From: Halichondria panicea
Taxonomy: Eukaryota; Porifera; Demospongiae; Suberitida; Halichondriidae
Length of the DNA: 64,000 bases
Reading direction: 5' to 3'
Assembly (NCBI RefSeq): GCF_963675165.1
Contig: NC_087379.1
Span: 3,042,201-3,106,200, forward strand
The translations under genes were made by a program, and so were the position numbers. The notes beneath the pieces were generated by a model. That model was not told where the DNA came from. It saw only the letters and a program-made list of their open reading frames with translations, and ran no database searches. Shown one piece after another: positions 1-64,000 of the stretch. How positions within the stretch are numbered: the stretch's first letter is position 1; each line of letters begins with the position of its first letter.

Positions 1-1595
1 ATTGCAAGCTCAGCATTCATTGCACTAGAGGAAACACTGGTTGAGGGCGTGGGGAGAGAGAGTGGTGGTGCTGGGGTGGTGGATGTAGGGGACAGTCCCA
101 CTATAGGAGTAGCTGTGAATGGGAGAAATTAAAAAATTTGTAACGGTCATTCTAATCGACGGCTCAAAATGCAGTCACTGACTCACTGGTGTAAGTGAAA
201 TGTATATACATGTATAGGTTACAAATGGCTACATTGGAATGTGTAGGAAGTAAGGTGCTGACTTAGGCACTAGTTAAGTTTGGCCTTAAGAATCTTGTGT
301 GCACATGCTCAAAATTGCTGCTTGTTTATTGTATTTTAACTCACCTTCCTCGCCAAATGTGCAACTGACAGCATCAAATGGGTAGAAATAGTCGTCGTCC
401 TTAAAGCACCCAAAATAATGACACACAAGTGTTGTGTTCTCCTGCAGTACGGCATTGGAAACCAGATGGGTGACATTCCCATATTCGTACATTTTGTAAT
501 TTTTTCCACCAAGAGTGATCCTTTTTAACCTTGTGGAGCGGAGAGTTGTGTAACTCAACTGAAAGACAAGATTGAGTAAGCACATAAAGTGGTGTCAAAA
601 GGTGTAAATGCTTGCTCGTTTGATACATCCATGCATACAAAGACATAATTATACACTCACAACTAAGCGGGTACTAAATTACACATACTGTATGTACTTG
701 ATTAAACGCCCGGGCGTTTATTTCATATCGAAGTCTGTAAAGGGGCGCTTATTCGAAATGGGCGTTTATTGGTCATGTCTACTCCAAACTCTTGCACAGC
801 AGCAGTTATTATGCTCTTTTTGGCTGCTGCCACAGCTCTCAGCTTAAATCTTAAGTCATAGGAGTGGTGTTTCTCCCTCTGTGTTGGTATCTCTCTCAGC
901 CATCATAAAAAAAGTATCTATATATTCTATGCTGCCATGCTTCCACTTACTAGTTCAGCTCCACCCACAGTGCCACGCCCATACATGAGCGAAGATGGGC
1001 GTTTATTGACAAAGACAAAGCTTTTACCATGGGCGTTTAATCAAGTAAATACGGTAATTTATAACTGGTAATATTCTAATAAAATTATACTGAAGGGACT
1101 AGCTGTTGACAAAGCTGCATGCAAGCATAAAGCGGGTTACAACACCATACCCGATGAGTATATATACCTGTGTATCGTTAGAACATTGATAATCAATGAG
1201 GATTTCCCCACTTCCAGAATTAGCCTCAACGGTCCAGTACACATCCGACCGGTTACTATGGCAATCAACTTGCAGCTGCACTTCATCGGAAGAGGGCATC
1301 ACATAATCTGAAGCAATCATAATAAAATTGTGAGGCAGTTGACTCAAGCTATCACAATCAAAATTTAATTTTCTACTATTATATACACTATGCTGCATTG
1401 ATATGATATGATTTTCGAATAGCTCACAAGTGCAGGCTAGCTAAATATTATTTGCACAATCTAGATAGACTAATTATACTGTACTGGCAGCCAGACAATG
1501 CATGACCTACCTCCATCATAAGTGCAAGTAGGTATACCAGTAGTGCCACTCAACAACAGGTGCAGTATCCACAGGCAAACAGTCAACGCTCTCAT
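1..1595 (-). CDS. Secreted or membrane-anchored protein with Ser/Thr/Pro stalk (5' part, cut by window edge)
   Basis: Four exons can be joined in frame: 1511-1595, 1168-1307, 345-558 and 1-112, all with GT-AG borders and matching phases (1, 0, 1). The start Met opens a clear signal peptide (MRALTVCLWILHLLLSGTTG). The mature part has few cysteines and several N-glycosylation sequons (NRS, NDT, NVT, NTT), so it should be extracellular. The last visible exon is rich in Thr, Ser and Pro, like a mucin-type stalk that usually precedes a membrane segment; that segment would lie beyond base 1. I recognise no named domain. The start lies 360 bp downstream of the RNA ligase stop on the same strand. The second intron (559-1167) carries a transposon copy (688-1054). 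Exon structure is well supported; function is unknown. Confidence 0.6.
688..1054. mobile_element. MITE family A, copy 1 (TA target, TIR with TTTACTTGATTAAACGCCC)
   Basis: The ends are inverted copies of a sequence reading (C/T)GTAxTTACTTGATTAAACG, flanked by TA on both sides (686-687, 1055-1056). No coding capacity. A second copy at 41254-42263 has the same ends and interior but carries another insertion. It sits in an intron of the stalked-protein gene. A TA target is typical of Tc1/mariner-like elements; the superfamily is inferred. Confidence 0.75.
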
Positions 1596-1954
1596 CTTGC
1601 TGCATCTACTTATCAATTGCAAGTAGCTACTTGAGACTATGAGTCATGTACAAATGTAAAAAGCAGTCTAGTCAGTCCAGTCTAGTCCATGTGGGGGTAG
1701 CAGGGGGGTGGAGCTGTTTGATGTTGCCCGGGAATTCACTTGCTAGTAGGAAAGAATCACTTTCTGCATCTTCAGCCACCAGCACAGCTAGGAGGGGAAT
1801 TCTCACCGCCTTTTATATCAACAAATTCAGCCTGGGAGGAGGCTAGATTGTCCGAATCGCATCGTACTATACATGAACCATTGGTATACATTATTTTTAT
1901 GCTACTAAAAATCAAGCTGGTATATCAGAATGGTATAAAAGTTGGTATCATTAC
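1596..1954. other. Spacer between RNA ligase 3' end and stalked-protein start
   Basis: This 359-bp stretch separates two genes on the minus strand. It must hold the ligase 3' UTR and polyadenylation site and the promoter of the downstream gene. I see no RNA gene, repeat or conserved ORF. Two short overlapping plus-strand ORFs have no domain and look random. Confidence 0.5.
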
Positions 1955-4900
1955 TTAAGTATGGTGTCTCAATTTTGCCTGCCTCCAAGTTCTTCTCCAT
2001 GAGTCGTCAGTTTGCACATGCCCAGCACGTACATATTTGGCAACATGGTTTTCCAGCTGGTCGAAGGGAAAACCGGCAACTGTGCGAATAACAAACCCCT
2101 CAGGAGTGCATGTTCCTGTGCATAGGAGGATCAAGAGCACCTTTAATAGTTGTGACACATGTAGCATAATTTTGAGCATAGTAGGCGCATTTTTATAACA
2201 ATTATGAGAATAATAGTCAGGTTTTACAGAAATACATGTCAGTACAAGACATAGTATATATAAACATTTGGAAGTACTGGTGCATGGTTAACTATTTCCT
2301 TGGCATTCTATATCATAGTTAGCCTCGATTCCAGGCCGCATTAAAATACGTATTTTAATCGGCCTGGAATCGAGGCTACATCATAGTGTATAGATAGAGT
2401 CATGTGGCAATTATTTATAGTTTGATGTTACTTGTGCGACGACATGGGGTCTATATGTTGTGTTGTGCTTTGGAGGAATAATGTGGGAATAATAGGCGAT
2501 TTGAAAAGAATAATAGGCAATTTGAAAAGAATAATAGGCTGTTTACTTGAGCATAAAAGAATGGTATATCTCGAGCATAATCTACCAACCCCTACGAGTG
2601 CCACATTGGATATATTGCCTCAGCAGTGACGTAGGCCCGAGGGCTGCAGCAACGTGCCCACGAGTGAAGCTGCGTTGATTCTTGAGTGGGAAATAGATCT
2701 TGGTGCTACGAGTTTCTTGTTTGTCAGTTCACATTACTTATGTAATGTGAACTATAAAAACATTCCAATGAAAAATTACTCCCTAGTGTTGTGCATGTTA
2801 TTATGCAGACATTTAGGTCTTCTCTTGTACCTAGCTTCCCACGTATAACTAAACTAGACCACCAAAATGAAAGTTGGTAGGATTTTGGCCATGCAGGGAA
2901 ACAATCAACTGCATGGGGGGAGTCCCATGTCAATTCGTCCCAAAGTCATCCACTTTTAATTTTTAACCATGTCACCACGAAATGACTTACAAGTGACACG
3001 TTGCACATGCTTATCTACATTTCCAGACATCGTTTACTTTTTGTTATGCCAATTTAACAATGCAATGACGGTACCGATTGCTTGTTTCCATGCTTTTGGT
3101 GATTCCTTGCATGACAATCCTAGCAAGTTTCACATTGCAACTGTTTTCGTGGTCTCGTACTCTTTGTTTTTGTTTACAGTAGCATACATGAGCAGTAATT
3201 ATTGTTGTAGGCACAACACAGTGACTTACGATGATGAGATATTAAAGAAGGGGTCACAATCACAGCATGCACCAACAAAAAGAGCTGTGGTGTTTGAGGT
3301 ATAAATATGTTAATCTTATCTTTGCTTCACAACACTGTCAGCCACATGGAAGTGGAAGCTTGTAACTGAGGAGCAGTAGCCATGTGGTCTCGTTATTAGG
3401 CAAGTGTGTATTATGCAAGGAGATGGTTTTTCTACTCAGGAGAAGTTGAGCCTGGACATCTAAGCGCTTTGTGACAGTGCTTGCAAATCTGAGAGAGAGC
3501 TTCTGGACTTGCTTGAAAAAATATTCTTTTTGTTACAATTCAAAGAAATGATTCTCAAAAATCTTCCTTAATCTTCCTTACTAACCAACCAATCCACTTA
3601 AGTCACTTAAGTCAGTTCACACGAAATGCACAATATAGTGCATACAAGATTTCAAATGTCTATTAATATCATGTGACATTTTGGCAGTGTGATATATCAC
3701 ACATACATAACTGTAGAATTCAGCTGCGCAAACAGTGAGTTCCTAGATATGGTCTCTCCCTGCAGAAAAATAGCAGTCTAAAACAACTGCTGAACATCTC
3801 GAAACAGGCGCTGCCAATCTTAATTACAACACCTGCTGGTTGTAACAACAAAGAAATATTTTTGGTAGTGCTACCAATGCACAATCAAACATTCCCAGCT
3901 AGACTACTGGCCCATACCATTTATTGCCTACATGCTACTAAGTACACTTCTACTGGCCCATACCATTTATTGCCTACATGCTACTAAGTACACTTAGGTG
4001 CCTCCCTCCTCAATATAGGTATTCGTGCAATGAGAATAATCAAAGTGTAAAGCGATCCTCGCAAGTGTGGGAGTGTGGGAGTGTGTATAGTGGGCAAACA
4101 GTGATGGTTGGAGATATTTAATCAAGGCTCACCACATAGTGACTTGTGGCTCATTTTCTTCGCTATCACAGACTGGGCGACATCCATGGATACCATCTGT
4201 AATCAGTGATGCGTGGAACACAACAACATGTCAAACCAACCAACAAAATATGAAGGGGAGGGAAGGGCAGAAAAATTGCTACCATATTTTCGCGTGTATT
4301 AATTTCTGCTCGCAGATAATTGGAAAATGCAATGAAAACCACTTGCGAGTAATTAGAAACGCTATGATTTCACAACTTGAGCAGAATTTAATACGAGTTA
4401 AACAGTGAAACTGCAGACAATTTAAATCTACCTATGAAAATATAACACCTTAATTAAGGTATATACAAGAGTTCAACTCTTGGTATATAACAATGTAAGG
4501 AAAGGCCAGTACCCATTCTGCAAACAAGTTATATTTTTCCAAGGAAAATAATTTTTTATCTCTATGATACCACTAACCTGTTGTTTGGTCACCATAGGAA
4601 CAGTGGGAACTCCAATCTCATTGGCTAACTCAGTCATGTGATCCCACGACCACCAATCACGACGATTCTCCAGCACACCAAACAGATAGAAAAACGATGT
4701 CAATTGGTCATATTCGATGGAATGTATACCAAACATGTTCTCTCCAAACAGTTGCACATTGTCGGGTATTAGGTAGCTAATTTGTGAGGCCAGCTCTTTG
4801 ATAGGACCGAATGAAGCGTGACTGACCTCATTAGTTACTGTCCTTGCATACACCTGTTTGGAGAAATAAAATGTGTATGACTCTCACAACATTAATTATT

Positions 4901-6503
4901 GATATGCAGCAGCAAGAATAAAGGTTAATTATCCCATGCGGGGAATCAAACCAGGTTAGAACGATGGACCCTAAATACTTGGAAGTGAGACCTCAGCTAG
5001 ACCCTAGCTAGGGCTTTATAGTGGGGGGCAATCACTGTATGCTGTGTGCATACATCACTGTGTAGGCTTACAGTGAAGGTGGACACATTATCTGACTATC
5101 ACATAACATGCCACACACCATTGTATGCTGTGTGCATACATCACTGTGTAGGCTTACAGTGAAGGTGGATACATTAGGCCACTGTTAGTTGAATACTTGT
5201 TTCAGATGAAAATACTAGCTTGGCTCTAATGAGGGAGGGAGACCTTTATTATCTCATTATTTGATGATGTCATATCCTGTTTTTTTATTCGATGACTGCT
5301 ATTACAGAATACACCCGGGAAGGCCGATGAACACCACTGATCCTCTACAGTACAGTGCTCTGTGCTCTGTGTGCGCTATGGTAGCAGACTCTTTTTGGTC
5401 TTATTACGTAAAATTCACTGCACTCATTTTCTTTGTCTATTTTATGTCTCTTGTCAACATTGCAGCAGCACATGGTAAAACAATGCAGTGTCAGCAAAAA
5501 AAGAACTTTGATCTCCAATAATGGCTGACATCAGCAATAATGACTTATTGATGCGGTGAGCAAAAACTGAGGCGGGCGGTTGATCTGAAACAAGTACAGT
5601 AGACTCTCGCTATTCCGGCTCTCTGAAGTACGGTCACCTCGATATACTGGCCATTTGGCTTGGCACGGAATGCTAGCTATATGTTTACTGTACAAAACTC
5701 ACTCTAAAGTACAGCCACTCGCTATTCCGTTTACCGGCCAGTGCTGGCTGTTCCCAAACAAGGTTTTCAATGTAATTTTATACGTGTATTACGGCCGGAT
5801 ATGATGTTTTGGGTGTGGTTTAGCAAACAAAATTGGATTACACTTAAATAGAGAACAAAATGATTCATTATCCTTCATTATCCTCGAGACAAGAACCGCA
5901 AAATTAGTCATTAGATTCGAGGTAAGGTCGTTTTTAAGCCGCGGCTATTTCCTGAGATACAGCCACGTCACTATTTCGGCCAAGCTGCATGGTCCCAAGG
6001 GTGACCGGATTAACGAGAGTCTACTGTATGCAACTAACAGTGGCCTTATCTGACAATCACATAACATGCATGCCACATCAGAGGAGGTACGACAGGCGCG
6101 GTGCAGCTCAGGCAATTAGCTTTTGATTGAACAATAATTATCCGCCCACGTCGTATGTTTTTGCTGAGAGTAATCAGAGGCTAATTGCTTGAGCTGCACC
6201 GCGCCTCTCGGACCTCCTCTGATGCCACATACACCCTCGTATGCTGTATGCATACGTCACTGTGTAGGCTTACAGTGAAGGTGGATACATTATCTGACAA
6301 TCACAAAACATGCCACACACCTTTCCGTTATAGATCGAACAGTTTCCTCCATCTAGTTTCTCGGTTAGAACAGTCTCTTGAGACAGAATAGGTAGAGCCG
6401 TATCTTTGGAGGATACTAGCACTATGTCATCAGCTGAAACACCAGGACTGAATGGTAGATGAGGGGTCCTGGGGTACTTTTGTTGAGCTAAAGACATTGC
6501 CAT
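1955..6503 (-). CDS. RNA ligase (T4 Rnl/RNA_ligase-type covalent nucleotidyltransferase), 4 exons, 227 aa
   Basis: Exons 6321-6503, 4578-4853, 4133-4196 and 1955-2115 join in frame (684 nt including stop). The protein shows the ordered motifs of ATP-dependent RNA ligases: motif I EKLDGGN (Lys49 would carry the AMP), then VYARTVTNEVSH, GENMFGIHSIEY, motif III FYLFGVLENR, IGVPTVPMV, motif IV EGFVIR and motif V AKYVRAGHVQTDDSW. These enzymes seal nicked or broken RNA through an enzyme-AMP intermediate. The order and wording match the RNA_ligase family best known from bacteria and phages. At 227 aa it is the catalytic core without an added C-terminal domain. Ordinary spliceosomal introns, one of them 2 kb and full of transposons, show it is resident in the host genome. 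It is head-to-head with the RFX gene. Family call is firm; physiological substrate unknown. Confidence 0.85.
2162..2594. mobile_element. hAT-like MITE family B, 5'-truncated copy with nested hairpin element
   Basis: Most of this stretch aligns by eye with 17028-17387: GCATAATTTTGAGCATA, the TTTTACAGAAAT block, CATTTGGAAGTACTG, a GTGGGAATAATAG block and the right end CCAACCCCTA. The left terminal TAGGGGTTGG is missing. A 59-bp hairpin element (2320-2378) interrupts it relative to the other copy. It lies in the last intron of the RNA ligase gene, beginning about 46 bp upstream of the last exon. Confidence 0.7.
2320..2378. mobile_element. 59-bp near-perfect hairpin MITE (family C, ends TAGCCTCGATTCCAGGCCG)
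   Basis: The sequence folds back on itself almost perfectly: TAGCCTCGATTCCAGGCCG at the left is mirrored by CGGCCTGGAATCGAGGCTA at the right, with an AT-rich centre. The flanks are near-identical 9-mers ((T/C)ATCATAGT, one mismatch), consistent with a 9-bp target duplication. It is absent from the other copy of the host repeat at 17028-17387, which proves it is an insertion. Related ends bound the larger element at 35792-36371. Confidence 0.8.
3906..3999. repeat. Two-copy direct tandem duplication, about 47-bp unit
   Basis: The block CTACTGGCCCATACCATTTA...CTAAGTACACTT occurs twice in direct succession with essentially no differences, so it is a recent tandem duplication. It lies in the third RNA ligase intron. 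No function is suggested. Confidence 0.8.
4932..5010 (-). pseudogene. Possible tRNA-derived relic (tRNA pseudogene or SINE head)
   Basis: On the minus strand the segment ends with a T-arm and acceptor-like block (GGTTTGATTCCCCGC followed by ATGGGA) and has an A-box-like GGTCTAGCTGAGG about 55 bases upstream. The 5' acceptor strand does not pair properly and the anticodon arm is not clean. I therefore read it as a decayed tRNA or a tRNA-derived SINE fragment, not a working tRNA. It is intronic to the RNA ligase gene. Confidence 0.3.
5177..6045. mobile_element. Harbinger-like non-autonomous element (29-bp TIR, TTA target duplication)
   Basis: The left end reads GGCCACTGTTAGTTGAATAC and continues CTTGTTTCAG. 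The right end is its inverted copy once the pogo-like insertion at 5597-6026 is set aside. It is flanked by TTA at 5174-5176 and 6046-6048, and the intact tandem unit nearby shows a single TTA at this spot. A 3-bp TWA duplication is typical of PIF/Harbinger elements. It holds an 86-codon ORF with no recognisable domain. Confidence 0.75.
5597..6026. mobile_element. pogo/Tigger-like MITE (TIR CAGTAGACTCTCG, TA target)
   Basis: Terminal inverted repeats CAGTAGACTCTCG are flanked by TA on both sides (5595-5596, 6027-6028). The interior contains repeated phrases such as CGGCCATTTGG and GGCCGGAT, and no coding capacity. It landed inside the right terminal repeat of the Harbinger-like element. A second copy lies at 53350-53711. 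The terminal sequence is characteristic of pogo-group elements of the Tc1/mariner superfamily. Confidence 0.8.
6079..6221. mobile_element. MITE family D, copy 1 (TIR CAGAGGAGGTACGACA, 9-bp TSD)
   Basis: Ends CAGAGGAGGTACGACAGGCG and its inverted copy enclose a 143-bp palindrome-like element. It is flanked by a perfect 9-bp duplication ATGCCACAT. Nine-base duplications are typical of Mutator-like elements. Further copies are at 10261-10394 and 21693-21822, and there is a lone end at 46991. Confidence 0.85.
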
Positions 6504-6868
6504 GATATCGAGTTTTAGAAAGTCATGTTTGGTAAAGATGGTTAAGCTAAGAGCTAAGTCTTAGCCTAAACACATTTGCTAATTTCTAAGACGATTCGTT
6601 ACAATTTATTACTGATTATAGTTCACATTCCATAAGTTTTACTGTAGTTGCTGTGTTACCGTCCCTTTGAATGGCTTTTGCCGTAATGGAAAGCGGTTAT
6701 ATAGTGTTCTAGAGCAGCTATAAAGAGCCAAAGACATTTGCTAAACCCTCAACGACTCGCCTAAGGCTAGCTGGAACTAGCTTCCTGGAATCAGACAGCC
6801 TTATGTGATACACTTGTCTTGAAGACTTGTCTACTGCCTTTAGAGTGAATTGTACATACCAGACACTG
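6504..6868. promoter_or_regulatory. Divergent promoter region between RNA ligase (-) and RFX (+)
   Basis: The inferred start codons of the two genes point away from each other across 365 bp, with no transposon or ORF of note between them. Such spacing suggests a shared bidirectional promoter. I do not see a convincing TATA box or RFX X-box, so no element is assigned. Confidence 0.4.
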
Positions 6869-9800
6869 ATGGCTTGCTACCCAGGGCAACCGACCCTAGC
6901 CCTACAAGTGCCCAGTGTGATGGCTGAGGGACAGTTGGAGCCAGGTGAGTCAAGTGTACGTACATACAGTTGAGTTGTGTCGGGTGATGTACATGTGTAC
7001 TGGTCGAACATTGAAATTGTGTTAGGGCTTTATACAATTATGCCTGTGGGTATCGATCGCATCTTCTAGTGCTAAGGATGTGTCCAATATAAATCGTATA
7101 ATGCATGCTATGATTATGCCGTCATAAGAACTAAAAAACCTAAAACTCTATTTAAACAGGAGAGCCTTGGCTGGTAGCATGGAATTACAAGAGACGGTGG
7201 TGTACAGTAGTTCAACTACATGTATTAAATAGCCTTCCAAAGGGGCACACTGGAAATGATTCCTTCCACAGTTTTTGTTCTCCATATAATTAACCTCTCC
7301 TTTTGTTGGAAGTTTTCTTACATGTACACATGTACATGTGCATGTACATGTGCATGTAAATGTGGTTTAAGGAAAGCAATAAATAAATTAGTTTGGTAGT
7401 GAATGAATGGCTTTGATGATCGATAGCTGTGCACCTGTCCAGTGATGACACTGTTACTGCCCAAAAACATGCAGCAGTATAGCGGTGTATTGGATGTCAG
7501 TATTTTGATAGTGTACGACTGTACAGATGTAAACAGTGCAATTGAGCGTGCATCGATAACACCCATTTCAACAGTAGAGTAAAGTATTGATTATACACAT
7601 GCATCACTCACACACACACACGCACACACACACACACACACACGCACGCACGCACGCACGCACACACACAGAGCACCTTGAGGAGTACACATTCAACTCC
7701 AACTTGCGACCTCAGTCCACTCAGTCCATAGCAAAGTGGTGAGTGAGAGTACATAATAGAACAGACCAGTGTGGTACTACATCATACATGTACAGTACGT
7801 ACATCATGTCTATATTAATCTCCACAGACCACCCTAGCTGTGTAAACATTGAGTAAACTTTCTATTTGAGGACCGGAGTTCAAGCGTACATACATTTGAT
7901 TAGTAGACGGTATGCGTGTGCACTTTTCTATGAAGGGTAGCCATTCAATTCGTGATGAAAAAAATTGATGTACATGCACATGTGACTTTTGTCTCTAAAG
8001 AGTACATCTTTACAAGAGAGCATGTGATAGCTCACCATCTGTATATGTATGTGCGATCGTCGTAACAACCTGTCCCCCGTGTAGGTTGGATGACAACTAC
8101 CATTACGAGGATGGTATTTGTTTGCCCCGCTCCACCATCTACGATCACTACGTGGACCACTGTACGAGGGACAAGTTACAACCTGTCAATGCAGCAAGTT
8201 TTGGCAAGATCATCCGGCAGCAGTACCCCAGCCTCACCACCCGGAGATTGGGCACTAGGGGACAATCAAAGTGAGTGAATATAATATATCACTAACCTGC
8301 CCAATTTGGTCAGTACAACTAGCCCTAACCTTCACCAGGTAAATATACTAATTTAATTGCATTTCACTGCTTTGAAGAGAGAAAATGTAGTAGTGTACTA
8401 GATATTGGTATATTCCTTAAAACGCCTGACCATACATGTGTATTATTAGTTTTACTTTCGCAATAGTATATGTGTATGTCAACCCAATACTAGAGCAACA
8501 GGTCGTGTGTTTATAGCCTACTGTCATGCATTTTCACTGCCATGAAGTATTTACTTCTAAAACGTGCTCCAAAATTGTTCTGAGAACGCAATTAAGATAC
8601 GTACTGTACCAACATTTTGAACCTATCAGATAGCTCAGCTTATGACCCATTACGACCGCCTAAATCCACCTGTTCCAGGCTAAGAGGAAAGGGGTTCTTG
8701 ATGTAGGTGCACTACGTGTACTTGTATTGTGTATCTAGAAAGTAAAAGCTACTAACAGAATGCAGTGATGTCATTGTAATGATGTTGTGTAGGTTGAAGA
8801 GTGCCTGTTTATCATGTTGAAGTGTTTTAGAGAGCTAGCCTTTTGCAGATTGTATACCTAGCGCGTGCAGTTGTCAGTATCTTACAGTAAGCTTTCAGAG
8901 GTCACAACATAATGTAATTCGTTACAACGGTTGCTGTGGTAATTGATTGATGTAATGTATACAGAACTCTTGTAGTCTTAACATTACAGTATACAGAAGT
9001 CTTAACATTTTCAGTCCATAGAAGGCTTTAATTGATCTATCAGGCAATAACGTGCATAAAATTCTTAGAGGCAGGGTAGTGAAAATTACTTTCATAATCC
9101 ACCATGTGATGTGGTGGACTAAAAGTCCCTTGTGGCTCAAATGTCATCCTACATGTATGTTCTTGGGATAAAGTATTATTAGTGCTACCGTAATAATTAC
9201 ACCAATCAAAATAGTTCAGTAGAATCGGACCTTTGTGGTAATCGTGGAAGCTGGTGTAGTGTGCTCAGCGTCACTTGTCTGGTTTACGGACGGAAGGAAG
9301 GAAGATATGAATACGTTTGAAGTACATGTACATGTAACCTGAATTTTATTGTCGTCCACCTTTGTGTGGGATGGTGATCACTGATGTACACAGCCTTTGT
9401 GTGAAGTGAAATGGATCGGAAATGACGTACTTATATGAAGCGGTTCTGCAAGCATTGTCAATGTAGCGTTAAATGTCCAGACTATCCCCACACCCACCTA
9501 TGTTCTCAGATCCCCTAGCAATTACCACTGCTAGCGCTAATTGCATCACAAAGAAACCTGATGGTCAGTATCTATGCAACAAGTGTTCTACAAAGCACAC
9601 ACACACCAGCCACAACCCACCACAATCACTTTAACCTCATTACCACCCATTCACACTTTCCCACACTCCGGTTTTCCCTGTTGCACTTTGAGGCTTTTGT
9701 GGGTATATCTGCCACATGTGCAAATATGCCAGACAGTTGTCATGGATATAGTATTGTGTCTATTTTTAGCTGATCCTGATCAAAGGTCACAACATAATGA

Positions 9801-12800
9801 CATAATTTGATCAAGTGTTCTAAGCGTTGCTGTGGAGACGTAATGTATACTTGTAGTCTTAACATGTCCGTACAAGGCCTTACACGATTAAGGTAAGGTG
9901 TGTGGTTCTGTGCAGGCAACCACTCAAAAGCTGTGCCAGAAACAACTGTTACCAAGTGCGTAGTTCCAAAACCATTGTTTAACAGCTCTCATAATCAATT
10001 TTCCTTGGCTCTTTTTGAATGCTCACAACTAAAGCCTATACAAAAATGTAATAACAATTCTTATGAATAATTGATGTCTCGATGCATACACTACAGATAT
10101 CATTACTTTGGACTGGGCATCAAACCGACGTCCCGCTACTATACTGCAGACTATCTGGAGAAACAGCACGGACAGGGGTGAGTGCATCGCCTTTGAGAGG
10201 TCATAATTATAAGACCAGTACTCTTTAATGTGGTGATATAGTGTACTGAGTAACTCCACTCAGAGGAGGTCTGACCTGCGTGCACAAATCACTACAAGTG
10301 CTAGTGTATTCCCTGAACGTTATCATGTGACCGCAATGACATCAATACACACTGAACTTGTAGTGCTTCGTGCATGCATGTCGGACCTCCTCTGAACTCA
10401 ACTCATACACTAACAAAATGGTACAATTACCATCGTTTTGTTGGTTAAAATTATGGGAGGCTCCTGTCATTAGTAGATTGTATTCTCTACACCTGTGTAA
10501 ATATGCCCCCCGTGCTAGAGCCCCTTGTTTTGGTGGCGTGTCTATTCTGCTAAATACACTGTACATGTATGTCTACATTCCACTGCAGTACATGTAGATC
10601 ACCCCACTCGTTATTAGGCTCAATTACATGTGTACGTATGACTATGTACACCATGATAATAGGAATCACGTTGAACGTTGTCCCACGAATTATAATACAC
10701 TGTGGTAAGGAAATGTCATAACTCATCACTCATCATCATAATTAGTAGTTGCTTGCTGCTCATTCGTGTGTGTCCTTTTACTAATTTCCTGTCGTCATTT
10801 CTCCCTCCACTAGGACCACACGGAAAGAAACAGAAGGCAAAAAGGTATCTAATGCATTGTACACGTATTGTATTTCTTTAACCCTGACTAGTATGAAGTA
10901 TATCAGTGCCTCAATGAATGTTATAACTATCTAGTCCTCTTTAGAGAGGCTCTCAATCATGAATTTACGCTGCCCACCCCACACCCCTCCCACACACACA
11001 CACACAGACGCATGCGTACTATGCAACTAAAGAGAAGCCAAGTGCTGTCCTGCCATCCTTCCCCAATGTTAACAGAATGGAGCTCCCCGCCTCCCTCTCC
11101 AGAGATAAATTGCATACCTTCATGGTCATGTACCGTGCTCATTGTCAGAGGATACTGGACAGTGTGGTCAGAGCCACCTTTAATGAGGTGAGTTGCTCTG
11201 GTCATTCATTCTGTGGAGGTCAGAAATTTGGTTCCTAAGGTTGGCACAGTTATTTAAAAACTTGGCTTTGACATAATTATTGAATACTCTATACTCAGGT
11301 TATGGTCCCTCAAAGTTAGCTACAGTACACATGTTGTACATGTACTGTTGATAACTTTGAGCCTGTGTGATGGTAACCCAAGTAGCAGTGGTGACCATAA
11401 ATATGTAATATTAGTATATATATGCACACACTGAGTTGAGCCTGTGTGATGGTACAGTAGCAACCCAAGTAGCAGTGGTGACCATAATATTGTAATATAT
11501 ATTATGCACATACTGAGTACAGTACACATGTACATGCAGCTTACGTGCCTGGTAATCACAACCGAATGATCTCACTGCACAGGTTGTAACATGAGTTACC
11601 CACTGTGCAGTGACTCATGCTGACCACCTACTCAATAGCACTGAATACCCCTACCATTCCTTAGCAACAGGCAATCCCGCCCACTCTGTTTGGGTTACTC
11701 CTGTACCACCATGCATCAACTGTACCACGTAGATACCACATTACATACAGTTGTAGAAGACATACAGTATCCCTAACCGCCTGATCGGGTCAATAAGTGA
11801 AGGAAGACAATAAAACACTTACCTTTGCTACTCTCTCTTATATATCGTACATGGGATAGTCCTTGCCTATACTGTATTTATAAATTACTTACGTGTATGT
11901 ACATACATGTATATGTCAGCATACTGACCTTATCTCACACACATACAACACACACAGGTCCAGAACTTCCTGTACCACTTTTGGCAGGGCATGCCCTCTC
12001 ATCTACACCCCATCCTGGCCACGGACATCGTCACTGACCTCATTGCAGTCTGTGACACCATTCTCTACAAGGCCATCTCTAATGTCTACATCACAACACC
12101 ACTGCAGTCCATCCCGGAAAAGTATGTGTCAATCAAATGATAGTGTACGCTGTAACTTTGTGTAACTTTGTGCACCCTCTGACAGTACAATGGTCCTTTC
12201 ATTTGTTGAGTCCAGATTAACTACTTTCATGTAATTATAGAGTACACTGTAGTCATGACAACCTTGTAATTCTTTAAGTACTTTTAGTAGGCACATATTT
12301 TAGTCATAATTATGAGTAACGAAGACTAAAATGCTAAATGGTCATCTGGTACTACTCCTCACTCCTGTAGTGTTGCTCAGGAGGTCCACCATTTTTCGGG
12401 TAACCTGAGGGAATCACTGGAGGCCGCACTCAAAGGGCTACCAGACTCACTCAAGGAAGTCAAGTATCAGAGTGAGTCAGTCCACCAGCTCTCTGTTTTG
12501 ATAGGATACAGTGTAGCTGTATTTGATAGAATAGCTATATTTGATACATGTAGAATAGCTGTATCTTTGTTTTAATTCTCTCTCTTTCCCGATACTCGTT
12601 GTAATACTGCTCGTACACCCTTTAGCACACACTCTTATTTGCATGGTGTTCATGATTATTATTGACTGCACTTTATGGACATGTACATGTACCCATGTAG
12701 TTGTACATTACGTCTATGTATTATCTGGCTACTGCTGTTAACGGGTGCATTGTTCTCCCTCAGTTGCTGCAGTGTTCAAGAAGAGCCTACAGAGACAGCA

Positions 12801-15800
12801 CTCTCTAATGCACCTGGCAGATGTGAGTTTTGTGATATTATATACGAGTGAAGAGTGAGGTTGTGGCTTTATTTTTGCAGTGATTAGATAATTGGGTCAA
12901 AGGGATTAAAATGCCCAGACCTACTGTTAATACACACCTGTGTAAACATTACTGCGTGCAGTGCTAGGGTTGCCATAGACCCCATGCTGCAGTTTTATGT
13001 ATGTGACTAAACAGAGAGGCTAGACACGCGTCATCAATGATCACGTTAACCCACTTAAAATTGCCTAGCAATGCGTACTGTCAGCGAAATATAACTCCAG
13101 GCTGTTATTTGGCTGTATATTTTAATGCAGTACAGGTTTGTGGGAATCAATCATCTCTATGTTTGTGTTGTCTCAGGCCACCCGTAATGCTCTCCATGGT
13201 GATGACCCCCTGGACCAGTTGGCCGAGGACTTTGCTGCTTTAGACATTGAGAACATTCTGACTCAAACTCTCTTTGCAGTACAGCCTCTCAGTCTGTCTG
13301 ATCGATGTGCCCTCATGGTGCCTGAGTGTGAGTGTGTCTGTGTCTGTGTGTGTGGTGGGGTATGATGTGAGCATTTCATACATTGGTGCTTGAGAGCGTT
13401 AGTGTTCAGTGACTGTGTGTGGTGGATACATTACATTGTATAGGATTTGGATGACAATTAGAGATAATGGTGCTGGCACAAGTATAAAATTATACATGTA
13501 TAGATCCATGTACATGTATATGTGTACGTAGGTGAATGTATTCCCTAAGACCTTGTGTTCTGGAAGAATACAGTTATATCAATGTGTGTCTACGTTTGTG
13601 TATTCCCAGTGATCTGCTAATACCATACTTATGTTCCCCTCCCAGTTCTGGAAGAGTTCAGTGGTGTGCTGTCAGAACAGAAGACCAGTGTGGAGGACTT
13701 TATTGTCTGGGTGGAGAAGGTGGTCGACCATTGCATCAGCAAAGTGAGCAATAATTATAATTGCTGTTTAAAGCATACTTACACTAATAGTCAATTGTCG
13801 TAGTTAATGGTGCAACAAGTTGGGGCGAGTTTCAATCCCTAGCTGTACGTAGTATCATTATTTTCATACCTCTGATGCGTTGTACAAATGTACTGTTATC
13901 CCCTTCCCACGTACACACACAGGAAGAGAGTGCTGCGAGACGGAGGGAGCTCAGTCGAACGTTTCTCTTCACCTGGAAGTTCTTCACCTCCAAGATAGTT
14001 AGGGAGCTCACACTGATGAGTGCACCCAGCTTTGGTAAGTTGAGTGTGTCAAATTCTAACTGCAAGTATCAAGTATAGTGTGCTTGATGTCTGAGGGGAT
14101 GTCTGAGGGTTTCTCATTTATATTTATGTGTTGACGTTCCTTCTTTTTAACATTGTACTACAAAAATATATCATACGTACATTATGTAATTACAGCAACC
14201 ATACACTGTGCATATAATTATAGTGCCTATAGTACCACACAAGTATACTCTGTATACACATGTACATGTATGACGTTATGTACACCTCATGTTTACTCAG
14301 TTCCCTCTATATAGGGACGTTTCATCTGATCCACACGCTGATAGAGGACTATATAGTACACACACTGGAGTCACTCATGGAAGCAGAAAAGGAGAACGAG
14401 TTCACTCAAAGGATACAAATGCTACAGTTAGGTACGTATTACTTTGGTAAAGATCACTTTGTAAAAAAATGCATTTTACATGTACCGTAGTTAACTGTCA
14501 AACTGCCCGCCTTACTTTTACCTCCTGTAGAGGCCTAGATCGCAATTGTAGAAGCGCCTACTGTTGCGCATGCGTACAATTGGGTCAAAGGTCACTGTGC
14601 AGCTATTAAATAGCTAGCTACATGTAGCTCACAAACAAGACTTAATAGTACTCCTGCGTTTCATAGAAAGTACCAGCATAACTCTCTTGGATGGGTGCTT
14701 GCACGGTTCAGTAGCCACATAATCAAATATTTGCCCACCCCTTGTTTATATTAGTCAATCAAAACCGGTGGGCGGTTCGACGGTTAAGTACGGTACATGT
14801 AAGTATACCCCATAGTGCATCCTCAGCTGTGTTTTGTTTTTACCCATTCCCCCCACTACAGATACTCCCGCGCCTGAGGTGAGTGGGAACAATACAAAGA
14901 GCACCTCCCTCCAGCCATCTTCGAGCTCAGACATCCCCCTCATAGCTGAACCACCTTCACCCTTCAACTTCACTCCCAATCTAACTTCGCATTCAAGAAG
15001 AAGCAGTGTGGATATCACTACCACCCCTGAGCAATCGTTTGTCAACATTCTCTCACCGACTCTCGAGCCTATGCAGACTGAAAGCATTCTACAACGATCT
15101 TCCAACACGTCTTTGTCTAGTTTACAACAAACGGGGAGAGGGGATGCACAGGCTGAGACTAACACACTTCAGGGGCTGATAACCTCTCATGGAATTGGTG
15201 CTTATAGTATGCCTACTTCACAAGGAGGCTTGATTCAAAGACGATTGCATCAGGGTATGTCTAACAACTCAACCACTGCGGCTAGCTCTGCTGTGCAGAT
15301 TCAAGAAATTCACTCGACTACTTCAATGGGATTCACTAGAAACCAAGATCATTCGCTACCACTGAATTTTGTACAGTCACATGGCCACCCGGCAAACATT
15401 GGTACTTTTACTTTACCTCCACTCACACTCCCACCGCACCTACAGACAGAGCACTCCCTCGCATTTGACTCTGCACCACATAGTATGAATGGCTTGCTTG
15501 GTGAATCTTCAAATCAACTAAGAAATCTCCACGTGCTAAATGCTTCCCAAAAAAATTCGGTATCGTCCTCCCACAGTGAACCAAGAACTTCCAACCACCC
15601 TGGAGTTGTACCACCAATGCCAGTATCTCTAGCACACATGGCTGCCTCTGGAAACCTACCTGGTGGGATACCGAATCCATCAAGTTTACCACTCTTTCCA
15701 GGGATGCCCAGTATGTACCCTTATCCGTATCCAACGTCCCTGCCGTCACTTCCGTCGCACATACCTAGCAGTAATATGCCCCCCTTTCCCCCTCAAGGCC

Positions 15801-15880
15801 TGGTGTCGAGGTATCCAGCTCCATACGTCACGCCGCCACTCTATGGGAACTCACAACCGCCAATCATGAATAGAAGATGA
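6869..15880 (+). CDS. RFX4/6-like: RFX-family winged-helix transcription factor, RFX4/6 type, 14 exons, 813 aa
   Basis: Exons 6869-6944, 7672-7738, 8085-8270, 10097-10177, 10814-10844, 11008-11187, 11958-12121, 12371-12471, 12764-12822, 13177-13327, 13646-13743, 13923-14034, 14315-14431 and 14862-15880 join in frame. The DNA-binding domain (about residues 44-125) contains [38 protein letters not shown] and YHYFGLGIK, the RFX winged helix that binds X-box motifs. It is followed by the conserved dimerisation region ([39 protein letters not shown]). The wording FGKIIRQQ and [12 protein letters not shown] is closest to vertebrate RFX4 and RFX6. The last exon is a 339-codon Pro/Ser-rich tail ending NRR. 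RFX proteins control ciliogenesis and cell-type programmes. The start Met is chosen by phase and lacks independent proof. Confidence 0.9.
7591..7671. repeat. CA/CG microsatellite abutting a splice acceptor
   Basis: A run of (CA)n with a (CGCA)n core extends right up to the CACACAG acceptor of RFX exon 2. The acceptor is therefore built from the microsatellite itself. Length variation here could affect splicing. Confidence 0.8.
8895..9890. repeat. Two diverged copies of a dispersed repeat in RFX intron 3
   Basis: The stretches around 8895-9035 and 9781-9890 share, in order, GGTCACAACATAATG, a GTTGCTGTGG block, GTAATGTATAC and TTGTAGTCTTAACAT. They are diverged direct copies about 890 bp apart. 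No terminal repeats or target duplications are evident. Confidence 0.5.
10261..10394. mobile_element. MITE family D, copy 2
   Basis: The ends CAGAGGAGGT and its inverted copy enclose 134 bp. The flanks AACTCCACT and AACTCAACT match at 8 of 9 positions, consistent with an aged 9-bp target duplication. It lies in intron 4 of the RFX gene. Confidence 0.75.
11346..11520. repeat. Tandem duplication of about 90 bp in RFX intron
   Basis: The block GAGCCTGTGTGATGGTA...CAGTGGTGACCATAA...CACATACTGAG occurs twice in direct orientation with small indels, including an inserted CAGTAG. It lies between RFX exons 6 and 7. Confidence 0.75.
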
Positions 15881-16198
15881 GAACGATGATGATGTTTCAA
15901 TTTTTTTTTGTATTTTTCCAAATTTGAATAGCTTGTTTTCTTATACTATTACTAGTTCACATGCACAGACTATTGAGCTATATAACGTGGCAAAATGTTG
16001 ATCATTTGCTTTGAGTTGTTCAAAAACATTCTGATTCCAAAAAATTGTTGGGAATAACAGTGTAAAATAATATATATTCGTGAATACTCACAGCTAGATA
16101 ATGTCATCACTGTAATGTTAGCTATCAAGTACAAGTCTTGAAGAATAAATAGATACACTACAGTAGGCTATAGTTATAAATAATTATTATAGTCTAGA
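15881..16198. terminator. Convergent 3' ends of RFX (+) and death-domain gene (-)
   Basis: 318 bp separate the two stop codons. An AATAAA at 16144-16149 on the plus strand could serve as the RFX polyadenylation signal. The 3' UTRs probably overlap or nearly so, which would allow antisense pairing of the transcripts. Confidence 0.45.
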
Positions 16199-18891
16199 TC
16201 AGGATTCGTCCTTATAGTTACTGCCAAAGTTAGTGGTGATCTTTAGGATTAATGGTTCCTCTCCAACTTTCTTCAGTGTCCTCACCAGCTTTTCTAAACA
16301 CGGGACACCAGCTCTCTTGGACCACAGTCTGAAGAGATACGTGTAAATCAGTACAATATTATAATTATATAATAGTCGATCGAAATAATTATGACATGCA
16401 GTTAGTCATAATGGGAAATCGAAATCTTCAAAATAATACTAAGATGCCCAAAACAGCTATAGTCCAATGTTTTGGTTGTTACTGTATAGTAGTGCTAGAA
16501 ATAATTACATATAATTTAATTATATATAATTATAATTATGCAAGCATAAAACTACGTATTTTCGCCAAAGACTACAAAAACTGTATGAGATATTAAATTA
16601 TTATACTCCCTCAATTAAACGCCGGGATTTCGATTGTATATATACAAGCCTCAAATAAATAATTGTGTGATACAAAAGAATGCGATATGATAGCCACTTG
16701 CATAAATAGCATTAGTTAGTATCACGCCAGTTGGGCGGAGCTCAATCCTGGACGCCCACGTAGTGTTGTTGGGATCACTGCCACGTCAGGGCAGACATTT
16801 TGCAGCCCAATCAGATTGCAGCGTTCAAGCTAACGCTGAAACTCAGAATAAGCCAGTAAAGTGTAATTCTCTCAGTCAATCAAAAGCTTAAGCCAGGAAC
16901 ACGCCAAGTCAAGTACAGCCATAATTAACGTATTCTGAAAGCTTAGAGAGACCTTTCAAATAATGTGTTTAATTAGTTAACATTGACTCTTGCAGTAATA
17001 TTATATTCTAATAGCTAGCGTTGCGGGTAGGGGTTGGTATATAGCTAGCATAATTTTGAGCATAACTGATAGGTACAACTTTTGGGAATTATGCTGGCAT
17101 AATATGCACAAAAATAATAGGCAAGTTTTACAGAAATGCAGGTCAGTACGAGACATAGTATAAACATTTGGAAGTACTGCATGGTTAATTATCTCCTTGG
17201 CAATCCATATCGTGTATAGTTATAGTCATGTGGAAATTATGATGTTATACTTGTGGACGACATGGGGGTCTATGTTGTGCTTTAGGTACAATGTGGGAAT
17301 AATAGAAAGGCAATTTGTAGGCTTTTTACTTGAGCATAAAAGAATAGCATAATAGGTAATATCTCGAACATAATATACCAACCCCTAGTTGCGGGATACC
17401 GCCCACTTATGATTATAATCATATTCATAACTACACCCTATAAGTACTGGTGGCACAAATCCTACATGGCAGTGGTTCCCAACCGTATACGTGAGCGTCT
17501 AGGGTTGAGCTCCGGCCATTTCGTATCACGCACTAATTTCTAGCACTTTGGTATAATTTTATAGCTACAATTATTATACCTCAGGATATGTTCTATCCTG
17601 TTTTCTCCGTTAACCTCATCATCAGATACTCCCAGCTCTAGTGCAAATGACTGCCAGTCAGCAATTGTGCTCAAGTCACCTGCAAAACTGGCTGGGTCCT
17701 CGAGTTTAGTGCACACCAATTTGCCTACATAATCAGATTATACATGCATGGGATAGTACTGATAAAATATATGTACCATATTGATAGTACAGTGGAACCT
17801 CCTAACGACCACCTCCGAAGAGCAACCACATGCTATAAAACGGCCAAGAGCTCAGCTCTGGTAAAGCAACCTCTCAGAAACGGCCATCTCTCTACTCTAT
17901 ATAACGAGCAGCTTTTTCTAATCCCCAATCAGTTAGCAATGGAAAAATACAGAACGGACAGCCACACCGCACAATCGTGAAAACCTAGCTGTAGCTTGTC
18001 TACAGCCTTTCAAAACTTGTATGAACTAGAGAAGCAGTTAGCATAAGCTCCATGATTAATTTACAGCAGGAATTGACTCATAGAGCATACATGTGGCTGG
18101 CAATCGAAACCTCACAACGAAGACCACCTCTCTATAACGGCCAAAAGGCTGTTCCCCAGTTCATAGAAAATTGAATAATTATGCATGGAACAAGTAATTA
18201 AAGGGCTAATATTAAACTATAATTATAGCGAGTGCACACTCCGAGTCTCAGCCAAATACTGACGTACCAGTGAATATTTCTGGAGGCAGGATAAAGAAAA
18301 AGAGGGCCCAAAACAGTAGTGAGGTACCAGCTACTCCAAGCACACAAGGCATCAGTCCTTTCAACACCCCAGGTTCAGGTTTTTCCCTCTTCCCTTCATC
18401 TTCTCTGTTCTCACCACCTGCATGGACATATAATCATATTAAGTAATCGTTACGAACATCTCCACAAGCACTCTCTCAATTGCGGCACATGTTGATCTAG
18501 GTTTCACCCCAGACTAACAAACTTACTTTTGCTAAATTTTGTCTTTCTTTTGTGAGCTTCTGCATAGAAAATGAGTGCGTTTATTAAGTCATATGACTGC
18601 CCATAGTGGATCTAGTTAGCTGGTATTGTAGCACATTTATAGTCTAGCTACAAAATCTTAGCTAGATCTACACTTGAAAAACAGAGTGCTGAATGTTTGT
18701 ACATATTGATGAAATAATTTTATCTCTCAATGGAAAGGGTTGTACAGAAGGCCGAAGGCACATGTGGCCAGTTGTACTCCTCCCCAACAAATGAGACAAA
18801 CAACAAGAACAACAAATAACCACAACAATACATAGAGTGAGACCTTACCTGAAGATGCCATTCCTATTCCCAGTGTGCAGGTTGAAGACAT
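16199..18891 (-). CDS. Small single-pass membrane protein with cytoplasmic death domain, 5 exons, 166 aa
   Basis: Exons 18849-18891, 18527-18559, 18268-18417, 17580-17724 and 16199-16328 join in frame with matching phases. Residues 1-45 are short and charged, with no signal peptide. Residues about 47-69 (GLMPCVLGVAGTSLLFWALF...) form one membrane segment. Residues about 78-155 read as a death domain: LVCTKLEDPASFAGDLS, DWQSFALELGV, ENRIEHILRLWSKR, VPCLEKLVRTLKKVGEEPLI. Death domains recruit partners in apoptosis and NF-kB signalling by homotypic pairing. An almost absent extracellular part is unusual; most membrane death-domain proteins are receptors with a ligand-binding ectodomain. An unseen upstream exon is possible, but the annexin start lies only 183 bp away. 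Introns hold a hAT-like and a pogo-like element. Confidence 0.75.
17028..17387. mobile_element. hAT-like MITE family B, complete copy (8-bp TSD GTTGCGGG)
   Basis: Ends TAGGGGTTGG and CCAACCCCTA are inverted. They are flanked by the perfect 8-bp duplication GTTGCGGG at 17020-17027 and 17388-17395. Eight-base duplications and TAGGG-type ends fit the hAT superfamily. It lies in intron 4 of the death-domain gene. The related copy at 2162-2594 carries a nested hairpin. Confidence 0.85.
17790..18165. mobile_element. pogo-like element fragment (left end CAGTGGAACCTC)
   Basis: The left end CAGTGGAACCTCCTAACGACC and internal ACCACCTC and ATAACGGCCA blocks resemble pogo-group MITEs. The expected inverted right end is missing, so the copy appears truncated. 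It lies in intron 3 of the death-domain gene. Confidence 0.5.
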
Positions 18892-19074
18892 GGAAAATTA
18901 ATCATGGATATGGGGTGGTAAAAAGCCTGCAAACAAAAGGGGGGTGGACCTCTGGGGGTGGATCTTGTACACCGCGGCTCTGTATCGAGGTGGTTCCCGA
19001 GAACAAGGTGTGGCTGTATAATTACCAAGGACACTGGCTGTACAGAGACATAGCTGCTAGAGAGCGAGCTTGTG
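18892..19074. promoter_or_regulatory. Short divergent promoter between death-domain gene (-) and annexin (+)
   Basis: Only 183 bp separate the two inferred start codons, which point apart. The stretch contains GGGGTGG and CCGCGG-like GC-rich bits but no certain element. Sharing of one bidirectional promoter is likely if both starts are right. Confidence 0.4.
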
Positions 19075-22000
19075 ATGTCCTACCCTGGCTATCCCCCAGC
19101 CCCAGGTGGATACCCACCCCAGCCTGGCTACCCACCACAGGGAGGCAGTCCTTACCCCCCTGGACCTCCTGCTGGTCCTGGGAAGGTAGGTTTTTTGTAT
19201 GTTTTTATAGCAAGGTGAGATACATCTGAGAATAAAATTGAGAGGGCACTGGGTTGTCTATGGCTATTGGTTATCAGTTACTACTAAATGGAGGTAAAAA
19301 TGTAGCCACCTAGCCCCAATTCCAACCTGAAACGTACTTTTTAAGTGGCCTAGAATTAAGACTAGTGGAGTAACCTCGAGCGACCTTCAGTTATTTAAGG
19401 TGAAGTAAAAGGTGTGACGTCGTATGACGTCACATGCTCCTTTACAGTAAAAGCAAACCTCCTTGGTTTCGTAATTACTACATTAAATACAGTATCCTCT
19501 CCCGTGCAGCCATGGGTACCAGGTGGTCCTTCCCCTGGTCAGAGTAGTGGTGGTATCGGATTTAACATGCCCTCCCACCAGAGTGCCCTCTCTACTGGCT
19601 ACCCCCCCACACCGCAAGGTACATGCACACCTAGCAAGAGAAAACTTTTAATTTTTAGACTTCCTTCAGGATCAGATCGTGTGTGTATGGCTGTTTTGCA
19701 AACAAATTAATGTCTATTTAAATATTCAGTTCCAGTAATAATTTAATTATACATTCAGCAATATTAAGTCATGCCAAAATAGGTGGATTTTCAGGATCAT
19801 ACCACCCCCCTGGCCCCCCACAACCATCGTACCCCCCTGTTGCTGGTCGACCTGGGTACCCCCCCGGACCTCCTGCCTCAACTGGGTACCCCCCCGGACC
19901 CCCCGCCTCAACTGGATACCCCCCCGGACCTCCCGCCTCAACTGGGTACCCTCCCGGACCCCCTGCCTCAACTGGGTACCCCCCCGGACCTCCTGCCTCA
20001 ACCGGGTACCCCTCTGGACCTCCAACCTCTACCAATTATCCCCCAGGTCCCCCAGGCTCATCGTACCCCCCTGGTCCACCGTCCTATCCCCCTGGAGGTG
20101 GGTATACCCCCCAATACGGGACTGGACCCACCCCCTTACAACAGACACCTCGAGGCTACTCAGTGAGTATACAGGCATATACATTTTTTGTACTAAACAG
20201 TGCATACGTGTACATAGTTTGCACTAGTCTACACATGCGTGTAATTATATAGCAGTGTGGATTTACTAATTAAATTTAGTGTGTGTACAAGTTCACTGTA
20301 TACTTTATAATGTGTAACAGAAGCTCAAATCTTTTATGCTCTGTCATTTATGCTCTTAGAAACGACAGTACGTTGGATATAATAATTACGAAACAACAAC
20401 CATTATTATGTACACCTGCATGTATTGAATATCATAGTCTTTGTCCCCCTCCCCTGCAGACTGCTCCCCCGCCAGTGCCCAGTGCCCACACCCACCGTGG
20501 CCCCACACGGCCAACTCCTCCCTCTGTGGCCAGTACCACACAAGCCATGGCTGCCATTAGTGTGAAGGTGTGTGTTCACACTTAATAGAGCATGTATTAG
20601 CTTTCCTTTCTGTTCAGTTGCCACCAGAAGTTTTTAGTAACGCTTTTTTGCCTGCTTCAGTGATGTGCTGTAGAATAACTGATAATTAATAAAGTATAGT
20701 GCTAGCTGTTAATTTATTTTGCAGGAGCCCAAGACTGAGGGTACAGTGAAGCCACATCGCTCCTTCGATGCAGAGAATGATGCTAGTGTTCTCAGGAAGG
20801 CAATGAAAGGGCTAGGTGTGTACACGACTATAATTATATGTGGTGTTTTAGTTTGTGAGTTCTATTTCTGTCCAAGTTTGATAATGAAAAGACTTTTGAG
20901 AAGACCGTTGAGTAATTGTGTAAGTGAACTTACCAACTACATTGCATAATTATTACTATGGGGACAATGATTCTTTGATCCACTTCATATGTACTTCCTG
21001 TAGCTAGCAATCCACTTATTATCTGTGTCCCTCCATTTGCAGGTACTGACGAGAAGGCCATTATCAGTGTGCTGGCCCACCGCTCAAACACTCAGCGTAT
21101 GGAGATTATAACAAAATTCAAATCCATGTATGGCAAAGTGAGTTGATTATAATTACATGTACGTATGCGTGTAGCTTAATTACTTCGGTACTTAAACCCA
21201 AAGTACGCTGGAGCAATTTTTAACCTCCATTTTTAGGTTGTTCTTTTCGGTACTTTTGCACTGTCCTTTGTATAAAAGAGAGGTAATCAATACAGTGCAA
21301 GGTACTTCATTGAAGATTCCACTATACATGTAGGTGCTTGTACACTCTAAATCATAACTGAGCTGTATCTATTAAAGTCGAGGTCATCGTTGTATTGCTC
21401 ATGGATGTTCTGTGTGTAGGATTTGGTCAGAGAACTGAAAAGTGAGCTCAGTGGGAATTTCGAGGACGCTGTTGTGGCACTATTGAAGACACCGTCCGAG
21501 TACGATGCCTTTGTGGTCAGGGAGGCTATCAAGGTAAGGATATTCTAAACTGCCAAGAGATTGCTTTCCCTTCCGTATTCTAGCATTTCATGATGGTTTC
21601 AAGCTATATATTAACTCATTGCTGGAAGATCATAGTGATGGGTGTGTGTGTTTATCAAAATGGTAGCCGTCACTGCCTGTAAGGGGTTGAATCAGAGGAG
21701 GTACGACACGCGTGCCTCAATTAGACAATTAGCCTCTGCAATAACATTGAGCGTGGGCGGATAATCGAGGCATAATTCTGCCCACGCTCAACGTTATTGC
21801 AGTGGCCGTCGTACCTCCTCTGGGATTAAATGGATTTTGGCCCGTCAGATCCAATGTGTAAAATGTACTGTGTACCTACTGTACATATAAGAGCTGCATG
21901 ATTTTCATTAACTAACCGATTAGGGAGTTGGGACCGATGAACATGCTCTTGTTGAGATCCTGTGCACACGAACAAATGAGCAGATACTTGCCGTGAAGGA

Positions 22001-23577
22001 ACAATACAAGAAAGGTAATTATGTGTTGTTCCCTTCTATTCCTAGGATTTGAGTAGGGTTGGTACCATACACTTGTGTATGCATTGATCACACAGTTAAG
22101 CTAGAATCGAATCCACTGTGCACTCATACAGACTACGGCAGGGACTTGGAAAGAGACGTTGTGTCTGATACTTCGGGCAATTTCAAACGACTTCTGGTTT
22201 CCATGCTTACGGTAATTGTTTGCTATTTTACAGTAGACCTTAGTTAACTCATTAGCGATATAGCTTTTTACATGTATGTTGATTACCACCTGCCATGTCG
22301 TTTAATTCTTTCATACTGAACCCTGCTTAACCGTGCCTGTGTACAATTAGGGTGCCAGAGATGCTTACGGTGTTGTTGACAAGGAGAGAGCCAGGGCAGA
22401 CGCTCAGGTCAGAAACAAATTCAGTATCACATGTTAACTTTTTAATTGCTTTGTTATAAATGTGCAGGCACTGTACCAGGCTGGAGAAGCACGCTGGGGA
22501 ACAGATGAATCAAAGTTAGTGAAATACTGCCATGCATGTGTATAGGCATTCATGCACTCCTGGTATAGAATATTATCATAATCAATTGATTACTATTTGT
22601 GCAGGTTCAATCACATCTTGGCTTCAAGGAGCTTCTCACATTTGAGAATGGTGTTTGATCAATACTCTAAGGTGATCGATATTTTATTATATTACCTGTA
22701 GCACAACTACTATTATAGATCAATTGTGACTTATGTACAGTAATAATTATTATTTTGCAGATCTGCAAGTATGATATAGAGCAGTCCATCTCCCGAGAGA
22801 TGTCGGGAGACCTGAAAGAGGGAATGCTGGCCATAGGTAGGTCCGCTACCAAAATAGTAATTGAATTTAACTTATTTTTCAGTGAAGTGTGTGCGTGATC
22901 GATCTGGATATTTTGCTGAAGCGTTGTACAAGTCAATGAAGGTAAGTAAGCTGTGCCACTAGTTTATTAATTTTTGCGTCTGCACAGTGAACATAAATAC
23001 GTATTATATACATGTACAATACCTTATAAGACATTAGTATGTCTTCTGTATTCAGTTTAGCTCGTACCTACATGTACATACTTTAAGCATACGTAACATA
23101 ACATAACAACCTCCCCCCCCCCCCCCCCCCCCCCCCCCATTATTTCGTATTACATGTAGGAACTCAAGTGTATCTCTACTTTCAGGGTCTGGGCACTGAT
23201 GACCGGACGTTGGTGAGGGTAGTGGTCACACGCTGTGAGGTGGACATGGTACAGATCAAGCATAAGTTCCAGTCCAAATACCACAAGACTCTTGGCTCGT
23301 TCATCAAGGTACAATGTATAGACCTGCTATAAAACACATTGTACGGTTACTGTTTCTTGTCCACACATAATTATATTATGCTGTAGAGAGACAATCTTTC
23401 CATGCATTTTATCATCATACCTCTGTCTTTATAGACATCAAGTTATATAATTATACATTCTTACCGTTTGGAGCCTCTCAGTCTACAATTTTCTCTCTCT
23501 TACACCCACTCCTGTAGGGTGATACATCTGGAGACTACCGAAGGATTCTCATGGCACTAGCCGGGGAAGACCACTAG
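19075..23577 (+). CDS. Annexin with PGY-rich N-terminal head (A7/A11 type), 16 exons, 555 aa
   Basis: Exons 19075-19185, 19510-19618, 19783-20162, 20460-20567, 20725-20815, 21043-21137, 21420-21533, 21924-22014, 22132-22211, 22351-22407, 22468-22514, 22605-22671, 22761-22836, 22883-22941, 23186-23308 and 23518-23577 join in frame. Residues 1-236 are Pro/Gly/Tyr-rich, beginning [21 protein letters not shown]. Four annexin repeats follow: [34 protein letters not shown] and [12 protein letters not shown], with the acidic partners of the type II calcium sites at the SGNFED, SGNFKR, SGDLKE and SGDYRR loops. Annexins bind acidic phospholipids in a calcium-dependent way; A7/A11 heads can phase-separate or bind EF-hand partners. 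The protein ends LAGEDH. Introns are short; one carries a family D MITE and one a long C run. Confidence 0.93.
19865..20015 (+). repeat. 30-bp coding minisatellite ([10 protein letters not shown]) in the annexin head
   Basis: Five near-identical 30-nt units encode [10 protein letters not shown] in tandem inside annexin exon 3. Third-base changes show slight divergence. Array length is likely to vary between alleles while keeping frame, because the unit is a multiple of three. Confidence 0.85.
21693..21822. mobile_element. MITE family D, copy 3
   Basis: The ends CAGAGGAGGTACGACACGCG and its inverted copy enclose 130 bp, with internal inverted GAGCGTGGGC and GCCCACGCTC. The flanking 9-mers match at 7 of 9 positions. 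It lies in an annexin intron. Confidence 0.75.
23112..23138. repeat. Long homopolymer C run in annexin intron
   Basis: About 27 consecutive C residues lie about 47 bp upstream of the acceptor of the penultimate annexin exon. The opposite strand is an uninterrupted G run and could form G-quadruplexes. Its length is likely to vary and may be inexact in the assembly. Confidence 0.85.
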
Positions 23578-23781
23578 ACTAAGCATTGACGCTGATTTCA
23601 CATCATTCCTACTGACTATATATAATAGCTAAACATATTTTTAACTTTAGCTTAGCATTGTGACATAGTTTGAACATAATTAAATCCATTCTAGTTTTAA
23701 ATAGCTGGTAGATACACGACTGTATACTACTGTACATTCACAATAATTATATTAACAGAAATTGTGGGGGAAAATTGCCTG

Positions 23782-24030
23782 GATTCGCACTCAATAATAA
23801 CACCAACTGCAGGGGGAGTTACTGTAGCACTCAATAATAACACCAACTGCAGGGGGGGGGGGGGGTTACTGTAGCACTCAATAATAACACCAACTGCAGG
23901 GGGGGGGGGGGTTACTGTAGCACTCAATAATAACACCAACTGCAGGGGGGGGGGGGTTACTGTAGCACTCAATAATAACACCAACTGCAGGGGGGGGGGG
24001 GTTACTGTAGCACTCAATAATAACAATATT
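23782..24030. repeat. Minisatellite, about 45-bp unit x5, each with a G10-13 run
   Basis: The unit TACTGTAGCACTCAATAATA followed by ACACCAACTGCAG and a run of G is repeated five times. The first unit has a short G run and the last is incomplete. The units are essentially identical apart from G-run length, so the array is young. It lies about 200 bp past the annexin stop. Confidence 0.9.
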
Positions 24031-25224
24031 AAATGTGTACACAATAATTGGGCACATTAAAAACCTAGAGACAACAATGAGAATTAACCTAGCACAGTTG
24101 TTTGTGAATGTACATCAATGCAGTCTAGTCGTTGGCGGATCGAGCTTGCAATACAGATTGTACCGTTTTGCTAGTACATGTACGAGGAAGATTTTTAATC
24201 AATGATTCTTTAAACACTCCTTCTGTTATTAAGCTAGCGATGAATCCATTTTGTTGTATAGATTCAGGTTCTGTTATGATAATCTTCTGCCGAATCATCC
24301 AATACCCAAGCAGCCACCCATCCGAGTTGGGAAAAATCGGTTTTCTTGCCATTAACAAGTAACTCGGTAGTCGAGTACATACAGCTTTCTCTGATCATAC
24401 TGATTTCATATTCATCTCCGTCCGTTTTAGAGGACATATCAAAATCAATCAGAATTGGATTGAAGCCAGAGTCAAAACATTCGTCTTAAGGAGGGGGATG
24501 AAGAAATTAGCTATAGACACTCCCAAGTACACACTGGTGGAAATTGCTAAACATCTTGGAGTAAAAGCCGCACCTAAATGTACAGCGAGCAAGTTGCTAC
24601 TATGTGTGTCAAAAAGGTGTGTTCAAAATTGAAGTTGTCGGTTGAAACTCGAACTGCTCAAGCAATACCCAATCTGAGTCATATAGCAGACTACCATGCA
24701 GCCAAATGTGGTAGTATACACCCCCCAAATGAAGAAGTTAGTTGTCGTTATTGAAGTGCAGCCCTCACCGATGTCAGAAACCGAGAAGAAGGCGATACTG
24801 GGGGCAGTAGCGTATGCTACACTGCAAAAACAAATCTCAGTCAAAAATCTCCGTATTTTGCTTTCCGAAATTGCTGGTTAAACAATGCATCATCAAAATT
24901 GAAGTTAAATGGGAAAATTACAAGTTTGAACCACGCCTATGGCGCTACAGAACTATCGAATACGGGATTAGTGCGCTTCAACTTGTATTGCAAGAACAGT
25001 ACAGTCTTCCAAAAAACCCCGATAAATGCACATTGATGCCGTTGACCCTAACGGAGTGTAGATATTTTTGTGGTAGTACAATCCAACTTCGATCATCCAC
25101 CCATTTAATTGTAATGAACAGAGCCAAGGTTTTCAAAGTTCTTTATGACACAGACGAAATTAGAAACATTGAAAAAGCCATCATAAAGTTCACTCAAACA
25201 AAGCCGAAATTTTCTATTTTTTAT

Positions 25225-25435
25225 ACCGTATTACTAAAATGTTTTGCGAGCATCAAACATTTGCGAACTTTGCGATGGGGATCAATTCGCAACAATAAAA
25301 TCCGAATTATTACTAGTAAATACACACGATCCTTGCCAGAACGCAATAGTTAGATCGCAAAGGATCAAATTTTCTGCTTATTTGGCTCATTTGCAGGTTT
25401 TTCACTCTCAAAATATTCGAGTAATCAATACGGTC
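25225..25435. mobile_element. MITE-like element with ACCGTATT ends (family E)
   Basis: The ends ACCGTATTACT and GTAATCAATACGGT are imperfect inverted copies, and internal blocks TTTGCGA/TCGCAAA are mirrored. The segments 25546-25700 and 27310-27530 contain the same phrases (GTTTTGCGAGCATCAAAC, TTTGGCTCATTCGCAAA), so this is a dispersed family. Confidence 0.55.
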
Positions 25436-25469
25436 AAGAGTAGATAAGAGTACTCTTATCTACTCTTGA
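25434..25469. repeat. Perfect 36-bp palindrome
   Basis: TCAAGAGTAGATAAGAGT is followed immediately by its exact reverse complement with no spacer. It sits at the end of the family E element. It may be a fused pair of element ends or a small hairpin insertion. Confidence 0.9.
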
Positions 25470-26863
25470 TACGGTATATTCATACTCAGCAAAATTCCTA
25501 GCTATTTTAGCCTAGTAAGTTAGGTATAATGTAATTATGTATATAGAATGTTTTGCGAGCATCAAACATAATTATGTGAACACTTTGCGAGGGTTAATCA
25601 ATTCGCAACAATAAAAATCGCAAAACCTACATGTAAATCACTGTTATCAGTGCTGATAGATATACTGGTAAATGCACACAGTCCTATGCAATAGTTACAT
25701 CAAAAATGCTGATTTGTGTAGGATATACCACACCTTAGAGGAGGATATGGGGTGCATAATCCTCCGAGTATAGGTGACAGCAGTAGTATAAGGACCTCCC
25801 CCTAGCAACAGTTCATGCAGACTGCAAAAAGAGCAAGACTATACCGGAATTTGCAGACGTCAAAGAGTTAGTTTAGCAACACATTGACTCCTACAGATAC
25901 TCAAGAGCTTCCTTGGTCCAAGCGTTGGCCATTCGACTTCCTCTGAGTTTACACTGTAAATTACAAATAGTTGGGCGGAGTCCAACCCTCCCCTATTTTT
26001 AATTTTGGGGATGAGCACGCCCATCTAGATAGATATCTAGATGTGATATGGATGTGACAGCGTTGGCAGTGAGGAGAGAAGGGTCCAGTCAGCAAGACCT
26101 GCTGGCTGATGGTTGCAGGGTGGAGGAGACATATCAAGTCCTAGTCCAGGTGTGGAATGAAATGAAATGAGTGAATACATATCGTATAAATTTGTAAACC
26201 TGTGCAGAAGACGATATTTTAGTAAGCTACTTATCAAATCAAAGAGTTGTTCTGTGCGTGAAGAATGTCACTCAACATTACAAATAAAATGCTCACGTTC
26301 CCCCGCCCACGTGCTTATTTTTTACCGCACAACATTGTACCAGCCTCTATTACAAACGCATCTATGGCGGCTTATAATCAAGGCTAAACTGTTTGCCACC
26401 CATGCATTACGTAATTTGTTGTTTGTTCTAATTGCATTCCCAACACTTTGTGATAAGTACGTTAATACCAGTTCCTTTCCGAAGGCAAAAAAAGGGAGTG
26501 GTCTCCAGAAAATTATATCTAACATGTGACAAAATGATTATTATTGGCCGTTTAAAAATTGTATAATTAATGTGTAGATTCTAGATCTAATACTGTATGT
26601 ATGTACGTGTAGATTCTACATCTAATGCTCGCGAGACTAGACTTATTCTTACTGCTCTAAGGGGTCTACCGTATGATTGCAGTATGATAAACTCCCTCTC
26701 TCCACTTTAAAAACTCCTCAGTATTCTTTTCTGGTTTGAGAAACAATTTTTTTGCACATGGCTAGTGCATGGCTAGTGGGGGCACTGGGGGGACACTGTC
26801 TCCAAGTGAACTATTCACTCCGACAATGGCACTTACAATTTTGTACATGTACAGGCATTTCCC

Positions 26864-29800
26864 ATGTGTGGCAGTGTTCCTGGCGAGGGTGATAAAGGCT
26901 TGCAAGAAGATAGCTGCCCCGGGGCAGCCGATACTTTCATCCCTAGGGAGAAAATATGGAAAGGGGAAAATGTGCTGAAAGTGTGTTTTTTAAATGCGGA
27001 CTTTATTGACGAATGGAATTGGAAAAGCAAGGGACAGCCTATGAATGTCAACACGATCATTGCCTGGGCCAACGCTTGGCAGCCATGGAAGGGGACGGGG
27101 ATTCCTCGTTTTGAGACAACAGTGTTTGCAAAAAAAGCTGATATAAGAGTCAAATTCACAAGTCAGTTATCAGTGTACTATTTGGTGTATGTGTAAACTG
27201 CAATGAATATCTGAGTAATGGGTGGAATTATGCAAGATGTAAACACACAATCAGTTTTACCATATACCTCTGCGGCTACCTGTAGCATAATGAAATAGAA
27301 ACTTAATTGGCTGTGATTATCGTATTACTACAATCATGTTTTGCAAGTGAAAAACCTTTGCGAATGAGCCAAAATCCAGCAGAAATGTTGACACTTTGGC
27401 AATTAAGATTGTGATGTCATACAAGTACTGCATGGTATTTACTATTACAGTTTTTGCTATCTTATTTGTGAAACTGTTAGCACTAGCTCGCAAAGTATGA
27501 CTGTGTAATTTGCATCTGTACCAAAATTCGTCTTCAGCTCATAATTCTGTCTTGCTTCAGATGGTAACAAATGCTGGTCAACGGTTGGTAAAGAAAGTCT
27601 AAACGTCAAAGAGCTTGAAAAACCAACCATGGTGCTGAGTTTAAATGGCCATACCCATTACATTCAGGAAAGTCTGGTCATCCATGAGTTTGGACATGCC
27701 TTGGGGCTCGAGCATGAACACCAGCGCTCCGACTTCTGGGATATTCTTGGTAAATTCTTGGATACTGATGAGATGATGAAGTCGCCTCGTGTCAGTGGCT
27801 CAGAAGCAAGTCAGGAAAACGGTGGAGTTAATAACTCCCAGTGGTTTCGTAAGAATATTGCTGATGGCAATGTGGCTCTGTCAGAGTATGACCCACAGAG
27901 TATCATGCACTATCAGTGAGTGAGTCACAATATAAGCACCTTTTTGGTATCCAATGATTACTTTATAGCGGGTATAATTATTTCGAGGGTATAAAACTTT
28001 CGCGGAAAAACCGTTAGAAAGGACTTTGAGGATTTAATTTTCGTGGTACTTGGCATCTTTTAGCGCATGCATGTTAATATTCGTGGGTATAAATGTTTGT
28101 GGTACGTGCTTAAATGCAAAAGTTTATCTTCGAAATACCGTATAGCGTGTAATTTTCGTGGGGCAAAATATTCGTGGTTTTCGTGGTTGGAGGTCTGACC
28201 ACGAATATTTTACCCACGAATGAAGCGACCTTGCCTACCTTTACCTGCAGTGCAAGCAGCAACCACGAAAATATTACCCACGAAATGTCTCAATATTGCT
28301 GAACCACGAATATTTTGTCCCCCAAAAATTACCCGCTATACGGTATACCTGCTATAATTATTATACTGTATCCCCCGGGTATACCACGTACAGTACTAGC
28401 TACTCTTATTAATTCACAAGCTGTTAAGGAATTGTGATTATACACTGTACATGTATGTCTTAGTCAGCTGTCTGCGATTACAGATATTGTGTGTTATTGT
28501 AAAAGAATTGATCATGAGTGGGCTACCATTGCGAACAAATACCATGCAGGTTTGAATTAAGCTGGCTCAAATGTGAGGATTACAGGACGTACAAGAACAT
28601 CGACTTGGATTCGTCCCTAACCCCAAAGGAAAAGAAGTACTTGAAGGGCATTCACACGCGATGTGAACAAGAGGAGCTACCCAGGCAACCCTCCAGATTA
28701 GACATCCTGGAAGTCATGAGAGCTTATGGTAAGACCACATACGCAATTGTACAGTAGAACCCCTAAATGTGGACTCCCTGAAATTAGAACACTTTTTATA
28801 ATCAGGTCACCAAACAGTAAAACCTTGATTATCCAGACACCTTGGTTCCAGAGGCAGGCCGGATAACTGGATAATCGAATAGATAAACCATGCCTTGGTC
28901 CACCCACTGATTTGTGACAAATTTAGTGGGTGCCTACATAGAGGGTATACATGCCTGCGTCCATAGTAACAGCTGTTAATTGCGCATGTACGCATCAAGG
29001 GACACACCCATTTTTAGAGAAAATTACCAAGCCGGACAATGAGAACTGGATAATCGAGGTTATAATAATAATTATTGTCCGATTTTATATGGGTTCCATG
29101 CATACTGTATTGCAATAATTAGGACAGTTCATCTCGCCTACATACTGTCATAGCCTTTGTATGTTGGGCCCTTGTGTTTGTCATAAGGTATATACTGATC
29201 ACATGTATATAGGTGCTGAAAATGTCATGACTAAACAACACATTGACAAGATATGGAAGGACGAAGACGTGTTGAAGGTGTATTTTATAAATGATAAGCT
29301 GATCAAGAACGATTGGAAGTATCGTGGTCAGCCTATTAGTATCAAGACTATCATGGAATGGGCCCATACTTGGAATTTGAAACCGATTCCCTACTTTGAG
29401 GTCACTGAGAAGAGGAGTGAGGCTCATGTACGTGTGGAGTTCACAGGTGAGATTGTACATTATTGTTAATCAGTGCAAGTATTAGCAAGTATACACGGTA
29501 TTTTATGTTGACTACTAAGAAGATTTCACTAGCTGGTTCAGATACTATTTCTGTATAATTATTTCCATGTACATGTATTTAGCTCAGTTACTGGTCTAAG
29601 TTTGATCTACATGTAAATCTAGCTCAAGGGATCTTGTAATACACCGTACATTTTAATTTATCCGACAGCAAAAAACACGTATTTTGGAAATTGTTTGGGT
29701 ATGTTGTAACAGACATTTATCATTACAGCGCACGTGAGACGTTCGGAATAATTAAAACCATGCAGCTGCATGCCTGCTAGTTATGTTTAATAGTACACGT

Positions 29801-31580
29801 GTAATAGGTATTCAGTGTGCGACTGAACAGTTGGTAAGCCTCGAGCTATCTATAACCACAGAACTTTTGCTATATATATATATATATATAGCAATAAAGC
29901 TACGTTGCTTGGAAGGCCATACCGCGGCCAGCGGGTATAGAGTTGTTTGGTTTGTCTGTTTGTAATATTTGAGTCTACTTACCTGGATGCCGTAGCACAG
30001 CATGGATAGCCTTCACACAACAAGTTAGTTTTAATAGTGGCAGATTTTCCTGTTAAAGCCTTGTTGTAGAATAAAAAAGCGGTTGTCGAATAAAAGCGAG
30101 CAAAAACTAAGAAGTTGTAGTTCTACACGTGACACATTTATTCGAGGATCTACATCATTATTTGCAGCTAAAGTGATCCTTGACCGGTTCTATTAAAAGT
30201 AGAATTGTAGTTTGTTGCTTTTTAAACGCTCGATCTTCTAGTTTTTGTATTTATTCATGTCAACAGCTGAGAGTTAGCATTTCAGTGCTCTATATAGAGT
30301 TATTTACTTTTCAAGGGATTGTCCGCTGTATTAGAATAACGAAAATATTGCCGAGAAAAGTGTCCGGGATAATTAGAAGTGTCGATAAATTATAACATGC
30401 ACTGTAATAATTATTAACATTGTACATGCATGTGCACATGTTGTTACTGCCACACTCTTGTTACGTAGAGACTGAAGGCTGCTGGTCTATGGTCGGAACA
30501 GATGCAATAAAAATTGAGGCTGACAAACCGACAATGGTGTTGAACTTTAAACACTTCACACCAGTGCAGCAAGTCAGCATTGTAGTGCACCAGTTCGGAC
30601 ACGCCTTGGGGCTAGAACACGAACATCAACGTCCAGAATTCTGGAATGCTGTCGAGAACCATTTGGACATTGAGAGAATACGGAGGGATCTAAAAGCGGT
30701 TGGCTATAAAGCAAAAGGTGGGGACCCTCCGTTTGAGGCGGACTGGTATAAGAGAAACCATCTGGGGGTGAGCGTGAACAGCTTGTCTGATTATGACCCC
30801 AAGAGTATAATGCACTACAGGTGATTAGTAATCATTTCTTTTGTTATAATAATATATCTTGATTCATGTAATTCACGTAAATAAACCCGTTTATACTGTA
30901 AATTGAATCCACATTGCGTGTCTAATTGCATGCATGCATGCTAATTAAATAGTGCTTGTGGGTTATAATATATACGTATTATACCATGGCGACCCTCCAA
31001 ATATGTGACACCCTCCATCTTAGGCAATTTTTTGACCTCTAAAAAGTATAGCGACTGCTGCGTTGACAATTTTTTTATGTTGCGTCCTAAATAGAGGTCA
31101 AACCTCGATTCCAGGCCACTAGAAACAATGTAATTTTAAGCGGCCTGTAATCAAGGATAGTTGAGTAATTATATAAGCCTCAACCTACCTCTAATTAGAT
31201 GCGACACCAGGACTTCATTGAAGTGTCCTGGTGTAAGTTCTGATGTCGTATATTTAGAGGGCAATAATTAAGTTGAAGTCTTCAACATAATTTTTCAACC
31301 TTTGAAAGTGTCACCTTAAATGGAATAAGTACGGTATCTTGATTTCAGTTCATTTGTTTGTGCCACTTTATAATTGTACTGCAGTTTTGACACCAAGTGG
31401 CTCAAAGAAGAACGGCTCCAATCGTGTGAGAATATCAACAGTGACAACAACATGACTGCCAAAGAGAAGATGTATCTCAAAGGGATTCATGAAAGTCAGC
31501 AAATGACCAAGCGTCCTTCCGAGAAGGACCTTGAAAGGCTGAAAACTGCTTATGAGTGTGCATGTGAACACCTAAGATAG
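26864..31580 (+). CDS. Two-domain astacin-like (metzincin) zinc peptidase, second domain HExxH-degenerate, 6 exons, 537 aa
   Basis: Exons 26864-27161, 27561-27915, 28550-28728, 29213-29446, 30469-30820 and 31385-31580 join in frame. The protein is an internal duplication: exons 1-3 and 4-6 encode homologous halves with matching intron positions and phases. Domain 1 has the zinc site HEFGHALGLEHEHQR (His141, Glu142, His145, His151) and a Met-turn QSIMHY, so it should be an active astacin-like peptidase. Domain 2 reads HQFGHALGLEHEHQR: the three His ligands are kept (His396, His400 and the distal His) but the catalytic Glu is Gln397, followed by KSIMHY. Each half begins with a KIWKxExVLKVxF strand. 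No signal peptide is seen at the chosen Met; an upstream exon ending at the acceptor at 26853 is possible. Substrate unknown. Confidence 0.85.
28138..28343. mobile_element. TA-target MITE, family F (TIR CCGTATAGCGxGTAATTTT)
   Basis: The inverted ends CCGTATAGCG(T/G)GTAATTTT are flanked by TA on both sides (28136-28137, 28344-28345). The interior repeats CACGAATATTTT in both orientations. A diverged partial copy lies just upstream (about 27966-28130), and more copies lie at the right end of the window (63700-64000). It is intronic to the peptidase gene. Confidence 0.75.
28815..29060. mobile_element. pogo-like element remnant (GATTATCCAGA / TGGATAATCGAGG)
   Basis: The left end CCTTGATTATCCAG and right end CTGGATAATCGAGG are inverted. 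Internal CCGGATAACTGGATAATCG and GCCGGACAATGAG blocks resemble pogo-group MITEs. The outermost bases are imperfect, so the borders are approximate. It lies in the intron joining the two peptidase domains. Confidence 0.5.
30982..31336. mobile_element. MITE family G, copy 1 (TACC..GCGACCCTCCAAATATG)
   Basis: The left end GCGACCCTCCAAATATG and right end AATAAGTACGGTA correspond to those of 32365-32701. Both copies contain an internal CCTCGATTCCAGGCC block and AAACAATGTAATTTTAAGCGG. A nested short hairpin (GACACCAGGACTTC / GAAGTGTCCTGGTGT) lies near 31201. It is intronic to the peptidase gene. Confidence 0.65.
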
Positions 31581-31730
31581 TACTAGTTATTTTTGTGCTC
31601 ATTTGCAAATATGTCGATCATTGCACAGTCATGAAAATTGGTACTAATACTATATAAATGACACAAACATATAAAATTATGAAGAAATGCAATGACTAAT
31701 ATAATCTTGTACTATATACTTTTAGTTAAT

Positions 31731-34700
31731 TTATATTGTAGTAAGCACATAGAGTTGACCCATATTGTCAATAGTTACAAATGTCTTAAAGTTAGGAGAG
31801 TAGCGAACGAACTTGCCAAAGCCTCCATTTAGTATCACCCTGCTCTTCAGACTGCCATCTAGATCAAGCCACTGTGATGTGTGTGCGTGTGTGTGTGTGA
31901 TGTAACTATTACTCAAAAGCTGTCTATCCTTACAAGAATTGAGTCCTTTGAGAAATCAACATGAACGAGTGATGCAAGCTGCGCTGTGCTAATGCCACTC
32001 GCATGTTTTGCTTAGCTCAAGGTATTAGAGTGTTACGTATACATTATATAGAAGAGGCACGTATTACTTTGTTATTACCTTAATGTTACTATTATAGACG
32101 GGTAGCGTTTTCAGATTTTTATTTTTCTCTGTTTTTAGGGTACTAATAAATTATTTTGGCGGATTTGTAATGAAATTCATTAGCATAATTTATTTGTCAA
32201 AAGATGTACAAGTATGGTTGGAAAGTTTGGAGTCAGATAGATGAAGCTTGTTTAGCATGCTCTCAAAAGTACATTAGAAAAAAGAAAGAATTAATTTTTT
32301 TATCATTTAAATGTGTTTTATTATTAGCGCGTACTTCATTTAATTACAAATTTACTAAAATTAGTACCGTACTTATTCGATTTAAAGCGACCCTCCAAAT
32401 ATGCGACACCCTCGATCTTTTCCAATTTTCTTACCTCTAAAAGTAGCGACTGCTGCATTGACAATTATTTTTTTATGTCACGTCCTAAATAGAGGTCAAA
32501 CCACAGCCTCGATTCCAGGCCGCAAGAAACAATGTAATTTAAGCGGCCTATAATTGAGGATAGTAGAGTAACATCCAATTAGATGCGACCCTCTAAATAT
32601 GCGACACCAGGACTTTAACATAATTTTTCAACCTCCAAAAAAAACGACCTCTGGCTTCATAATTATTTAAAAGTGTCGCCTTTAATCGAATAAGTACGGT
32701 ACCCGCTTATAATAACAATAAGGTATAATTATTGTTGTTTGCAATTATTGACTATTAATGAACCTACAAAATCATTATAGAAGGAGCAACGGAAACAAAG
32801 TCTATCTGATGGCTTGATGAATGATCTCAAGGATAGAAGCGTGTTAGTTTGCAAATCCACGAATCAGAAAACGTGGCTAGAAGCCTATAGAAGCTGTTAG
32901 TTTTCGTCGCATTACAATTGTTGAGCAGTTACAGCTGGAACACGCACACGCACACAGTCAGCTTTACCGTATTCCTCGTGCAGCAACGCCTCGAGGCATA
33001 ATTAGAGGTTGGGTTAAGGTACAATCGACTGGAGATATAATTTTAATTTTAATATTATCATGGTAAAAATTATGTCTACACTCCTAATTACACCATAGCT
33101 GACCGTAATGCTTTCACAGAGAGCCACTATGGTAGTTCCATCGGGAGAGAAGGCCAGGTCGATCATCCAGTGGTGTGACTGAGTGTAGTATGCCTTCACC
33201 AGCTTCCCTTCCACATTCCATATCTACGTATGTGTATATAAAGTCAAGCATAAGATCGAATCAATCGGAGTAAATCATTATTAATAGCACATATAAACGG
33301 TGGTGTGTCAAGTTAAATAAAAATTAGAAATCGTCCCAAAAAGGGCGTGGGAAATCTCAGAGTACAGTTTGTTGAAACGGTTTCTGGATTGTTTACCTTC
33401 AGAGATCCATTGTCAAATCCTGCTACTACTAGCGAGCCATCGGGTGAAAGGGCACAACATCGGGTAGACGAGGAAGAATTATTTTTAAAGAGCAGGGAGC
33501 CATCTTCAACATCCCACACCTGTGTATATCCATTGACAACTCAAAGTAATTAATTGTTGAGTACGTACATGACGTATGTATGCACTATGCACTGGGTGCC
33601 TGTGTACGCGTACAGAGCATGCACCCCTTTCATAATTTTGGTTCGGTCAAAACTGGCAAGATACAGCGTACATCTAATAAGGCTTACATGCCTGGGAGTA
33701 GCACTGAACACATTACATACAATGTACGCTCACCATGACTAGTCCTTCAGTATTTGAGATGGCTATTCTTGTATTATCAACAGAAAGGCTTATACACGAA
33801 ATGAAACCATCTTTAGTTGATGTAGCAAATGTTTTCAGTGTGATTCCAGTATCAGCATCCCATACCTGTACGCATGCATAATAATCATACACAAGCAAGC
33901 AAGTGTTTTTACTAGGAGTGCATGAATATGTATACATGTATGTATTTTTAAATCAGTGCCAATTCGACGTGCCATCAATTCATACCACTTACATGTAGTA
34001 CATGTACTTACCAGAACCTCATTGTCGGCTGCCGAGGCCACTCGGACATTGTCACTGAAAAACACACAGGGACGAACTCCCAGACCACGCCCACTGCTAC
34101 TGCTTATCTCATGACCATCCTTGACATTCCATGCCTGTGGGAAAGTGTATGTGATATGCATGTACAATGTAATATGCATGTCATTGTGTGAGAGCAAATG
34201 ATACCCGCTATAATAGAGTCTTGCACGATTGCAATGCTTTCTGGGTGAAACAGGCTTATATACTATATACTCTCAGGAGTGTAAGTAGCTCGGCACACCC
34301 ACTCTATTGTATGCATTGCACACATTACTGCTCCTGATACAGTACCTATCCTATATCGCAAACATGTAACTTCACTGGTTTTGGAGTGTGCTATCAGCAA
34401 CTTTGATTGTTGTACCTTGTGGCCAGCACTGGAGCAAGAGATGAGCTTTTCATCACTAGGAGAGAAGTAAATCTTGAAAGGAGGTTTTTCGTGGGCTTGT
34501 TTCCTCCTCCACACCTCACTGACACTCCACTCGCAACCAGAGCCTGCATCTGCATCTGCCTTGCTCAGTGACAGCAGCTGAGGGAAGATTTTTTGACTGC
34601 ATTTCCCTTGTTGGACGACATACAATGTTTTAGGCTCTAGCAATTTTCAAGTATAATTATGAAGCACATCTTATCTATAGCCTCCTACACACCCCTCTTT

Positions 34701-37700
34701 ATAGAAAAAGAAATACATGTAGGAAGTATAGAAATCGGTTAAGACAGGAAATGGGTGTGGGGAAAAATACTAATCTCTTACGCTCATTACTATACTATGG
34801 TTTGCTTCATATACGTATAAGAATTTGAACTGCTAAATCAGTTTAACCCATGGAAAAAACTAAAATTTTGATCCGAGTACCATAGCTAAGGATTACAGAT
34901 TGTGATATCTTTACAGTATTGCATGTCTTATACATGCATGTAGAACTTCAAGTTCTGGTGAGAATTGTGAGACTGACAGACCTATTAAAGAACTATACAG
35001 GATGCACAGTCACGTGCATGTAGCACAAACTTTCTTAAGGCAAAGAGTGTCCTGTAGGGAGGCCAACATAAAAATGCATGCATCTCTGAATGACTTCATA
35101 TAGAGTGACTCACTGTGACAAAAACCATTCGTACATTTACATTTAATATATACTTGGGCTGTTACATGCAGTATAAGGGGAACATATATTATTATATATA
35201 CCTGAATAGTGCCACTCTTATAACCCACGGCTATTAGTAAGCCTTTATTAGAGATGACCCAGCATCGAGGGTTATCTTCAGGTACAAGTGGCAGACTAGA
35301 GACAACTATCTCAGCTTTCGTACCATATAACACCTGCAGAACACATGCATAGAACTCACACACACATGCAAATGGATCTACTCCTGATGGAACACATCAG
35401 CAATAAAATTATTATGCATGTCTCTGCATGTACATGCACATGTAGCCTCGTTCCCAGGCCGATTTTTTCTAAGAACAGAAGGGAGAAAAATAGGCCTGGT
35501 ATTGATTTATCTAGGCATAGTTGGGAACCGGAAACAAAAGCAGATTTTTCAGAACAACACTATTGTCGACAAGGGCAGCGTTGGTCCTGTAGTCCATCAC
35601 AAAGGGCAGCAATTGATAGCAAAGAGACTTACCATACCCAGTTATAAACTAGACAAATACCGTATATATGCTTGATCAAAGGCCGCGGCTACTAAATGTT
35701 TCATTTTGCTGGCAGAGGAGGCTACAATTTGAGAGAGGCCATTGTTTAATACCTTCTATCAAAAGGCCTGGGAATAAGGCTAGTACTTATGTAGCCTCGA
35801 TTCAAGGCCGATTAAAATACGGCCTGGTACCTATTGCAGGGGTGATAGTGCGCATGCGCTTCAAATTACCCAGAATATGGGTAATCGTACTACGAACGTA
35901 AAACATCAGTAAATTATACCGGAAATTAGTCCCTTTACTAAGAATATGTTTCGTAATACTTTATCTCGAGTTCTGTGAAGCTGTGGCTTATGCTGTCTTA
36001 GAAGGCTTGAACACTAGTTTTAAGACAGAAGAGGCTCTCATCTACGTCTAGGATGGTCCTATAGCCAGATTGTCTTAGCAAGTAGCAGTTTGAGGCACCA
36101 TACACTTCCCATAGCCTGTACAGATCCAAGGTAAGACATCCTGACCATACAACCACCATAGAGGTGTAGATGAGAGCCTCTTCTGGCGTCAGACTAGTGT
36201 GAAAGCCTTCTGGAACAATACAATAGAGAGCTAAGCTGATGTACAAAGATAGAAAATAGATGAGAGAAAGAAAAAAGGGGATTCCCCAGATTCTGGTGAA
36301 ACTAACGCATGCGCACTAACACCATGCAATAGGTACCAGGCCGTATTTTAATCAGCCTGGAATCGAGGCTAGTACTTATGTAGCCTTAATTCCTGCATGC
36401 ATGCATGTGTTTCCCTTACAACTATACAATTACATCAGTTTCTGTAATTTGGATTGTAATAAAACAGGGTAAGCATCTATTAAACATTTCTGGTACTTAG
36501 GGATTTACATGTATATATGGGGTGACTGCAAAAGTGGATTACACACAGAAAGTTTAATTTCTAAGGCCAATAACGGAAACACTTGTGTAGTACGTACTTG
36601 CATTTTCTTCTCTTTAGTGACGTAGCAAACAATCAATGGTTCAAATGTTGATGCTGAGATCTCGATGAAACTGGCAGAGAATCTTCGATGGTAGATGGTG
36701 TTAGAATGAGAATCTGTTTCTTCCTTACTTCCACTCTCATCGGTTTCGTCCAAGCACATGATCTACTCAGACAAGAAATATTGGTTATGTGACTGACCCT
36801 ATAATTATAGCTGGCTATAAACCCTTATTCATTGTATTGACAATAAATTATACTTAGGCTATTGCTACTGCCAATGTATAGCAACCCAAGCATGCCTACG
36901 GCCGTACAACACAACTGCAGAGCATAAATCTCCACAAAATATCTCTAGACTAAGAGTATCTGTACGAGTACCATCACCTTAATCACTCCGTTATCAGCAG
37001 CAGACAGAATGGACTTCATAGTTGGTGAGTAAAGGACACAGTTGACGTAGTCAGAGTGTGCTGGGTAAACACGAAGCAGCCTACCTTCCGGGAGTGACCA
37101 CATCTTTACGGAACCCTCGAAATCTCCCGTCAAAAGTTGAGAGTCGCCCAGTAGGAAATTGCATGAAAATACAGCCGTATCATTACGTATGATGGTATCA
37201 CAATTACAATCTTCCACAGTCCATACCTAAAAATCATAAATGAAACTTGAGTTGATGGTTGACAGGTTACCATGCATGCATGCAGCAAGGTCTATGCTTT
37301 CTCTTCTTTTAGAACTATAATTAATAATGCTTAGCCTTAGCCATACAATTTATAGCTAACGTACTCGAGCAGTGTGGTCCAGAGAAGCAGTAGCTAAGAG
37401 TTTTCCGTCTTGGGAGAATACACAGCTTCTGATATGTGAGGTGTGGCCGGTAAAGGTTGACTGTAGCTCACCCGCCAGGTTCCATATCTGTATGCATCAG
37501 GAAAACAGAATAGCTTAAACAACTACTTTCAAATTGCATGAACTTAATACGTATACAGCCACTCATTATTGACACGCTCACAAAGTACAAAAACAGATCA
37601 TTGTGTTGAAGCGTGCTCACTTCCATGCAGGCTACATTTTCTTTAAAAATCAACATGGTTATGAGGCTAAATTGTACTTTTGCTGAAAGAACACAACACA

Positions 37701-40700
37701 GTGCAAACTGTTTTGTAGCATTGTGAGCCATAATAATACACAATACAGCCTATCTCAAAAGTCTCACTCTGACTATCCCGTTCATAGAGCCGGTAGCGAT
37801 TGTCTCTCCACTTGGAGAGAAGGCACATGCCATAACTGCCTCTCCTACTGCCTGACTGTCACTGCGGGACAAACTATGGATGGGGAGATAAGTTGGAGAC
37901 TCGGTAGGAGTGTTCGCTGGTGACAAAGCTCCAGTATGCCATCCACAACGAATCCGACCAGTCTGGGCATACCATAACTGCATACAGGGTTTTGTGCGAT
38001 TTTGTAATATCACAAAGATTCAGCTTTAAAAATCAGCTTTGGAATGCATTTATTTGTATTGTGGAATTTTACAGTTTTAGCAATTCAGTTCATAATCCCA
38101 TACTGTGACTCACCATGACAACACAGTCAACGTCAGCTGATACGACAAGAGTTTCAGTTTCATCAGGGGAAAAAGCACAGCACGTGACTCCATACTCGTG
38201 ACCTTTGAAATCTTGTACTACAGTCTTCTTGCGCACATCCCAAACCTTAACATGTGCATAACTAAATTAAATATATAAAGTGTACACAAGAGCATTTGAC
38301 TATTATAGTACATTTATACTAACGCAATACTCCTATGCACAAAGATACTAAGGCACCTTTTGTATATATATACTAAGCATATTATACCATCATGCATGCC
38401 AGCCTCACCTTAACAGTGTTGTCCTCTGATGAGGATACAGCCAATTTGCCAGAACGCAAGAGATCACAGCAGGTCACCTGATCTGTGTGACCTCTGAAGT
38501 CTGCTAACACTATACCATTAGTAGAGTGCCACAACTGTGAAGGTAGACATTACTATAGTCATTTATGATACGTACCGGTACATGTTAGATCAAGAAAGTG
38601 AGAAAAAGATGGATTGATTATTATTGGCTACCTTGACTTCATTCCCTCCACAAGAGAGAATGTTTTTTTGGTCCTGAGAGTAGCAGCACTCGCTCACCCC
38701 CTCCTTGTGGATTTTGAGCTTGAGTGTGTTGTTTTCGTTGGTGCCTGACCACTCAGTACTGCAGGGGATGAGAGTTGAATACATGATAGTTCATGCATGC
38801 ATGTGCATGGGAGACTAATCAACCACATTGAATCCCTCCTGTGTAGTCAGTCCAGTTGCCTTCTTGACTCATTGCCCCACACCACTGACATCACCATTAT
38901 TGTCGACATTAATTTTACTTATAAAACTTTGATTGCTGGGAAATATAATTATTTTAACCCTACATAATGTCATGTACACATACATGGATGCGTATGGTGT
39001 ATACACATAAGTATGCAGGACATTGATTCTGTTCATACACAACGTGCGTACAACACATTCTAAGACCATACCACGAAACTAGCTGAGTGTTTGCCCCTGT
39101 AAAGATGCCATTTTACTTACTTCTGTTGAAAGAATGAATTTTTCCTTGGTTTTTCAAGGCCCAAGGCTTGCTTGCGAATGATATTATTGTGTGGGAGGAG
39201 GATAGCTTGCTGAATGACATCGTGTGAAGAGGGACGATGGGCCAGCATGAACATGTACTCAGACAGGAACCGTTCAAACTGGCAATAACTTGTCATGAAC
39301 TATGTGAGTGTGTGTATACGTATATACAAAAGTTAGCCCAGTTTGTGTGTTAGCGCTAGCAATTTATCATCAATGCTGCATTTTACTTTTGTTGGAATCT
39401 TGCTCCTGTATCTATCGTAGGCGGAGAGATAGGTGTTAGCACCTCCATGCTGGGCCACAGCAAGGAGCCACTTGAGCTGTGTCATGAGGTTGCCAAGCAA
39501 CTCATTGCTTTCAGCTGCAGCGACATGGGATAGGAGGTTCTGGAATATGTAGTTATCGTCCTCTAGTTCAGCAAATTCTCCATGACACTTCTTATGGTAT
39601 CGCTCGACTACCCTTGCATGGATCTTCATCTATTACAATGTATATAGTTTGAGGGTGGTGTTGGTGAGAGGATGACAGGAAATAGATGTGGTATGCTTGA
39701 CAGATTGAATTGTAGATGCGATTACCAATCGACTCACAGTATGCGCATGATAATGACAGACCAAGGATCCCCTAAACAAGTTATCCATACATGCAGGCAT
39801 TGTAGGTACTATAATTTGGATTGGCCTGTTAAACAATTAACTTGTACAGAAACCGGTCTTCATGCAAATTATTTGTCGCACATCATATACCCATTGTATT
39901 GATCGCCTTATAGTAAGTATATTATATAGTGTACCCACTTGTTGCTCTTCAGTTATCAAGTGCTTGAGATAATCAAGGAAAAGGTCGTGGATCTGATAAA
40001 GCAGAGCATCTTGGTTCTCCTCTCCCGGGTTGGCCAGCTGTGCCATAGAGTACTCAACCAGCTCTGGGGGGGGGGGGGGGAGGGGGCATGAACTACAAAA
40101 TAAACACTTGCTAGTATGTATACAGTCAAGCAGAATGACAATTTCTGAGCCACTATAATTATTAATGGTCGCTTAACAGATTTGAATTTTAAATTACGAG
40201 TTGTACGTACATGTAAATACATGCACAGCAATCTGAAATATACAGAGCTAGACTTCACATTGTCTATATCAAGCAGCTAGCTTATTTCGTACTTTCCATG
40301 ATGTCCTCTGTCTCGAAGATGTCCTCATTATCCCACATAGTGCTCAGGGCCTGTCCTGTGATCACAGTGCCATAGTCCAGCACCACAAACATCTCAAAGT
40401 ATGACTTCAAATCAGGAGGCAAGTAATTGACACTGTACGTGTATACAAGTGTTTCATGGAATACTACACTGTATAAGTGGGGGTAATGAAACTGCCAATG
40501 ATAACAACACGCAAGAGTAGATAAAAGTAAGAGTGTTGAACTCCTGTAGTAAACGTGAAACAGCTTAAATTGCGACAATACACAATTTCCATAATTTATG
40601 TCATAATTATAATGATACCTGAGCTCTATGGAACCGTTGAGAGTACATTTTTTATTCTCTTTAGTGCTAGCACGAAGTACAAGGGCCTTCGTCGCCAGTT

Positions 40701-43700
40701 GTGCAGCAATTTCTTTCCATCGAGTTTCAGTATTTTTACGCTTCAAAATGGGGCAGATAAGTCCTATGGCCATGGGAGACCCACGGCAGTACTTAACGAT
40801 TTCGCCGACGTAGGTGGAGAGGGAAGAGGGGTCGGCATTCAGCCAGCTGCCCATTAAGACACGAGATTCCGTATCAGTAAGATCTAGGTTATAAATAAAC
40901 ATTTATTATCCATGCAATTTCAACACATTCTGAGCAACTTTGGCAACAGAAATTGCATATGACTGCGTTGTTGTGAATGCAGGTGCATGTAGTGATCATG
41001 ACAGCTTAATCATAATTATAGGTACTGTTAGATATTATAGAAAGACTCCTAGCTTATACCACATTGACGCCACAACACTTCATTGGTCATTCATTTCTAT
41101 GTTCATATAGTGATACATACTACTGATTTTAACATCATTCGTACAACACTCCGGTTGTGAGACGTAAAACTAGCCGAGGGTTTGGCACTAGTTTTTATGC
41201 ATGGTCATGTAGCATACATGTAAATAAGATATACCACAACTATAATAATTATACTGTATTTACTTGATTAAACGCCCGGGCGTTTATTTCATATCAAAGT
41301 CTGTAAAGGGGGCATTTAAACGAGATGGCCACTTATTCGAAATGGGTGTTTATTGGTCATGTCTACTCCAAACTCTTGCACAGCAGCAGTTATTATGCGC
41401 TTTTTGGCTGCTGCCACAGCTCTCAGCTTAAGGTTACGGTATACTAATTGCTCATGAATAATTCATAAGATATTTATTTTCTTTATTTCTTATCACTACA
41501 TTATTTTTGTAACTAGCAATGATTATCAATGAAAAGAGAACATGAAACAATGCTAGCTATTATTGTAGCTAAAAGTATCTATGTCTTATAATCCAATGAA
41601 GTGGTCTGAGGTCAGCTGGAAAAAACTGAAAATTTTAGCGTAAAGTTTTATTGACTGCATAGCTTCCAGGTTGTCTTTCTGACCAGTATTCGATGCCTAA
41701 AGACTTACTGGAGGGCGACTCGAAGAGATCTTGTTCATAGAGACCTTACAGCAAAAAATATATCCTTGTTACTACTCTACAGTCGCCATATTAGCCTACA
41801 AAAACAGCTAGAAATGGCCGTAACTTTGTTTCAACTTACTCTCTTGGGAAAAACTCTTCGAGTCGCCCTGCCCCTTTATTCGTATAATAAGAAACAGCAG
41901 ACTATACGGTAAGGAGGGGTTTCTTGATGCTTAGAATTGACGCCAAGTGACCATTGCCAGATGAGAGCCATTTTACTAGTGTACTGCATTGAACACCCAC
42001 GCAAATTTGAGCGTGGGTGGAACAGTGTACCGTAACCTTAACTTAAGTCATAGGAGTGGTGTTTCTCCCTCTGTGTTGGTATCTCTCTCTCTCTCTGCCA
42101 TCATAAAAATCTATGCTGCCATGCTTGCAACGTGCTAGTTTAGCTCCACCCACAGTGCCACGCTCATACATGAGCGATTATTTAAGATGGGCGTTTATTG
42201 ACAAGGATAGAACTTTTACCATGGGCGTTTAAACAAGATGGGCGTTTAATCAAGTAAATACGGTACTCAAAAGATATAATTATTCTCTTTGTAGGTGTGG
42301 TGCACGTTAGTTTGCCTAACCATACCTATAGGATACAGCCTAGAAAGGGTAATTATGTGGAGAAAAAAATTGTTATATTCCAGCCAACCCTCACCTTCAG
42401 ATACTGAAATATTATGGACAATTCGAGTCTGGACTTCGCTAGCAATGGCGGCATTTCGTGAGGTGATGATCACATTGCGACAGGCAGAGAAGGCCTTAGC
42501 TACTTCAGGACTCCACACATCCTCCAAGATTAACAGGGATTTTTGGCTCTTGCTCATCACCTAGTAACAGCAAATTTTAATGAGATATATCAGGGCGGCA
42601 TACCCTCGCCGCTAAAATTTGCATTCAGGTACTAGTTGTATGTCTGAGTACATGTATGTGCAAAGGCAACCCTAAAACCCACCTAATTAACAACAATTTT
42701 CCAGGTGTATGTATGACCCTGGGTTTCCATAGCCGCCGATGTTACATACTAACAGGCAAGGTTTCATCTAGGATTAGAAGTTTAGGAGGAAACATTTCGA
42801 GAAATATTTGGCCATGCCCACTTGACCACACCCCCTATTACATGCTAATGCATCACAGTAGTTACACATATCATATAGACAGTAGATTCTACCTTATGAT
42901 TGGTGGTTACATGTAGTTGAATGTGATGATATCGATGTCATTATTCTACAACATTTGGGGGGGGGGGGAAGAGAGGTTAACCCCTACCCCACTAGATGAA
43001 ACCCTGACAGTTGAAATAACAATTTAATTACCTTATTTTATTAAATTTTTCTGGGGACAGTTAGACCCTCCCTTTCAAAGCGTGGCCCTTATTTCTGTAT
43101 GACACCTGTACTGTATATTGCTGGGGTTAATTGCACACTTTCCTGCCCTCAGGCTTACCACATACAACTCAAACAACAAAATGTGCTGTGGCTAGGCCTG
43201 TGCCAAATATTCAAATTTTTTCACCTATTATTCATTCACATTTGATCAGCCTATTATTCAACTTCATCACCCTATTATTCAAATTGATGTCACCTATTAT
43301 TCACATACATCACAGCGAAACAAAACACCTATAAAATATATAGCACCAAAAAATGGATCAGGTTCTGCCATGTAAAATGTGGGTGTGTTCTGAGCTACTG
43401 CGCATGTGCAACTCAATGAATATCATTAAACTGTTTTCACAGTGCCTATTATTCAAATTGTAAAAAGACTGCCTATTATTCAAAAAATTATTCCGGAATA
43501 TTTGGCACAGGCCTAGCTGTGGCTGACATAAAAATCTCTCCCATTTCCCTGAATTGGTTTGAAAGAGGCTTAGGTTGTTTGATATTATGTAACTGTTACA
43601 TTAGAGGCAAGAACAAGTGTACTCGTTATACTGCTTCCCTATTTGTTCTATATATTTATTATAATTATACATGCAATTGTATAAACACACACACATTTTG

Positions 43701-45132
43701 CAGGTAATCAGCGGCAGCCTCCACGGTGTGACGTGGTATATGTACATCATGTACATTTTCATCCAGTCTCAAAATGAGAGTCACTAGGTTATCGAGCAAC
43801 TTGGCTTTGTCCAAGTGATGATCAGCCATGTGACCCACTTCGAACCAGTTGACCCCACCGGGGAACACTGTCCGTAGCAAATCAGCATCCCTCACTGCCT
43901 CAGCTGTTAGCACCGTCTTTCCAGTGCCACCCATGCCATGGACCACCAGCCACCTGAAAGGAAGCGGTTGAAATAATAAAATTAGGGTGCAAAGGGTACG
44001 TATGTAATTTTAGGAACCATTTTTAGATGTGAAAAGAAAGGCCATGCAAGTAGCTAGCTTGGTAGCACACGTAATGCACATACGGCAATTGAGCACCCTG
44101 CATGCCATGCAAAATCTATGACGGAAACTAGCCGAGGGGTGGTCTATCTGCACAGCCGCACTCCACCTATTGCCCATCGCGATCTCTCTGCCAATTATAT
44201 GTAAACTGTACCAACAATATTAAATCTCAAAATTGTAGTCACACATTCTTACGTGTCTCCGTTAGCCATTTTTCTGAGTTCGTTGCGGATTTTCTCAATG
44301 AGGCCTTTCCTCTCCAGGTAGACCTTGGGCTGGAGTGGCACGCGCCCTTTCTCTGTCACCTTCTTCACTGCATGAGCACAGAAAGAGTGGCTCAATAAAT
44401 TGTACAGCTCCATAGCAAAAGGAAGGCAGTTTTATGTATACATGCACACCTTTGATAAGCCTGACTTCTTTAATGCCAAGTTGATTGAAAATATACCTGG
44501 GCCAGGGAAATTTTGGACAGATTTTTCTTTATCCAACTCAGAAGTATAATTGAACGAGTGTGCTTAGTTTACCTACCATATTTCTCGTCATCCATAACTC
44601 CAGACTCCTTGGAGAGCAGCTGTCCTATTTCTTTGCATTTCTCAGAGGAGCTCAACAGTACACGTACAAAACGAGTGAAATCTGAGGAGTCCCTCTCCTC
44701 CAAAAGATATAAGAGATGTTTCGCCTGGTTCTCAACTGTATCTTTCCCTCTGTGTGTGTGGAAAGGGCGGAGATTGCAGTGTGGTAGTGAGTGTGTAGTG
44801 TAGCATTTAGAAATTACTGTTTGTGCCGTGAAAAAGGAACAATCTTTTATGGCGATTTTGTCCAGCACGTAGCAATCTAGTCTAGTATAGTGCTGGTACA
44901 AAAGCGTCATGAGATTATGATTAATTATGATTGTGTAAATTCCAGCAACAAATTGGACTCACTCAGCATCATGTTTCTGCATGTCCTGTGTATTGATAAC
45001 TCCATTTGCCACAAGTTTGGGCAGTATCTCTACTAGACAGCCACCACTCAGTGAGCTCACTATTGCCTCCCGATGAGCACGCAGCGTGGCATGGTGGCCC
45101 CCCTTCAACACTCCTTCACCGTAGCTAAACAT
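31731..45132 (-). CDS. APAF1-like: APAF1-like apoptosome protein: CARD, NB-ARC, WD40 repeats; 24 exons, 1292 aa
   Basis: Exons: 44963-45132, 44577-44749, 44253-44367, 43695-43953, 42395-42560, 40619-40883, 40293-40432, 39939-40063, 39387-39629, 39121-39278, 38632-38758, 38409-38534, 38114-38245, 37768-37977, 37365-37487, 36978-37226, 36598-36762, 35202-35333, 34416-34577, 34012-34134, 33734-33865, 33397-33519, 33104-33223 and 31731-31871; all join in frame. Residues about 10-115 are CARD-like (LRAHREAIVSSLSGGCLVEI...LLSKESGVMDDEKY). NB-ARC follows: P-loop GMGGTGKT (Lys165), Walker B-type LLILEDVW (248-255), sensor NVIITSRN, GSPMAIGL (about 329-336), then the winged/helical part ending LYQIHDLFLDYLKHL. 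From about residue 605 there are roughly 13 WD40 repeats. Length and order equal human APAF1 (1248 aa), which assembles the apoptosome and recruits a CARD caspase. Sensing of cytochrome c cannot be judged. Confidence 0.9.
32365..32701. mobile_element. MITE family G, copy 2 (TIR TACCGTACTTATTCGATTTAA)
   Basis: The left TACCGTACTTATTCGAT and right ATCGAATAAGTACGGTA ends are inverted and nearly identical. The interior matches 30982-31336. No coding capacity. It lies in the last intron of the APAF1-like gene. Confidence 0.8.
35792..36371. mobile_element. 580-bp element of family C with perfect 9-bp TSD GTACTTATG
   Basis: The ends TAGCCTCGATTCAAGGCCG and CAGCCTGGAATCGAGGCTA are inverted and flanked by GTACTTATG on both sides (35783-35791, 36372-36380). 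Inside, GAAGAGGCTCTCATCTAC (36029) and its inverted copy (36165) form a further fold-back. A related end starts at 35443. The 9-bp duplication suggests Mutator-like mobilisation. It lies in an intron of the APAF1-like gene. Confidence 0.85.
40064..40080 (-). repeat. C homopolymer serving as polypyrimidine tract
   Basis: On the minus strand about 15 C residues run directly into the AG acceptor of APAF1-like exon 8, with no T in the tract. The exon must be recognised through this pure C run. The homopolymer may vary in length. Confidence 0.75.
41254..42263. mobile_element. MITE family A, copy 2, split by a nested TTAA element
   Basis: The ends match those of 688-1054 (TTTACTTGATTAAACGCCC) and are flanked by TA. 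The interior aligns with copy 1 (CTCCAAACTCTTGCACAGCAG, TTCTCCCTCTGTGTTGG) except for a 606-bp insertion at 41432-42037. It lies in an intron of the APAF1-like NB-ARC region. Confidence 0.85.
41432..42037. mobile_element. piggyBac-like non-autonomous element (TTAA TSD, ends GGTTACGGTA)
   Basis: The ends GGTTACGGTA and TACCGTAACC are inverted and flanked by TTAA at 41428-41431 and 42038-42041. Copy 1 of the host element shows the uninterrupted site. A TTAA duplication is the signature of piggyBac. No transposase is encoded; two internal blocks GACTCGAAGA and TCTTCGAGTC are mirrored. Confidence 0.85.
43193..43515. mobile_element. hAT-like MITE (TIR TAGGCCTGTGCCAAATATTC, 8-bp TSD GCTGTGGC)
   Basis: Inverted ends TAGGCCTGTGCCAAATATTC are flanked by a perfect 8-bp duplication GCTGTGGC (43185-43192, 43516-43523). 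The interior repeats CCTATTATTCA about seven times. The TAGGxxTGTGCC end and 8-bp duplication fit hAT. It lies in the intron following the P-loop exon of the APAF1-like gene. Confidence 0.9.
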
Positions 45133-47668
45133 GTACTGTAGTCTGTATTTATAGCTAGCTAGACTGGTACAAATATTGGTCGTAGATCTACTATTATAAA
45201 ATGCAGGTGTTTTCGAGGCACTGTTGATATGCGCTATGCATGGGGCTTCCCCTCATTTGGGGCCCCCCCCCCCCCCGGGTGTTAATAGGGGGCGGGCTAT
45301 TGCCCAGGATCAACCGACATAGGCTAGGCCGGCCCCCATAGTGATTTAGAGAAGTCTTCAGTGCATCCAGTCTAGAGAGTAAAATACCATAATAATAGCC
45401 TAATAGGGGTGTGAGTAGTGGCACTCCTGGTTGTACTTATTATTAAAATGTATCTCAAGATTGGAACATTTCTAAAAAATTGTACCATTGGCCAGCTAAT
45501 CAATTACAATAGGCTACAAAAAAGTTTTAGTGGGAAATCATTTTAATGAAAATGGGGGTGATCGTATAAAAAATATGTGTAACATCAAATATCTCTGGAA
45601 CTAAAGTATTTCTGGACAATTTTTTTGTATCAAAAGTTAGACAATTTATTTAACAATTCATGTGTACACCTTAGCCGACAAGTTGCTTGAGTTCCATCGC
45701 TAAGCAAAAAGGTACCCAAAAAAACCCTGATAATTGAGAGTAGTCGCTATGCGTACTTATGTAAACTATACGAAATCATGTTAGCTAAACTATTCAGGAA
45801 TGTTGTGCCAGAGTTTCAGACCTTAGCCGACAACGATTGGTTTTTTCCATCGCTAAGCGATTGTCCACTATTGTTGTTTATTTTATAAGCCACCACATAC
45901 CTACCACCTTTGAGATATTTTATATGTAGATCTTGATCTAAGCTTCCAATACAGACAATAAAAAAAAAATACTGTGCACCTAAGCCCTTGGTCTGAGGAT
46001 AAAAATATATTGGAAAATCATTGTCCACAAATTGATCAGCAATTGTGCGAAGGAGGCTACAGAATCCTCATGCAAATGTTCAGGTGCCTCTACCGAGGAA
46101 TCAGCACCTGTGCCGGGCCGGTGCTTTTATTCAATCATCATCAGGTCACATTGAGAGTTTGGTGGACATCCCCCGACACATTTAAACTAGTGGCTCTAGT
46201 TGCTGTAAACTAAGTTAGAGTACATGTTAGGGATTGTACTAAGGACACTTCAGCTCAGCTCAGAAGATAATGGACGATTCGTGAAATTTCGATCAATATA
46301 ATACGGTACCTATTATTGTTACACATTACCCTTCAACACCCCCCAAAATATGGGATGAACATTGTGTAGCGAGGTTGCACTCCAGTGCACTAGTTAATTG
46401 GTAGAAGATTTTGAAAGAGCGATTGTAGTGTAGGTCTCTTATAAATCCCAGTGCATGGCGGTCTTGATAGAAACGACTCGGGAAGTATCAGCAAAAGCTA
46501 AAACTCCATCACTTAAAGCAGTTGTCATCCAACTCACTGAAATACAACATGCTGTTAGAACATGATAAAACAAGAAAAGTGTTGTTGAATAAACATGGGG
46601 TGTTTATGTTGCCACTTGTCATGTACTGTGTTTTTTTGTAGACTAGCTATAATTATGTTGTCTGATTATAATACTTACCGGTACTTGCTATCTAGAAACG
46701 TTGCGAGAAAAAAGATGGCAAAATTTTCATTGTGCGTTATACGATTAACTTACCGGTATACTTCCTCGATTACAGCTAGAATGCACTAGGTTAGTAGTGC
46801 TTGCAACGGACGTACACTTTTATACAACTCATTACGCTGGAAGTACTGTACAGCAATAACATGAATGACGGAAACTCTCCGTTTTTCAATCCTCCTGCCA
46901 TACTCAGACAAGGTTATAGTAGCATGAAGACTGGAGAGTGTTTAGAGGGAGCCAAAAGATCATGTGATCACATTGCGTATAGATCTACTGCAGAGGAGGT
47001 ACGACACGCATCTCGTGATCTCTCTTCAAACTTTTGACATGCTTTTTTGTGTTCCCCACAATTACTGTGACTAAGGCTTTCAGGTATAGAATAGTATACA
47101 TGTATAGTTAGACCTTGTTTCCATCATTGAACCCCAGTGAACCCCTATTCAGTTACGAGATATGTTTGCTATACGTGTTTAAAAATGAGTGCTCTATAGT
47201 TATATAGCTATGAAATGTAACATTCCACATAATACGTCAAAGCTAGCTATATAGTCTTATAGCAAGTTCAAGCTTCTTAGTTCGCCTGCATTTATTCGAC
47301 AACAAAGCTGTTTTGTGAGAAAAATCCGGTGTTGAGGCTATCGATGCTGTAAGTACACTATATACGTAGGCATCCACGAACACCGACCGACCGACTACTA
47401 TAACCCGTGGCGCCATGCACAGCCTACCTCGGGTTAATTATAGTGTGAGCAGATTTATATGCATGATTGTCTTGTAGAAATCATATCAACAAATCAATGT
47501 ATATTATAATTATTATACTGACAAGGATAATGCACGATAGACATGCAAAGTAAGACCTCCCTCTATGAATCATGCAGACCTGCTGTGTGCACTTTAATTT
47601 TGGGTTCTCAACTGAGCCCCCCCCCCCCCTCCCCTGAAAAGTGGTGATTCACTTGACATAATACACAA
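45133..47668. other. Intergenic region upstream of the APAF1-like gene
   Basis: This 2.5-kb stretch lies between the APAF1-like start and the end of the first oxidase gene, so it should contain the APAF1-like promoter. It holds a C run (about 45264-45277), a doubled phrase CCTTAGCCGACAA (45671 and 45823), a lone family D end at 46991 and a C run near 47618. A 78-codon plus ORF (46801-47037) runs into the transposon end and is probably not a gene. Confidence 0.45.
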
Positions 47669-50432
47669 TTAAAGTTTGGCTACAGTTAGTTTTTCTTTCA
47701 TTGTAAATCTACTTAACCTGAGAGTTGATATGTCAAATGACAGTGGTCTGTCGAGAACCATTTCAGTTAGTACTTGACCAATGGCTGGAGCCAACTTGAA
47801 TCCAATACCTGCAAATCGATGTGTGTACGTAGTATGTTATGAAGAAGTCTGCTTGTACAGTAATTACATTTATATGTTCAAGCACTCAGTAAGACATTTA
47901 AAAAGGCAGGTACATATACCTGAGAACCCTGCAGCAAACAGCAGGTTAGAGTGACCTGGCACTTCATCCACAATTGGCAAAATGTCAGGAGTCAGCTAGA
48001 GGTGTGTGAATGAGAACACACAATATAGATACAAACTATAACCAGAGAAGGGCATGCTAATTTTGCACAGTTTGTGGCTGGGGTTAGGAGTTCAATTTTT
48101 CTTATCAACTAACTGAGTAGACACATGGCTCAAAGATGGCTGGTGTTGTAGCGACTCCTCTGAGGTAAGTTTTGATGAACTGGACCACCTTCTCCACTGA
48201 CTCTGGTCCAGCCCCTCCCTCATCACGATCATCAACCTCTATGTCACGAGCTGTTCGGTAATACACCTGCATGGAGAAAATGAAGCCTTATACTGCGGGC
48301 ACACATACATTCCATCGACATATTTACTGTCCCAATTTCTAGAAGCTGGTAATGAGAAGTAAATTTACGTACTTGGTCACCGGGAAAGCTCAGCCAATTC
48401 TTACCTTGATAAGTCCAGGGTATTCATATTGTGGGAAAGCATAAAACTTGTCCATCTTCAGCACCTCATTCTCATAGACTAGGATGGGGAATTTGTCGAG
48501 GGAGAATTTATCAGGACAGTCCACTTTAAAGTACAATACCTCTGCCCTCTGTACCTGAGGGGGCGGGGGTCAAATACATACCTACATGTATCATGACAGT
48601 ACATTACTGCTGTGACAAAGCATGGTGAGGACAACTCGGAAAAGAGGTATTGAGTACGAATGACATAATTATGAATGTTGCACAAATACTGGTAAAAATG
48701 GCTTAGAATGAGTGCATCACTTCAATTTAGGAGCCATAGATCTAAACTAGTCACATGCAGTATACCATTCGCTGGAAACTTTAAATGTTGGTTAAAGTAT
48801 CTTAGTTAGATACCTTGATAGGCAATTGCACCCCGAGCTTGCTGATGAGTTTGGGGGCCCAGGCTCCTGCAGTGATGACTACCTTCCGTGAGCTGAAGTC
48901 TCCCTTGTTAGTTCTCACAATCACCCTGTCTCCAGGAACAATGTCCATCACACAGTGGTTGTCAAGCAGCACACCACCTCCGCGCACAAACAAGTCCTGT
49001 AGATGAAGTTACACGTCATGTGCACTTCTCAGGGTTTTAACTTATGAGAGTGTGCGTGTGGGATTGCAGATATAGCTTTCAATATCTGAATAGTGGAATA
49101 TGTCTTATTACACCATTGTTTTCACTACGTACTTCTAGCACCATACTGTTTGAAATGCGACTTTGCATAACTTATTCGGTTAATAGACACACTTCGAGGT
49201 TACAGTAACATACGTACTTGAAAGGTTGCTACTATGAGTGAAGGTGCTAGCAGTTTAGTGGAAGGTCTGTTGTCCCAGACACAGCTGAAGTCGTCAGGCA
49301 TACTGATCTGGTCTGGAAACCTGCTGTTCATCTGGGGATTAGCAAACATAGGTAAAGAGGTGACGAAAGAGCAAAATACATATTGACCTACGTACACTAT
49401 ACACTGCACTGAACATGTTATGCCATCTCTGTATTGTAAACAACTATAAGATTGAGCCACCAATATTTGTCAACAGTAAAAACAGAATGAGAAAATGGAC
49501 TCATCCAATATTTGAGAGCTCTCCAGCATTATTAAGATCATTCAGTTCACATTAAACCAAGGGATTAGAATAACCAGAGGGAGTGAGAATGAGCTTCTAA
49601 AATATAGTAAATATAGTCAACAGGGAGGGTATACGTCATCCCGGAGATTGCATAAAAAATTGCCTATGATGTTAGTGACACAGAACCACTTATACCTCTC
49701 TGGCAGAGATGAGGGGCTGCTCCACACTGTCCTCCCTCACTGCATCAATTGTACGCTGTATGTAGGGACAGTCCTTGCGACCAAAGGACACAACACTCAC
49801 TGGTCTGTACATGCATAAATTAATTATTGTGTGAAAGCGCCTCAGTAGAAATATTCTAACACCATAGGCTGGTGCAGCGAAATCGTGGTAACTATTGAAA
49901 GCTATGTGTGGGGGATGAAGAAAATAGGGGCAGAAATTAGGGAAAGAGTGGTGGGTGGAGAAGAAAAGGAAAAGAGTAAGGGGTAGCGAGAAGAAAGCAG
50001 CTCTCTCCTTTTCTTTCCCACATCAGCTTACGTGCAGAGCTTTTTGCCACATTTATCACTGAGCTCCTGGTATACTTTAGCTGACTCAGCAAACATATGG
50101 TTGACAGCGTCCGGCTGAGTAGAAAACTTCCTCGTAAACCTTGACCCCCCGTGAGAGCTGCCTCGGGTGTGGAGGGCATGAAACTGCATTTACAGAACAT
50201 GTATGGTACAGTGACTAAACATTTGTACACACAATAACATGCTATAAAGACAGTTCTGTACATTACAGAAATAATTTTTAATTTGGCAGCACATGCAGCT
50301 TAATTAAGTGTTCTGCACCCTCTTGCTTACCTGCTCCAGAAGCAGCACTCTCCTGACTCCATTCTTGATGAGCTGGTATGCAGTAGAGCTTCCCTCCACC
50401 CCTGCTCCCACTACTATCACATCATAGTCCAT
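47669..50432 (-). CDS. PIPOX-like: Peroxisomal sarcosine/pipecolate oxidase-like flavoenzyme, copy 1, 9 exons, 392 aa
   Basis: Exons 50331-50432, 50032-50183, 49696-49804, 49218-49331, 48814-48996, 48405-48554, 48114-48266, 47920-47995 and 47669-47808 join in frame. The N-terminus carries the FAD Rossmann motif ([12 protein letters not shown], Gly9/11/14). [11 protein letters not shown] follows, then [19 protein letters not shown] (Lys270), FEPCVYSLTPD (Cys318) and [13 protein letters not shown] (Lys351). These positions correspond to the oxygen-activating Lys, the covalent-FAD Cys and the carboxylate-binding Lys of monomeric sarcosine oxidase. The protein ends AKL, a peroxisomal PTS1 signal. 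The enzyme should oxidise a secondary or N-methyl amino acid, giving hydrogen peroxide. Human PIPOX has 390 aa. A diverged tandem copy lies immediately upstream. Confidence 0.88.
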
Positions 50433-50720
50433 TTCTCATTTTCCCAATATTTTATCGAGGGCGGCAATTAACATAAAGAATTGTGTACATGTTGTGACTT
50501 TTGAGATTGTACATGTAGAATCTATTTTTTTACAATACTCTTCAATCTATGTTCAACCTTCCCTATAGGTTTAGCTGCGTATGTTTAATTATTACGATTC
50601 TAGTGAACAAGCAAACAGCTTAGATATAAATTATTATAGGCCAGGGATCACAATCAGAACATGAGCACACGAGGTGTGTATGAATGAATGTTAGAAAACA
50701 AAACACAAAACGCACAAAAT

Positions 50721-53700
50721 TTAAAGCTTTGGTTTAAAAAACCTGGCTACTCTAAACGCTGTGAGATCAAAGGACAACGATTTGTCAAGTGTCATTTCAG
50801 TGAGCAATAGTCCAACTGTGGGAGAAATCATAGCCCCTCTGCCTGCAGGGATGATTGTCAGAACGCTCTATTGAAGGGTTACAAAATCAGTTATTTGGTG
50901 AAATGAGCAGTCACCATTTCATAATTACAATGCAGAGATGATGTTTAGAGGCATGAAACTCACCTGACATGCCAGCAGCAAACACGATGTTGGGGTGTGC
51001 AGGAACTTGGTCAATGATGGGCAGCCTATCGTCGGTCATCTGAACCAAGCAAATCATAGTTTTCATGTAAAGCAGCTTTATACATACACCTATATACAAT
51101 GGGAGAATGTGGCTAAGCTGACGTAAAAGGATAAAAGTACGTACAAGAGGCTCTGAGAGTGTCTTCAAAGATGATAAAGCAGCAAGCATTCTACTAGTTT
51201 TATCAACCAATGAAAGATTGCAGTAAACTAGGCCTAAGGGGTACGTGTTAGTAAATGACCACTGTGGGTATATATCCCTTGTACTTTATTACACAGGTAC
51301 ATGTATATGTATTACTTAACTAGGCAGATTTGCACTTTACAGAGTAACATTACTGCGACAATCTTACGGAGTAGACACAAGGCTCAAAGATGGCTGGTGT
51401 AGTAGCGACTCCTCTGAGGTAAGTTCTGATGAACCGGACCACCTTCTCCACCGACTCTGGTCCAGCCCCTCCCTCATCACGATCATCAACCTCTATGTCA
51501 CGATACGTGCGATGGTATACCTGGCAATTTAGAGCAATAGAAATATTATTAACTAACTAATGTCACGATAATGCCACGGTATACCTGGGGAATTCGGGCA
51601 ATGTTTTTGCTAATACATAGGCTAGGGGCAAAACTACAAATCCGTAGAAAATTAAGTGCTATTTACTGCAACCAAACTCACCTTAATCATGCCAGGGTAT
51701 TCAAACTCAGGGAAAACAAAGCAGTGCTCCTTGCCTCTCTCGTATATCACCCACGGAAACACCTCAGGTTTGAAATCATCTGGATTATCCACCTTCCAAT
51801 AAAGTACCTCAGCTCTTAATATCTGCACATCCACAAAGAAACAAATTGAGTCAGTGCATTTGTGTAGTGCACACATGAAGTTACTTGATGGAGGTTGATT
51901 GAGTAACAATGGTAACTAAATGCTGTAGCTAAAGATTTTAGAAAAAAACTGTGAGCACCTTGATAGGCAACTGCACCCCGAGCTTGCTGATGAGTTTGGG
52001 GGCCCAGGCTCCTGCAGTGATGACCACCTTCCGTGAGATGAAGTCACCCTTGTTAGTTCTCACAATCACCCTGTCTCCAGGAACAATGTCCGTCACACAG
52101 TGGTTGTCAAGCAGCACACCACCTCCGCGCACAAACAAGTCCTGTCAAGGAACATGGTAAATAATATCAATGCGGCGGTTATTGCTACTTGCAGGCCTAA
52201 TTCAGAGTGAGCTAAAGAAACGGCAGACAGAGTTCTGTGAAATACTCCACTATGTTATACAACCATTCACTGCAGGTACCTGGAAGAGACACAATATTGC
52301 TGTCATGTTTAGGAGCTTCATGTCTGGCTCAATGAGACCAATGTAGTCCTCAGGCACACACAGTCGTGAGGAGTAGCGCTGATTGATCTGGAATAATTAA
52401 ACTTAGCTACTGGAGTTTGCAGAATCTTTGCAACACACCAGTAAAAGTGTAGAGCGTTACGCGTTCCTTATATGGATTTTGTGTACACACTGTGGTCTGT
52501 TTTACTAGGAGCATTTCCCATATAAGGAACCACAGTGCTACACACTTCTATTCATGTGTTGCAAAGATTCTGCAATCTCCAGTATAATATAGTAGTTAGA
52601 ATAACTACCTAGTTATATATTCATAGCTCCTACAGTGCAAATCAATCATACCCTCATGATAAAGTAAGAGAGCGAGTCCATTTTGAAACCAAATTAGCGG
52701 GCCCTAAGTGCTACCTTAGAAAAATATGTCAATCTAATTCTACAATTACACAGCTGCACACATAGCTGCACCTCCTTTGCTGAAATGACTGTGCTAGGTA
52801 TACCATCTTTCTTGAGGCGGCTAATAGTCTGGTTTAGCACAGGGTCACTGCCTGAGTTGAAACTGAGCACATCTATTGGACTAATGATGTGTGTCATGGG
52901 AACGATCTTGAGACAATGCATACGCATACCAAACGTAAGACACATGAATCATGTGAATGTAATTACATAATTACAAATATGACACAGACTGCACGAAAAC
53001 AAAAATTAAGTCAGCCCCACATTTACCAATAAAGCTGCTTCCCATTCTCTCTCTGTAACTCAGCAAACATGTCAATAGAGAGGGTGACCATTCTAGAGAA
53101 TTCCCTCAGATGACTGGTCACTGCTTGCCTAGTACACCTGGACCCACCGTGAGAGCTTCCTCTGGTGTGCCGCGCATGAAACTGTATGAATTAAATCGAT
53201 TGAAGTAATGTACGTTAGCCATGTGGGTTGAAAAATACGGCAGTGATAGGTAGCTCCTCACCCTAATAGAAGCACCAAGATCAAAAATAGGTGCCCAGTA
53301 AATTCTAGATAAAAATTATAACGCGGCTTTTAATCAAAGCTAAAATATACAGTAGATTCTCGTTAATCCAGGACAGTGCAGCTTGGCCGGACCGAGAGAT
53401 GCCGTATTTCAGAAAATAGCCGCAGCTAAAAAGCGGTCCCTATAATCTAATGACTCGAGGATAATGAATCATTAATTTAACGAATTTGATCTGCCAAACC
53501 ACACTCAAAACGTCATATCTGCCCGTGATAAATGTATAAAAAACCTATACTTTGAGGCAGCCATTACTGGCCGGTATACGGAATAGCGAGTGGCCACATT
53601 TCAGGGTGAAGTTTGTGCAGTAAACATCTAGCTAGCAATCCGTGCCAAACCAAATGGCCGGTATATCGAGGTGGCTGTACTTCAGAGAGCCGGAATAGCG

Positions 53701-54013
53701 AGAGTCTACTGTACATACAAAAATAATTATCCACTTATACAGCCTCATGGAACAGTTATTAGACCTACTATATAGTAACGCTATTAAAGCACCACTCCAA
53801 CACAAGTATTAATCTAGAGTTCTATTTGTGTAATTTTTGAGGTGCTGTAAATAGAAAGACGGTATAAAGTTACTACTATGTGACGAGAACATCTAAGGCT
53901 GTAAACTTTACCTGCTCCAGAAGTAGCACTCTCCTGACTCCATTCTTGATGAGCTGGTATGCAGTAGAGCTTCCCTCCACCCCTGCTCCCACTACTATCA
54001 CATCATACTGCAT
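50721..54013 (-). CDS. Sarcosine/pipecolate oxidase-like flavoenzyme, copy 2 with altered active site, 9 exons, 382 aa
   Basis: Exons 53912-54013, 53027-53181, 52772-52880, 52280-52387, 51959-52141, 51682-51822, 51368-51520, 50964-51039 and 50721-50842 join in frame, with the same nine-exon structure as copy 1. [34 protein letters not shown] (Lys266) and FEPCVYS (Cys314) are kept. The segment GIGFKLAP of copy 1 is GRGAMISP here, so the substrate-carboxylate Lys is replaced by Met347. The C-terminus is PKL, a weaker PTS1-like tripeptide. Exons 1, 5 and 7 are nearly identical in DNA to copy 1, while exons 2, 3, 4, 6 and 9 are clearly diverged. It probably retains flavin but has a changed or lost substrate. 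Introns contain a TA MITE and a pogo-like MITE. Confidence 0.83.
52410..52582. mobile_element. TA-target MITE with 27-bp TIR (CTGGAGTTTGCAGAATCTTT)
   Basis: The ends CTGGAGTTTGCAGAATCTTT and its inverted copy with one change (CTGGAGATTGCAGAATC) are flanked by TA. The interior carries a second inverted pair, CCTTATATGG and CCATATAAGG, around a short loop. It is 173 bp long and lies in an intron of oxidase copy 2. Confidence 0.85.
53350..53711. mobile_element. pogo/Tigger-like MITE, copy 2
   Basis: The ends CAGTAGATTCTCG and CGAGAGTCTACTG are flanked by TA. The interior matches 5597-6026 in reverse orientation, including GGCCGGTATA, AATGGCCGG and the AGCCGCAGCTAAAAA block. It lies in the first intron of oxidase copy 2. 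Confidence 0.8.
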
Positions 54014-54066
54014 AATAATGATAGCCGGATAGGTAAAGATCATCAATAACAATGTACATTCTACTG

Positions 54067-54136
54067 TACTGCTAGACTGGCGGCGACAGCCCCTCGTCGC
54101 GCTACACGCTCGGGCGGCTGTCACCGCCAGTCTACT
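54067..54136. repeat. GC-rich hairpin (AGACTGGCGGCGACAGCC and inverse)
   Basis: CTAGACTGGCGGCGACAGCC is mirrored by GGCTGTCACCGCCAGTCTA around a GC-rich loop containing CTCGTCGCGCTACACGCTCG. The composition differs sharply from the AT-rich surroundings. It begins about 54 bp upstream of the start codon of oxidase copy 2 and may be a small foldback insertion in its promoter. Confidence 0.7.
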
Positions 54137-54298
54137 GTACTGCATGGACAACACTGCATGGACACAGCCTAGCCACTGCTGAAGCAACTCAAGCCCCAGT
54201 ACAGTGTGCATAAGTTTTAGGCCTGGGAGCCTGGGAGACATACTATACAGAGAGAGACAATTGGGTATGTAAAAACCACCAGACTAGATGATCTCTAA

Positions 54299-54343
54299 AA
54301 TTCATAGATTGAAGAGCTATAAACTCTTCAATCTATGAATTGA
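54299..54343. repeat. Hairpin with stem of about 17 bp
   Basis: ATTCATAGATTGAAGAG and CTCTTCAATCTATGAAT form a perfect inverted pair around a loop of a few bases. It lies in the oxidase/receptor spacer. It might be a transcription-related hairpin or a tiny insertion. Confidence 0.8.
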
Positions 54344-54556
54344 TTAAATCATTGATTTTATAGTTCACCTTTCTCATAGAGTTAGAATTAGAATTCTAAA
54401 CTGTTTTGATGCTTTTGTATCTAAAGTGATCAAACAGCTGTATCATCAACACACACTGCACTATGCACACATGTGACCAGGGATAAAGTCCCTATGTGAC
54501 AGCATGCTAAATACCGTGCACAATTAGTCCCTCCATAAAAGGTAACTATAATTGTA

Positions 54557-55281
54557 TGAGAGGTGAATAGTGCCAAAAAAAAAACGAATTTGCTGTGTTA
54601 GGAGGCGGCGGTGTTTACTTGGTGGCGGCGGCTTAACCTCGAGGGTGGCGGCAGTGTCAGTTGTTGGCGGCGCTTAACCTCCAGGGTGGCGGCAAGTGTC
54701 AGTTGGTGACGGCAATGTGGTTGGTGGCGGCGGCTTAGCCTCGAAAATGTAAAGGCCAGCCGTGAATATAGAACCACTTGACCTTAGCTAATAGAGAAAC
54801 AGAGGGTTGCTCCAGCTAGCCTCGAGACCATGAGCAGTCTGATATCAGGTCAGCGCTAGAGCAACTGTCTGGACTGGTCTTGACCACTCCACAATCCCTC
54901 CCAGACACTAAAAACAAGCTTGAGAAGTAGTCTGCCAAGATAACTTTAATTAGTTAAAGGTCAAGTGGTCCAACATTATCTTATTATTCACATCCACATT
55001 AATATATTCGAGGCTAAGCCGCCTCCACCAAGTAAACACCCGACGTAACCTCGAGGTTAAGCCGCCGCCACCGTAGATAGAGTCTCTACACTCTCATGCC
55101 GCCACCAAAAAACACCAGCCGCCACCATAGATAGAAGAAGGAAACAGCCTCCGCCACATTCGAGGTTAAGCCGCCGCCACCTAGTAAATACCCGCCGCCA
55201 CCTTCGAGGTTAAGCCGCCGCCACCAAACAAACACCCCCCCCTCCTAAAAACATCCTCCTTTTGGCACTACTCACCCCTCA
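54557..55281. mobile_element. Foldback element built of GGCGGCGGCTTAACCTCGAGG repeats, 10-bp flank duplication
   Basis: The ends TGAGAGGTGAATAGTGCC and GGCACTACTCACCCCTCA are imperfect inverted copies, flanked by TATAATTGTA on both sides (54547-54556, 55282-55291). The left arm is an array of GGTGGCGGCGGCTTAACCTCGAG units and the right arm the same units inverted. Nested inverted blocks include CCACTTGACCTT and AAGGTCAAGTGG. The element ends 90 bp before the start codon of the first receptor gene, so it forms most of that gene's upstream region. Confidence 0.85.
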
Positions 55282-55371
55282 TATAATTGTACTTGGTTAC
55301 AATCTAGTTACAGTAATGCATCTGCTAGTGTAAACATAAGCTAGCCACTGATCTGTAGTTTCACAAAAAAG

Positions 55372-58300
55372 ATGGTTTCCTTGCTAGCAGTTATTCTAGC
55401 TTTACAACTAGTGCAGGGCTCTTACAGCATTGATGAATATGAAACTGTGATTGCTGTAACGAGTTCCACACATTCTGAGCTAAATCCTGACTGTCTCAAT
55501 GGATCTCACTTCCAATACAGTATCGATGAGTTACCTTCCAACATATCGAATGGAACTTTATTGAGATTTTGCTCCAACTCTATAGTGCTAAAAAGAAACA
55601 TGGCACTTTCTGATGCTAACCGAATAGCTTTCGTGGGCTTTGAATTTACTAAACTGACTTGTATTGATGAGAGTGGTGTGGGAATAGAATTGAGCAACAT
55701 TCAAGATTTGGAAATAAACAACATCGCTATTGAAGCCTGCGGGAGAGTTGCCAGCATAGACACATATCCTTATCGAAACGTCAAGGCCAGTCTCATCATT
55801 CAGAATTCTGTTAACATTAATCTGAGGAATGTGACGATCACTAGTAGCCCTGGGACTGGACTGGCCTTATTCTACAACAGCGGATCAATCGAAATCATTG
55901 ACTCTATTTTCGAGAGAAGTGGACTTGATGGTCAAACAGGTGGCAATGGAGTATATGTAGAAACTGGACCCTCCACCTATATAGTTAGTGATTCACCAGC
56001 AAATTATGATATTAGGAACTGCTCCTTTCTAAACAACAGCGCTGTTACTGGGAAAGATAGTACTATCAAAGGTTTTAGTCGTTTTGACAAAGGTGGCGGG
56101 TTGTGTATGTATGTTCGAGGCAGTGAAAATGTCGAAATTGATATCACAGACTCCCTGTTTATTGGAAATCAAGCTCAAAAGCATGGAGGTGGTCTCTTTG
56201 TTGCTTACAATGGAAAATGCACAAACAACACTGTAATAGTTTCGAAAACTGAATTTCGTACCAATACAGCAAAATACGGTGGTGCAGTGTACTCGGGATA
56301 TCTACACAGTCGGTACCCTAACTTTGTGACCCCTCAAAATAGCTCATTGAGGTTCGTCTTCGTAAACTTCATTGATAACAGAGCTGAGTATGGTGGAGGT
56401 TTTAGCTTATTCTCTACCAAGACCCCTAACCAAGACTCCAATGACAAAGTTAGACTTGAAAACTGTTATTTGACTGAAAACAGCGGCCAGTATGGGGCAG
56501 CTGTAGCTCTTCTCCCCAATGCTTGGAACATTAACACACCAGGTTACTTACCCACTCCAGTTTTTGTGAACTGCTCCTTCACAAAAAATGTCGTTATGAG
56601 GAAACAATTATCAAACATTGGTCAGTATTACAACGAGTACTCCAAGGGCTCTGGAGCGTTTAACTGTTTCAATCACCGAGTCCATTTTGAAGAAAATACA
56701 ATTTTTGAAAACAATATCGGAACTGCAATGTTTCTCGACTCATGTGTGAGCATATTCAAAACGAACTCTTTTACACGTTTCGAGAATAACACTGGTTACC
56801 AAGGAGGTGCTGTGTATGAGCTGTCTTCAGTGATATTTATTAGTGACGGGTCCACCTTACGTTTCAATGGCAACACGGCTGATGATAAAGGCGGGGCTAT
56901 ATACGAACACACATCGTCGATGCTCATTTACCACTATTCAAAAACATGTTTCATTGATTACAACGAAGACAGAACAGAGGTCGCAGATAGAAACATTACA
57001 GTATCTTTCAGGGACAATTACGCTGGTCGATACGGCCATTCGATTTACGCATCCTCTTTGAGTCCCTGCTACAATCGTTTTTCTTTCACCGCTTCCGATT
57101 TATCTATGGACATTTTCAATCAAGTCGGTAACTTTACTTACTCACCCGCTGGAAGAATCAAAGAGCTAGCCACCGCAGCTAACCACTCAAACGTAACTGA
57201 TGAGAACTGGTCGGGCCATCTTTCGTTCATTCCTGGAAATGAGATGGAGCTTCCTATTGTTGATATCGATGATTTTGGGCAGGATGTACAAATGAGTTAC
57301 TTGGTAACGATTGAAAACCATGGTGATGCCAATGTTTCAAGCAATCACTACAACTCAGAGATTTCAAGCCACAAAATTTTATTGTTTGGAAAAGAAAACG
57401 ACAAAGCCACTGTTACATTGTCTGACACATCCCCTCGTCAAAATGCTGTTTCGTTCCAAATTACGATGCTACCTTGCCCTCCTGGGTTTATTCTAGATCG
57501 AGTGTCAATGGAATGCATCTGCTCATTCAATACGGATGAAACTTACGTTGGAATCGATAATTGCAACCTCACACTTCACAGAGCGTACAGCAAAAAAGGA
57601 TACTGGTTTGGCTATAAAAACAACCAAACTGAGAATGAAGACTCTCTCATTTCTGGGTATTGCCCTTCTGGTTTTTGCTCAACAGGGGGTGAGAGACGCC
57701 TTCTTCCCGGGACAGCTAATCGAGAAGAACTAAATGAAATCATGTGCTCCTATTCACGAAGTGGGACCCTCTGTGGCCGCTGTACAGACACCTCTTCAGT
57801 ATATTACCACAGCATGCAGTTTAAGTGTGAGTCAGACTCGTTATGTCACCTGGGCTGGTTGTTTTACATACTCAGCGAATTAATACCTGTTACTATAGTT
57901 TTCCTCCTGATTATGTTTTTGAACATTACCTTCACTTCGGGCCTAGTTAATGGGTTTATTTTCTATAGCCAAGTAATCGAGGTAGTGCGTCTTCTATCAA
58001 GCGATTTGATTCGCTCTTCACCGACAATCAAATTTATTAATAACATATATTCGCTGATTTATTCGAGCTTTTCTCTGGATTTTTTCTTCCATGACAATCT
58101 GTCGTACTGTCTCTGGAAAACTAGTAAAGCAATCGACATGGTAGCATTTAAATATGTAACGCTGCTGTATGCCTTCTGCCTTGTAATTTTTATCACGGTT
58201 ATCATAAAGAAATGCACAATGAAGTGTTGCTACAGTTATAAGCTTTCTCGCTACTTCTCCTGGCTCACAAAGTACTTCAGTTTTCATGGCAACATTATTC

Positions 58301-59118
58301 ACGCTCTTTCTGCATTTTTGATTCTTTGCTATGCTCAATGTGCTCAATCGTCCGTACTCTTATTGACAAGTGTAACGGTCTATAATAAGGGCTCGAATTT
58401 GTACAAAACATTGGTGTACTATGATGGAGAGATTGAATGGTTTAGTGTTGAACATTTGCCATATGCCTTGCCCGCTATTTTTCTGTCAATATTTGTCCTT
58501 ATCCTACCACCAATTCTCCTGATCATCTATCCACTACACAACAAAGTACTCTCACTCTTGAGAATATCCGAAACAAAGTGTGTACAGTTTCTATTCCGAC
58601 CTCTCGATAAACTAAAGCCATTCTTCGACTCATTCCAAGGCTGCTTTAAGGATGAATTTCGGTTTTTCTCCGGTCTTTACTTTATTTATCGTTTCTTCAT
58701 CATGTTCAATGTTCTTTACAACTACTTGCAAGACAGCTTCTTTTTTATCGAAATCCAGCTACTGCTCATGTTGGTCGTCCATGCTGTATGTCAGCCATAC
58801 AAGAAGCGATTACACAATATAATCGATACCCTCCTGTTCGGAAACCTTGCTGTCATCATTGCTATCACGTACTACAATCTAACCTATTCTAACACCCTAT
58901 CCGCTACGAATATCGATGTTACTGGATTATCAGTTGTGTCATGCATACTCATTATCCTACCAATTGTTGTGGCTGTCTGTATTTTGGTTTACGCTTTCTG
59001 TGTGAAAAAGTGCTGGATGAAAGTACGTGCACAGCGAAAGGAAGGTATTGATATGATTGAAATCGACAATGATGAATTCCCCGACAGAGGTGTTTATGAA
59101 TCCTTTGAAAAGTTCTAG
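55372..59118 (+). CDS. Beta-helix ectodomain / Cys-rich / multi-pass membrane protein, copy 1, intronless, 1248 aa
   Basis: One uninterrupted ORF. Residues 1-17 (MVSLLAVILALQLVQGS) are a signal peptide. Residues about 90-560 are parallel beta-helix-like, with repeated turns such as NCSFLNNSAVTG, FDKGGGL, KHGGGLFVAYNG, KYGGAVY, EYGGGFSLF, GYQGGAVYELSS and DDKGGAIYEH, and many N-glycosylation sites. About residues 701-830 are Cys-rich (PCPPGFILD, MECICSF, GTLCGRCTD). From residue 826 about eight hydrophobic segments follow (LGWLFYILSELIPVTIVFLL, LSAFLILCYAQCAQSS, LPAIFLSIFVLILPPILLII, FFIEIQLLLMLVVHAVCQPYKKR, IIDTLLFGNLAVIIAITYY and others). A charged tail ends VYESFEKF. It looks like a surface receptor or adhesion protein with a 7TM-like or channel-like C-terminal block. 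I know no characterised function. Its neighbour is a tandem paralogue. Confidence 0.9.
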   Translation: MVSLLAVILALQLVQGSYSIDEYETVIAVTSSTHSELNPDCLNGSHFQYSIDELPSNISNGTLLRFCSNSIVLKRNMALSDANRIAFVGFEFTKLTCIDESGVGIELSNIQDLEINNIAIEACGRVASIDTYPYRNVKASLIIQNSVNINLRNVTITSSPGTGLALFYNSGSIEIIDSIFERSGLDGQTGGNGVYVETGPSTYIVSDSPANYDIRNCSFLNNSAVTGKDSTIKGFSRFDKGGGLCMYVRGSENVEIDITDSLFIGNQAQKHGGGLFVAYNGKCTNNTVIVSKTEFRTNTAKYGGAVYSGYLHSRYPNFVTPQNSSLRFVFVNFIDNRAEYGGGFSLFSTKTPNQDSNDKVRLENCYLTENSGQYGAAVALLPNAWNINTPGYLPTPVFVNCSFTKNVVMRKQLSNIGQYYNEYSKGSGAFNCFNHRVHFEENTIFENNIGTAMFLDSCVSIFKTNSFTRFENNTGYQGGAVYELSSVIFISDGSTLRFNGNTADDKGGAIYEHTSSMLIYHYSKTCFIDYNEDRTEVADRNITVSFRDNYAGRYGHSIYASSLSPCYNRFSFTASDLSMDIFNQVGNFTYSPAGRIKELATAANHSNVTDENWSGHLSFIPGNEMELPIVDIDDFGQDVQMSYLVTIENHGDANVSSNHYNSEISSHKILLFGKENDKATVTLSDTSPRQNAVSFQITMLPCPPGFILDRVSMECICSFNTDETYVGIDNCNLTLHRAYSKKGYWFGYKNNQTENEDSLISGYCPSGFCSTGGERRLLPGTANREELNEIMCSYSRSGTLCGRCTDTSSVYYHSMQFKCESDSLCHLGWLFYILSELIPVTIVFLLIMFLNITFTSGLVNGFIFYSQVIEVVRLLSSDLIRSSPTIKFINNIYSLIYSSFSLDFFFHDNLSYCLWKTSKAIDMVAFKYVTLLYAFCLVIFITVIIKKCTMKCCYSYKLSRYFSWLTKYFSFHGNIIHALSAFLILCYAQCAQSSVLLLTSVTVYNKGSNLYKTLVYYDGEIEWFSVEHLPYALPAIFLSIFVLILPPILLIIYPLHNKVLSLLRISETKCVQFLFRPLDKLKPFFDSFQGCFKDEFRFFSGLYFIYRFFIMFNVLYNYLQDSFFFIEIQLLLMLVVHAVCQPYKKRLHNIIDTLLFGNLAVIIAITYYNLTYSNTLSATNIDVTGLSVVSCILIILPIVVAVCILVYAFCVKKCWMKVRAQRKEGIDMIEIDNDEFPDRGVYESFEKF

Positions 59119-59608
59119 CCTGAGTGTGTAAACAACTGAAATTATTTATATCCTTAAATTAATGTATTGTTTAATTATAACGCTGTTGATAATGTATTAT
59201 TCTTATAAGTTTGTTTTGCATTCATGAATTGATCTATAATTATTGTGAACACTCCACCATGGCAAAACAACATGCATTAGATCTACTATGACTTGTACAC
59301 GTAGATTCTATAATTATGGACACACCATTGTATGTGCAGCAGGTGTAGATCTAGTGGATTAGGGAGTGTGACAATACTGTGTGTGCATGCTCTAATTAAT
59401 GGCATTACTGAATTATCTACATTGTACACTAGATATAATTGTACCATAGTGTTATCAAATCTACATTGTGCTGAGAGTGCACGATTGTGCCATAGAAGAT
59501 TGTACAACCAACCACAATGGTCTCAACAGATGGTTAAATTATGACCTATTGCACTCTTATCTGATGTTCCCACAGAATGATGTATCAGATGCATCACAAC
59601 AAGACAAG
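59119..59608. other. Spacer between the two receptor paralogues
   Basis: 490 bp of AT-rich DNA with no ORF of its own, RNA gene or complete transposon. It must contain the 3' end of copy 1 and the promoter of copy 2. It does not resemble the GC-rich foldback sequence upstream of copy 1, so the two copies have unrelated upstream regions. Confidence 0.5.
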
Positions 59609-62600
59609 ATGCATATGCTACTTCTAGCCACGTTACTGGCTGCTTTGGCTCTACACCCAGCTAATGCATACCAGGAGTATCCAACTGTTATTGCAGTGTA
59701 CAATGCTACTGGTGAGTCTGCTATTGTGAATTGTAGTAGTGGCGCAAACTACCGCTACGAAATCAATGACCTACCACTTGGTAATATCACCAGCGGGACA
59801 TTATTGAGACTGTGCTCCAAGTCCTTTGTACTAACGAAAAATGTGTCGCTCTCCAATCTTGAAAACATTGCCTTAGTTGGCTACAAATTTCCAACAGTGA
59901 GGTGTGAGAAGGAAACAAATCTAGGTATTGTCCTAGGATCCATTCGCAATCTTGAGCTACACAACTTCACAGTTGATGGTTGTGGAGTGATGACGACTAT
60001 TAATCCGAAAGCCGACCACAACATTAAGTCTGGTGTTATCATTCAGTATACCACTAATATCACTGTGAATGGTATCAACGTTACGAAAAGTCCTGGGAGT
60101 GGTTTGGCCCTATTTTACAACAATGGATCAATTCGAGTTGAAAATTCAGTGTTCGGAAAAAATGGGGTGGATGGGCACACAGGTGGGAATGGGGTCTACA
60201 TGGAAACTGGGCCTTCAACATCTATTGTCAGCGGCTTAGTAGCAGAATACACATTTACACAATGTGATTTTCTTTTTAATACTGCCGTAACAGGCAAAGA
60301 CAGTATCATCAAAGGCTTCAGTAGATTCGACAAAGGAGGTGGCCTATGTGTGTATATCCTTGCCAGTGAAAAGCATAAAGTAACCATTTCAAATAGTCGT
60401 TTTATAGGAAATCGAGCTGAACATTATGGAGGTGGACTATTTGTTAGCTATATTGGTAAAGCAAGGGACAATAATGTTAGAGTTTCAAATTGTAACTTTT
60501 CGATGAACACTGCAACATTTGGAGGTGGAACGTATGCAGGATACCTCCATACACGTTTGCCAGTTTTAGAAACACCACTAAATTGTTCTCACATTTACGA
60601 ATATCTGAATTTCACGGAAAACAGTGCGAAATTTGGAGGAGGTTCTAGTGTTTTTGCTTCAAAGACTGCAAATAATGATTTCAGTGCAATTGTTAACTTT
60701 GTGAACTGTACTTGGACAAAGAACATAGGTCAGTACGGTGCAGCAGTAACTATTCTCCCTAACGCCTGGAACTTGTACACAGAAGGTTATTTACCAACTC
60801 CAAGATTCATAGGCTGTACTATATCCAATAATCGAGTGAGAGACAGCAACATTTTCAAGAAAGGAGTCTATGCTGAGTATTCCAAGGGCTCGGGAGCATT
60901 TTATTGTTATGGTCATAACATTTCGTTTCAAGGACTAACGCTCATAGAAAACAACCAAGGCTCAGCAATGTACTTGGGCTCATGCTTAGCCATTTTTCAT
61001 AAGAGTTCTATCACATATTTTGTAAATAACACAGGCTACCAAGGAGGAGCTATATACGAACTATCTTCTGTAGTGTACGTTCAAGATGATTCTACTCTCT
61101 ATTTCTCAGCAAACACAGCTGAAGACAAAGGCGGAGCCATTTATGAGCATACATTTTTCATGCATATATATGATTACTCCAAGACATGCTTCATTGACTA
61201 CGTCGATAATATCGAAGAAGTGGCCGAACGTAACATCTCAGTTACATTTATTGATAACTTCGCCGGTAGGTATGGCCACTCAATATATGCCTCTTCTTTA
61301 CAACCTTGTTACAATCGCTTTTCTTTTTCTGCCGCAAACCTATCTGTTGACATATTCGACCAAGTCGGTAATTTCACCTACTTCCCTGAAAACAGACATA
61401 TGGAAATCGCGACTGCCATCAATCACTCAAATATTACTGCAGAAGAGTGGTCAGAGAATCTTCTATTCATCCCTGGAAAGAACATGAGATTACCTTTTGT
61501 TGACTTAGACGATTTGAACCAGGAAGTTCGAACAAGCTACTTAGTAACTATTCAAAATGGCTCTAATGTGACCGTTAATCGAGATTATACCGATATTTCA
61601 AGTAACATTCTACTTTTGTATGGAAAAGATAATACCACTGTTACATTATCCGACACATCTTCCCGACAAATAGCACTCACTTTTAATATAACGATGCAGG
61701 CCTGTCCTCCAGGTTTCATACATGATGATGGCTCTCAAGGCTGTGTATGCTCCGCTGGTTCAAATGAGAGTTATGCTGGAATTGAACATTGCAAAGTAAG
61801 TCTCATGAGAGCTTATAGTAAATATGGGTATTGGATTGGCTATATGGAGAACAAAACTGAAAATGAAGACTCATTGATTTCTGCATATTATAATCCCACT
61901 GAAAATTTCTCTGATCCCACTGGGAACGGCCGTCTACTTCCCGAAACTGCTGACAGAAAAGAGCTGAATGCCATTATGTGCGATGAGACACGGACAGGAT
62001 TTCTCTGCAGTCAGTGCATGGAGAATATGACAGTGCACTATCATAGCCGGGAATTTGCATGTAAGTCCAACAAGTATTGTACCTTTGGCTGGTTGTTTTA
62101 CATTCTTAGTGAAATAGTTCCTGTCACCATAATCTTTCTTTTCATTATCTATTTTAACATTCCTTTCACTTCTGGGCTTGTAAATGGCTTTATATTTTAT
62201 TGCCAAATGGTTGAAGTGATTCAAATAGTTTCCAGCGGCCTCATCTCTTTGTCAGAAACCGCTCAGATTATAAATAAAGTTCATACTTTCATATACTTGA
62301 GCACCACCTTAAATTTTTTCGTTGTTGATGACCTTTCATTTTGCCTATGGGACAATGCAAGTGCAATGTCAATTGCGGCTTTCAGTAATGTTACTCTTCT
62401 CTATGCACTCGTTCTTGTGGTACTTGTTACCCTTGTGTTCAGAAGCTGCTCCTTTAGGTGTACATGTAGACATAACTCTTCAGGGTACTTTCCACTTGTA
62501 CCAAACCCGAAATTTCAAGGCAGCATCATTCACGGCTTAGCTGCATTCCTGATTCTTTGTTATGCACATTGTGGTCATTCCTCATTGCCGTTGCTCCTGT

Positions 62601-63346
62601 CTGTGAGTGTATACAGCAAAGGACCAACTGCTTACCAGAAAATGGTGAATGTTCAACCAGATATTGAGTGGCTTAGTGGTCAGCATTTACCTTATGCAAT
62701 ACTGTCTCTTCTACTGGTGTTCTTCATGCTTTTCTTACCTCCAATTCTTCTGGTTGTGTACCCACTGCATTACAAAGTCCTAGCTTTCTTAAGAATTGCC
62801 GAATTTCGATGCGTCCAAATTGTATTTAGCCCTCTGGATAAATTGAAACCCTTCTTTGATTCATTTCAAAGCTGCTTCAAGGACAAATTTCGTTTTTTCT
62901 CTGGACTCTATTTCATTTATAGACTTAGTATGATTGTGACTGTTTTTAACCACAGTGCCCAAGTAAGCTTTTTCTTTATCGAAGTTCAATTGGTGGTTAT
63001 GCTTACTCTTCACGCTTTATGCCAGCCATACAAAGAACATTTCCACAATGTGATTGACACTCTCTTATTTTGTAATCTTGCTGTCATCAATGCTATCACA
63101 TACTACAACGTCTCTGCTTCTATGGCAAACGTGACGGATCTAAACCTCTCGGCAACTACCTGGTTACAAACGATACTGATCATTTTGCCTTTACCATTTG
63201 TGTTGGTGTTTTTAGTTGCACAAACATCTTGTGTACGTGCTTGTTGCAGAAATTCAAGCTTAAAAAGTGTTTCTTCTGAGGAAGATGACTTGCCAGACAG
63301 AATGCAAGTCAACTATCACACACAGGACAATCAAAACAGTAGCTAG
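59609..63346 (+). CDS. Beta-helix ectodomain / Cys-rich / multi-pass membrane protein, copy 2, intronless, 1245 aa
   Basis: The frame is open from 59468, but the Met at 59609 begins a signal peptide (MHMLLLATLLAALALHPANA) and aligns with copy 1, so that start is preferred. Domain order equals copy 1: beta-helix turns (FDKGGGLCVYI, HYGGGLFVSYIG, TFGGGTYAGYLH, GYQGGAIYELSS, EDKGGAIYEHTF), the Cys-rich module (ACPPGFIHD, GCVCSAG, GFLCSQCMENM) and the multi-TM block (FGWLFYILSEIVPVTIIFLF, DKLKPFFDSFQSCFKDKFRFFSGLYFIYR, LCQPYKEHFHNVIDTLLFCNLAVINAITYYN). CGRC of copy 1 is CSQC here. The cytoplasmic tail is different (SSLKSVSSEEDDLPDRMQVNY...), Ser- and acid-rich, suggesting different signalling or trafficking. 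Like copy 1 it lacks introns, in contrast to all other genes in the window. Confidence 0.9.
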   Translation: MHMLLLATLLAALALHPANAYQEYPTVIAVYNATGESAIVNCSSGANYRYEINDLPLGNITSGTLLRLCSKSFVLTKNVSLSNLENIALVGYKFPTVRCEKETNLGIVLGSIRNLELHNFTVDGCGVMTTINPKADHNIKSGVIIQYTTNITVNGINVTKSPGSGLALFYNNGSIRVENSVFGKNGVDGHTGGNGVYMETGPSTSIVSGLVAEYTFTQCDFLFNTAVTGKDSIIKGFSRFDKGGGLCVYILASEKHKVTISNSRFIGNRAEHYGGGLFVSYIGKARDNNVRVSNCNFSMNTATFGGGTYAGYLHTRLPVLETPLNCSHIYEYLNFTENSAKFGGGSSVFASKTANNDFSAIVNFVNCTWTKNIGQYGAAVTILPNAWNLYTEGYLPTPRFIGCTISNNRVRDSNIFKKGVYAEYSKGSGAFYCYGHNISFQGLTLIENNQGSAMYLGSCLAIFHKSSITYFVNNTGYQGGAIYELSSVVYVQDDSTLYFSANTAEDKGGAIYEHTFFMHIYDYSKTCFIDYVDNIEEVAERNISVTFIDNFAGRYGHSIYASSLQPCYNRFSFSAANLSVDIFDQVGNFTYFPENRHMEIATAINHSNITAEEWSENLLFIPGKNMRLPFVDLDDLNQEVRTSYLVTIQNGSNVTVNRDYTDISSNILLLYGKDNTTVTLSDTSSRQIALTFNITMQACPPGFIHDDGSQGCVCSAGSNESYAGIEHCKVSLMRAYSKYGYWIGYMENKTENEDSLISAYYNPTENFSDPTGNGRLLPETADRKELNAIMCDETRTGFLCSQCMENMTVHYHSREFACKSNKYCTFGWLFYILSEIVPVTIIFLFIIYFNIPFTSGLVNGFIFYCQMVEVIQIVSSGLISLSETAQIINKVHTFIYLSTTLNFFVVDDLSFCLWDNASAMSIAAFSNVTLLYALVLVVLVTLVFRSCSFRCTCRHNSSGYFPLVPNPKFQGSIIHGLAAFLILCYAHCGHSSLPLLLSVSVYSKGPTAYQKMVNVQPDIEWLSGQHLPYAILSLLLVFFMLFLPPILLVVYPLHYKVLAFLRIAEFRCVQIVFSPLDKLKPFFDSFQSCFKDKFRFFSGLYFIYRLSMIVTVFNHSAQVSFFFIEVQLVVMLTLHALCQPYKEHFHNVIDTLLFCNLAVINAITYYNVSASMANVTDLNLSATTWLQTILIILPLPFVLVFLVAQTSCVRACCRNSSLKSVSSEEDDLPDRMQVNYHTQDNQNSS

Positions 63347-64000
63347 GTAACTGTGATTGTGACGCTCATACCTATATATAGCTATATACTCTCTGGTGTA
63401 GTCCATATCCATACTCTTGTTTGTTTCCCACCAATTTCATGGTATTATGCTAGTACATTGTGACATTAAGTTAAAATGTTTGCAATGCGTGTGTATTGAT
63501 TTTTTGAATTGGTTATTATTCTTACATCATTAATTTTGAGATCTACCATTCATACGAACTCAAGGCTTCTTTTCCAATTTGCATTCGTCGTCTCCCAGGT
63601 ATACAGAGGGAAAAGGTATCGTACTGATTAATGGACTGCCGTGACAAATAATTACTATACCTTACATAATTGACATGGTTTTATAGTCAGTAACACGGAT
63701 ACCGTATAGCAGATAATTCAAACTATCCATATAAAAGAGAGTTGACTTGACACACTTTTGCGTTTTCGCATTTTTCACGGCTTCGCTACCTCAAAAATTA
63801 CCTGCTATACATGTATATACAATATCCTACCGTATAGTTCGCTGTAAAAATGTACACGTGATCATGCATCTGGATTCCCAATATATTGGTCAATTCAAAC
63901 TATCTATCGTATAGTGGGGATAATTTTCGTAGGGTAAAAATTCGTTATTTTCATGGGCAAGCTGACCTCAACGAACATTTTACCACGAAAACTTAGGCGT
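63347..64000. other. Downstream region with family F MITE fragments
   Basis: Past the receptor stop no gene is visible. From about 63700 the phrases ACCGTATAGC, TACCTGCTATAC, CGTATAGTGGGGATAATTTTCG and CATTTTACCACGAAAA recur, matching the TIR and interior of the element at 28138-28343. At least one copy runs off the right edge of the window. Confidence 0.6.

Follow-up and report, generated by a model that had tools for sequence, protein, structure and literature searches.

In Chlamydia pneumoniae, Pmp proteins function as adhesins (PMC2997323, partial text). It has been argued that the Pmp motifs are structural and lie within the helix, not on its binding surface (PMC11166332, partial text). 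Eukaryotic representatives occur in trichomonads, where Pmp proteins increase adhesion; these proteins have a TM domain, and their tail includes an acidic cluster. Instead of the plasma membrane, those tested are found mainly in the ER, Golgi or lysosomes (PMC6701047, partial text).

The locus considered here is a gene pair of the sponge Halichondria panicea, within a 64-kb stretch of genomic DNA that was analysed whole and is called the window. The pair consists of ancient tandem duplicates, functional genes that encode membrane proteins, most likely of the cell surface; at roughly even odds (about 0.5) these are adhesin-receptors in which a beta-helix would bind and a membrane part would transduce.

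An intact gene pair

Two coding sequences adjoin on the forward strand:

55372..59118, + strand: copy 1 coding sequence, uninterrupted, 1248 aa
59564..63346, + strand: copy 2 coding sequence, uninterrupted, 1260 aa from the first ATG, likely true start at 59609
55372..55428, + strand: signal peptide-like N-terminus of copy 1 (aa 1-19; hydropathy peak 1.74 at aa 2-20)
59609..59668, + strand: signal peptide-like N-terminus of copy 2 (aa 16-35; by sequence reading only)

An earlier sequence-only reading had recognized two adjoining proteins at exactly these positions, with lengths given as "about 1245" instead of 1248 and 1260 aa. With a probability of about 6e-35 per start point (mononucleotide frequencies, local base composition), an open run of 1248 codons is not a product of chance. 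The two proteins align over 1223 aa with 54% identity. Gap runs range from 1 to 16 residues; the one of 16 lies at the N-terminus, and the next in length, of 5 and 6, are in the tail, so that neither coding sequence hides an intron relative to its partner. By reading, translation of copy 2 likely begins at M16 (59609), and an acceptor-like sequence, TTCCCACAG, precedes this start, which makes an intron in the 5′-UTR of copy 2 possible. The single-exon structure first proposed is shown only for the coding sequences of the two copies. The accompanying claim that all other genes are multi-exon agrees with the window, short of proof, the next longest ATG reading frame being 269 aa. Of ten other open stretches of the window that were scanned, three match nothing and the other seven a portion of some known domain; across the whole window, neither Rfam at its gathering threshold nor a tRNA scan returned a match. 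The signal peptide read from the letters is likewise retained as a signal-like N-terminus in both copies, in copy 2 by eye, where no N-terminal stretch rises above the hydropathy cut-off of 1.6.

A repeat ectodomain of the Pmp type

55549..57171, + strand: predicted beta-helix ectodomain of copy 1, about aa 60-600 (PF02415 E 3.8e-7, TIGR01376 E 3.2e-9; modelled as mostly beta, with low to moderate confidence)
59792..61411, + strand: predicted beta-helix ectodomain of copy 2, about aa 77-616 (TIGR01376 E 1.6e-7; PF02415 E 0.14, below the cut-off)
56158..56409, + strand: three FxxN...GG doublets in a run, copy 1, aa 263-346
56857..56907, + strand: best POMP repeat of copy 1, aa 496-512

A beta-helix type of ectodomain is supported by profile search with the POMP repeat models. 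TIGR01376 gives 36.2 bits in copy 1 and 30.8 bits in copy 2 (cut-off 15), so both pass; PF02415 is passed by copy 1 (30.1 bits, cut-off 20.6) and failed by copy 2 (13 bits). Judged by these profiles, the ectodomains of both copies carry chlamydial-type POMP/Pmp repeats. Each contains four FxxN...A...GG doublets, against shuffle means of 0.01 and 0.02, and none of 2000 shuffles reaches four. Since such motifs have been argued to be structural and inside the helix (PMC11166332, partial text), the repeats speak for the fold more than for adhesion.

A partial structure model of the ectodomain is mostly beta (pTM 0.55, mean pLDDT 48.8). Compared with Foldseek, it had no significant match in the PDB (best E 0.019, none at E ≤ 0.001), and its best match among viral structure models was also non-significant (E 0.0022). 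Right-handed beta-helix proteins, namely lyases, polygalacturonases, epimerases and tailspikes, make up the first 24 of the 50 PDB matches listed, with TM-scores of 0.11-0.21 by query length; immunoglobulin-like chains appear from rank 25 onward among the matches listed. Most sequons precede TM1 (18/21 in copy 1, 27/36 in copy 2).

The Cys-rich module, membrane block and tails

57475..57846, + strand: Cys-rich module of copy 1, aa 702-825, 11 Cys
61703..62080, + strand: Cys-rich module of copy 2, aa 714-839, 9 Cys
57856..58998, + strand: predicted membrane block of copy 1, about nine helices by hydropathy and charge tallies, aa 829-1209
62090..63229, + strand: predicted membrane block of copy 2, about nine helices by hydropathy and charge tallies, aa 843-1222
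58504..58692, + strand: end of TM5 via the predicted cytoplasmic loop into TM6, copy 1, aa 1045-1107; top-conserved 63-residue stretch, 79% identity
62735..62923, + strand: end of TM5 via the predicted cytoplasmic loop into TM6, copy 2, aa 1058-1120
58999..59115, + strand: predicted cytoplasmic tail of copy 1, with acidic DNDEFPDR
63230..63343, + strand: predicted cytoplasmic tail of copy 2, with acidic EEDDLPDR

Both copies contain the Cys-rich module as well as the QPYK...HNxIDTLLFxNLAVI block noticed at the outset. A multi-pass block also stands, but its number of segments, put at about eight, does not: nine helices fit, with the N-terminus outside and the C-terminus inside, and every eight-helix layout has a worse charge tally in both copies and would place the tail outside. 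With helix borders placed by hand, TM1, 3, 5, 7 and 9 reach hydropathies of 1.94-3.34 in both copies, and the other four of the nine (TM2, 4, 6 and 8) are marginal at 1.31-1.76. In the nine-helix layout, lysines and arginines on predicted inside loops and tail number 24 versus 6 outside in copy 1, and 16 versus 3 in copy 2. The tallies covered all layouts minus one segment and, of those minus two, the six best plus the one without TM4 and TM6. They do not tell nine helices from some seven-helix layouts, which tally as well, and seven helices are thus possible; the best seven-helix layouts by charge were set aside because each drops at least one strongly hydrophobic segment. Three sequons of copy 2 run against the nine-helix reading: the tail has two of them, and a loop predicted to lie inside has the third. 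The structure model of the block was unusable (mean pLDDT 34).

The strongest conserved blocks between the copies are the lower end of the predicted helix and the TM5-TM6 stretch, whose loop reads PPILLxxYPLH...DKLKPFFDSFQxCFKDxFRFFSGLYFIYR. This stretch ranks first of 1211 windows in conservation, having been picked after the alignment was seen. The tails, described earlier as unrelated, are mostly diverged (8/33 aligned residues identical) but not wholly unrelated, because an acidic DxPDR cluster ending in PDR is common to both.

Searched against Pfam at E ≤ 10, with most weak matches removed by the HMMER filters, the membrane block fits no family. The idea of an undescribed family accordingly survives for this block but not for the ectodomain half, for whose repeat type curated profiles exist; the protein pair as a whole is probably receptor-like and as yet undescribed. 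It may tentatively be proposed, at odds somewhat short of even, that the multi-helix block represents a superfamily of receptors or channels, as yet unnamed, that early-branching animals pair with Pmp-type ectodomains and that signals through the TM5-TM6 loop, a layout absent from the curated libraries searched.

Acidic residues are located within the predicted helices of both copies (E836 in TM1, E1127 in TM7 and D1152 in TM8, copy 1 numbering). Together with the many helices and the conserved cytoplasmic loop, they would suit a TRP-like or polycystin-like ion channel with the beta-helix as its sensing or mechanical ectodomain. In protists, such ectodomains may be fused to TRP-like blocks. 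This explanation is nevertheless unlikely, as Pfam gave no TRP or PKD match at E ≤ 10 (with most weak ones dropped by the HMMER filters) and the block has no sequence relative in the PDB.

Age, constraint and possible function

A comparison of the copies gives a dN of 0.35 and saturation at synonymous sites; on these sequence grounds, the pair is one of old duplicates under constraint, with both genes intact. Retroposition followed by tandem expansion, suggested earlier, is unsupported: synonymous saturation indicates an ancient event, the 64-kb window holds only two copies of the gene, and the sequence that follows the two stops, over 445 and 654 bp respectively, contains no A or T run of at least 7, although age would erase such marks.

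In the adhesin-receptor reading, the repeats would wind into a right-handed beta-helix projecting from the cell and binding a partner, which may be a glycan, the matrix, a neighbouring cell or a microbe. The conserved lower end of this helix (about aa 544-595) and a disulphide-rich stalk would link it to the membrane part. The latter would transduce, with the conserved cytoplasmic TM5-TM6 loop relaying the signal or docking a cytoplasmic partner, and the short acidic tails may govern trafficking. The whole protein would then be an adhesin-receptor and not a passive anchor, for which the conservation of TM5-TM6 would be unexpected. A passive adhesin or matrix protein, whose helices merely hold the beta-helix at the surface, is a rather improbable alternative: about nine helices and a cytoplasmic loop among the top-conserved parts exceed the needs of an anchor, even if a simple C-terminal TM domain is all that the adhesion-raising Pmp proteins of trichomonads have (PMC6701047, partial text) and the equal dN of ectodomain (aa 61-600; 0.327) and membrane block (0.324) points to no special role of either part.

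This equal constraint also bears on the surface-recognition function first suggested for the pair, which it does not strengthen. Tandem copies, a sequon-rich ectodomain and a sponge host rich in microbes would be in keeping with a family for self/non-self or microbe recognition under diversifying selection. However, the ectodomain does not evolve faster than the membrane part, which weakly contradicts an arms-race system, and no 60-codon window has dN > dS between the copies, a test weakened by synonymous saturation; diversifying recognition is accordingly given little credence. A tethered carbohydrate-active enzyme of the beta-helix class (lyase or hydrolase) is very improbable, since no lyase or hydrolase Pfam model is matched and the repeats are of adhesin type, although the top PDB fold neighbours, none of them significant, are mostly polysaccharide lyases and hydrolases.

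Searches for relatives

The collections searched were bacterial, viral and plasmid sequences and the PDB, and absence from them says little about animals. Relatives of the full alignment were sought among genome contigs, where 156 stretches match one of two short peptide patterns, and among viral contigs, where 69 match a pattern; for the membrane block, 193 stretches of viral contigs match. None was confirmed. A DNA pattern for KPFFD and later residues has the expected two matches in the window and none in viral contigs; in genome contigs it hits three Mesorhizobium loci, which encode another protein (15 residues matched, E 2.2 or worse). Of the relaxed patterns of this type run on viral contigs, one gave no match and another two, both with several in-frame stops and without a tblastn match at E ≤ 1. 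With copy 1 as query, tblastn found nothing at E ≤ 0.01 in phages and plasmids.

Among PDB sequences, the best match of copy 1 (E 2.7) and the Dps chains matched by the ectodomain profile (E 0.24-0.28) were taken as chance, and the membrane profile found no relative. Matches to the ECSCR (E 0.025) and Mid2 (E 1.9) families are below the cut-off, and those to PHROGs are weak (E 0.034-0.3). In the open-access literature, sponge proteins of this kind are absent from the titles and abstract openings among the matches listed. Uncharacterised invertebrate proteins (sponge, cnidarian) presumably carry a block like NGLIFYAN...KPFLDAY...YWTGL, in the same motif order as the membrane block.

Should the membrane block prove to be a genuine module of a receptor or channel, Pfam would have missed part of the toolkit of animal cell surfaces, and the TM5-TM6 loop would provide a defined site for testing it. 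The repeat type that the ectodomain has in common with bacterial adhesins bears on host-microbe contact, and on whether bacteria were the source of the repeats or these evolved separately.

Comparison with known systems

TRP-like and polycystin channels resemble the pair in joining a multi-helix block to a large ectodomain, but the pair matches no channel profile at E ≤ 10. Adhesion GPCRs similarly carry a large adhesive-type ectodomain atop a multi-helix block; nine helices, however, fit the pair better than seven, which are possible, and GPS/GAIN and 7tm profiles are unmatched (Pfam, E ≤ 10), in agreement with the initial view that this is not an adhesion-GPCR layout.

The chlamydial Pmp proteins (PF02415, TIGR01376) are alike in their FxxN...GGA repeats, predicted beta-helix ectodomain and secretion signal. 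They differ in being autotransporters with a C-terminal beta-barrel (PMC2997323, partial text), whereas the sponge proteins combine a Cys-rich stalk with a multi-pass block of helices; neither Pmp_M nor the autotransporter beta-barrel is matched in the pair (Pfam, E ≤ 10), which shows hydrophobic segments of helical type instead. The trichomonad Pmp proteins end in a C-terminal TM domain with ATPITK, in contrast to the about nine predicted helices of the sponge pair, both copies of which lack ATPITK, but they have in common with it a eukaryotic origin, Pmp repeats, a membrane part and an acidic tail cluster (PMC6701047, partial text).

Genomic setting and age of the gene pair

Two adjacent genes each encode a beta-helix-type ectodomain, a Cys-rich module, a membrane block (candidate segments TM1-TM9) and a short cytoplasmic tail. 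They are the sole ATG-initiated open reading frames of more than 270 aa in the window.

55372-59118, plus strand: copy 1, open reading frame of 1248 aa
59564-63346, plus strand: copy 2, open reading frame of 1260 aa

The proteins have 54% identity and 72% similarity over 1223 aligned residues, with gap runs of at most 16 residues. No third copy or fragment was found in the window, where tblastn matches outside the pair reached only E 2.2 or worse. Saturation of synonymous differences (pS 0.79), together with a dN of 0.35 over 1235 aligned codons, indicates an old pair kept under purifying selection. Rates are similar in the ectodomain (aa 61-600 of copy 1, dN 0.327) and the membrane block (0.324), and highest in the first 60 codons (0.65) and in the tail (1.0, 32 codons).

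Introns are absent from the coding parts of both copies, a state that either predates the duplication or was reached twice. The sequence-only reading had proposed retroposition followed by tandem expansion. Synonymous saturation contradicts a recent expansion; retroposition may or may not have given rise to the pair. No notable similarity was found between the flanks of the two copies, nor any A or T run of at least 7 downstream of them. A GCC-rich inverted repeat (54598-54692 / 55151-55248, 83% identity), ending ∼120 bp before copy 1, is possibly a small mobile element adjoining its promoter.

Ten other open stretches were scanned against Pfam, and seven matched domain pieces (RNA ligase, two astacin, NB-ARC, WD40, annexin and FAD oxidase), a set consistent with an animal source though no proof of one.

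4476-4883, minus strand: RNA_ligase domain piece (PF09414), E 1.5e-13
19852-20033, plus strand: tandem repeat coding a 10-residue peptide stretch, upstream of the annexin piece
20979-21143, plus strand: annexin piece (Pfam)
27545-27916, plus strand: astacin-type metalloprotease piece, HEFGHALGLEHEHQR
30411-30821, plus strand: astacin-type metalloprotease piece, HQFGHALGLEHEHQR
37753-38019, minus strand: WD40 piece, after the NB-ARC piece, below cut-off
43668-44009, minus strand: NB-ARC piece, E 5.8e-8
53879-54283, minus strand: N-terminal piece of an FAD oxidase (DAO)

The astacin-type pieces are perhaps a second tandem gene pair. The order NB-ARC then WD40 (37753-44009) is an Apaf-1-like layout, and the tandem repeat before the annexin piece resembles an annexin A7/A11 N-terminus. 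Direct repeats of 94-99% identity (48106-49000 / 51359-52145 and 50327-50426 / 53908-54007) sit among minus-strand open stretches after the oxidase piece. Similar translations at 48393-48569 and 51655-51915, the latter without a Pfam match, suggest a recent tandem duplication of an oxidase gene.

A Pmp-type ectodomain

Profile searches, which the sequence-only reading had named as a check on the ectodomain, returned the repeat of chlamydial polymorphic membrane proteins (Pmp). The NCBIfam model POMP_repeat (TIGR01376) scored above its cut-off of 15 in both copies (36.2 and 30.8 bits), and Pfam Chlam_PMP (PF02415; cut-off 20.6) in copy 1 only (30.1 bits; 13 in copy 2). FxxN occurs 12 times in copy 1 and 10 times in copy 2, against shuffle means of 4.1 and 3.8; these counts were reached by 0 and 5 of 2000 shuffles, respectively. 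Repeat doublets number four per copy (shuffle means 0.01 and 0.02), a count reached in none of the 2000 shuffles.

The AlphaFold model, built from an alignment of two sequences only, is mostly beta (pTM 0.55, mean pLDDT 48.8), with 148 of its 741 residues at pLDDT 70-90 and 410 below 50. Foldseek returned no match at E<=0.001 in the PDB or viral model libraries. Among the best 50 of 553 PDB matches, ranks 1-24 are lyases, polygalacturonases, epimerases and tailspikes, known as right-handed beta-helices, none of them significant. Their TM-scores, normalised by query length, are 0.11-0.21, and immunoglobulin-like chains enter at rank 25. The viral matches include many tailspikes and beta-helix proteins, none at that threshold. 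For the predicted fold, the profile matches provide firmer support than the fold search. Almost 200 of the 1448 proteins with PF02415 are reported to be non-bacterial (PMC11166332), so eukaryotic Pmp-type repeats are already known in kind.

The membrane block

Hydropathy and alignment of the copies yield nine candidate membrane segments, of which TM1, 3, 5, 7 and 9 are strong in both copies (1.94-3.34) and TM2, 4, 6 and 8 marginal (1.31-1.76). With the ectodomain placed outside, a nine-helix layout puts 24 K+R inside versus 6 outside in copy 1, and 16 versus 3 in copy 2. Some seven-helix layouts equal or exceed this, as without TM2 and TM3 (31 versus 2; 18 versus 2), but at the cost of a strong segment; omitting TM4 and TM6 gives 18 versus 13 and 10 versus 10. 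All eight-helix layouts are worse than nine. Nine predicted helices per copy are therefore preferred, though not proven. Sequons of the block lie on predicted outside loops (909 and 1169 in copy 1; 931, 1182, 1189 and 1194 in copy 2), at the TM1 inner end (851, copy 1) and, in copy 2, at the TM6 outer end (1129), in TM3 (942), in an inside loop (971) and in the tail (1230 and 1258), so that they alone do not fix the topology.

Residues 1045-1107 of copy 1, which run from the TM5 end into TM6 and were picked after the alignment had been seen, are 79% identical between copies; this stretch ranks first among 1211 windows of its length. The 44-residue TM5-TM6 loop alone ranks 57th of 1230, and the beta-helix has equally conserved stretches at its lower end (aa 544-595). 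The corresponding profile check of this block found no fitting model in Pfam (E<=10) or NCBIfam, and a PDB sequence search no relative. Weak hits to Mid2 and ECSCR, both under their cut-offs, were rejected. The motif order NGxIFY ... KPFxDAY/F ... YK ... N probably recurs in uncharacterised invertebrate proteins; if this likeness holds, the copies would be members of a broad, undescribed family.

Function and comparison with known Pmp proteins

The pair likely encodes surface receptors or adhesins. Chlamydial adhesion is reported to require Pmp motifs (PMC2997323); a later structural analysis describes these motifs as fold-keeping residues inside the helix (PMC11166332), and tested trichomonad Pmp proteins raised adhesion, yet were mainly seen in inner compartments (PMC6701047). 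On these accounts, the repeats support the fold, and adhesion or a cell-surface location only indirectly. The ectodomain type is already known; its combination with a multi-helix membrane block was not found in searches of an open-access library.

The tails, which had been read as unrelated, do differ strongly, but total unrelatedness does not hold: CV[KR]xC and an acidic cluster preceding PDR are common to both. Acidic clusters also occur in the tails of trichomonad Pmp proteins, where they are described as one type of signal for membrane sorting (PMC6701047), a likeness to copies 1 and 2 that is to be read as analogy only.
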